Assembly: GCA_012515125.1 (NCBI GenBank)
Contig: JAAYYY010000562.1
Location: 1-36,810, forward strand
Direction: 5' to 3'
Length of the DNA: 36,810 bases
Origin: Chloroflexota bacterium
GTDB lineage: Bacteria > Chloroflexota > Anaerolineae > Promineifilales > Promineifilaceae
Part shown: piece after piece, positions 1 to 36,810 of the stretch
Numbering within the stretch: position 1 is the first letter of the stretch
Layout: each line of letters starts with the position of its first letter
The notes under the pieces: model-generated
Told to the model about the DNA's origin: nothing
Seen by the model: only the letters and a program-made list of their open reading frames with translations
The model's database searches: none
Translations under genes and position numbers: made by a program

Positions 1-2
1 GC

Positions 3-458
3 GCAACGGAGCCTGCCCCGCCGGAGTGGCGTCTACTGGCCACCTTCAGCCTGCCCAGCGAGCCCGGCAACGAACGGCGCGCCATGGAAGAGGTAGCAGC
101 AGTCGTCGCTGCTCTGCCGCTCTCCGCAGCCAAGCTAGAACGATTGAAGACTGCCGTCGCCGAGGCGACGATGAACGCTATGGAACATGGCAACCAGTAC
201 CGCGCGGAGGAGCCGGTCACGGTCGAAGTCCTGACCAACGATCAGTCACTTGCCGTACGCATCCACGATCAGGGTGGCGGCGCGATCATTCCGCGCAGCG
301 CCAGGCCGGATCTGGAAGCGAAACTAGCCGGCCAGCAAAAACCGCGTGGCTGGGGCCTTTTCCTAATCGAGAATATGGTGGATAGTCTCAACATTCACAG
401 CGATGAAAGCCATCACGTCGTCGAGCTGATTATGCACCTGTCCTCAGGAGAAGCGTGA
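3..458 (+). CDS. RsbW-like anti-sigma factor / HATPase_c serine kinase (5' partial)
   Basis: This is a GHKL-fold ATP-binding protein of the RsbW/SpoIIAB type, which in partner-switching systems binds or phosphorylates STAS partners. The reading frame is open to the window's left edge (in-frame residues read ...EWRLLATFSLPSEPGNERRAMEE), so the ATG at 84 in the ORF track is internal and the true start lies upstream. Visible motifs are the N-box EATMNAMEHGN, the G1 box region HDQGGG and the G2 box GWGLFLIENMVD. All the core ATP-binding elements seen look intact. It ends with TGA at 456-458, one base before the ATG of the first STAS gene, which fits a co-transcribed switch. The sigma factor or other effector it controls is not in the window. 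Confidence 0.88.
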   Translation, partial: ATEPAPPEWRLLATFSLPSEPGNERRAMEEVAAVVAALPLSAAKLERLKTAVAEATMNAMEHGNQYRAEEPVTVEVLTNDQSLAVRIHDQGGGAIIPRSARPDLEAKLAGQQKPRGWGLFLIENMVDSLNIHSDESHHVVELIMHLSSGEA

Positions 459-459
459 A

Positions 460-825
460 ATGCAGCGCCTTCAACAGGACTTTTCCGCCAGCGTACGCTA
501 TCCCGATGCCGGCCGGCCGGTGGCCATCATCGATTTGCAGGGCGAAGTAAACAGCTTTGCCGAGTCGGCACTCAACGAAGCCTTTGGCGTCGCCGAAGCG
601 CAGGAGCCGGAAGTCATCATGCTCAACTTCAGCGCTGTCGATTACATTAACAGCACGGGCATTGCCCTGATTGTCGCCCTGCTGGCGCGCGCCCGCCGGG
701 CCAACCGGCGGCTGCTCAGCTATGGCCTCGACGATCATTACGAAGAGATTTTCCGCATCACGCGCCTGGCCGATTTTATTGGCGTACATCCCGACGAAGA
801 GAGTGCGTTGCAGGCCATTGCCTGA
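460..825 (+). CDS. STAS-domain anti-sigma factor antagonist (Thr-type acceptor)
   Basis: A 121-residue single STAS domain of the SpoIIAA/RsbV kind, expected to bind the upstream HATPase protein when unphosphorylated. The phosphoacceptor loop reads DYINSTGIALIV. Aligned to the usual D-S-S-G loop, the acceptor position is Thr66 and the preceding conserved Asp is Asn64. AGGAG at 446-450 lies nine bases before the ATG, inside the end of the upstream gene. The gene lies one base downstream of the anti-sigma gene and upstream of a second STAS gene, so the operon encodes two alternative partners. The family call is secure. Which kinase or phosphatase acts on it cannot be read here. Confidence 0.9.
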   Translation: MQRLQQDFSASVRYPDAGRPVAIIDLQGEVNSFAESALNEAFGVAEAQEPEVIMLNFSAVDYINSTGIALIVALLARARRANRRLLSYGLDDHYEEIFRITRLADFIGVHPDEESALQAIA

Positions 826-856
826 CACTGTTTGATTCCCATCAAGGAGGGCCGAC

Positions 857-1210
857 ATGCCGCAAGCCAATGTGACGATGAACGTCCGCCACCCCAACAG
901 CGCCGTCAGCATCATCGACATCGCCGGACAGGTCACCGCCTTCGCCGAAAACGTGCTCATGGACGCCTACACCGAAGCCAGCAATGAGACGACGCGGGCC
1001 GTTATTCTCAACTTCAGCGAGCTGGAGTACATGAACAGCTCTGGCATCGGTCTGCTGGTCACCCTGCTCATTCGCGCCCAGCGCCAGAAGCAGCAGCTTC
1101 TCGCCTACGGCCTCAACGACCACTACCGGCAGATTTTCGACCTCACCCGCCTCGACGAAGCGATTGCCCTCTACTCGAGCGAGGCCGAGGCGCTGGCTGC
1201 AGTCGGCTAA
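857..1210 (+). CDS. STAS-domain anti-sigma factor antagonist (Ser-type acceptor)
   Basis: A second 117-residue STAS domain, clearly paralogous to the preceding one (shared GLNDHYRQIF versus GLDDHYEEIF near the C terminus). Its acceptor loop is EYMNSSGIGLLV, giving Ser62 as the likely phosphorylated residue and Asn60 where many family members have Asp. An ideal ribosome-binding site AAGGAGG (844-850) sits six bases before the ATG. It probably shares the upstream HATPase-type anti-sigma factor with its paralogue. The Thr/Ser difference between the copies could allow different phosphorylation kinetics, which is inference only. Confidence 0.9.
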   Translation: MPQANVTMNVRHPNSAVSIIDIAGQVTAFAENVLMDAYTEASNETTRAVILNFSELEYMNSSGIGLLVTLLIRAQRQKQQLLAYGLNDHYRQIFDLTRLDEAIALYSSEAEALAAVG

Positions 1211-1220
1211 AGGAGGCCTG

Positions 1221-1988
1221 ATGGCCGAAGACAAGGAACAGCCACGCGGCGCCTGGGCGCCGGCGGTCGAGCGCCTCTCCGTCTCTGACGTACCCGAAGG
1301 GGCGATTAATCTGAACCTGGAAGGGCGCGTACCCGTCAGCCCACTACAGGGCTTCGGCCCGCTCTGGCAGAAGAGCTTTCGCATCCGCCTGCGCGGGCTG
1401 GATAAGTCCCCGGCTGAGGTCATGGCTATCTGGAAGGCAGAGTTCCCGCGCTTCCAGCCGCCGGGCAATAACTTCTACCCGACGCTCGCCGGGGTCCAGC
1501 CGGGCGAGCTGATCTTCATCGACAGCGCCGTTTCGGCGATGCCCGGTGTGCTGCCGGCGATCCCCATCGCCAGCGGCGTGCGCGTGATCTTCGCCGACGA
1601 CGAGACCTTCACCATCATGACGCCGCAAGGCTTCCCGGAGGCGGGCTGGAACACGTTTGCGACGTTTGAGGAGGATGGCAGCACGTGGGCGCAGGTACAG
1701 ACGATGGCCCGCACTTCCGACCCCATCTACGAGTTTGGCTTCCGCTTTATGGGCGGCAGCCGCTTCCAGGATGAGACGTGGCACCACGTGCTCACCTCGC
1801 TCGCCGGCTATCTGGGCGTCAACGACGAGTGGGTGCAGGTCCGCAAGGTCTGTATCGACCCGCGAATCCGCTGGCGTGGGATCACTAACGTCTGGCACAA
1901 CGCCATGATCCGCAGCATGATCGGCATGCCCGGTTGGGCGCTGCGCAAGATCCTCGGCCGGGGTCGCGAGCAGAAAAAGGGCTGGTAG
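1221..1988 (+). CDS. Conserved protein of unknown function, first of a tandem paralogous pair
   Basis: A 255-residue soluble protein with no signal peptide or membrane segment. The ORF track starts it at 1164, but AGGAGG at 1211-1216 followed by ATG at 1221 sets the real start. Recognisable blocks shared with the next gene are PLQGFGPLWQKSF, a central VIFADDETFTIMTPQG strand region, SDPIYEFGFR, and the C-terminal NVWHNAMIR. The middle part loosely recalls DUF1990/UPF0548 or START-like proteins, but I do not recognise the family with confidence. The C terminus is basic (GRGREQKKGW). Its place directly behind the STAS genes suggests it works with or under the partner-switching module. Confidence 0.8.
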   Translation: MAEDKEQPRGAWAPAVERLSVSDVPEGAINLNLEGRVPVSPLQGFGPLWQKSFRIRLRGLDKSPAEVMAIWKAEFPRFQPPGNNFYPTLAGVQPGELIFIDSAVSAMPGVLPAIPIASGVRVIFADDETFTIMTPQGFPEAGWNTFATFEEDGSTWAQVQTMARTSDPIYEFGFRFMGGSRFQDETWHHVLTSLAGYLGVNDEWVQVRKVCIDPRIRWRGITNVWHNAMIRSMIGMPGWALRKILGRGREQKKGW

Positions 1989-1990
1989 CG

Positions 1991-2722
1991 ATGGAACCAG
2001 AAGAGAACCCTCAACAGGGAACGTGGGCCCGTCCCGTAGACCGGCTGACCGTCGCCAACCGCCCGCCGTCGCAGGCCATTAACCTGAACGTGGATGGGCG
2101 CGAGCTGACCGGCCCGCTGCAGGGCTTCGGCCAGATGTGGCAAAAAAGCTACACCGTCCGTCTGAGCGGCGCCGGCGTGACGCCGGAGCAGGTCGTCGCT
2201 ACCTGGAAGGCCCGCTTCGGCGATTTCTGGCCCCGCGGCAATCGCTTCTACGGCTCCCTGCAGGGCATCACGCCCGGCGACGTGGCCGTGCTGAACCTGG
2301 CTGCGCCCGGCGGCTTGCCCCTCTCGACCGGCGTCCTCGTCATTTACGCCGACGATAACTCCTTCAGCTTCATGACGCCGCAGGGCCACATGTTCGCCGG
2401 CATGATCACCTTCAGCGCCTACGAAGAAGACGGGACCACAGAAGCGGAAGTGCGCGCCCTCATCCGCGCCAGCGACCCGATCTATGAGATTGGCTGCCGG
2501 CTGGGCATCGTGCACCGTCTGGAGGACAACTTCTGGCGGGAGACGCTGGAACAGCTCGCCGCCCATTTTGGCGTCAACGGGCAGGTGCAGATCCAGACCA
2601 GCCGTGTTGACGACAAGGTCCAGTGGCGGCGGGCCGGCAACGTCTGGCACAACGCCGCCATCCGCAGCGCGCTCTATGCACCCCTGCGGGCGCTGCGCCT
2701 GCTGCTGCGGCGATCCGGATAG
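1991..2722 (+). CDS. Conserved protein of unknown function, second of a tandem paralogous pair
   Basis: A 243-residue paralogue of the preceding protein. Conserved blocks include LQGFGQMWQKSY, LVIYADDNSFSFMTPQG, ASDPIYEIGCR and GNVWHNAAIRSA. The start is taken at ATG 1991, two bases after the upstream TAG, rather than the ORF-track start at 1934 inside the neighbour. No catalytic motif, signal peptide or membrane segment is evident. Retention of two diverged copies side by side suggests a heteromer or two ligand specificities. A START/DUF1990-like fold is a weak guess from the strand pattern. Confidence 0.8.
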   Translation: MEPEENPQQGTWARPVDRLTVANRPPSQAINLNVDGRELTGPLQGFGQMWQKSYTVRLSGAGVTPEQVVATWKARFGDFWPRGNRFYGSLQGITPGDVAVLNLAAPGGLPLSTGVLVIYADDNSFSFMTPQGHMFAGMITFSAYEEDGTTEAEVRALIRASDPIYEIGCRLGIVHRLEDNFWRETLEQLAAHFGVNGQVQIQTSRVDDKVQWRRAGNVWHNAAIRSALYAPLRALRLLLRRSG

Positions 2723-2728
2723 GCTGCC

Positions 2729-4174
2729 TTGTCCCGCAGCCGCCCCACCCTTTCCGGAACCGATTACGATGCCGTCGTCGTCGGCAGCGGACCGAATGGC
2801 CTTGCTGCGGCGATTACGCTCGCGCGGGAGGGCTGGCGCGTGCTTGTGCTCGAAGGGCATGAGACGATTGGCGGCGGGACACGATCGCTGCCGCTGACAC
2901 TGGACGGCTTCATCCACGACGTCTGCTCCGCCGTCCATCCGCTGGCCCTGGCCTCGCCCTTTTTCCGCACGCTGGACCTTGCCGCCTACGGTCTGGAATG
3001 GGTACAGCCTGCTGCCGCCGTCGCTCACCCCCGGGATGGCGAGCCGGCGGTTCTGGTTTATCAATCGCTACGCGAAACAGCGCAGGGCCTCGGCTGTGAC
3101 GGTCCCCGCTATGAGGCGCTCATGGCTCCTCTGCTCGCCGCCTGGGAAGAGCTGATGAGCATCTTTCTGGCCCCCTTCCACCTGCCCCGCCATCCGCTGC
3201 TCGCCGCCCGCTTTGCCCTGCCGGCGTTGCGCTCGGTGCGCGGCCTGGCGCAGGCCAGATTTGAGCGTGAACCAACGCGAGGTATGTTTGCCGGCCTCGG
3301 CGCGCACAGCATCCTGCCCCTCCACTGGCCCGGCACCGCCGCCTTCGGCCTGCTGCTCGGGCTGCTCACCCACGCCGTCGGCTGGCCCATCGCGCGTGGC
3401 GGCAGCCAGCAAATTGCCAACGCCCTGGCGGCCCATCTGCGCGCCCTCGGCGGCGAGATCGTCACCGCCTTTCCCGTCAGCAGCCTGGAACAGCTTCCGC
3501 CAGCCCGTGCGACGCTGCTGGACGTCACGCCCCGCCAGTTCGTAGAGATCGCCGGCGAGCAGTTACCGCCCGGCTACCGCCGCCAGCTTGAACGCTACCG
3601 CTACGGCCCCGGCGCCTTCAAGATCGACTACGCCCTAAGCGAGCCGATACCCTGGCGTGACCGTTCGGTGGCCCTCGGCGGCACCGTGCATCTGGGCAGC
3701 AGCCTGGCCGAGATCGCTGCCAGCGAGCTGGCCGTCTGGCGCGGGCAGCACCCTGAGCGCCCCTACGTGCTCCTCGTGCAGCCGACGAACTTCGACACCA
3801 GCCGCGCCCCGACCGGGCGGCACGTCGCCTGGGCTTACTGCCACGTGCCCAACGGCTCGACCGCCGACATGACGGCGGCCATCGAAGCACAGATCGAGCG
3901 CTACGCTCCCGGCTTTGGCGACACCGTTCTGGCCCGCCACACCTATACGGCGGCCGAGCTGGCCCGCTACAATCCCAACTATGTCGGCGGCGACATCAAC
4001 GGCGGCACCCAGCACCTGCTGCAGCACTTTAACCGTCCTGTCGCCCGGATCAACCCGTATAGCACGCCCGTTCCGGGCCTCTTCCTCTGCTCCAGCGCCA
4101 CGCCGCCCGGCGGCGGCGTACACGGTATGGCCGGCTACTATGCCGCGCGCAGCGCGCTCCGCCGGCGCGGTTAG
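2729..4174 (+). CDS. FAD-dependent oxidoreductase, CrtI/phytoene-desaturase-like
   Basis: A 481-residue flavoprotein of the amine-oxidase/phytoene-desaturase superfamily. The N-terminal dinucleotide-binding motif VVVGSGPNGLAAA (Gly19-x-Gly21-x-x-Gly24) is followed by an Arg/Gly-rich segment EGHETIGGGTRS. The C-terminal FAD-binding block CSSATPPGGGVHGMAGYYAA is also present, so the protein appears complete. The only start fitting the flavin motif is a TTG at 2729, six bases after the previous stop, suggesting modest translation. Family members desaturate or isomerise carotenoids and related lipids, but no other carotenoid gene is in the window, so the substrate is open. Its stop overlaps the stop of the convergent gene (TTAG). 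Confidence 0.85.
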   Translation: MSRSRPTLSGTDYDAVVVGSGPNGLAAAITLAREGWRVLVLEGHETIGGGTRSLPLTLDGFIHDVCSAVHPLALASPFFRTLDLAAYGLEWVQPAAAVAHPRDGEPAVLVYQSLRETAQGLGCDGPRYEALMAPLLAAWEELMSIFLAPFHLPRHPLLAARFALPALRSVRGLAQARFEREPTRGMFAGLGAHSILPLHWPGTAAFGLLLGLLTHAVGWPIARGGSQQIANALAAHLRALGGEIVTAFPVSSLEQLPPARATLLDVTPRQFVEIAGEQLPPGYRRQLERYRYGPGAFKIDYALSEPIPWRDRSVALGGTVHLGSSLAEIAASELAVWRGQHPERPYVLLVQPTNFDTSRAPTGRHVAWAYCHVPNGSTADMTAAIEAQIERYAPGFGDTVLARHTYTAAELARYNPNYVGGDINGGTQHLLQHFNRPVARINPYSTPVPGLFLCSSATPPGGGVHGMAGYYAARSALRRRG

Positions 4175-4581
4175 GCGCCGCCCTCCAGCTTTTTCCGCCA
4201 GTCGGCAGCCGCCGCGGCTCCGGCCCGCCCCGGCTCGCCACCGCCGGCCGCAAGCAGGCTGCCGAGCAGCGCGTAGAGCGGCTGCAAACGCAGCCGGTAA
4301 AAGGTGACCGGCACGCCCCGCTCGATCCCGATACGGGTTTCCAGAAAACCGCGTGCCGCGCACCACGCGGCGATCTTCTTCACCCGGTATTCCGACAGCT
4401 TCAGCTCTTTTTCCCAGTAGGCGTAGCTGCAGGCCTGCCAGCTCTCGTCCCCCGACTCCCAGGCCAGGAGCTGGGTGAGGAAGAGCGCCCCGTGCGCTGA
4501 GCCCGTCAGGCGCAACAACGCCAGCGGGACCGGCAGAGCGTGGCCCGGGCTGCCGGGCAGCTCGTCAAACTTCGGTTGCAT
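4171..4581 (-). CDS. Small winged-helix-like protein, replication-initiator or regulator type
   Basis: A 136-residue protein. Its central segment (YWEKELKLSEYRVKKIAA ... GFLETR ... PVTFYRLRL) resembles the winged-helix block of DnaD/replication-protein-like regulators in plasmid and phage genes. The N-terminal part LTGSAHGALFLTQLLAWE fits the first helices of the same module. The C terminus is an Ala/Gly-rich tail ending in WRKKLEGGA. GAGGGG lies upstream of the ATG, supporting translation. The gene is convergent with the oxidoreductase gene, with overlapping stops, and divergent from the AlkC-like gene. The family call is from pattern only. Confidence 0.6.
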   Translation of the reverse strand: MQPKFDELPGSPGHALPVPLALLRLTGSAHGALFLTQLLAWESGDESWQACSYAYWEKELKLSEYRVKKIAAWCAARGFLETRIGIERGVPVTFYRLRLQPLYALLGSLLAAGGGEPGRAGAAAAADWRKKLEGGA

Positions 4582-4755
4582 CGGCTTCCCCTCGTGTCAT
4601 CAGGTTATGGTGCCCATGCTAGCCTGCTTGCGGCCGGGATCGCGTAAACAGGATGTGAAAAGCGCTCCGGCGATTGCCGGCTAGTTTCCCCGAAGGCGCT
4701 TCCCGCTTATCATTAGCGTGGAGGTTGCTCAAACAAACCAGGGAGAGGGAGAAAG
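4582..4755. promoter_or_regulatory. Divergent promoter region, winged-helix gene (-) / AlkC-like gene (+)
   Basis: This 174-base gap must hold promoters for both divergent genes. A TATCAT element near 4708 could be a -10 for the plus-strand gene, but no convincing -35 was found. A small inverted repeat CCGGC-GATT-GCCGG lies at 4667-4680. The plus-strand gene has a purine-rich GGGAGAGGGAGAAAG leader just before its ATG. Confidence 0.35.
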
Positions 4756-5844
4756 ATGGAACTGCGTCTGATGTACAACGAAGCGTCGGTCGGCGCGCTG
4801 GCGAACGCCATCGTCGCTGTCTATCCCCCATTCGCCCGCGAGCCGTTTCTGGCGGCTGTCTTTGCGCCGGGCTGGGACGATCTCGCGCTCAAGCAGCGCA
4901 CGCGGCGCATTACGACGGCGCTGCATGACTTCCTGCCGGCCGATTATGCCCAGGCGCTGGATATCCTCCGCCGGGCGCTCCCGCTCCTCGGCGAGCAGGG
5001 CTTCGAAAAGATGGTCTTTCCCGACTATGTGGAGTGTTACGGTCTGGACCATCTGGAGGCCTCACTCGACGCGCTGGAGGCGTTCACCCAGGAAGTATCG
5101 GCCGAGTTTGCCATCCGGCCGTTCATCGACCGCTACCCGCAGGAGACAATGGCCCGCATGGCGCAATGGGCCCGGCACCCCCACTCCGGCGTGCGCCGCC
5201 TCGCCAGCGAAGGCTGCCGCCCGCGCCTGCCCTGGGGAATGGGACTACGGGCGCTGAAGGAAGACCCCTCGCCCATCCTCCCGATCCTCGAACAGCTTCG
5301 GAACGACCCGGACGAAGTGGTGCGCCGCAGCGTCGCCAACAACCTGAACGACATCGCCAAGGACAATCCCGCCGTCGTCCTTGATCTGCTCGGCCGGTGG
5401 CAGGCAGACGCCACGCCGGAGGTCGCCTGGATAACGCGCCACGCGCTGCGCACGCTGGTCAAACAGGGCCATCCCGGCGCGTTGGGCCTGCTCGGCTACG
5501 GCGCCGCCAGGGTGTCGGTTTCCCCCGTTAAGGTGTCGCCGGAAACAGTGATGATGGGCGATCGGGTGACGTTTTCCTTCACCATCACCTCCACAGGCGA
5601 CGCCCTGCAGGATCTCGTCGTCGATTACGCCCTGCATATGGCGCGCGCCAACGGCAAGCAGACGGCGAAAGTCTTCAAGATCGGCAAGTGGACGCTCGGA
5701 CCCGGCGAGACAGTGACGATTACCCGCTCGCACAGCTTCCGGCCGATCACGACGCGCACCTATTACGCCGGCGCCCACGCCATCCAGCCGCAGGTGAACG
5801 GCGAGCTTTACGAGCGCGCAGAGTTTGTCCTGCTGGCGGATTGA
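4756..5844 (+). CDS. AlkC-like DNA alkylation-repair glycosylase with C-terminal Ig-like domain
   Basis: A 362-residue HEAT-like-repeat protein of the AlkC/AlkD superfamily, which removes cationic alkylated bases such as 3-methyladenine without base flipping. The N-terminal half is helical. The diagnostic core lies at about residues 140-245, with HPHSGVRRLASEGCRPRLPW followed by DEVVRRSVANNLNDIAKDNP. Residues about 255-362 form a beta-rich domain (VSPETVMMGDRVTFSFTI ... GPGETVTITRSH) matching the Ig-like domain fused to one AlkC subfamily. The length fits that subfamily. I do not assign catalytic residues. It stands alone between a winged-helix gene and a convergent ABC operon, so it is probably expressed independently. 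Confidence 0.85.
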   Translation: MELRLMYNEASVGALANAIVAVYPPFAREPFLAAVFAPGWDDLALKQRTRRITTALHDFLPADYAQALDILRRALPLLGEQGFEKMVFPDYVECYGLDHLEASLDALEAFTQEVSAEFAIRPFIDRYPQETMARMAQWARHPHSGVRRLASEGCRPRLPWGMGLRALKEDPSPILPILEQLRNDPDEVVRRSVANNLNDIAKDNPAVVLDLLGRWQADATPEVAWITRHALRTLVKQGHPGALGLLGYGAARVSVSPVKVSPETVMMGDRVTFSFTITSTGDALQDLVVDYALHMARANGKQTAKVFKIGKWTLGPGETVTITRSHSFRPITTRTYYAGAHAIQPQVNGELYERAEFVLLAD

Positions 5845-5856
5845 GGGGCGCAGGAG

Positions 5857-7686
5857 TCAGGTCGCTTCATCTGCCTGTTCCGACTCCCACTCCCCTTCCC
5901 AGAGAGCGCGCATTGCCTCAGAGCGGGCCAGCAGCTCGGGCAGAGCCCCACGCTCCACGATCCGGCCGTTCTCCAGCAGCAGGATCTGGTCGGCCCGGCG
6001 CAGGGCGGCCTGGCGGTGGCTGACGACGAGGCAGGCCGGGCGCTCCGGCAGCGCGAAGAGCCGCTCCCAGAGCGTGCGCTCCGTCTCCACGTCCAGCGCG
6101 CTGGAGAGGTCGTCGAAGACGAGCAGCTGGGGCCGGCGGGCGAACATCCGCGCTGCGGCAGAGCGCTGGATCTGCCCGCCGCTGAGGCGCACGCCGCGCG
6201 GCCCGACGACGGTTTCCAGCCCGTGCTCCATGCCCGCCAGATCGTGCTCCAGCACTGCCTGGTAGATCGCCCGGTCGAGATCCACACTTTCCGGCGGCAG
6301 CCCGAGCAGGATATTTTCGCGCAGGGTGGCGCTGAACAGGCGCGGCGCCTGGGCGGTGTAGGCCACCTGCGGCGGGACCATAAAGCGGGTCGGATCGTCC
6401 ACAGGCTCGCCGTTCCACCACAGCCCGCCCTCCTGCGGCGGCAGCAGCCCCAGCAGGCAACGCAGAAGGGTGGACTTGCCGGCGCCAATCCGGCCCGTCA
6501 CCACGGTGAAGCTGCCGGCTTCCAGCACGAGATCGATGTTCTGGATGCCGCCTCCTCCCTCGAAACGGTAGCCAAGCCCGCGCGCCTCCAGCCGGCGGAG
6601 CGGCGCCGGCTCTGGCAGCGGCGGTGGGGCCGGGTGGGGCCGGCGCAGGTAGATGGGCCGGTGGGCCACGACCGCACCCGGCGGCAGCCCGCGCATGATC
6701 GCCTCCATCCGCTGGGTGCTCACACCCACCTGCCGGTAGCGGGTTAGCAGGCGTCCGATGACGCGCATCAGTTGTGTCGCCGGGTCCAGATAGGCGACAA
6801 AGAGGGCAAAGTCGCCCACGGTTAGCTCGGCGTTCAACAGGGCGCTGGCAGCCACAAGCAGCACCAGCCCCATGCCAATGTTGCCTGAGCCGTGGCCGAG
6901 GGCGTCCACGATCTGCAGCAGCAGGCGGTCCCTGACCATCGTCTCGCGCCGCCGGTCGTTGACTTCTCGGAAGCGCGCGATGACCCGCTCCTCGGCTCCG
7001 GCAACCTTGATGGCCTGGGTGGCGTGGAACATATCGGCGATCATCCCCGTAACCTGCGCCGTCGCCGCGCGGCTGGCCTGCCGGTAGCGGCGGGCGAGCC
7101 CGCTCAGCCGGTGGGAAACGTACAGGATGAGCGCCAGCGGCAGGAAAATACCCACCGTCACCCAGAAGTCGATGCTGAACATGACGGCGAAGGCGATGAT
7201 TGCCGTAAAGAGCCCGGCCACGAAGTCGTCGATAATGATGATCGCTTCGGTCATCTCCAGGGCGTCGTCGCGGAGCGTGCTGACCGTCTGCCCCGTCGAG
7301 AGCGCGACTCCCTTTTCGTCGCGGGGCAGGGCCACGCCGGCCGGTAGCTGCAAGATGCGATCCATCATGTTGCGGACGATCAGCGCCATGCCGTGCTGGG
7401 TAAAGTTGATATAGCCCAGATAGGCTGCGTAGAGCGTGGAAACCCGTATGACGATCCAGGCCAGCTGCAGGAGCAGGATTGCCATGAGTGGCAGGATGAA
7501 GCCGGGCTCGCCGGTGAGGTTGTCGAAGTAGGCGCGCAGCAGCAGCCCCGTGACAGCGCTCATTCCAAAGCTGCTGGTGACGCCGAGCAGGTCCTGGGCA
7601 TAAAGGCGCGGCCGGAAGCGGATCAAGCTCCAGAGATAACGCCAGGTAGGCCAGGCCGGCACGGCGTGCGTGGGTGGGGCAGCCAT
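5857..7686 (-). CDS. ABC exporter half-transporter with degenerate ATP site (Walker B Glu replaced by Asp)
   Basis: A 609-residue type IV ABC exporter half: a six-helix membrane domain (about residues 20-320) followed by an ATPase domain. Visible motifs are Walker A GRIGAGKST (Lys404), Q-loop Gln446, canonical signature LSGGQ (501-505), Walker B LLVFDD with Asp526 where the catalytic Glu is normal, and switch His557. It is the second gene of a two-gene operon; its ATG shares a base with the upstream TGA (TGATG), so translation is coupled. Together with its neighbour it matches asymmetric heterodimeric exporters, with this subunit supplying the good signature motif and the weak catalytic site. 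The substrate is unknown. Confidence 0.92.
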   Translation of the reverse strand: MAAPPTHAVPAWPTWRYLWSLIRFRPRLYAQDLLGVTSSFGMSAVTGLLLRAYFDNLTGEPGFILPLMAILLLQLAWIVIRVSTLYAAYLGYINFTQHGMALIVRNMMDRILQLPAGVALPRDEKGVALSTGQTVSTLRDDALEMTEAIIIIDDFVAGLFTAIIAFAVMFSIDFWVTVGIFLPLALILYVSHRLSGLARRYRQASRAATAQVTGMIADMFHATQAIKVAGAEERVIARFREVNDRRRETMVRDRLLLQIVDALGHGSGNIGMGLVLLVAASALLNAELTVGDFALFVAYLDPATQLMRVIGRLLTRYRQVGVSTQRMEAIMRGLPPGAVVAHRPIYLRRPHPAPPPLPEPAPLRRLEARGLGYRFEGGGGIQNIDLVLEAGSFTVVTGRIGAGKSTLLRCLLGLLPPQEGGLWWNGEPVDDPTRFMVPPQVAYTAQAPRLFSATLRENILLGLPPESVDLDRAIYQAVLEHDLAGMEHGLETVVGPRGVRLSGGQIQRSAAARMFARRPQLLVFDDLSSALDVETERTLWERLFALPERPACLVVSHRQAALRRADQILLLENGRIVERGALPELLARSEAMRALWEGEWESEQADEAT

Positions 7687-9464
7687 CAGGCCAGCGCCTC
7701 CTCCAGGCCGACGCGCAGCAGGTGCGCGAAGCGGCTCTCCGGGTCGGCCGCCAGCGCTGCCCGCTCCCCGTGCTCGATCACCCGCCCATCTTCGAGGATC
7801 ATGATCTCGTCGGCGCGCTGGATGGTCGCCAGCCGGTGGGCAATGATGATCGTCGTGCGCCCCTCCAGCAGCCGGTCCAGCGCCCGCTCCAGCAGCCGCT
7901 CGGTGGCAGGATCAAGCCGCGAGGAGGCTTCGTCGAGGATGACCAGACCGGCGTCGGCGAGAAAGACGCGCGCCAGAGCCAGCAATTGTGCTTCCCCGGC
8001 CGAAAGGCTCTCGCCCGCCTCCAGCGGCGTGTCCAGACCGGCCGGCAAGCTATCCAGCCAGGGGCGCAGCCCGAGCGCTTCCAGCGCCGCGACCAGCCGG
8101 GCGTCGTCCACGCTGTCGTCAAACAGGGTCAGGTTATCACGCAGCGTGGCGTGAAAGAGCTGCACCTCCTGCGTGACCATGCCCACCTGCGCGCGCAACG
8201 CCGCCGGCGCCACCTCGCGCACATCAATCATGCCCCGGTCTCCATCGCCCGATCCGTCCCTCCCAACGCAGATCTTGCCCGCTATCGGGTCGTAGAAGCG
8301 CACCAGCAGCCGGATCAGCGTCGTCTTGCCGCTGCCCGTGCGCCCCAGCAGGCCGAGGACCCGGCCGGGCGCCAGGGAAAAATCGACGTCGCGCAGGACG
8401 AGCGCTTCCGGCGGATCGTCGTCGTAATGGAAGCTGACACCGTCAAAGCGGACGGCGAGCGGACCATCGGGCAGCGCGGCACTGCCGCTCTCGTCGAGGG
8501 CAGGCTGCTCGCCGAAGAGGGAGAGCACGCGGTTGAGGCTGGCCGAAGCCCGCTGCAGATCCTGCACCTGGCGCTGCACCGTCCACAGCGGGCCGATGAT
8601 CAGGTTGATGTAGTAGAAGACCAGATAGAGGGCGCCGATGGTCAGTACGTCGCCGCGGAAGAGCCGGTCGCCCCAGAAATAGGCCACGAAATAGGCGAAG
8701 CCGGGCAGCGCCACCGGCAGGGCCATTACCCCCATATTGGCCCGTCCGGCGCTCACGTTGGCCCGCCAGCGGCTGCGGCTCAGGGTCGCCAGCCGCTCCA
8801 GCACATACGGCGCGCCCCGGCTCGTTTGCAGCGCTTCCGTGCCGTCCAGCCACTCTTCGACGTAGCCGAAGAGATTGGCTTCCACTTCGCGCACCTTCTG
8901 CCAGCGGGGCACGACCAGCCGGTTGAAATAGCGCAACACCAGCAGTCCGGCGAGCAGGACGACGAGCATCGAAAGGCCGATGCGCCAGTCCAATAGCCAG
9001 AGAAGCACGACGACGCCGCTGACGAGGATCAGGTTGCTCGTCAGCTCCACAAAAAGCTGCGAAAAGAAGTTCGCCAGCAGGTTCACGTCGCCGTCCATCC
9101 GCTCAATCAGCTCGCCTGGGCGGCGCCGCTTGTGGAAAGACATATCCAGCCGCAGGCAGTGCAGGGCCAGGTCGGCGCGCAGGGCGTTGGTGGCCCGCCA
9201 GGCAACGTTCTCGCCCACGTAGGCGCCGGCGACGCGCAAGCCCTGGCCCACCAGGGCGATGAACATGAACAGGCCGCCGGTCCACAGCAGCTCCTCCAGG
9301 CTGCGACCCTGCTCCGCCGCGTCGAGAAAGCGGCGGATAAGCTGCGGGTTCAGCAGTTGCAGGAAGATGCCGCCGAGCACCAGGATGGCGAGAAGAACGA
9401 CCGCACCCCGCTGGGGTCGCAGATAATGGCGCAGCAGGCCCGAGTAAGTACGCGGAACAGACAC
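7686..9464 (-). CDS. ABC exporter half-transporter with catalytic Glu but degenerate signature
   Basis: A 592-residue membrane-plus-ATPase half-transporter, partner of the downstream gene. Walker A GRTGSGKTT (Lys380), Walker B LVILDE with catalytic Glu512 and switch His543 are intact. The signature is LSAGE (487-491) instead of LSGGQ. Pairing it with the downstream subunit gives one complete ATP site (this Walker motif set plus the partner LSGGQ) and one degenerate site. The start is GTG at 9462-9464 with no ribosome-binding site, and a possible promoter lies only about nine bases upstream, suggesting a nearly leaderless transcript. The gene diverges from the large mosaic protein gene. Confidence 0.92.
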   Translation of the reverse strand: MSVPRTYSGLLRHYLRPQRGAVVLLAILVLGGIFLQLLNPQLIRRFLDAAEQGRSLEELLWTGGLFMFIALVGQGLRVAGAYVGENVAWRATNALRADLALHCLRLDMSFHKRRRPGELIERMDGDVNLLANFFSQLFVELTSNLILVSGVVVLLWLLDWRIGLSMLVVLLAGLLVLRYFNRLVVPRWQKVREVEANLFGYVEEWLDGTEALQTSRGAPYVLERLATLSRSRWRANVSAGRANMGVMALPVALPGFAYFVAYFWGDRLFRGDVLTIGALYLVFYYINLIIGPLWTVQRQVQDLQRASASLNRVLSLFGEQPALDESGSAALPDGPLAVRFDGVSFHYDDDPPEALVLRDVDFSLAPGRVLGLLGRTGSGKTTLIRLLVRFYDPIAGKICVGRDGSGDGDRGMIDVREVAPAALRAQVGMVTQEVQLFHATLRDNLTLFDDSVDDARLVAALEALGLRPWLDSLPAGLDTPLEAGESLSAGEAQLLALARVFLADAGLVILDEASSRLDPATERLLERALDRLLEGRTTIIIAHRLATIQRADEIMILEDGRVIEHGERAALAADPESRFAHLLRVGLEEALA

Positions 9465-9473
9465 AGATCAAAC

Positions 9474-9503
9474 AGTATAAGCCAGTTTCCCCTATCTATA
9501 CAA
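9474..9503 (-). promoter_or_regulatory. Putative sigma-70-like promoter of the ABC exporter operon
   Basis: On the minus strand TTGTAT (9503-9498) is separated by 18 bases from TATACT (9479-9474). The -10 is good and the -35 matches only its first three bases. The GTG start at 9464 lies nine bases beyond the -10, and no Shine-Dalgarno sequence is seen, so the mRNA may be leaderless. Confidence 0.35.
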
Positions 9504-9606
9504 CCTTCGCCAAATCGGCTATGATTGCCTGTGAGGGCCGCCGCTCCGACTATGTGGACCGGCGCGGAACCGTGGAGTTCGATTATCCAGTTCGTCGGAA
9601 GCCAGG

Positions 9607-9615
9607 TTATCCACA
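9607..9615 (+). promoter_or_regulatory. DnaA-box-like nonamer TTATCCACA
   Basis: A perfect match to the E. coli-type DnaA box consensus, with a related TTATCCAGT at 9583-9591, 24 bases upstream in the same orientation. Two such motifs alone do not make an origin; DnaA-dependent regulation of a flanking gene or chance are alternatives. Confidence 0.3.
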
Positions 9616-9672
9616 GGCAGATCCCATTTCATCCGTACGCATGACTGGAAAAGATCCAGGTGGCGCCATTTC

Positions 9673-9692
9673 GCCGGCCGACGGGGGCCGGC
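9673..9692. other. GC-rich hairpin in the 5' region of the mosaic protein gene
   Basis: GCCGGCC (9673-9679) pairs perfectly with GGCCGGC (9686-9692) around a six-base loop. It lies 22 bases before the AGGAGG ribosome-binding site. It could be a 5' leader structure or an operator. There is no U-tract directly after it, so it is not a clear terminator. Confidence 0.4.
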
Positions 9693-9728
9693 CCGCTCTC
9701 TTGATATTGGGCACAGGAGGTCTCTATC

Positions 9729-12700
9729 ATGAGCACGAAGTTTGGTCTTCACGTCGCTTCGGGCAGCCACAACGGCTATGGTGACGTCGTCGCCGCGGCG
9801 CCCGCCGTCGTGCTCGCCGTTGGCGAAGGGGGCGCGCTGGTCGAAGCGCGGGAAAAAAGCGTGGCGGCGCCGGGCGCAGCGCCGCGGACCATCACCATCT
9901 TCCGCGACCAGACCGTCTTCCACGACGCCCCGCCCGGCATCGACCAGATGAGCGAGGCGCAGGCCAGGGCGGCTGCCGACCAGTACTGGCCCCAGCTCAA
10001 AGAGAAATACCGGCTCAACCCGGCCGATTACTACCAGGTAACCAACGAGTACGGGGGCGATAACCCCACTTCTCTGGCCAACCTCGTCGCCTTCGAGACA
10101 CGCCTGATGGAGCTGGCCGAGCGCGATGGCTTCAAGCTGGCGGTCGGCAGCCCTGCCGGAGGCAGCCCCGGTAGCTGGGAGCTGTGGGTCCGCTTCTACG
10201 TACCCCTCATCCGCCGCGCGGGCGAGGGAGGCCACATCTACAGCCGCCATGCCTACGGCGGCGTCGTCCATCCAGACGGCATTGCCACGCTGACCGCGCC
10301 CGACGGTCAGGCTGCCGACGATAACGCCGGCCGGCCCTTCCGCGAGGCCGCCTACCTGCGCGCGCAGGGAATTCGCACGCCGATCGTCATCACCGAAGCG
10401 GGGCAGAACGGCGGCTTCCGTTTTCCCGGCGTCGATACGTTCATGGAAGACATGGCCCGCTATGACCGGCTCTGCCGGCAGCACGAGAACATCTGGGGCT
10501 TCTGCGCCTGGACCTACGGCAAGTACCTCGACTTCCCGGCCAACATCGAACCCGCTTCCAGCCGCATGGCCGACTACCTACGGCAGCAGGGGGGCGCCAC
10601 GCGGCCGGTCTATCCCACCGTCGCGGGAGGCGTGACGCCGCCCGCGCCCGAGCCGGCTGTCACCACCGAAAGCCCGTCTGCGCCAACGTCAACCGGCTTT
10701 CGCTTTACCCACTGGCCGACCGAATACCGCCGGATCAACCAGGCCTACAACAACGATCCCGCCTACTACGGCCAGTGGGGGCTGACCGGGCACGAAGGGC
10801 TGGACATCCAGGCGCCGCTCAACAGTCGCATTTTTGCCTGCGCGCCCGGCCGGGTCGAGCTGGTACGTCGCGAGGCGGAGGGCCATCCCTATGGCAACGC
10901 CGTCTACATGCGTCACGACGACGGCTACCGCACTACCTATGCTCATCTGCAGCAGGTCAACGTGGCTGCGGGCGACCAGGTCGCCGGCGGCCAGCTGCTG
11001 GGGCTGGCGGGCAGTACCGGCAACTCGCGGGGCGCCCACCTGCACCTGACCCTGTATAAAGACGGCGCGACAGCCCGCGGCGAGACACGGCAGCCTCGCG
11101 ACATCATCGACCCGACGCCGTTTGTCAACGCCCTGCGCGCTGCCGAATGGGCGCCGCCGCAGCCGCCGCTGCTCAATGGCTGGGGTTTCGCCACAAGCAT
11201 CGAGCGAGCCGGAGAGCTGGGCCGGGTTAAAGAGGGCATCAACATCAATCTGCGCGCCCAGCCCAGCCAGCAGGCCGGCAAGCTTGGCGCGGTGCCCGCC
11301 GGCACCGTCGTGCGCGTCACCGGCAATGCCCAGAACGACTATCTGCCGATCCAGGTGGCCGAAGCCGCCGTTACCGAGCGCGCGGGGGCGGCTCCCGGCA
11401 CTCACGCCTACGAGTTCATCAGCTTTGAGAACAGCGCCGGCGACTACACCAACGTGCAGCCCGGCCGGCAGTTCACCGCTTCCTGGGTCGTGCGCAACAG
11501 CGGCGGGTTGCCCTGGTCGGGCGATTTCCAGCTCGCCTATAGCGACGAGCCGGTCGCGCAGACGGCTAACCAGGCGCGCTCGCGGCTGGGCGCGCCCGCT
11601 TCCAGCACCTTCCGGCAGCTCAGCGGGCGCGAGCAGATTGCCCCGGGCGAATCGCTCACCTTCCAGCTCAAGCTGACCGCGCCCCTGCAGCCGGGCTGGT
11701 ACGCTTCCCACTGGCAGCTGCGCACGGCCGGCGGCGAGGTGATCGGCCGGCCCCTCTGGCTGCACATCAACGTGGCGGGCGCGGTCGATCCCATTGTGAT
11801 CGGGCCGGCAGCGCCTTTCCAGGCGGGGATGAACATCAACCCCGACGTGCATCCGCCAGACGTAGACCGGCTGCGCGGCCTGAGCTGGGTGCGCTTCCCC
11901 TACAAGGCCTCGGCTAAACACCGCAACGTGGACCAGGCGTTCAACGACGAATACCGCGCCCTCATCCAGGCCTATGCGAATGCCGGCATCAAGAGCCTGC
12001 TCATCCTCAACCAGGAGACGGAGTGGGGCAACGCGCCCTGGCACAACGGCGATTGGCCCGGTTACGCCGGCTCGCTGGCCCGCGCGGCGCGGCGCATTGC
12101 CGAGCTGGCGGCTCCGTTTGGCGATAAGGTCGCCTACCAGATCTGGAATGAAGGAGACAGCGATCCGACCAACCCCTCGGCCATCGGCGTCAGCCCGGAG
12201 AACTTCGCGCCGGTACTGCAGCAGACCGCCGCCGCCATCCGCGCCGTGGACCCCGACGCGACGATTGTCTTCGGCGGGCTGAACACAGGGCCGGAAAACG
12301 CCGTGGCCTATGCGCGCCGCGTGCGCGACCTGCTCGGGGGTCGCCTGCCCGTCGATGCGCTGGCCTACCACCCCTACGGTCGCTACGTCGAGTTCGACCC
12401 GTTCTATGGCAAGCAGTTCGGCCGGCTGGACGACGCGCTGCGCGTTTTCAAACAGGCGTTCCCCGACCTGCCCCTGTGGATAACCGAGCTGGGCATCGCC
12501 AACGATACGCCCATCGGCCCCGAGCATTACGAGAAAATCGCCCGCTACATGCGCGAGGTCGTCAGCGCCATCGCCGACCGCCACGCGAAAAACGTCCCGG
12601 TCCTCATCTGGTTCGCCTGGTCCGACCACATGCGCAACGCCGGCATCTCCACCACGAGCGGCGAGCTGAAGCCGCACATCAAAGAGGCTTTTCAGGCGCT

Positions 12701-14156
12701 GGTCAACGCGGGCAAGGCCGCTCCCGCCTTCGCCGACATGCGCTTTGCCGCCGGCCGGCCCCAGCCCATGGCGGAGTTCGTCAGCTTCAGCACCACGCTT
12801 ACCGACCATAACGCCGTGCCCGCCGGCAGTACCTTCGCCAATACCTGGCGCTTCCGCAACACCGGCGGAACGACGTGGGACGAAGGCTACAAGCTCGTCT
12901 ACGCACCGCAGGGCGCGACGAGCCACCCGATGATGAACGAGAAGAGCTTTTCCCTGGCCAAAGTCGCCAGCCCGCTGCCCGCCGCGCCGGGCGACGAGGT
13001 AGCGATCAACCTGTCGCTCACTGCGCCCGAACAGCACGGGCGCGTCTACCGCAGCCCCTGGCAGATTCGCGACGCAGCAGGCAAGGCCTTCGCCCACCTC
13101 TATGCCGAGATTACGGTCATCCCGGCTTCTACCGAAGGGAGCGGCGCACGGCAGGCCGACATGCGCTTTATCGCCGACCATACCATCCCCGACGATACGC
13201 CTCTGCCGGAGGGGCAGACCTTCCTCAAGCAGTGGCGCGTGCAGAACACCGGCGCGCGGCATTGGGGCAGCGGCTTCCGTCTCGTCTTCGTCGAGGGCGA
13301 CCTGCAGATGGCGGCGGGCATTGCCTCGCACATGGTTCCCGAATCGAAACCGGGCGACGAGGTCATTCTCTCCGTGCCCATGGTCGCGCCGGTCGCCCAG
13401 GAGAAGCGCGCGACGACCTACAGCAGCCTCTGGCGGCTCCAGGATGACCGGGGCAACTTCTTCGGCGCGCCTATCTGGGCGCGCATCATCTCCCAGCCCG
13501 GGGAGATGGTCACGCCGCTCGGCCGCTTCGCCGATATGTCCGGCTGGTATTCACAGCACGATCCCCGTTGGGCCAACGAGCGACTGGGCCACGGCCAGCA
13601 GACCATCGGCGCGTGGGGCTGCCTGCTGACCTGTTACGCGATGATGCTCACCGCCTACGGCCTGCGCGTGACGCCTGCCGACGTGAACCGGCGCTTCCAG
13701 CAGCTCGGCGACCAGGGGTTCCGCGGCTCCGATGTGCAGTTCATCGCCCCCACCCATCTGCTCGCCGGGCTGACCCTGGGCCGCAACCTGCGCTCCTGGC
13801 CGACCCCGGAGCTACCGTTTACGGAGTGGACGGGCGAGGATCCGATTGCGCGCATCGACAGGGCCATCGCCGACGGCTTCACGGTGCTCGCCCAGGTAGA
13901 CCGCAGGCCCAACGATGCCTTCTACCACTCCAACACGGAGCAGCACTGGGTCATCCTCGTCACGCGGACGCCCGACGGCTCCGATTATCTGATGCTCGAC
14001 TCGATCACGCCGCCCGGCCAGCTACAGAACCAGCCGCTCTCGCTGATGCGCAAATATGGCAGCCCCGCGCCCAGCCGCTCCCACGAGGACAACCTGCGCC
14101 ACGCCATCAAATCGGCCCTGATCTACCTCTTCTCCGGGCAGCCCGGCAGCGGCTAG
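9729..14156 (+). CDS. Giant mosaic cell-wall hydrolase-like protein (GH-like, M23, SH3b, NBR1-Ig x3, C39-like), no signal peptide
   Basis: A 1475-residue protein. Residues 1-290 form a glycoside-hydrolase-like barrel with acidic candidates Glu107 (TNEYGG) and Glu223 (ITEAGQ). Residues about 330-470 are an M23/LytM endopeptidase with metal and catalytic residues His355, Asp359, His406, His437 and His439. An SH3b domain spans about 495-545. NBR1-like Ig domains span about 557-680, 1002-1134 and 1143-1258. A second barrel (about 697-998) carries Glu808 (NEGDSD) and Glu920 (TELGIA). A C-terminal C39-like papain-fold domain (about 1270-1440) has Cys1298, His1406 and Asp1424. AGGAGG precedes the ATG. 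No signal peptide is visible and an in-frame stop at 9702 excludes a longer N terminus. The set implies peptidoglycan or surface-glycan cleavage; the export route is unknown. Confidence 0.85.
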   Translation: MSTKFGLHVASGSHNGYGDVVAAAPAVVLAVGEGGALVEAREKSVAAPGAAPRTITIFRDQTVFHDAPPGIDQMSEAQARAAADQYWPQLKEKYRLNPADYYQVTNEYGGDNPTSLANLVAFETRLMELAERDGFKLAVGSPAGGSPGSWELWVRFYVPLIRRAGEGGHIYSRHAYGGVVHPDGIATLTAPDGQAADDNAGRPFREAAYLRAQGIRTPIVITEAGQNGGFRFPGVDTFMEDMARYDRLCRQHENIWGFCAWTYGKYLDFPANIEPASSRMADYLRQQGGATRPVYPTVAGGVTPPAPEPAVTTESPSAPTSTGFRFTHWPTEYRRINQAYNNDPAYYGQWGLTGHEGLDIQAPLNSRIFACAPGRVELVRREAEGHPYGNAVYMRHDDGYRTTYAHLQQVNVAAGDQVAGGQLLGLAGSTGNSRGAHLHLTLYKDGATARGETRQPRDIIDPTPFVNALRAAEWAPPQPPLLNGWGFATSIERAGELGRVKEGININLRAQPSQQAGKLGAVPAGTVVRVTGNAQNDYLPIQVAEAAVTERAGAAPGTHAYEFISFENSAGDYTNVQPGRQFTASWVVRNSGGLPWSGDFQLAYSDEPVAQTANQARSRLGAPASSTFRQLSGREQIAPGESLTFQLKLTAPLQPGWYASHWQLRTAGGEVIGRPLWLHINVAGAVDPIVIGPAAPFQAGMNINPDVHPPDVDRLRGLSWVRFPYKASAKHRNVDQAFNDEYRALIQAYANAGIKSLLILNQETEWGNAPWHNGDWPGYAGSLARAARRIAELAAPFGDKVAYQIWNEGDSDPTNPSAIGVSPENFAPVLQQTAAAIRAVDPDATIVFGGLNTGPENAVAYARRVRDLLGGRLPVDALAYHPYGRYVEFDPFYGKQFGRLDDALRVFKQAFPDLPLWITELGIANDTPIGPEHYEKIARYMREVVSAIADRHAKNVPVLIWFAWSDHMRNAGISTTSGELKPHIKEAFQALVNAGKAAPAFADMRFAAGRPQPMAEFVSFSTTLTDHNAVPAGSTFANTWRFRNTGGTTWDEGYKLVYAPQGATSHPMMNEKSFSLAKVASPLPAAPGDEVAINLSLTAPEQHGRVYRSPWQIRDAAGKAFAHLYAEITVIPASTEGSGARQADMRFIADHTIPDDTPLPEGQTFLKQWRVQNTGARHWGSGFRLVFVEGDLQMAAGIASHMVPESKPGDEVILSVPMVAPVAQEKRATTYSSLWRLQDDRGNFFGAPIWARIISQPGEMVTPLGRFADMSGWYSQHDPRWANERLGHGQQTIGAWGCLLTCYAMMLTAYGLRVTPADVNRRFQQLGDQGFRGSDVQFIAPTHLLAGLTLGRNLRSWPTPELPFTEWTGEDPIARIDRAIADGFTVLAQVDRRPNDAFYHSNTEQHWVILVTRTPDGSDYLMLDSITPPGQLQNQPLSLMRKYGSPAPSRSHEDNLRHAIKSALIYLFSGQPGSG

Positions 14157-14163
14157 CCAAGAA

Positions 14164-14190
14164 GGAGCGCCGGCATCCTGCCGGCGCTCC
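14164..14190. terminator. Bidirectional hairpin terminator between convergent genes
   Basis: GGAGCGCCGGCA (14164-14175) and TGCCGGCGCTCC (14179-14190) form a perfect 12-bp stem with a 3-base loop, exactly in the 40-base gap between the convergent mosaic gene and IMP dehydrogenase gene. A T-tract is weak on both strands, so it is a hairpin-type terminator by position and stability. Confidence 0.75.
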
Positions 14191-14196
14191 CCCACC

Positions 14197-15660
14197 TTAC
14201 AACCGGCTCACGTCGTGCGGGGCGCTTTCCTTCATCCCGGCCGGGCTGATCTCGATGAACTCCGCCTTCTCCTGCAGCTCGGCAATTGTCGTCGCGCCGC
14301 CATAGCTCAGACCCGAGCGCAGCCCGCCGACGAGCTGGTAGAGGATTTCCTGAACGTGCCCGCGATAAGGCACGACCGCTTCCACCCCTTCGGGCACGAC
14401 CTTGTCCCAGTCCTGCTGGTCTTCGGCGCTTTCGTCCTCGGCCGCCTCGGCCACCTGCCGGCTGATTGCCGCCCCCAGCGAGGCCATGCCGCGCACGACC
14501 TTGACCTTCTGCCCGTTGCGGATGACGGGTGCGCCGGGCGCTTCCTCACAGCCGGCGAAGAGGCTGCCGATCATCACCGTATTCGCGCCGGCTGCCAGCG
14601 CCTTGACCATATCGCCCGACGTACGGATGCCGCCGTCGGCGATGATCGGGACGTGACGGCCGCTATCGGCGACGCCCGCGGCGCTGTCCATGATCGCCGT
14701 GAGCTGCGGCACGCCAAAGCCGGTGACCACGCGCGTGGTACAGATCGAGCCGGGCCCAATGCCCACCTTGATGGCGTCGGCGCCGGCCTCCGCCAGCTCG
14801 CGCGCCCCTTCCCGCGTCGCCACGTTGCCGGCAATGATCTGCGCCTGCGGGTATTCGCGCCGCAGCGCCCGGATCATCTCGATGCAGTGGTCGGCGTGGC
14901 CGTGGGCAATATCCAGCACCAGCACGTCGGCGCCCGCCTCCAGCAGCGCCCCGGCGCGCTCCCGATCTTCCGGCCGCACGCCGATAGCCGCGCCGACGCG
15001 CAGCCGGCTGCGCTCGTCTTTCACAGCCAGGGGGAATCGGGCCGGCTTGATCACGTCCTGCGCCGTGATCAGCCCCACCAGATTGCCTTCCTCGTCGAGC
15101 ACGGGCAGCTTTTCCACCCGGTGCTCGTACAGGACGGCCCGGGCCTCGTCCAGCGTCACGTCGGGCCCGACGCTGATGATCTGGTCGGGCAGGGTCATCA
15201 CGTCACGCACCTTCAGCTCCGGCGACGGCGCCAGCAGGATGTCCCGTTGGGTGACCAGGCCGATCAGCTTCGTCTGCCCGTTGGTCACCACCAGACCGCC
15301 CACCTCGTAGCGGGCCATCAGCTCGGCCGCCTCGGCCAGCGTCGCACCCTGGTTAACGGCATAGGGATGCTCGACGACGAAGCCCTCGGCGCGCTTCACC
15401 CGCCTGACCTGCCGCACCTGCGCCGCGACCGGCATGAAGCGGTGCAGCACGCCCAGGCCGCCGGCGCGGGCCATCGCAATCGCCATCGTAGCCTCCGTGA
15501 CGGTGTCCATGTTGGCGCTGAGAATCGGAATCTGCAGGCAGATCGCAGGGGTCAGCCAGGTCGAAGTATCCACGTCCTGTCGCGAGCTGACCGGCGACCG
15601 TTTTGGAACCAGCAAGACGTCGTCAAACGTCAGGCCGCGTGTCTTCCGTATCTTACTCAT
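14197..15660 (-). CDS. guaB: IMP dehydrogenase homologue (GuaB family) with CBS pair and unusual flap
   Basis: A 487-residue barrel enzyme of the IMP dehydrogenase/GMP reductase family; the former oxidises IMP to XMP in guanine nucleotide synthesis. The N-terminal TFDDVLLVP, a CBS-domain pair inserted at about residues 93-205, and the loop GPGSICTTR with catalytic Cys307 are all present. The C-terminal block [20 protein letters not shown] is typical. In the mobile flap between RGMASLG and VVPEGVEA the sequence is acidic ([16 protein letters not shown]) and I do not see the Arg-Tyr pair that activates water in classical IMPDHs. IMPDH is the most likely role; a GuaB1-type GMP reductase-like role is an alternative. 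The ATG overlaps the upstream stop as ATGA. Confidence 0.88.
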
Positions 15661-16412
15661 GATCTTTCCTTATTTAGTTCAGGCTTATCTCGATTAGCCT
15701 GACAGAGATAGGCCGCCGGCACCAGCGGCGCCAGCTGTTCGTAGACCCATCCTTCTACCTCGCGCAGGCCGCCGGCCAGCCTGATCGCTTCGTCCAGCGT
15801 GAAGGCCTCGCCGACGCGCAGCTCGTAGCGCTGGCCCAGGTTCAGCCCGCCGGTCGTCTCCACACTATACGCCCGCGCGCCGGCCAGACCCAGGCCGACA
15901 AAGAGCAGGCAGAAGTCGGCTACGCGCTTGCGCCGCGCCTGGGCCAGCAGCAGACTGACCGGTCGCATCCCCTCCGGCGGCGCGAGGCAGGGTCGCCGGC
16001 CCACCTGGGGCGCGACGAGGACGAGACTGCCCCCGGCCAGGCGCTCGATGGCCGCCCGGCTATAGGTCATGACGTTTTGCCCGCTGGAGGGGTCGAGCCC
16101 GTATCTGGCGACGGCTTCTGGCGAGGTCATCGGCGCAATATCCACGGCGAAGAGAGTGGCTAACAGATCGATGGAGCGGCGCTGCACGAGGTGGCTGGCC
16201 GCAGGCGCCAGCATGGGCAGCCGCCGTAGGGCCGGATGCGCAAAGAGCAGGCGAAAGGTGTCGAAGCCGTCCCGCAGGGAGAAATGGTTGATCAGGACGA
16301 GCACGCCCATCCCTGAGCCGGCCAGAAAGCCGGCCCGCTGCAGCCCGCCCCGGTTCGCCTCAATCCGTCCGGGCAGCAGAGGCGCAACCAGCGGCGCGCT
16401 CAGGCGCCGCAT
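15657..16412 (-). CDS. PlsC-like 1-acyl-glycerol-3-phosphate acyltransferase family protein
   Basis: The frame encodes a protein with an acyltransferase HX4D-type motif in [14 protein letters not shown], followed by blocks consistent with lysophospholipid acyltransferases, including a region resembling the phosphate-binding loop ([15 protein letters not shown]). I place the start at ATG 16412 (251 residues), preceded by AAGG five bases upstream. The ORF track extends to a TTG at 16592, but that would run through an inverted-repeat operator candidate and low-quality sequence; ATG 16511 is another option. Its TGA overlaps the start of the IMP dehydrogenase gene (ATGA), so the two are translationally coupled. 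The acyl acceptor is unknown and the family call is moderate. Confidence 0.62.
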
Positions 16413-16567
16413 GGCAACCTTTGCTTTGCTTAGCTGCGCAGCAGACACCGCCACTACCTCGTCGGGCCGAACTGGCCCTCGATCCGCACCCTCCCCACCA
16501 GTCGCCAGCATAGCCGAGGCGCGAAAAGACGCAAGCGATTGCCAGCCGCAAGACAGATTCAGCGATT

Positions 16568-16583
16568 CAGTACTTTCGTACTG
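16568..16583. promoter_or_regulatory. Inverted repeat CAGTAC-TTTC-GTACTG, operator candidate
   Basis: A perfect 6-bp inverted repeat with a 4-base spacer. A second repeat with the same GTAC core and the same spacer length occurs 33 bp away (centre to centre), about three helical turns. Both lie in the upstream region shared by the acyltransferase-guaB pair and the polysaccharide locus. Confidence 0.45.
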
Positions 16584-16600
16584 TATTTTCAACCGGGGCT

Positions 16601-16616
16601 AAGTACTCTGGTACTT
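16601..16616. promoter_or_regulatory. Inverted repeat AAGTAC-TCTG-GTACTT, operator candidate
   Basis: Second copy of the GTAC-type dyad: 6-bp arms, 4-base spacer. It lies just upstream of a TATCAT hexamer (16638-16643) that could be a plus-strand -10, so a bound protein would sit at or above the -35 region. Confidence 0.45.
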
Positions 16617-16802
16617 CTGTAAGCACTGCGAATTTGCTATCATGTTTTCGCGGTGGTAAGTTGCAGTGAGTGAAAGGAATTATCTGACATCCCAATATCG
16701 GTTTCCACTATTATCCTGCTGGTCTTGTTCGCACTGTGCTGAACGCTGCGCCAATGCCGCGATTTATAAGACCATAGAATGACGGCGCCCGGACGGCGAG
16801 AC

Positions 16803-16820
16803 TGTCGCCCGCGGGCGACA
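16803..16820. promoter_or_regulatory. 18-bp perfect palindrome TGTCGCCCG/CGGGCGACA
   Basis: Nine-base half-sites abut with no spacer, giving perfect two-fold symmetry about 130 bases before the priming transferase gene. The form suits a dimeric repressor or activator. It could also form a stem in the leader RNA. Confidence 0.45.
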
Positions 16821-16949
16821 ACGTTAGTTGGAAGTCTCCTTCTCGCTACCGTGACGCTGGCAGGACCTATGAGCTGACATACAAGCATTCATCAGGGAGC
16901 TGGGTCCGGAGCAGGAAGGGGAGTCGTCATCCCGTATGGAGTCAATGTC

Positions 16950-17621
16950 ATGATGCAGCGTGAAGTATCGCCATTTCAGCAAATCGTTCCCGTGCAGCGG
17001 CCGCCGGTCGTCCTGTTCCGGCGCCCCTACCGCATCAGCAAGCGGCTGTTTGACATTACCCTCTGCTTGCTGGCCCTACCTATATTGCTGCCGCTCGGCG
17101 CTCTGATCGCCCTGCTCATCTGGCTCGACGATCCGGGCCCGGTTCTCTTCCGGCAGTACCGTACCGGCTTGGGTGGGCGGCGTTTTGCTATGTACAAGTT
17201 CCGGACGATGGTTACCAATGCGGAAGAGTTGAAGGCGAAGTACGCGCACCTCAACGAGCTAACCTGGCCCGATTTCAAGATCACGGACGATCCCCGCGTC
17301 ACGCGGATGGGCCGGTTCCTGCGCAAGACAAGTCTGGACGAGCTTCCTCAGGTTCTTAACGTGCTCAAGGGGGACATGAGCCTGGTCGGCCCACGCCCGA
17401 CGTCGTTCGACGTGAGTACCTACTCGCTCTGGCACACCGAACGACTGGAGGTACTGCCGGGCATCACCGGGCTATGGCAGGTCAGCGGTCGGAGCGACAT
17501 CGATTTTGACGAACGCCTGCGCCTGGACATTGAGTACATCGAGCGGCAAAGCCTGCTGTTTGATCTGGCAATCCTGTTCCGCACAGTTGGCGCCATATTC
17601 ACCAGCCGGGGCGCCTATTAA
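16950..17621 (+). CDS. Priming phosphoglycosyl transferase (bacterial sugar transferase family)
   Basis: A 223-residue enzyme that transfers a sugar-1-phosphate from a UDP-sugar to undecaprenyl phosphate, the first committed step of exopolysaccharide assembly at the inner face of the membrane. One hydrophobic helix (about residues 36-57) is followed by the conserved blocks FRQYRTG, YKFRTM, the catalytic-type SLDELPQ, SLVGPRP and GITGLWQVSGRS. It lacks the four-helix N-terminal domain of WbaP/WcaJ, so it is the short monotopic form like PglC. The ATG at 16950 is followed by a second ATG and no strong ribosome-binding site is present. It opens the polysaccharide locus. The sugar specificity cannot be read. 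Confidence 0.93.
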   Translation: MMQREVSPFQQIVPVQRPPVVLFRRPYRISKRLFDITLCLLALPILLPLGALIALLIWLDDPGPVLFRQYRTGLGGRRFAMYKFRTMVTNAEELKAKYAHLNELTWPDFKITDDPRVTRMGRFLRKTSLDELPQVLNVLKGDMSLVGPRPTSFDVSTYSLWHTERLEVLPGITGLWQVSGRSDIDFDERLRLDIEYIERQSLLFDLAILFRTVGAIFTSRGAY

Positions 17622-17679
17622 GGGACAGACGCGGCAGGAACCTGTGCTGCAGATTACCAGGGCTCGTTTAACTTCTGAA

Positions 17680-17739
17680 TAAGGAAGTAGTAACAGATTG
17701 TTAGCAGCATGGAAACCGGGACACCTTTTAAGGAAGTAG
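17680..17739 (+). repeat. Direct repeat TAAGGAAGTAG (17680-17690 and 17729-17739)
   Basis: Two exact 11-base copies whose starts are 49 bases apart. The second contains the AAGGAAG ribosome-binding site of the next gene. The first is followed ten bases on by TTG at 17698, opening a 13-codon ORF that ends within the second copy, so a leader peptide is conceivable but unsupported otherwise. Confidence 0.45.
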
Positions 17740-17743
17740 GGCG

Positions 17744-18607
17744 GTGAAGCGTTTTCGACTCACTCTCGTACTGATTATCACCTGGTTCTTTCTACTCTAT
17801 AACGTCGAGCGGTTGGATGGGCCATCGGTTAACCTTGCCTCGTTTGTGTACGGTTTTGCCTTTGTGACGGCAGTCGCCGTGATCGCCGTGCCGGCCCTCC
17901 ACGAGTGGCCGTTGCCCAGGGTTCTCCTGATCATTCTGCCGCTTTACTTCCTGCTGAAGGTCTACCTCGATTATCCGATTGTCGGGGATGGCCTGATGCA
18001 CCTGCCGATCACGGTCACCGAGATTGCGGCTCTCGTCGTCACCCTGCTTCTCGCGCGGGATATCATGCAGCGCTTCACCCATCTCCAGAAGGGGCTCGCT
18101 CGTGTGACGCTGTCGCACCTCGACGATGCCTCTCCGTTTGAGGATGGGCAGAGCCTGATCTACCGGGAGATCCGCCGCGCGCGCCGCCGGCAGCGGCCGC
18201 TCGCCCTGCTCGCGCTGAAGCCAACGGCGTCCTCGGTCTCCTACTCCATGGATCGCTTCCTGGAAGAAGCACAGGCCGAAATCATCAAGCACTACATCGG
18301 GGCGAACGTCGCCAACCTGCTGCTGACGACCCTGGAAGATTATGACATTGTGACCCGGCGCAACAACCATTTCATCGTCGTGCTGCCCGAAGCAGACGAG
18401 GATGAGCTGCAAGAAACGATCGACCGGCTGCAGCGCGAGGCGCGCAACCGGCTGGGTATTGAGTTCAGTATCGGTACGGCCCGGTTCCCCGACGACGCCG
18501 TTACCTTTGGCCAATTGTTGACCGATGCGGAACGGGCCATGCACCGTTCGTCGGCCAGCGAGCCACCGGCCGAAAGAGAAACAACCGCCGTCGAGAGTGC
18601 GGCGTAG
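17744..18607 (+). CDS. Membrane protein with degenerate GGDEF domain (RNNHF)
   Basis: A 287-residue protein with about four N-terminal membrane helices (residues about 6-105), a short linker, and a C-terminal domain with the fold signature of diguanylate cyclases. The segment DIVTRRNNHFIVVLPEAD aligns without gaps to the usual RYGGDEFAVLLPE, so GGDEF is replaced by Arg206-Asn-Asn-His-Phe210. The later FSIGTARFPDDA and LLTDAERAMH blocks are well kept. Loss of both Gly and of the acidic metal ligand argues against c-di-GMP synthesis; a ligand-binding or scaffolding role is inferred. The start is GTG 17744 with AAGGAAG upstream. It sits between the priming transferase and the Wzz-like gene, so it may control chain length or initiation. 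Confidence 0.82.
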   Translation: MKRFRLTLVLIITWFFLLYNVERLDGPSVNLASFVYGFAFVTAVAVIAVPALHEWPLPRVLLIILPLYFLLKVYLDYPIVGDGLMHLPITVTEIAALVVTLLLARDIMQRFTHLQKGLARVTLSHLDDASPFEDGQSLIYREIRRARRRQRPLALLALKPTASSVSYSMDRFLEEAQAEIIKHYIGANVANLLLTTLEDYDIVTRRNNHFIVVLPEADEDELQETIDRLQREARNRLGIEFSIGTARFPDDAVTFGQLLTDAERAMHRSSASEPPAERETTAVESAA

Positions 18608-18659
18608 CGAGCCGGCTCGTCCTGCGGACCGAGGGGGCTTACCTGGAGAGAGAATCACC

Positions 18660-20324
18660 ATGGAAAAACAACATCTACGCCGTCTGCTCCGTCGCTGGTT
18701 GTGGCTGTTCCTGCTGGGAGCCGTTGTCGCCGGCGCCATCAGTTATGCCATTGAGAGCCGCAACCCGCCGCTGTACGCGACGACCGCCAGGCTGATTGTC
18801 GGGCCGGGCATCGACAGCCCCAGCCCCGACCTCAACGACCTGCGCGCTGGCGGCCAGCTGATGCAGACCTACGCCGAGTTGCCGGAGACGACGCCGTTCC
18901 TGCGTTCGGTTATCGAACAGCTCAACCTGAACCTGACGCCTTCTCAGCTGGAGGACATGATCACGGTCTATACCAATACCGATACGCAGCTACTCAGCAT
19001 CGACGTGGTCACCCCCGATCCTGTTATGGCGACGGCGATTGCCAACTCGGTGGCAGAGACCCTCGTCCGTTATAGCCCCTCCGGGGGCGAGACGCCGGCC
19101 GGCGCCCTGCACCAGCAGATTCTCCGGCAGGCGGATGAGATCGAAGCCTCTATTCCGGTAATCACTCAGCGGATTGAAGAGCTGGAGCAGAACATTGCGG
19201 CAACGGACGACGTCGAGGCGCAGCAGTTCCTCGCCGAGCAGCTCTTCGCCGAGCGGGAACGGCTTGACGAGTACCGTAGCACGCTGACGGGCCTCTTCGA
19301 GACGCTGCAGCGGTCGGCGACGAACCAGGTCAAGATCATCGAGCCAGCGCGACCGCCGACGCTCGTAGCTTCGCGGCTCTGGCTTGCGGTAGCCATCGGT
19401 GTTCTCGCCGGGTTGACCTTCAGCGCCCTTCTCGTCTTCGGTTACGAATACCTGACCGACAGTGTCGATACTGCCGAGGAAATGAGCGAGGCGACCGGCG
19501 TGGCTACGCTGGCCACCCTGGCTCGTAGCAAACCCATGCACAGCCCGCCACACATGAAAATGGTGGTCCGCGCGCAACCGACATCGGCAGCGGCCGAGGA
19601 ATACCGCACGGCGGCGATCAAGCTGCTCTTTGCCCGCCAGACGGGCCGCCCGATGCGTTCCATCCTGATGACCAGCGTGGAAGAAGAGCAGGATATCGGC
19701 GAGATCGCCGCGAACCTGGCTATCGTGCTGACCCAGACGGGCAGCCGGGTGGTGCTTGTGGACGGCAATATGCAGCGGCCAACCATCGGCCAGCACTTCG
19801 GCTTCCTCGACCGCTGCGGCCTGACCGACGTTCTGCGCGGCGCCTGCACGACGGCCGATCCCACCACCGTATACTGGGCGCCAGGGCTTTCCGTCCTGCC
19901 CAGCGGCTCGCTAACCGACAATGCCTTTACCCTGCTGGCCTCGCCGCGCATGGTGGACGTGCTGCAAGAGCTACAGGCGCGCACGGATATCGTCCTGATC
20001 ACCGCCTCGCCCCTCAGCAGCTCGGCCGACAGCCTTTTCCTCGCTCCGCACGTGGACGGCGTCATCCTCGTCGCTCAGAGCCGGCAGGCGCGCCGCCGTA
20101 TGCTGCGCAGCGCCGTCGCCAGCCTGCAGGCGGTCGGCGCCTCTATCGTCGGCGGCCTCCTCCAGGAAGGGGGCCGGCCCACGCGCCGCATCGCCTGGGG
20201 CCGCCAGCCAGACGTGGTGCGCGAGCTGGAAGACACCCTTCCCCTCCGCCCAGAGGAAGAGGATGTCCCCGAGCCCGAACAGGCCGAAGTAGGGCGTTCC
20301 TTCGACACCCTCCCTTCACAGTAA
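18660..20324 (+). CDS. Wzz/BY-kinase-like chain-length regulator with dead ATPase domain
   Basis: A 554-residue polysaccharide co-polymerase. Membrane helices at about 12-30 and 240-262 flank a Wzz-type extracellular coil region. The C-terminal domain (about 300-500) matches tyrosine autokinases of the CpsD/Wzc type in order and spacing. However, Walker A reads TSVEEEQDIGEIAANLA, with Ile346-Gly347 where Lys-Ser/Thr belong. Walker A' reads VDGNMQRP with Asn370 for Asp, and Walker B reads VLITASP with Thr448 for Asp. No Tyr-rich tail is present (the end is acidic). It is therefore predicted to be catalytically dead. The start is ATG 18660 after GGAGAG; the ORF-track start at 18525 lies inside the upstream gene. 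Confidence 0.88.
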   Translation: MEKQHLRRLLRRWLWLFLLGAVVAGAISYAIESRNPPLYATTARLIVGPGIDSPSPDLNDLRAGGQLMQTYAELPETTPFLRSVIEQLNLNLTPSQLEDMITVYTNTDTQLLSIDVVTPDPVMATAIANSVAETLVRYSPSGGETPAGALHQQILRQADEIEASIPVITQRIEELEQNIAATDDVEAQQFLAEQLFAERERLDEYRSTLTGLFETLQRSATNQVKIIEPARPPTLVASRLWLAVAIGVLAGLTFSALLVFGYEYLTDSVDTAEEMSEATGVATLATLARSKPMHSPPHMKMVVRAQPTSAAAEEYRTAAIKLLFARQTGRPMRSILMTSVEEEQDIGEIAANLAIVLTQTGSRVVLVDGNMQRPTIGQHFGFLDRCGLTDVLRGACTTADPTTVYWAPGLSVLPSGSLTDNAFTLLASPRMVDVLQELQARTDIVLITASPLSSSADSLFLAPHVDGVILVAQSRQARRRMLRSAVASLQAVGASIVGGLLQEGGRPTRRIAWGRQPDVVRELEDTLPLRPEEEDVPEPEQAEVGRSFDTLPSQ

Positions 20325-21959
20325 ATGGCCTACATCGCCGAGGAACAGGATTCGCAGGGTAATTCCATGACATCCGAACCACCCGTCGTTCCGGTCGCGG
20401 AGATGGCCGACGGCGCCTCTACCCGCGACCAGGGAGCGAAGGCCACACGCCGCCACATCCGCGGCTCGTCTATCCTCTTTGCCGGACGGCTGATTTCCAT
20501 CGCCCTCAACTTTGGCGTGCAGGTGCTCACCGTTCGCTATCTGTTGAAGAGCGACTACGGCGCCTTCGCCTACGCCCTGTCCATTGCCTCAATCGGTGCA
20601 AGCGTCGCCCTCTTTGGCCTGGACAAGGCGGTAGCGCGCTTCATTCCCATCTATGAGGAGCGCGGCGAAGATGACAAGATGCTCGGCACCATCGTCATGA
20701 CGCTGCTGACCATTCTGGGAATTGGCGCTGCGCTCGTCCTGGGCGTCATTGGCTTTCGCGGCCTCATCGGCGACCGCTTCGTCCAGGACCCGCTCGCCGT
20801 CTCGCTGCTGGTTCTGCTGATTCTGCTTTCGCCCCTGCAGGCTATCGATAGCTGGTTCCAGGGGCTCTTCGCTGTGTTCGCCAAGCCGCAGGCCATCTTT
20901 GTACGCCGCTACGTGCTGGGACCGGTCATGAAGCTCGCTGCCGTGCTCGTCGTCATCCTCAGCCGTCAGGGCGTCTACGTGCTCGCCGTCGGCTATCTCG
21001 TCGCCGCCATCATCGGCTCTCTGATCTATGCCGCCATGCTGCGCCAGCTTTTCCGCGAGCGCGGCATCCGCGTCAGCGAGACGCTACGGCGCATTGTCTT
21101 CCCGGTGCGCGAGGTCTTCTCCTTCAGCACGCCGCTGCTGACCAGCGACGTCATGAACATCCTGAAGTCCAGTTTTGTCGTCGTCTTGCTGCAATATTTC
21201 GCCAGCACGACAGAGGTGGCCGAGTTCCGCGCCGTCGTCCCCGTTGCCGGCCTCAACCTCATTGTCATGCAAAGCTTCAAATATCTCTTCACGCCGGAAG
21301 CGGCCCGCCTCTTTGCCCGCCAGGATAGCCAGGGGATCAACGACCTCTACTGGCGTTCGGCTACGTGGATCGCCGTGATCACCTTCCCGGTGTTCGCCGC
21401 CTCCTTCTCCCTCGCGCGCCCCCTGACGGTTCTGCTCTTTGAGGAGCGCTACGCCAGCTCGGCGACGGTGCTGGCGCTGCTCACGCTGGGCAACTATATG
21501 AACGCCGCTATGGGCTTCAACGCTTACACCCTGCGCGTCTTTGGCAAGGTTGGCTATATTGTCGCCATCGACCTGTTCACCGCGCTCGTCGGCGTGGTCC
21601 TGAACGTCCTGCTCATCCCGCCCTATGGGGCCATTGGCGCCGCCATCGGTACGACGGCTGCGCTCGTTCTCTACAACCTGCTCAACCACGCCGGCCTGCT
21701 GCTGGGCACACAGATCCGGCTCTTCCAGCCCCGTTACCTGCGCGTCTATGCCAGCATTGTCCTCGGCGCTGTCGTGCTGCTGCTGATCGACCTGCTGCTT
21801 GAGCCGGGCGTTGTCGCCGGAGGCCTGTTGATCGCCGCCATTTCCCTGCTGCTCGTCCTCTTTAACTGGCAGGTGATGGAGGCCGGCCGGATGTTCCCCG
21901 AGCTGCATCGCATTCCGGTCCTCGGCCCGCGTCTGATGGCCCTGGAGAAACAATCATGA
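20325..21959 (+). CDS. Wzx-type polysaccharide flippase (MOP superfamily)
   Basis: A 544-residue polytopic membrane protein of the oligosaccharide flippase family, which moves undecaprenyl-linked repeat units across the membrane. The N-terminal block GSSILFAGRLISIALNFGVQ and the following VRYLLKSDYGAFAYALS are typical of the first helices; twelve to fourteen hydrophobic segments follow. The ORF starts at an ATG abutting the upstream TAA. A second in-frame ATG at 20367 with AGGG seven bases upstream may be the real start, which would remove 14 residues. Its stop overlaps the next start as ATGA. It belongs with the polymerase and Wzz-like protein of the same locus. Confidence 0.92.
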   Translation: MAYIAEEQDSQGNSMTSEPPVVPVAEMADGASTRDQGAKATRRHIRGSSILFAGRLISIALNFGVQVLTVRYLLKSDYGAFAYALSIASIGASVALFGLDKAVARFIPIYEERGEDDKMLGTIVMTLLTILGIGAALVLGVIGFRGLIGDRFVQDPLAVSLLVLLILLSPLQAIDSWFQGLFAVFAKPQAIFVRRYVLGPVMKLAAVLVVILSRQGVYVLAVGYLVAAIIGSLIYAAMLRQLFRERGIRVSETLRRIVFPVREVFSFSTPLLTSDVMNILKSSFVVVLLQYFASTTEVAEFRAVVPVAGLNLIVMQSFKYLFTPEAARLFARQDSQGINDLYWRSATWIAVITFPVFAASFSLARPLTVLLFEERYASSATVLALLTLGNYMNAAMGFNAYTLRVFGKVGYIVAIDLFTALVGVVLNVLLIPPYGAIGAAIGTTAALVLYNLLNHAGLLLGTQIRLFQPRYLRVYASIVLGAVVLLLIDLLLEPGVVAGGLLIAAISLLLVLFNWQVMEAGRMFPELHRIPVLGPRLMALEKQS

Positions 21960-23239
21960 TCGCCCACGCCGAACAGACGCTCGAACGCGACCTGGAGCAG
22001 AGGCTGGAGCCACAGCCGCAGCCGCCGCGCGTGGCCTATATTATGTCGCGCTTCCCCAAGCTGACAGAGACGTTTGTGCTGCTGGAGATCATGGCGCTGG
22101 AAGCCCAGGGCTTTTGCGTGGAACTCTTCCCGCTGTGGCGCGAAAAGGCGACGACCATCCATCCCGAGGCGCAGGAGCTGGTCGAGCGCGCCCATTACAC
22201 GCCCGCCCTCAACCTGCCTATTCTGCGAGCCAATCTGCGCGCGCTGTGGAAGCAGCCCCGCGCTTACCTGGGCGCTCTGGGCACGCTGGTGCGGACCAAC
22301 CTGGGCAGCTCGCGCTATCTGGCCGGCGGGCTGGCCGCCTTCCCTAAGGCCGTCTACATGGGCGAGCAGATGCTGGCGGCCGGCGTCGGCCACGTCCACG
22401 CTCATTTCGCCAGCCACCCGGCAGCCGCCGCCTTCGTCATCCATCGCCTCACCGGGCTACCTTACAGCTTCACGGCCCACGGCTCTGACCTGCATCGCGA
22501 CCAGCACATGCTCTGCGAGAAGGTCGCCGAGGCGGCCTTCGTCGTAGCCATTTCCGACTATAACCGCAACGTCATCCTGTCGCACTGCGGCGGCCAGAAA
22601 AACGGCCATCTGCGGGTGATCCACTGCGGTGTGGACACGACCCAGATTGAACCGCGCTGTAGCTACGAGCAGCACGGCCCTCTGCGTCTGCTCTGTATCG
22701 GCACGCTGCACACCGTCAAAGGGCAGAGCTATCTCATCGCGGCGCTGGCCGAGCTACGCCGGCAGGGCATCGACGCGACCGTCGATTTTGTTGGGGACGG
22801 CCCGGACCGCGCCGCGCTGGAGCAGCAGGCCGAGCAGGCCGGCGTCGGCCCGTTTGTGCAGTTCCACGGCGCGCAGACCCGCGAGCAGGTGATGGCCCAC
22901 CTGCGCCGGGCTGACGTGGCCGTGGCCCCCAGCGTGCCTACCGCCGATGGCCGGCGCGAAGGCATCCCTGTCGCCCTGATGGAGGCGATGGCGGCGGGCC
23001 TGCCTGTCGTCGCCAGTCGGCTCTCCGGCATCCCCGAGCTGGTGACGGACGGGAAGTCCGGTCTCCTGACCCCACCCGGCGACGTGGCGGCGCTGGCAGC
23101 GGCTATCCGGCGCCTGCACGACGATCCGGCGCTGCGCGAGAGGCTCGGCCGGGCCGCGCGCGCCACCGTCGAGCGGGATTTCGACCTGCACGGCAACGTC
23201 GCCCTGCTGGCCCGGCAGTTCCAGGAGGCGCAGGCATGA
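21956..23239 (+). CDS. Glycosyltransferase family 4 (GT-B fold)
   Basis: A 427-residue cytoplasmic retaining glycosyltransferase that would add a sugar to the lipid-linked repeat unit. The N-terminal acceptor domain starts YIMSRFPKLTETFVLLEI and includes the FTAHGSDLH segment. The C-terminal nucleotide-sugar domain has IGTLHTVKGQSYLIAAL and the EX7E motif EGIPVALME (Glu335 and Glu343), followed by GLPVVASRLSGIPELV. It overlaps both neighbours by ATGA, indicating coupled translation with the flippase and GT2 genes. The donor sugar is not predictable. Confidence 0.92.
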   Translation: MIAHAEQTLERDLEQRLEPQPQPPRVAYIMSRFPKLTETFVLLEIMALEAQGFCVELFPLWREKATTIHPEAQELVERAHYTPALNLPILRANLRALWKQPRAYLGALGTLVRTNLGSSRYLAGGLAAFPKAVYMGEQMLAAGVGHVHAHFASHPAAAAFVIHRLTGLPYSFTAHGSDLHRDQHMLCEKVAEAAFVVAISDYNRNVILSHCGGQKNGHLRVIHCGVDTTQIEPRCSYEQHGPLRLLCIGTLHTVKGQSYLIAALAELRRQGIDATVDFVGDGPDRAALEQQAEQAGVGPFVQFHGAQTREQVMAHLRRADVAVAPSVPTADGRREGIPVALMEAMAAGLPVVASRLSGIPELVTDGKSGLLTPPGDVAALAAAIRRLHDDPALRERLGRAARATVERDFDLHGNVALLARQFQEAQA

Positions 23240-24405
23240 GGCTGTTCCTCTTCTGGAGTTCGGTAGGGCTGCTGATCTACACCTATTTCCTCTTCCCGCT
23301 GCTCGTCGCCGCGCGCGCCGTGCTGCGCCCCCGGCCGCACCGGGAGGCAAACATTACCCCATCCGTCAGCGTGATCATCGCCGCGCACAACGAAGAGGCC
23401 GTCATCGGCCCCAAGCTCGACAACCTGCTCTCGCTCGACTACCCGCGCGACTGCCTGGAGGTGATCGTCGCCTCCGATGGGTCGGATGACGGCACGAACG
23501 AGCTGGTGCGCACCTACGAGTGGCAGGGCGTGCACCTGCTGGCCCTGCCCCGGCAGGGCAAAGCGGCGGCCCTCAACGCCGCCGTCGCCGAGACCAAGGG
23601 CGAGATCCTCGTCTTCTCGGACGCCAACAGCATCTACGCGCCCGGCGCGCTGCGGGCTCTCGTCCGCCCCTTCGCCGACCCGACCGTGGGCGGCGTGGCC
23701 GGCAACCAGGTCTACCGGCCCGCCCCGGAGGCCAGCCTGGCCGGCGAGGGCGAAAAGCAATATTGGGGGCTGGATCGTCAGCTCAAGCTGTACGAAAGCG
23801 CCGCCGGGAACGTCATTTCGGCGACCGGGGCCATCTATGCCATCCGCCGCGAGCTGTTCGCGCCGGTCGCTGAGGGCGTCACCGACGACTTCTACACCTC
23901 AACGGGCGTGATCGCCCAGGGTTACCGCCTCGTCTTTGCGCCGCAGGCCATCGCCTACGAAGCGGTGGCGGGAAAGAGTGGCGACGAGTTCGGCCGCAAA
24001 GTGCGCGTCATCACCCGTGGCCTGCGGGGCGTCCTGCTGCGCCGCGAGCTGCTGGACCCGCGCCGCCACGGCTTCTACGCACTACAGCTCTTCTCGCATA
24101 AGGTGCTGCGGCGGCTGGTCGCCGTGCCGCTCCTCTTGCTGGCCCTCGTCAGCCCGCTGCTGTGGGCGCGCGGCGCGCTCTACCGTCTCGCCACGCTCGG
24201 CCAGGCGCTGTTTTATGGCCTGGCGGCCGCGGGCATCGCCGCGGAACGTTCGGGTCGCAAGCTACACAGGCTGCTGGCGCTGCCCGCCTACTTCTCGCTG
24301 GTCAACGTCGCCGCGCTGCAGGCGACGCTGAACGTCTTGCGCGGGCGCTCCATCGTCGTCTGGGAGCCGACCCGCGCCACGGCAGCGCCGGAGGAGGGAC
24401 GATGA
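23236..24405 (+). CDS. Membrane-associated glycosyltransferase family 2
   Basis: A 389-residue inverting GT-A enzyme. An N-terminal membrane helix (about residues 3-28) precedes SVSVIIAAHNEEAVIG, the nucleotide-binding VIVASDGSDDGTNELV and the acidic FSDANS block. C-terminal hydrophobic segments (about 285-350) anchor it, as in hyaluronan/cellulose-synthase-like or chain-elongating GT2 proteins. The ITRGLRGVLLRR region lies where a QxxRW-type motif would be, but that motif is not intact. It overlaps its neighbours by ATGA on both sides. A role in repeat-unit assembly is likely. Confidence 0.9.
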   Translation: MRLFLFWSSVGLLIYTYFLFPLLVAARAVLRPRPHREANITPSVSVIIAAHNEEAVIGPKLDNLLSLDYPRDCLEVIVASDGSDDGTNELVRTYEWQGVHLLALPRQGKAAALNAAVAETKGEILVFSDANSIYAPGALRALVRPFADPTVGGVAGNQVYRPAPEASLAGEGEKQYWGLDRQLKLYESAAGNVISATGAIYAIRRELFAPVAEGVTDDFYTSTGVIAQGYRLVFAPQAIAYEAVAGKSGDEFGRKVRVITRGLRGVLLRRELLDPRRHGFYALQLFSHKVLRRLVAVPLLLLALVSPLLWARGALYRLATLGQALFYGLAAAGIAAERSGRKLHRLLALPAYFSLVNVAALQATLNVLRGRSIVVWEPTRATAAPEEGR

Positions 24406-25979
24406 GCACACTGAGCGCGCGCGCCGAATCACTGCGCCTGTTCCTGCGTGCCTACAAGCCAGTCGTGGTCCTGCTGCTGGCGGTGCTGGGCGGCGTCATA
24501 GGCGGCCTGCTGGCGACCTCGCCGCTGCTGGCGCTGGCAAGCATCGTGCTGCTGGTGGTCTCCATCACGGTTCTCAGCTGGCCGGAAGCAGCCACGTTGC
24601 TGGTCATCTTTATCCTTTATAGCAACATCGCCGTCGTCCTGGTGCGGTTCCACGGCGTGCCGTTCATCGCCGGTGCGGCCTTTCCGTTGTTGCTGGCTCT
24701 CCCGCTGGCGATTTACCTGGTTCTGGAACGGCGCCCGCTGCGCATCACGCCCGCGCTGCCCTACGTCGTCCTCTTCATGGCCGCCCAGCAGGTCAGCCTT
24801 CTGTTCTCGAACGATCCTGCCGCCTCTTTCCGTGAAGTCACCAACTTCGTCCTCGAAGGCTTTCTCATCTACCTGCTGGTGATTAACGTGGTACGGACGC
24901 CCCGCACCCTGCGCCATGTAGCCTGGACGCTGCTGCTCGCGGGTATCGTCCTGACGGCGGCGCCCTTTTACCAGCAGATAACGGGTAGCTTTGACGACAC
25001 GTTGGGGGGCTTCGGCCAGCTCTCCGAAGTTGGCTTCCGCACGGGGGAAACGAACCTGGTGGAGGGCGATTTACGCCAGTACCGACTCTCGGGCCCCATC
25101 GGCGAACAAAACCGCTACGCCCAGGTGTTGCTCATGCTGGTGCCGCTCGGCTGGTTTGCCCTCTATTTCGAGCGGTCGCTCGGCCTCAAGCTGCTGGGTC
25201 TGGCCCTGGCCGGCGTTGCGCTGGGCGGTGTGGCCCTTTCCTTTTCTCGTGGCGCGGCCGTGGCTTTTGTCATCCTCGTGTTAGCCATGCTGGTGACGCG
25301 CCTGCTTCGCCCGGCCCATTTCCTCGTCTTCCTGCTGCTTGTCGCCGTCGTCCTGATGGCTGTGCCGCAGCTAACGGTGCGCCTGGTGACGATCCCCTCA
25401 GTGACAGATCTGCTCAGCGAGGAGACGACGACGAGCGAGCTGGACGGCGCCATCCGCGGGCGGGCGACGGCCATGATTGCCGCCGCTCTCGTCTTCGCCG
25501 ACCATCCGATTGTCGGCGTAGGGCCGGGGCAATTTCAGTTCTATTCCGCCGAGTACGGGAACCGGCTGGGCATCCGTATTCTGGAAGGGAATCGGGAGGC
25601 CCATTCGCTCTTCCTCGACGTGGCCGCCAACTATGGCATCCTTGGCCTGATCTCTTTCCTGGCTATGGTCCTGGTGCCCATCCGCGTTATTCTGGCTGCC
25701 CGGCACAAGCTGGCAGGTCGCCGGCCGGCGCTCAGCTACCTGACGATTGGCTTTGCTTTTGCCATTCTGGCCTATCTGGGTACGGGCATCTTCCTGCACC
25801 TTTCCTACGTGCGCTATTTCTGGCTGATGCTGGGCCTGGCCGATACGGCTGCGCTGATTGCCCAGCGCGCAGCCAATGAAGAACCGATCGTGCGCGCCTA
25901 CGCGGCGACGGCTGGCCTGAACGCGCGAGATTACGCAGGCGAATGGCTGCCCGGCGAGACAGCAGGAGGCTCGCAATAA
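24402..25979 (+). CDS. Wzy/O-antigen-ligase-like polysaccharide polymerase
   Basis: A 525-residue polytopic protein with about ten to twelve hydrophobic helices. A Wzy_C/O-antigen ligase block contains LSFSRGAAVAFVI, a large extracytoplasmic loop, DHPIVGVGPGQF and AHSLFLDVAANYGILGL; the Arg of SRG and the His of AHS match positions important in this family. The start is set at ATG 24402, preceded by GGAGGG and overlapping the GT2 stop as ATGA; the ORF-track start at 24162 runs inside the GT2 gene. Expected role: polymerising flipped repeat units at the outer face. A ligase role (transfer to lipid or protein) cannot be excluded. Confidence 0.88.
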   Translation: MSTLSARAESLRLFLRAYKPVVVLLLAVLGGVIGGLLATSPLLALASIVLLVVSITVLSWPEAATLLVIFILYSNIAVVLVRFHGVPFIAGAAFPLLLALPLAIYLVLERRPLRITPALPYVVLFMAAQQVSLLFSNDPAASFREVTNFVLEGFLIYLLVINVVRTPRTLRHVAWTLLLAGIVLTAAPFYQQITGSFDDTLGGFGQLSEVGFRTGETNLVEGDLRQYRLSGPIGEQNRYAQVLLMLVPLGWFALYFERSLGLKLLGLALAGVALGGVALSFSRGAAVAFVILVLAMLVTRLLRPAHFLVFLLLVAVVLMAVPQLTVRLVTIPSVTDLLSEETTTSELDGAIRGRATAMIAAALVFADHPIVGVGPGQFQFYSAEYGNRLGIRILEGNREAHSLFLDVAANYGILGLISFLAMVLVPIRVILAARHKLAGRRPALSYLTIGFAFAILAYLGTGIFLHLSYVRYFWLMLGLADTAALIAQRAANEEPIVRAYAATAGLNARDYAGEWLPGETAGGSQ

Positions 25980-25983
25980 ACCG

Positions 25984-27099
25984 ATGACAGACAACCATCG
26001 CAGCATCGAATTCAACTTGCATAATCTCGTCACCATTCGCGTCGTGGATGGCGGCCCGGCCGACGTTGCCGCCGTGCGCCGGCAGGTTGGCCTGCCCGCC
26101 ATGCCGGTGCAGGAGTCGGGCCCGGCTCCCGACATCACCATTCGTTTCGTGGATCGGCTGGATACGCCGGGGCTGCGGTACATCGGCGTGGACGATGCAG
26201 CTTTCACCAACGATGCCTTCTTTGTCCTGCGCGGGAAAAATAAACGGCTGATTAAAGTCCAGATACCGTTCGCGGAGATTGGCACGCCAACCACGCTGGT
26301 CAGCGAGCGTAACGTCGGCGCCATCCCCCTGCTCACGGCGATCACCAACCTCACGGCGCTGGCGAAAGGGGCGCTGCCCCTCCACGCCGCTGCTTTCTGC
26401 TACGGCGGCCACGGCGTCCTGACCACAGGCTGGTCTAAAGGCGGCAAGACGGAAACACTGCTGGGCTTCATGGCCCACGGCGCCACCTTCATCGGCGACG
26501 AGTGGGTTTACCTCAGCCCCGACGGCGCCCGGATGTACGGCCTGCCCGAACCGGTGCGCATCTGGGAGTGGCATCTGAGCGAGATGCCCGAATACCGGGC
26601 AAGGTTGAGCCCGAAGCAGCGCGCACGTATGGCCTTGCTGCGGGTGCCGATCGCCCTCGCCGACCGGGCCGCTGAACGAGATGGAAACAGCCTGCTGCGC
26701 CGCGCCCGCCCGCTGTTGCGCCGGCAGCACGGCCTGAATATCTCGCCGCAGCGCCTCTTCGGCCATGATCGCCTGCTTTCGTCCGGCCCGCTGGACAAGG
26801 TCTTCTTTGTCGTCAGCGGCGAGGCGCCAGAGGTGACTGTCGAGCCGGGCGACCCCGAAGACGTGGCGGCGCGGATGCTCTTTTCTCTGCTGGAGGAGCA
26901 GATGCCGCTGCTCTCTTATTACTGGAAATATCGCTTCGCCTTCCCCGAACGGCCCAACGAGCTGCTGGAAACTGTGCAGCAGCGGCAGGCCGAGGCCCTG
27001 CAGCGGGTGCTGGCGGGCAAAGAGCTATACATCGTCACCCACCCCTACCCGGCGCCCATCCCCGCTATGGTCGCGGCTATGGCGCCCGTTCTGGCCTGA
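25984..27099 (+). CDS. HPr-kinase-like P-loop protein of a polysaccharide locus
   Basis: A 371-residue soluble protein whose centre resembles the C-terminal kinase domain of HPr kinase/phosphorylase. The core is LPLHAAAF (His134), then P-loop GWSKGGKTE (Lys155), then GATFIGDEWVYL with acidic Asp172-Glu173. The N-terminal 120 residues and the C-terminal 150 residues are not recognised. HprK-type kinases normally phosphorylate a Ser on a small carrier protein, but related proteins occur in secondary-metabolite and polysaccharide loci with unknown targets. No HPr is in the window. AGGAGG lies 13 bases before the ATG, rather far. Substrate could be a sugar, a lipid carrier or a protein. Confidence 0.72.
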   Translation: MTDNHRSIEFNLHNLVTIRVVDGGPADVAAVRRQVGLPAMPVQESGPAPDITIRFVDRLDTPGLRYIGVDDAAFTNDAFFVLRGKNKRLIKVQIPFAEIGTPTTLVSERNVGAIPLLTAITNLTALAKGALPLHAAAFCYGGHGVLTTGWSKGGKTETLLGFMAHGATFIGDEWVYLSPDGARMYGLPEPVRIWEWHLSEMPEYRARLSPKQRARMALLRVPIALADRAAERDGNSLLRRARPLLRRQHGLNISPQRLFGHDRLLSSGPLDKVFFVVSGEAPEVTVEPGDPEDVAARMLFSLLEEQMPLLSYYWKYRFAFPERPNELLETVQQRQAEALQRVLAGKELYIVTHPYPAPIPAMVAAMAPVLA

Positions 27100-27109
27100 G
27101 TGGAGCCCT

Positions 27110-27850
27110 GTGAAGGAAAAACGGAAAGGTACGCACGAGAAAATGTTCTCAGTGGCCCTCATTGGCGCCGACGGCGCAGGAAAAACCACGGTCGCCCGCC
27201 ATCTTGAAGTCCGGCAGGAAATGCCTGTCCGTTACCTGTATATGGGCGTCAGCAAAAGCTCCAGCAACCGGATGCTGCCCACAACTCGTCTGATGCTGGC
27301 TCTAAAGCGGGCTGCCGGCCGGGATGACGACGAAGGCGGGCCGCCCAATCCCGCGCGGCAGGCACGGCCTGCGCGTGGCTGGCGCCGCCTGCTGCGATCG
27401 GGCAAGCGGGCGCTCTCGCTGGCGAACCGCCTGGCCGAAGAGGGCTACCGGGCGCTTCTGGCGACGCACTACCGCCGCCAGGGCTATATTGTTCTATTTG
27501 ACCGTCACTTCTACAGCGATTACTATGCTCATGATATCGTCGGCAACGGCCATCAAACCCGCTGGCGGCGCATACACGGGCTCTTTCTCAACCACTTCTA
27601 CCCAAAGCCCGATTATTTGATTCTTCTCGACGCCCCGGCGCCCGTCCTGCACGCGCGCAAAGGGGAAGGTACGGTTGAGCTACTTGAACGTCGTCGCGCT
27701 GAATACTGGCAGCTTCGGGAACAGGTTCCCTATTTTTCCGTCGTCGATGCGACCCAGCCGCAGGAGGCCGTCGTGCAGCAGGTGACCGACCTGATCCGCA
27801 ACTTCCAGAAACAGCAGCGCGAACCTATTGTGGGCGGGGTGGAGGATTGA
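27110..27850 (+). CDS. Thymidylate-kinase-like P-loop kinase
   Basis: A 246-residue nucleoside-monophosphate-kinase-fold protein. The P-loop is ALIGADGAGKTT (Gly19 to Thr26), an acceptor/lid-type segment reads VLFDRHFYSDYYAHD, and the strand YLILLDAPAPVLHARK is followed by a basic lid helix (ERRRAEYWQL). A long basic insert (about residues 65-110) is unlike housekeeping thymidylate kinases, and the location in a polysaccharide locus argues for another substrate. The start is GTG 27110 with GGAG upstream; ATG 27143 is an alternative. Its stop lies two bases before the next ATG. Confidence 0.78.
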   Translation: MKEKRKGTHEKMFSVALIGADGAGKTTVARHLEVRQEMPVRYLYMGVSKSSSNRMLPTTRLMLALKRAAGRDDDEGGPPNPARQARPARGWRRLLRSGKRALSLANRLAEEGYRALLATHYRRQGYIVLFDRHFYSDYYAHDIVGNGHQTRWRRIHGLFLNHFYPKPDYLILLDAPAPVLHARKGEGTVELLERRRAEYWQLREQVPYFSVVDATQPQEAVVQQVTDLIRNFQKQQREPIVGGVED

Positions 27851-27852
27851 TT

Positions 27853-29064
27853 ATGCCCACCGTTCTGGTGACGGACGCCAGCCGTGGGAGCGCCATCACC
27901 ATCATCCGCTCGCTGAGCAAGATGGGCTGGACGGTGGTTGCTGCCGACGCCACTCGCCGCAGCCTGGGCTTTCGGTCGCGCCATGCACACCACCGCTTCG
28001 TCTACCCTTCGCCCTCTGCCGAGCCGGAAGCCTACGTCACCGCGCTGTGCGAGGCGGTGAGCCGGTATGCTGTGGACCTGCTCATTCCCATTACCGACGA
28101 GACGATACTGCCGCTGGCCCGCGCGCGCATTCGCTTTGCCGGGCAATGCCGGCTGGCTATTGCCGGCGATAAGGCGCTCCAGGCTGTAACCGATAAGCAG
28201 GTCACGCTCGATCTCTGCGAGGAGCTTGGCATTCCGGTGCCCGAGACCTACGTCGCCTACAGCGTCGAGGAGGCCCAGGAAGTAGCCCACTTGCTGCCCT
28301 GGCCCATTGTGGTCAAGGCCCAGCGCTCGCGCCGCCTGGTGAGCGGCGCCGGCGTGCAGAACACCGGCCCGGTCGGCTACGCCAACTCGGTCAAGCAGCT
28401 GATCGACCAGGCGGAGCGGCTCATCCAGCACGGGCCGGTCCTCCTGCAGGGCTACCAGCCGGGCACGGGCCAGGGGGTCGAGATGCTGGCCTACGAAGGG
28501 CGGCCGCTGGCTATATTCCAGCACCGCCGGCTGGCCGAGGTGCCGATTACCGGTGGGGCAAGCGCCTGGCGAGAGAGCGTCCCCCTGAACCCCACGCTCG
28601 TCGAGTACAGCCGGAGGCTGGTCGAAGCGCTGAACTGGACCGGGCTGATCATGGTCGAGTTCAAGGTCAATGAGACGGACGCCGTCCTGATGGAAGTCAA
28701 TGGACGGGTCTGGGGCTCGCTGCCGCTGGCCGTACATAGCGGCATGGATTTCCCCGCCCGGCTCGCCGAGCTTTACCTGAACGGCTCGCCACCGCCAGAA
28801 CCGCCGGCAACTGATTACCGCCGAGGCGTGCGCGCCTCCAATCTGGAGTTGATGGCCGTCTGGTTTGCCCAGGTTCTGCGCAAGCGCCGTCGCTATCCCT
28901 TTATCCCGCAGCCAGGGCGGCGCGATGCCCTGCGGGCCCTGCTGGGCATGTTCGGTCGTCGCCAGAAATTTGACGTACAGAGCTGGTCGGACCCCCTGCC
29001 CGGCCTGTTCCAGATAGGCCATACGCTGACCCACCTGAGCCGCAAAGCACGCGCCGCCAGTTGA
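27853..29064 (+). CDS. ATP-grasp ligase
   Basis: A 403-residue ATP-grasp enzyme resembling carbamoyl-phosphate-synthase-type and PylC-like ligases, which join a carboxylate to an amine, thiol or other nucleophile through an acyl phosphate. The N-terminal Rossmann-like domain begins VLVTDASRGSAITIIRSL. The ATP-grasp core has PWPIVVKAQRS, LLQGYQPGTGQGVEML and the metal-binding end MVEFKVNETDAVLMEVNGRVWGS. GGAGG at 27841-27845 selects ATG 27853, not the TTG at 27847. The sequence downstream overlaps the deacetylase gene. An amino-acid or acyl substituent on the polysaccharide is possible. Confidence 0.85.
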   Translation: MPTVLVTDASRGSAITIIRSLSKMGWTVVAADATRRSLGFRSRHAHHRFVYPSPSAEPEAYVTALCEAVSRYAVDLLIPITDETILPLARARIRFAGQCRLAIAGDKALQAVTDKQVTLDLCEELGIPVPETYVAYSVEEAQEVAHLLPWPIVVKAQRSRRLVSGAGVQNTGPVGYANSVKQLIDQAERLIQHGPVLLQGYQPGTGQGVEMLAYEGRPLAIFQHRRLAEVPITGGASAWRESVPLNPTLVEYSRRLVEALNWTGLIMVEFKVNETDAVLMEVNGRVWGSLPLAVHSGMDFPARLAELYLNGSPPPEPPATDYRRGVRASNLELMAVWFAQVLRKRRRYPFIPQPGRRDALRALLGMFGRRQKFDVQSWSDPLPGLFQIGHTLTHLSRKARAAS

Positions 29065-29075
29065 TGGAGGATAGA

Positions 29076-30062
29076 TTGTCGAAGTCGTTCGCCCGCACCG
29101 TCACCAATAGCTCCCTGGCCAACCGGCTGATGTCCCTGCTGGAACAGCTCCGGCCGGCCTCGCCGCATCATTTCCAGGCACTGACCTACCACCGGGTGCT
29201 CGACGGCGACGCCTTCGCCGCCCAGATGGCCTTTCTCGTGGACCATTACCGCGTGATCGGCATGGACACGCTGCTGGCGGCAACGGAGGGCCGGCACTCT
29301 CTGCCCCCACACGCGCTGCTGATCACCTTCGACGATGCCTACCAGGATTTCGCCGAAGTGGCCTGGCCCATCCTGCAGTGGCACGGGCTGCCGGTCACGT
29401 TGTTTGTGCCCAGCGGCTTCGCTCAGGAAAAGGCCCCGGCCTTCTGGTGGGACGTGGTCGAGCACGCCTTCTTGCATACCGAGCGCCTCGAGCCGCTGGA
29501 GACGTCCGCCGGCCGCCTCTCGCTGGAGAGCGAAGCCCAGCGCCGGCAGGCCCTCAGGCGCGTGAAGCGCTATCTCTGGAGCGTGCCGCCGGCGCGCGCC
29601 CCCCACGAGGCACGCCGGCTGACGGCGGATCTGTCAGTCGCGCCGCCAGAGAGTCGGGCGCTCGGCTGGGGAGAGCTGCGGCGGCTGGCTGCTGAGGGCG
29701 TCACGATTGGCGCCCACACGCGCAATCATCCCAACCTTGCCCGCCTGAATCGCGAGGCAGCCCGCGAAGAGATCGCCGGCTCCTGGCACGATCTTTGTAC
29801 CCACATGGGCAGCGTCGCCCCCGTTTTTGCCTATCCCGGGGGCCATTACCGGCACGAGACAGTCGAGCTGGTGGCCGAAGCAGGCTTCAAGCTTGCGTTT
29901 ACCACCCAGCGGGGCGCCAATGACATACGGGAGAAGCAGAGCTACCTGGAGCTGCGCCGCATCAACGTATCGGCGCAGGCGACAGTCCCCGAATTACGGA
30001 TGCGGCTGCTCCAGGCTGCCCCGCTCTTCAACCGTTTTCATGGCAGCCTCAAAGGAGGCTAG
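29076..30062 (+). CDS. Polysaccharide deacetylase (carbohydrate esterase 4 family)
   Basis: A 328-residue NodB-fold protein that would remove N- or O-acetyl groups from a glycan. Motif 1 is ITFDDAY (Asp86, Asp87) and motif 2 is GAHTRNHPNL (His214, His218); later FAYPGGHY and the terminal AEAGFKLAFTTQRG strand are typical. A helical insert of about 90 residues lies between the two motifs. The start is uncertain: ATG 29064 overlaps the upstream stop as TGATG but has no ribosome-binding site. TGGAGG ends five bases before TTG 29076, so TTG is preferred. No signal peptide is visible, so it may act on lipid-linked intermediates inside the cell. Confidence 0.85.
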   Translation: MSKSFARTVTNSSLANRLMSLLEQLRPASPHHFQALTYHRVLDGDAFAAQMAFLVDHYRVIGMDTLLAATEGRHSLPPHALLITFDDAYQDFAEVAWPILQWHGLPVTLFVPSGFAQEKAPAFWWDVVEHAFLHTERLEPLETSAGRLSLESEAQRRQALRRVKRYLWSVPPARAPHEARRLTADLSVAPPESRALGWGELRRLAAEGVTIGAHTRNHPNLARLNREAAREEIAGSWHDLCTHMGSVAPVFAYPGGHYRHETVELVAEAGFKLAFTTQRGANDIREKQSYLELRRINVSAQATVPELRMRLLQAAPLFNRFHGSLKGG

Positions 30063-30068
30063 TTTCCG

Positions 30069-30959
30069 ATGGACGTTGTCGAGCCCATTGTGATTGTAGG
30101 TACGGGGCGCTGTGGTTCCACGCTGCTGCATCGTCTGCTGGCTCAGCACGACGATGTGGGCTGGCTTTCGACGTGGAACGAAGTCTTTCCGAGTATGACG
30201 GGGCTTTCACGTTTTTCAAACCTCTACCGGCTGCCGATGCTCAGCCGGCGCGTGCGCCATTCCAAGATCTTCCCGAAGCCGTTCGAAAACTACCGCTTCT
30301 GGGAATCCTACCTGCCCGGCTTCTCGCGGCGCGAGCGCCCGCTGACCGCGGACGATGTGCCCGTGGAGGCCATTCCCAAGGTGCGCGAGCGCGTGGCGCG
30401 GATCCTGAAAGCCCAGGAACGGGATCGCCTGCTGGTAAAAGTCACCGGCTGGGCGCGCATGGTCTACTTCGACCGCATCTTCCCCGATGCGCGCTTCATC
30501 TGGCTGCAGCGCCACGGTCTCTCCGTCGTCAGCTCCTGGGTACAGGCGGGCTGGCTTGACGTGACCAGCACCCCCGACAGCCCAAGCTGGCAGTGGGGCG
30601 AGGTTCCCGAACCCTATTACCGGCTGTGGCAGGAGCTGGGCGGCGGCCCGCTCCTATCGGCAGCGCTCAAGATCCAGCTCGACCTGGACGATATCCGGCG
30701 CAATAGGCTGTACTTCCCGGAGCGCACGCTGGAGGTGACGTACGAAGAGCTGATCAACGAGCCCACGGCGACGCTCCATGAGATGTGCGGCTTTGCTCAC
30801 CTCTCCTGGTCGCACGGGCTGGCCCGTGCCGTCGCCGCCACTCGTTTCGTCGATCGCACGAACAAATGGCGTGAATACCTGGCCGAGGAGGAAGCCGAAC
30901 GCGTGGTCGAGTTCTTCGACCGGGCCAGCGCCTACCAGCTATGGGCACAGCCGGCATGA
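30069..30959 (+). CDS. PAPS-dependent sulfotransferase
   Basis: A 296-residue cytosolic sulfotransferase. The N-terminal 5'-phosphosulfate-binding loop reads VIVGTGRCGSTLLHRLL, and the 3'-phosphate-binding region follows IFPDARFIWLQRHGLSVVSSW with the usual Arg-x-x-x-Ser-like spacing. The C-terminal EVTYEELINEP block is also characteristic. AAAGGAGG (30051-30058) lies ten bases before the ATG. In this locus it most likely transfers sulfate to a sugar of the polysaccharide repeat. PAPS synthesis genes are not in the window. The family is clear; the acceptor is inferred. Confidence 0.88.
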   Translation: MDVVEPIVIVGTGRCGSTLLHRLLAQHDDVGWLSTWNEVFPSMTGLSRFSNLYRLPMLSRRVRHSKIFPKPFENYRFWESYLPGFSRRERPLTADDVPVEAIPKVRERVARILKAQERDRLLVKVTGWARMVYFDRIFPDARFIWLQRHGLSVVSSWVQAGWLDVTSTPDSPSWQWGEVPEPYYRLWQELGGGPLLSAALKIQLDLDDIRRNRLYFPERTLEVTYEELINEPTATLHEMCGFAHLSWSHGLARAVAATRFVDRTNKWREYLAEEEAERVVEFFDRASAYQLWAQPA

Positions 30960-31882
30960 CCTCGTTGCCTTACGATGCGCGCCGCCAGGGCAGCGTCCTG
31001 GCCTCCGTGGCTGCCCGCGGCAGCCGCCTCCTGCAGGCGGCCCGCACGCAGCTCTGGTATAAGGCGCTGGATGCTGTCGTGACGGCACCGGTCCGGCCGC
31101 GTGCATCGTTCGGCGCGTCCCTGCGCCTGCTGCTCGATCCGCGCCAGGCGCACTACGATCGGGTGGGCGCGCTGGTCGGCGCCGCCGAACAGCTGTTGCC
31201 GGGCACGAGCAGGCGGCTGGCCCGCGCCCTGCTTCGGCCCGAGGCGCTGCCCCTCAACGCCGGCCGGGCCGAGCTGATGGCCTATGGATCGGGCGGCACG
31301 GTCTTTCTGCTGGCGCTGGGCGACGAGCGCTGGGTCCTGAAGATCTATCGCCGCTCGCTCGGCATGCAGGGCGAGCGCCTGACCGCAATCGCCCGGGAGT
31401 TCCAGGAGAAAGCCGCCACGGTTGCGCGCTGGTACGACGAAGAGCCCGATCAGCTCGTCGCGCCGGTCCATTTCCTGATCGCGCACAGCCCGCTGCGCCG
31501 CGCGCCGGCGCTGGCTTCCCTGCAGCGCTACCTGCCCGGGCCGCATCGCGATCTCTTTACCGGCATTTCCGACGACGAGCTGCGCCAGTTGGGACAGCGC
31601 GATCCTGCGTTCTGGCGGCAGCTCCGCCATTTCGTACAGGTGACGCTGCGTGTCTACGCCAACGAAGGGCGCTGTCTCGATTTCGTGGGCACGGGCAACG
31701 TTATCGTCGTTCCGGCCGGGGACAGGCAGCGCATCGTCATCCTGGACTACGGCATCTTTGACCGCGACCTGCTGGCCCGCGCGCCGAAGACGTCGGCACG
31801 GCTGGAGGAACGCCTGGTGCGGCTGCATGCCCTGGAAGCGTTACTCTCCGAAGCCGGCCGGCCAGAAGGATGCAATGGCTGA
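30956..31882 (+). CDS. Kinase-fold protein (protein-kinase-like / LPS-kinase-like)
   Basis: A 308-residue protein with an apparent small-molecule or LPS-kinase-like fold. A glycine loop AYGSGGTVFLL precedes the ATP Lys129 (WVLKIY). Glu148 could be the alpha-C Glu, and RYLPGP looks like a hinge. The catalytic segment CLDFVGTGNVIV has Asp242 and Asn248, and VILDYGIFD gives the DFG-like Asp264. The key residues thus appear intact, unlike the pseudokinase downstream. It may phosphorylate a sugar of the polysaccharide or lipid anchor, as WaaP-type kinases do; this is inference. The start is ATG 30956, overlapping the upstream stop as ATGA; the ORF-track start at 30941 is inside the neighbour. Confidence 0.72.
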   Translation: MTSLPYDARRQGSVLASVAARGSRLLQAARTQLWYKALDAVVTAPVRPRASFGASLRLLLDPRQAHYDRVGALVGAAEQLLPGTSRRLARALLRPEALPLNAGRAELMAYGSGGTVFLLALGDERWVLKIYRRSLGMQGERLTAIAREFQEKAATVARWYDEEPDQLVAPVHFLIAHSPLRRAPALASLQRYLPGPHRDLFTGISDDELRQLGQRDPAFWRQLRHFVQVTLRVYANEGRCLDFVGTGNVIVVPAGDRQRIVILDYGIFDRDLLARAPKTSARLEERLVRLHALEALLSEAGRPEGCNG

Positions 31883-33146
31883 AATGGCTCGTTTCGCACG
31901 CCCTCTGGCGCTTCTGTTCCCACTCCTGTGGGCGGTCGCCTGCGCCGAACAGGCGCCGGAAGTCGTGCGCACGCCCACGCCGCCCTTACCGACGACGACG
32001 GCGCCCCGTGCAACGGCGACGCCGCTGCCGGGCTCTGGTGCAGCTGCGCCCGTCGTGGCCGACGAGTCAGCGCCATCCCCCAGCCCAACGCCGGCCTATG
32101 ATCCTGATTCGCCACGGGCTGTCGCTCCCTATCGCGGGATCTGGCTGGCGCAGCAAGAGCTGGAGCAACTGCCGATGAGCGGCGCCGCGTGGGAGAATCT
32201 TCTGGCGGCAGCCGACCAACCGCTGCCCGGCCCGGATATCGCCGACCAGGATGACATGAGCGACGTCTATCTGCTGGCACGCGCGCTGGTCTACGCCCGC
32301 ACCGGCAATCCGCGCTATCGGGAAGCCGTTCTCGATGGCATCGAAGCGGTCATGGGCGCCGAAGGGAATCCACGCAAAACGGGTATCCTGGCTGTGGCCC
32401 GCAATCTGCCCGGATACGTGATTGCCGCCGATCTTGCCAACCTGTCTGCTGAGAGCGGCCTGGGTCCGGCTTTCCGGCGCTGGCTGGAAACGATGCGAAC
32501 GACTACCTTTCACGGCAGTGGCGGCAGCTATACGCTGTCCGGCTGCCACGAGACACGCCCCAACAATTTCGGCACCCATTGCGGCGCGGCGCGGATCGCC
32601 ATCGACCTTTATCTCGGCGATGAGGAGGACCTTGAGCGCGCCGCTACCGTCTTTGAGGGTTGGCTGGGCAACCGCGACGCCTACGCCGGCTTCATCTATG
32701 GCCGGGCCACCTGGCAGGCCAATCCCGGCACGCCGGTCGGCATTAATCCACCGGGAGCCGAGATCGCGGGCTATGACGTCGGCGGCGCCCTGCCCGAAGA
32801 GATGCGCCGTGCCGGCGACTTCCGCTGGCCGCCCAAGAGGACTCAGTATGCCTGGGAAGCGCTGCAAGGGGCTGTCGTTCAGGCCGAACTCCTTTCGCGG
32901 GCCGGCTATCCCGCCTGGCAGTGGGAGGAGCAGGCTTTGCTGCGCGCCGTGCAATTCCTGCACGCGATCGAATGGGAAGCGCAGGGCGACGATCAATGGC
33001 AGCCCTGGTTGATCAACGCGGCCTACGGCGCCGATTTCCCCGCCCACAGCCCTGCGCGTCCGGGCAAAAACATGGGCTGGACCGACTGGACCCACGGTCA
33101 GACGAGCCGCGAGCAGGCCGGGAATGGCGCCAATGCCGATGGATGA
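31875..33146 (+). CDS. Lipoprotein with alginate-lyase-like (alpha/alpha toroid) domain
   Basis: A 423-residue exported lipoprotein. An N-terminal hydrophobic segment ends in WAVAC, giving lipid-modified Cys23, followed by a Thr/Pro-rich linker (about residues 30-80) that would reach away from the membrane. The catalytic-size domain contains YLLARALVYARTGNPRY and RPNNFGTHCGAARIA, the latter recalling the Asn-Asn-x-Gly-His region of alginate lyase-like polysaccharide lyases. It could trim or degrade the locus polysaccharide, as depolymerases often do. The start is ATG 31875 with AAGGA upstream, overlapping the previous gene by eight bases; the ORF-track start at 31650 is wrong. Substrate unknown; the uronic-acid lyase call is moderate. 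Confidence 0.72.
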   Translation: MAEMARFARPLALLFPLLWAVACAEQAPEVVRTPTPPLPTTTAPRATATPLPGSGAAAPVVADESAPSPSPTPAYDPDSPRAVAPYRGIWLAQQELEQLPMSGAAWENLLAAADQPLPGPDIADQDDMSDVYLLARALVYARTGNPRYREAVLDGIEAVMGAEGNPRKTGILAVARNLPGYVIAADLANLSAESGLGPAFRRWLETMRTTTFHGSGGSYTLSGCHETRPNNFGTHCGAARIAIDLYLGDEEDLERAATVFEGWLGNRDAYAGFIYGRATWQANPGTPVGINPPGAEIAGYDVGGALPEEMRRAGDFRWPPKRTQYAWEALQGAVVQAELLSRAGYPAWQWEEQALLRAVQFLHAIEWEAQGDDQWQPWLINAAYGADFPAHSPARPGKNMGWTDWTHGQTSREQAGNGANADG

Positions 33147-33185
33147 TCTGTTTTTTGTGCTGCCTGTGAGAATGAGACGGGAAAT

Positions 33186-35477
33186 ATGGCGCTGTTAACG
33201 AAGTTGAAGATGCCGATCATCGCGCTCCCGCCGGTAGCCCTGGCTTTGCTGGTGCTGCTGGGAGCGCTGGGTGTGCGGCCGAACGAGGTGTCCGGGGCAG
33301 CGCAGATCTGGGTCGGCCGGGTAGCCGAGCTGGAGCAGGACGGCCTGCCGCCCAGCTTTGTGGCGGCCCGCGGCGACGAGCCGCTTCCCGTGCTCATTAC
33401 CTCCGGAACGGCGCAGGCTGTGACCGCCGGCAGCCGGCTGGAGATCAGCTGGCCTGCCAGCCAGGCCGAGGCAGGAAGGCTGGTCGTCGCCTTCGATGCG
33501 GCCCAGGAGCGGCTCTACCTGCTCGACCCGCTTACCGGCGAGCTGTATACAGCAAACCCCGGCAGCCAGACAATCCAGACGGCCGGCGTCATCGCCGCAG
33601 CCGTTGGCTCGCGGGCGCTGGCCGTCGATGGCGCCGGCAACCGGCTCTACCTGCTCGACGCCGCCGGCACGCGCGTCTTCAGCCTGCCGCTCTCGGCAAC
33701 CGGGACCGCCCCGGCCACGCCGGTCGCCGATCTGACCTCCCTCGGGCTGGCCCCGGCCGGGGCGCTGGCGCTGCATCCTGAAGATGGGCGCCTCTACCTG
33801 CTCAGCCTGCGCGGCAGCTCTCTCTATCAGCTCTCCACAGCCGGCGAGCTGCAGGATAGTTTTGCCATCCCGCCTGCTTCGCCCAGCCGGGTCAGAGCCA
33901 TGACCTTTGCGCCAAGCCACGATGCGACGGACGCACCCGAGACGCAGAGCCTCTACGTCGTCGGCGAGACCGCAACCTACGAGTGGTGGCCGCAGAACGC
34001 GCCGAATCTGGTTGCCGAGACGCTCGTCGCCGATCTTGTGCAGAGCACAGATACGTCGCTCTATGACATACCCAGCCCGGATCCGGCCGGCCTTGCCTAT
34101 TGGCCAGGTGTAGATCGTCTGGTGGCGACAGATTCGGAAGTCAACGAGACCGACATCTTTGACGGTCGCAGCGCCTTCGTAGTCACCCGCACGGGTACGG
34201 CAACTCATGGAAGCGATTTGACGCCGGTGACAGATGAGCCGACCGGCGTCGCCATGAATATCCCCGCCGGTACCGTCTTCTACTCCGACGATACCGGGAC
34301 AAGGACTGTCTACGAGGTCAACAAGATGCCGAATGAGGTTGTGAGTGCCGGCAACGTCGTCGGGGTCTACCCAATCGGCGGCGATCCCGAAGGGGTGGCC
34401 TTCGACGCGGCTGGCAGGCGCCTCTTCATTATCGACGGGCAGAACAGGGATTTGCACGTCGTGACACGCACCGATTCAGGTGGCGGGCCGTTCCTCGCCG
34501 CCGGCGCCTCTCACGTTCTCTCGACTTTCGATCTGGGCATCCATAATCTCGTCGATCCCGAGGGCGTCGAGTACGACCCGGACACAGGCCTTATTTACGT
34601 GCTTGATAGTGCGGCGCCTTACTTGATTTACGAGTTTGAGCTGGATGGCGACCTGACTCTGCTCAACACCATCGACATTTCCGCAGCCGGGCCGGACAAG
34701 CCGGCGGGCCTCGCCATTGCCCCAAGCAGTAACGGCGGCGCCGGCCGCAACTTCTACATCGTCGATCGCGGCGAGGATAGTGGTAGTAACGTGACGAACA
34801 ACGACGGCCGGCTCTACGAGCTTTGCGTGGGCGCCTGCGCCAACATGCCGGACACGACGCCAGAGACGCCAGCGCCTACCGATACGCCGGAGACGCCAAC
34901 GGCGACCGCCACCATAACGCCGACCGAAACGCTTATTCCCACAGCCACAACAGCCGCAGCCACGCCGACGGCCGAACCGACGGCAACCGAGCCGTCGCCA
35001 CGCACGCCGACCCCCACCGGCACGCTGGTGACGCCGACGGCTACCGCGACTGCCACGGCGACCCGTACGCCTGGCCCCGACGACGTCCAGTTCTTCTTCT
35101 CGGTCATGGCCGTGAGCCGTGGGGGTTTTGGCGAGGAGAACGACGACTGCAGCGAAGCGCATCCGGTACGGCTGAACAATCCGCTCGAATTCTTGCCGGA
35201 AGACGGCGTCGACTGGTATCGCTTTAGCACGCCCACAGCCGGGCATCTGGTCGTCCGTGTTACCGGCTTCGTCCCGGTGGAGGGGCAGGTGGCGGTATAC
35301 CGCGGAGAAAGCTGCGAACAAGCGCAATTTCTCAAGAACATGGGGACGATTGGCTCGACAAAAACGGTTGACCTTGGCAACCAGCCTGCAGGTAACTACT
35401 TCGTCTTTGTCAGTAACGACGGCCCGCTTATGAATCAACCCTACCAACTCACGATTGAGTTTACGGCCAGCAACTAA
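33186..35477 (+). CDS. Exported beta-propeller protein with Thr/Pro linker and C-terminal PPC-like domain
   Basis: A 763-residue secreted protein. A signal-like hydrophobic helix (about residues 10-30) is followed by a long region with repeated blade signatures (LYLLDPLTGELYT, LYLLDAAGTRVF, LYLLSLRGSSLY, GVAFDAAGRRLFIID, GVEYDPDTGLIYVLD), typical of a beta-propeller of the NHL/esterase-like kind. A low-complexity Thr/Pro linker (about 555-633) leads to a beta-sandwich of the pre-peptidase C-terminal type (EDGVDWYRFSTPTAGHLVVRV ... GNYFVFVSN). No catalytic residues were identified, so binding or scaffolding at the surface is likelier. GGGA precedes the ATG. Confidence 0.8.
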   Translation: MALLTKLKMPIIALPPVALALLVLLGALGVRPNEVSGAAQIWVGRVAELEQDGLPPSFVAARGDEPLPVLITSGTAQAVTAGSRLEISWPASQAEAGRLVVAFDAAQERLYLLDPLTGELYTANPGSQTIQTAGVIAAAVGSRALAVDGAGNRLYLLDAAGTRVFSLPLSATGTAPATPVADLTSLGLAPAGALALHPEDGRLYLLSLRGSSLYQLSTAGELQDSFAIPPASPSRVRAMTFAPSHDATDAPETQSLYVVGETATYEWWPQNAPNLVAETLVADLVQSTDTSLYDIPSPDPAGLAYWPGVDRLVATDSEVNETDIFDGRSAFVVTRTGTATHGSDLTPVTDEPTGVAMNIPAGTVFYSDDTGTRTVYEVNKMPNEVVSAGNVVGVYPIGGDPEGVAFDAAGRRLFIIDGQNRDLHVVTRTDSGGGPFLAAGASHVLSTFDLGIHNLVDPEGVEYDPDTGLIYVLDSAAPYLIYEFELDGDLTLLNTIDISAAGPDKPAGLAIAPSSNGGAGRNFYIVDRGEDSGSNVTNNDGRLYELCVGACANMPDTTPETPAPTDTPETPTATATITPTETLIPTATTAAATPTAEPTATEPSPRTPTPTGTLVTPTATATATATRTPGPDDVQFFFSVMAVSRGGFGEENDDCSEAHPVRLNNPLEFLPEDGVDWYRFSTPTAGHLVVRVTGFVPVEGQVAVYRGESCEQAQFLKNMGTIGSTKTVDLGNQPAGNYFVFVSNDGPLMNQPYQLTIEFTASN
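34850..35085 (+). repeat. Low-complexity Thr/Pro linker-coding tract
   Basis: About 235 bases of imperfect ACN/CCN codon repeats (TPT, TATAT, ETPT units) inside the propeller gene, encoding a flexible extracellular spacer. Similar but shorter tracts occur in the lipoprotein gene before it and the pseudokinase gene after it. Confidence 0.7.
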
Positions 35478-35503
35478 CGGCCGCGGTCGGAGGAGTATTT
35501 GCG

Positions 35504-36810
35504 ATGGATGAACAAGAATTTCAGGATTACCGGCTTCTGGATCGCCTGAGCCGCAGCGCCAGCGGCGATCTTTACCGCGCTGTGGCGCATACCGGCACGC
35601 AGGAGCTACTGCTGCAACAGCTCCCGTTAGAGCTGCCCGCCGAGCAACTGGCCCAGGATATGCGCTGGCTGGCCCGGCCGGTGGCCGCGCTCGGGCGGCC
35701 CGCTGTGTCACGCATCGTCTCCTCTGGCCAGAGCGATGAGGGTAAGCTCTACCTGGTCTATGAGAACACAGCCGGCCAGCCCCTGCAGGCGCTCATCCCT
35801 GGCGCGCCGGAAAAGCTGGAGCCGGCCGCTGCTCTGACGCTCGCCGGTCAAATCGCCCATGTACTGGAACGCGGGCTGAAGGCGGGCATCATCCACAAGT
35901 TGCTGCTGCCGCACTTTCTCTTCCAGCAACCGGGGCAGCCGCCGACCGTTACCATTCTTGGTCTGGACTGGCCAGCCACGCTCTCCAATACTCTGCTTCC
36001 GCTGCTGCCGGAAGAAGAACTCGTCTACCTCTCGCCGGAACAGCGCCAGGGGAACGTCATCGACGGTCGCAGCAACATCTACTCGCTCGGCGCGATACTC
36101 TATAGCCTGTTCACCGGCGAGCCGCCGCTACCCACCGGCCCGGATGGCAAACACATCCCGCTCGCCGAGCGCCGGCCCGATCTGACCCAGCCCACCATTC
36201 GCCTGGTCGAGACCTGTCTGCAGCCGAATAGCTGGATGCGCTTCCAGACCTATGAGGCGCTGCGCAACGCCATCGACCAGGCTGCCGGGGTCGAATCGCC
36301 ATCCGATTCCACCGCAGTGATTACCTATCCCGTCGCGCCGCCTGCCTCGCGCCGCCGGCCTTTCCACCTGCGCACGTCGCTGGCACCATTGCTCGCCGCA
36401 CCCGTTCTTTTCATGGTGGGCGCGCTGTTAGCCCTCGGCGGCGGGGCATGGCTGCTCTTTGGCGGCGGCGCGAACGAGATGTCCGAACTGGACATGCCCG
36501 CGCCAACGCCGACACGCCCTGCCCTGCTGGAGGGCGCCGGGGATGGTCCGACCTCCGGCGATGCCACGAGGGCGCCCGGGCCCACGCCGACGTTGTTAGC
36601 CACGTCTACCCCCGAAGGCGATGTGGAGGGCGTCGCCGCCGTCGAGCCGCAAGACACCCCTACGAGGAGTGTACAGCCGACGCCAACCCTGGCCGATGAA
36701 AGCGAGGGCGCACAACCGACAAGCCCGCCGAGGGCAAGCACGCCCCGGCCGACTGTGTCGCCCACTCCGCTTATCTTTCCGACGGTAACGGCAACCAATG
36801 AACCGCCGCC
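35504..36810 (+). CDS. Transmembrane Ser/Thr pseudokinase (3' partial)
   Basis: Not listed in the ORF track because it runs off the right edge (435 codons seen). GGAGGAG at 35489-35495 sits eight bases before ATG 35504. The N-terminal domain follows the PknB-type plan and keeps YLSPEQ (177-179 as the APE site) and DGRSNIYSLGAILYSLFTGEPP. The ATP Lys is absent (QELLLQQL), HRDLKPxN reads HKLLLPHF (131-138), and DFG reads GLD (153-155) or is shifted; Asn191 replaces the F-helix Asp. A membrane helix (about 294-320) is followed by a Pro/Thr-rich extracellular tail. It is predicted to be a catalytically dead sensor or scaffold, but the end is missing. Confidence 0.85.
   Translation, partial: MDEQEFQDYRLLDRLSRSASGDLYRAVAHTGTQELLLQQLPLELPAEQLAQDMRWLARPVAALGRPAVSRIVSSGQSDEGKLYLVYENTAGQPLQALIPGAPEKLEPAAALTLAGQIAHVLERGLKAGIIHKLLLPHFLFQQPGQPPTVTILGLDWPATLSNTLLPLLPEEELVYLSPEQRQGNVIDGRSNIYSLGAILYSLFTGEPPLPTGPDGKHIPLAERRPDLTQPTIRLVETCLQPNSWMRFQTYEALRNAIDQAAGVESPSDSTAVITYPVAPPASRRRPFHLRTSLAPLLAAPVLFMVGALLALGGGAWLLFGGGANEMSELDMPAPTPTRPALLEGAGDGPTSGDATRAPGPTPTLLATSTPEGDVEGVAAVEPQDTPTRSVQPTPTLADESEGAQPTSPPRASTPRPTVSPTPLIFPTVTATNEPP

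Follow-up and report, generated by a model that had tools for sequence, protein, structure and literature searches.

The mosaic gene and its surroundings

The window, by which we mean the whole stretch of 36,810 nucleotides analysed here, is contig 484 of a fragmented Chloroflexota MAG (4.69 Mb in 721 contigs, 94.5% complete and 8.8% contaminated). It carries a gene for a mosaic hydrolase, with the following features at its ends:

9702..9704, forward strand: TGA stop, in frame, nine codons 5' of the start codon (read in the sequence)
9715..9720, forward strand: Shine-Dalgarno AGGAGG, 8 nt before the ATG (read in the sequence)
9729..14156, forward strand: leaderless mosaic hydrolase gene (open reading frame of 1475 residues with an ATG start)
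14164..14190, no strand: 12-bp inverted repeat between the mosaic gene and a convergent IMPDH gene (terminator-like hairpin)

The start of the gene is well defined by the first two of these, and the claim of the earlier note that the in-frame TGA at 9702 leaves no room for an upstream start stands. The same layout, a Shine-Dalgarno sequence before the ATG, is also seen ahead of orthologous leaderless starts. The gene is monocistronic, flanked by a divergent ABC pair on one side and the convergent IMPDH gene on the other; the inverted repeat has a predicted hairpin of -26.6 kcal/mol, with no clear T run on the forward strand. The divergent pair, upstream at 5857-9464 on the reverse strand, consists of overlapping ABC-exporter-type half transporters. 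Further downstream, at 20325-30062 on the forward strand, the window also holds a polysaccharide cluster made of a flippase-like gene, two glycosyltransferases, a Wzy-type ligase, an ATP-grasp gene and a polysaccharide deacetylase.

Domains and catalytic residues

From the N- to the C-terminus, the protein reads barrel, M23, SH3b, Ig, PslG-like barrel, Ig, Ig and C39-like domain:

9729..10598, forward strand: barrel 1 (residues 1-290), GH5-like fold (AlphaFold model, PDB fold matches, alignment)
10788..11069, forward strand: M23 metallopeptidase (residues 354-447; Pfam 7.5e-24, PDB sequence matches)
11241..11351, forward strand: SH3b (residues 505-541; Pfam SH3_3 1.8e-5)
11439..11774, forward strand: NBR1-type Ig domain 1 (Pfam N_BRCA1_IG)
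11838..12620, forward strand: barrel 2 (residues 704-964), GH5/GH39-type, PslG-like (Pfam Cellulase 1.6e-10; PslG 1.7e-6)
12795..13118, forward strand: NBR1-type Ig domain 2 (Pfam N_BRCA1_IG)
13182..13487, forward strand: NBR1-type Ig domain 3 (Pfam N_BRCA1_IG; PDB NBR1 4ole 6e-14)
13512..14153, forward strand: C39-like papain-fold peptidase (model with pLDDT 87.6; PDB 3erv; alignment)

The earlier note had proposed this mosaic of two glycoside-hydrolase-like barrels, M23, SH3b, three NBR1-like Ig domains and a C39-like peptidase, to be checked by domain searches; these have now been run, and Pfam and two structural models agree with it, the domains matching hydrolase profiles or folds. The M23 (LytM) assignment is the firmest, at 84.2 bits against a Pfam cut-off of 28.7, with all ligand and catalytic residues intact (H355 and D359 in the motif HEGLD, H406, and H437 and H439 in HLH) and sequence matches in the PDB to TagE, zoocin A, ShyA and lysostaphin. 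The SH3_3 score of 25.3 bits falls just below the cut-off of 27, and this domain is kept together with M23 in relatives. The three N_BRCA1_IG domains jointly reach 3e-59 and 198.6 bits, above the Pfam cut-off.

Barrel 1 has no Pfam match. AlphaFold folds residues 1-304 with confidence into a TIM-type barrel (pLDDT 87; strands at 5-9, 27-31, 55-59 and onward), whose nearest PDB folds are GH5 endoglucanases with a TM of about 0.5. Strand 1 occupies residues 5-9, so that the protein begins directly with a barrel strand, as had been noted from the sequence. The candidate catalytic pair is E107, nearly invariant in the barrel 1 alignment, and E223, invariant; a TIM barrel with acid/base and nucleophile glutamates on strands 4 and 7 is the arrangement of clan-A type glycoside hydrolases, and barrel 1 conforms to it. 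In barrel 2 the acid/base E808 and the nucleophile E920 are both invariant in the alignment of relatives sharing the Ig-GH-Ig-Ig-C39 block. The C-terminal domain scores 0.0047 and 17.9 bits with Peptidase_C39_2, under the cut-off of 24, but the same domain exceeds it in relatives (25.6 bits in L043 and 35.7 in L056). Residues 1255-1475 are modelled as a papain-like domain with 3erv, a C39-like peptidase, as best PDB match (pLDDT 87.6), and the Cys-His-Asp triad C1298, H1406 and D1424 is invariant in the alignment. M23, the two barrels and C39 each retain their full set of expected catalytic residues. The label of wall hydrolase given earlier is well grounded for M23-SH3b only, the two barrels resembling GH5/GH39 polysaccharide hydrolases.

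Leaderless relatives

The window protein carries no signal peptide, lipobox or TM anchor for Sec, Tat or lipoprotein export. We judge it to be without an export signal because its start is fixed by the Shine-Dalgarno sequence and the TGA, its first strand begins at residue 5, and its homologues are leaderless too. A scan of genome contigs with the single sequence found no relatives; an alignment-based search with the Ig-GH-Ig-Ig-C39 block yielded 29 named loci, and the named relatives of this block belong to Promineifilum sp., Anaerolineae, Ardenticatenia and other Chloroflexi MAGs, which places the window's organism, a Chloroflexota bacterium, in their family.

In relatives, orthologous modules begin at residue 1-10 of a domain. 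Within one Anaerolineae family, every M23-SH3b orthologue that we read starts directly on its domain (23/23). So do all C39-LysM proteins with a readable N-terminus (11/11) and 12 of the 13 N-terminal barrels read; the thirteenth, the barrel-1 homologue L004 in the window's own genome, is a lipoprotein. In most of these leaderless cases the ATG is immediately preceded by a Shine-Dalgarno sequence, with a stop codon no further than about 15 codons away on the 5' side. Other M23 loci of six family genomes carry, judged by eye, a signal peptide, a lipobox or a TM helix in 26 of 30 cases, as do, again by eye, most other Ig-domain proteins of the same six genomes. An error in the sequence at 9702 could not account for this pattern, since orthologous modules are leaderless across the family; leaderlessness is neither an artefact nor unique. 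The earlier note had held that orthologues with a signal peptide, together with an upstream sequencing error, would undo its claim, and had suggested surveying orthologues for N-terminal extensions. Both points were examined and the lack of a leader is confirmed, but the protein is no lone oddity: it is one member of a lineage-wide leaderless suite.

By comparison with these relatives, the window protein is a fusion of three modules that elsewhere are separate leaderless proteins. Barrel 1 is found in a 613-aa SH3b protein of G036 (L048, 67-69% identical), the M23-SH3b module in proteins of about 790 aa (L051-type) in most family genomes, and the Ig-GH-Ig-Ig-C39 block in a 934-aa protein of G009 (L046). 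In G037, G043 and G046, C39-LysM is fused to a GH domain. We found no separate M23-SH3b-GH protein in the window's genome, and the full window architecture in no other genome searched.

Some neighbouring observations concern other enzymes. Two GH46 chitosanase-like proteins are apparently leaderless (L075:7974-9146 and L172:11358-13103), which would make the suite wider than M23 and C39. A subtilisin-trypsin fusion with no obvious leader adjoins two leaderless mosaics (L044:11317-13770), and a C25 (gingipain-like) peptidase with a weak Pfam match lies directly downstream of the closest full-length relative (L038:5501-7594).

Caspase-linked loci in relatives

To compare neighbourhoods in the family genomes, 40 stretches that include a caspase (C14) gene and 20 that include a contractile-sheath gene were retrieved, several of them short contigs. 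At six caspase loci (L172, L177, L179, L183, L185 and L200, in genomes G003, G012, G016, G024, G030 and G042), the caspase has leaderless mosaics, C39-LysM proteins and/or a conserved unknown protein no more than a few kb away; none of these occurs at the 34 other caspase loci or at the 20 sheath loci. The six genomes span five genera, and their caspases form one similarity group. The statistics do not all point the same way. For this clade, defined after the fact, the split of 6/6 against 0/34 other C14 loci gives a Fisher value of 2.6e-7; the comparison of all caspase with sheath loci (6/40 against 0/20) does not reach significance (p 0.17). If leaderless genes are assumed to occur once per 0.5-1 Mb, six loci are improbable (p 1e-3 to 2e-5).

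Further neighbours at the clusters are a patatin phospholipase, a SIR2 protein similar to ThsA, an FGE-sulfatase, an Ig-barrel protein and a GH46-barrel protein. At a seventh locus, from another family (L055), a caspase-EAD7 gene lies beside barrel, C39 and M23 genes. The window gene has no caspase neighbour, and no caspase was detected in its MAG. More broadly, only 31 of 84 genomes showed a C14 gene, and we rejected the idea of a universal caspase partner. A caspase cannot be the general trigger of the suite, as C14 is undetected in the window's MAG and in many members that have leaderless proteins.

The C14 proteins of the six loci end in a GDKxGGDK-type repeat and a helical tail in five of six cases. 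The conserved unknown protein beside caspases, a family of about 360 aa (L044:1763-2842, L177:2639-3712, L179:5211-6317, L055:9357-10475), has no Pfam match and was found in only 6 of 118 genomes. Two caspase clusters share a conserved protein of about 250 aa, without leader or Pfam match (L179:6337-7113, L183:1838-2593), that looks like a carbohydrate-binding beta-sandwich.

Discussion

The earlier note had left three options side by side: export by an unusual route, escape through lysis in the manner of a toxin or endolysin, and action in an unexpected place. They no longer appear equal. The neighbourhoods of relatives seem to favour a role in lysis or cell death, while the comparison with an endolysin does not hold by descent. 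We lean, tentatively, towards the window protein being a chromosomal, leaderless autolysin degrading wall and glycan, a cytoplasmic store similar to LytA that would act once the membrane fails. The cell would keep the mosaic hydrolase in the cytoplasm after synthesis, a place that offers no substrate to M23 or to the glycosidases. Once the membrane is breached, M23, targeted by SH3b, could digest peptidoglycan, the two barrels could digest sheath or matrix polysaccharide, and C39 could digest peptides. The mode of action would be that of pneumococcal LytA or of a phage endolysin, delivered as one large multi-enzyme chain. In the caspase-clustered relatives, the hydrolases are probably released or activated in the course of a programmed lysis or conflict response, given that the same leaderless modules are clustered there with a caspase-like peptidase and with cell-death and conflict genes.

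Several observations speak for such an autolysin. The family seems leaderless by design, in genomes that also hold related domains with export signals. A tropism for the wall is suggested by M23 and SH3b, and by LysM or GH46 in sister proteins. The caspase clusters of six genomes point the same way. Precedents, besides LytA, are bacterial metacaspases that are fused to amidases or share an operon with them (PMC3501461), and EAD1 systems with peptidoglycan-directed effectors that bear lysozyme and papain-like domains (PMC7159879). On the other hand, caspases were not detected in the window's MAG or in many family members with a leaderless suite, no holin-like partner was found (no LrgB over cut-off in 51 genomes), the window gene stands alone between its divergent and convergent neighbours, and the substrate of the GH barrels may be polysaccharide outside the cell instead of its own wall. 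A wider proposal can be built on the same data, namely that filamentous Chloroflexota hold lineage-specific leaderless mosaics degrading wall or matrix as the execution arm of programmed lysis, with a dedicated caspase-like peptidase, encoded in a cluster with C39-LysM, patatin and SIR2 genes, as the trigger in some strains; we regard it as rather doubtful.

Alternatively, the suite could be secreted alive by a dedicated, unrecognised non-Sec route and degrade sludge polymers or neighbouring cells, which we consider possible but not probable. The protein does look built for the outside, with its M23, SH3b, Ig and GH domains and a P/T-rich linker, and the lineage, in which the suite is both large and conserved, is predicted to break down external polymers (PMC11495043). 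However, its members share no N- or C-terminal extension: they start with different catalytic or Ig domains and their ends differ. The divergent ABC pair upstream would be a candidate exporter, but it does not adjoin the gene in any relative's neighbourhood and was rejected. Contractile-injection sheath genes (PF04984) occur in 23 of 51 genomes and WXG100 (PF06013) in 13 of 51, and neither was found in the window's draft MAG, where absence is weak evidence at 94.5% completeness. Injection cargo, with no leaderless mosaic at the sheath loci sampled, and WXG100 secretion were both set aside. With sheath and WXG100 patchy, LrgB absent and the ABC pair not conserved, no known export route is a general match.

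It is less likely still that the leaderless hydrolases are the effectors of a proteolytic cascade in a caspase-triggered programmed-lysis or conflict module, with the window gene as a stand-alone effector. The post hoc split of the caspase clade and the patatin, ThsA-like SIR2, FGE-sulfatase and EAD7 neighbours speak for such a module. But most members of the suite, the window gene included, are not near a caspase, the contrast of caspase with sheath loci is not significant, and a cleavage site or adaptor domain was looked for in the window protein and none was found.

The earlier note, right about the lack of a leader, had missed a hydrophobic run at residues 20-31 (VVAAAPAVVLAV), whose mean hydropathy of 2.68 over 12 residues is the highest of the protein and which could fool a signal-peptide predictor. 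That it is an internal signal sequence leading to Sec export is very improbable. The run extends into barrel strand 2 (residues 27-31 of the high-confidence model), and cleavage would remove strands 1 and 2; its counterpart is much less hydrophobic in distant homologues, and it is absent from leaderless sister proteins that start with M23, C39 or Ig.

The window gene is chromosomal and not phage-derived: no phage genes were found around it, and phage, plasmid and viral-contig searches returned short M23 or Ig domain matches only (5 of 50,697 phage records, over 8-9% of the query, and one very weak viral-contig match), so that a phage or plasmid origin was rejected. Capture of an endolysin, tail lysin or contractile-injection cargo from a prophage, disfavoured already, is scarcely credible with sheath genes absent from the window's genome and no leaderless mosaic at 20 sheath loci, even if the leaderless multi-domain M23-SH3b plan resembles endolysins and M23 alone matches tape-measure proteins.

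Comparison with known systems

It has long been asked how a wall hydrolase without a leader gets to its substrate, chiefly with regard to LytA and phage. A whole conserved leaderless suite in an abundant and hardly studied lineage bears on this question, and it comes with a clean internal control, since a single genome can hold related domains of both kinds, those with an export signal and those lacking one. Pneumococcal LytA, the model for the autolysin that we tentatively propose, is a host autolysin without signal peptide, partly cytoplasmic, that stays in the cytoplasm or at the membrane until lysis (PMC12029793). Like it, the window protein has no signal peptide and is a host-encoded, predicted wall hydrolase. 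LytA, however, is a small amidase with choline-binding repeats, whereas the window protein combines M23, two GH barrels and C39 in 1475 aa; the likeness is one of plan, and no homology is expected. With phage endolysins (M23/CHAP and SH3b) it shares the absence of a leader and a catalytic domain joined to SH3b wall targeting. These are encoded in phage or prophage lysis modules; the window gene is chromosomal, outside any such module, belongs to a lineage-wide paralogous suite, and has neither phage context nor an identified holin.

The M23 domain resembles LytM-type endopeptidases (ShyA, TagE, DipM, lysostaphin) in its intact metal ligands, with E-values down to 5e-16, but the LytM-type proteins found in these genomes have a signal peptide, lipobox or TM helix, unlike the window class. 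Barrel 2 aligns with the exopolysaccharide glycosidase PslG (1.7e-6) and has both catalytic glutamates; PslG is a single-domain envelope protein, while here the predicted glycosidase is part of a multidomain mosaic.

Few targets of bacterial caspases are known, and the caspase clusters provide a concrete, testable link between these proteases and cell-wall destruction. As in the caspase/EAD conflict systems of multicellular prokaryotes, relatives of the window protein adjoin caspase, patatin, SIR2 and FGE-sulfatase genes, but the protein itself has no EAD domain and its gene lies outside such a cluster. The effectors of published EAD1 systems are linked by EAD1, not by leaderless mosaics. Fusions and operons that connect bacterial caspases with peptidoglycan hydrolases were described earlier (PMC3501461); the novelty lies in how large and conserved the suite is, in the fusion of its modules and in the recurrence of the caspase cluster.
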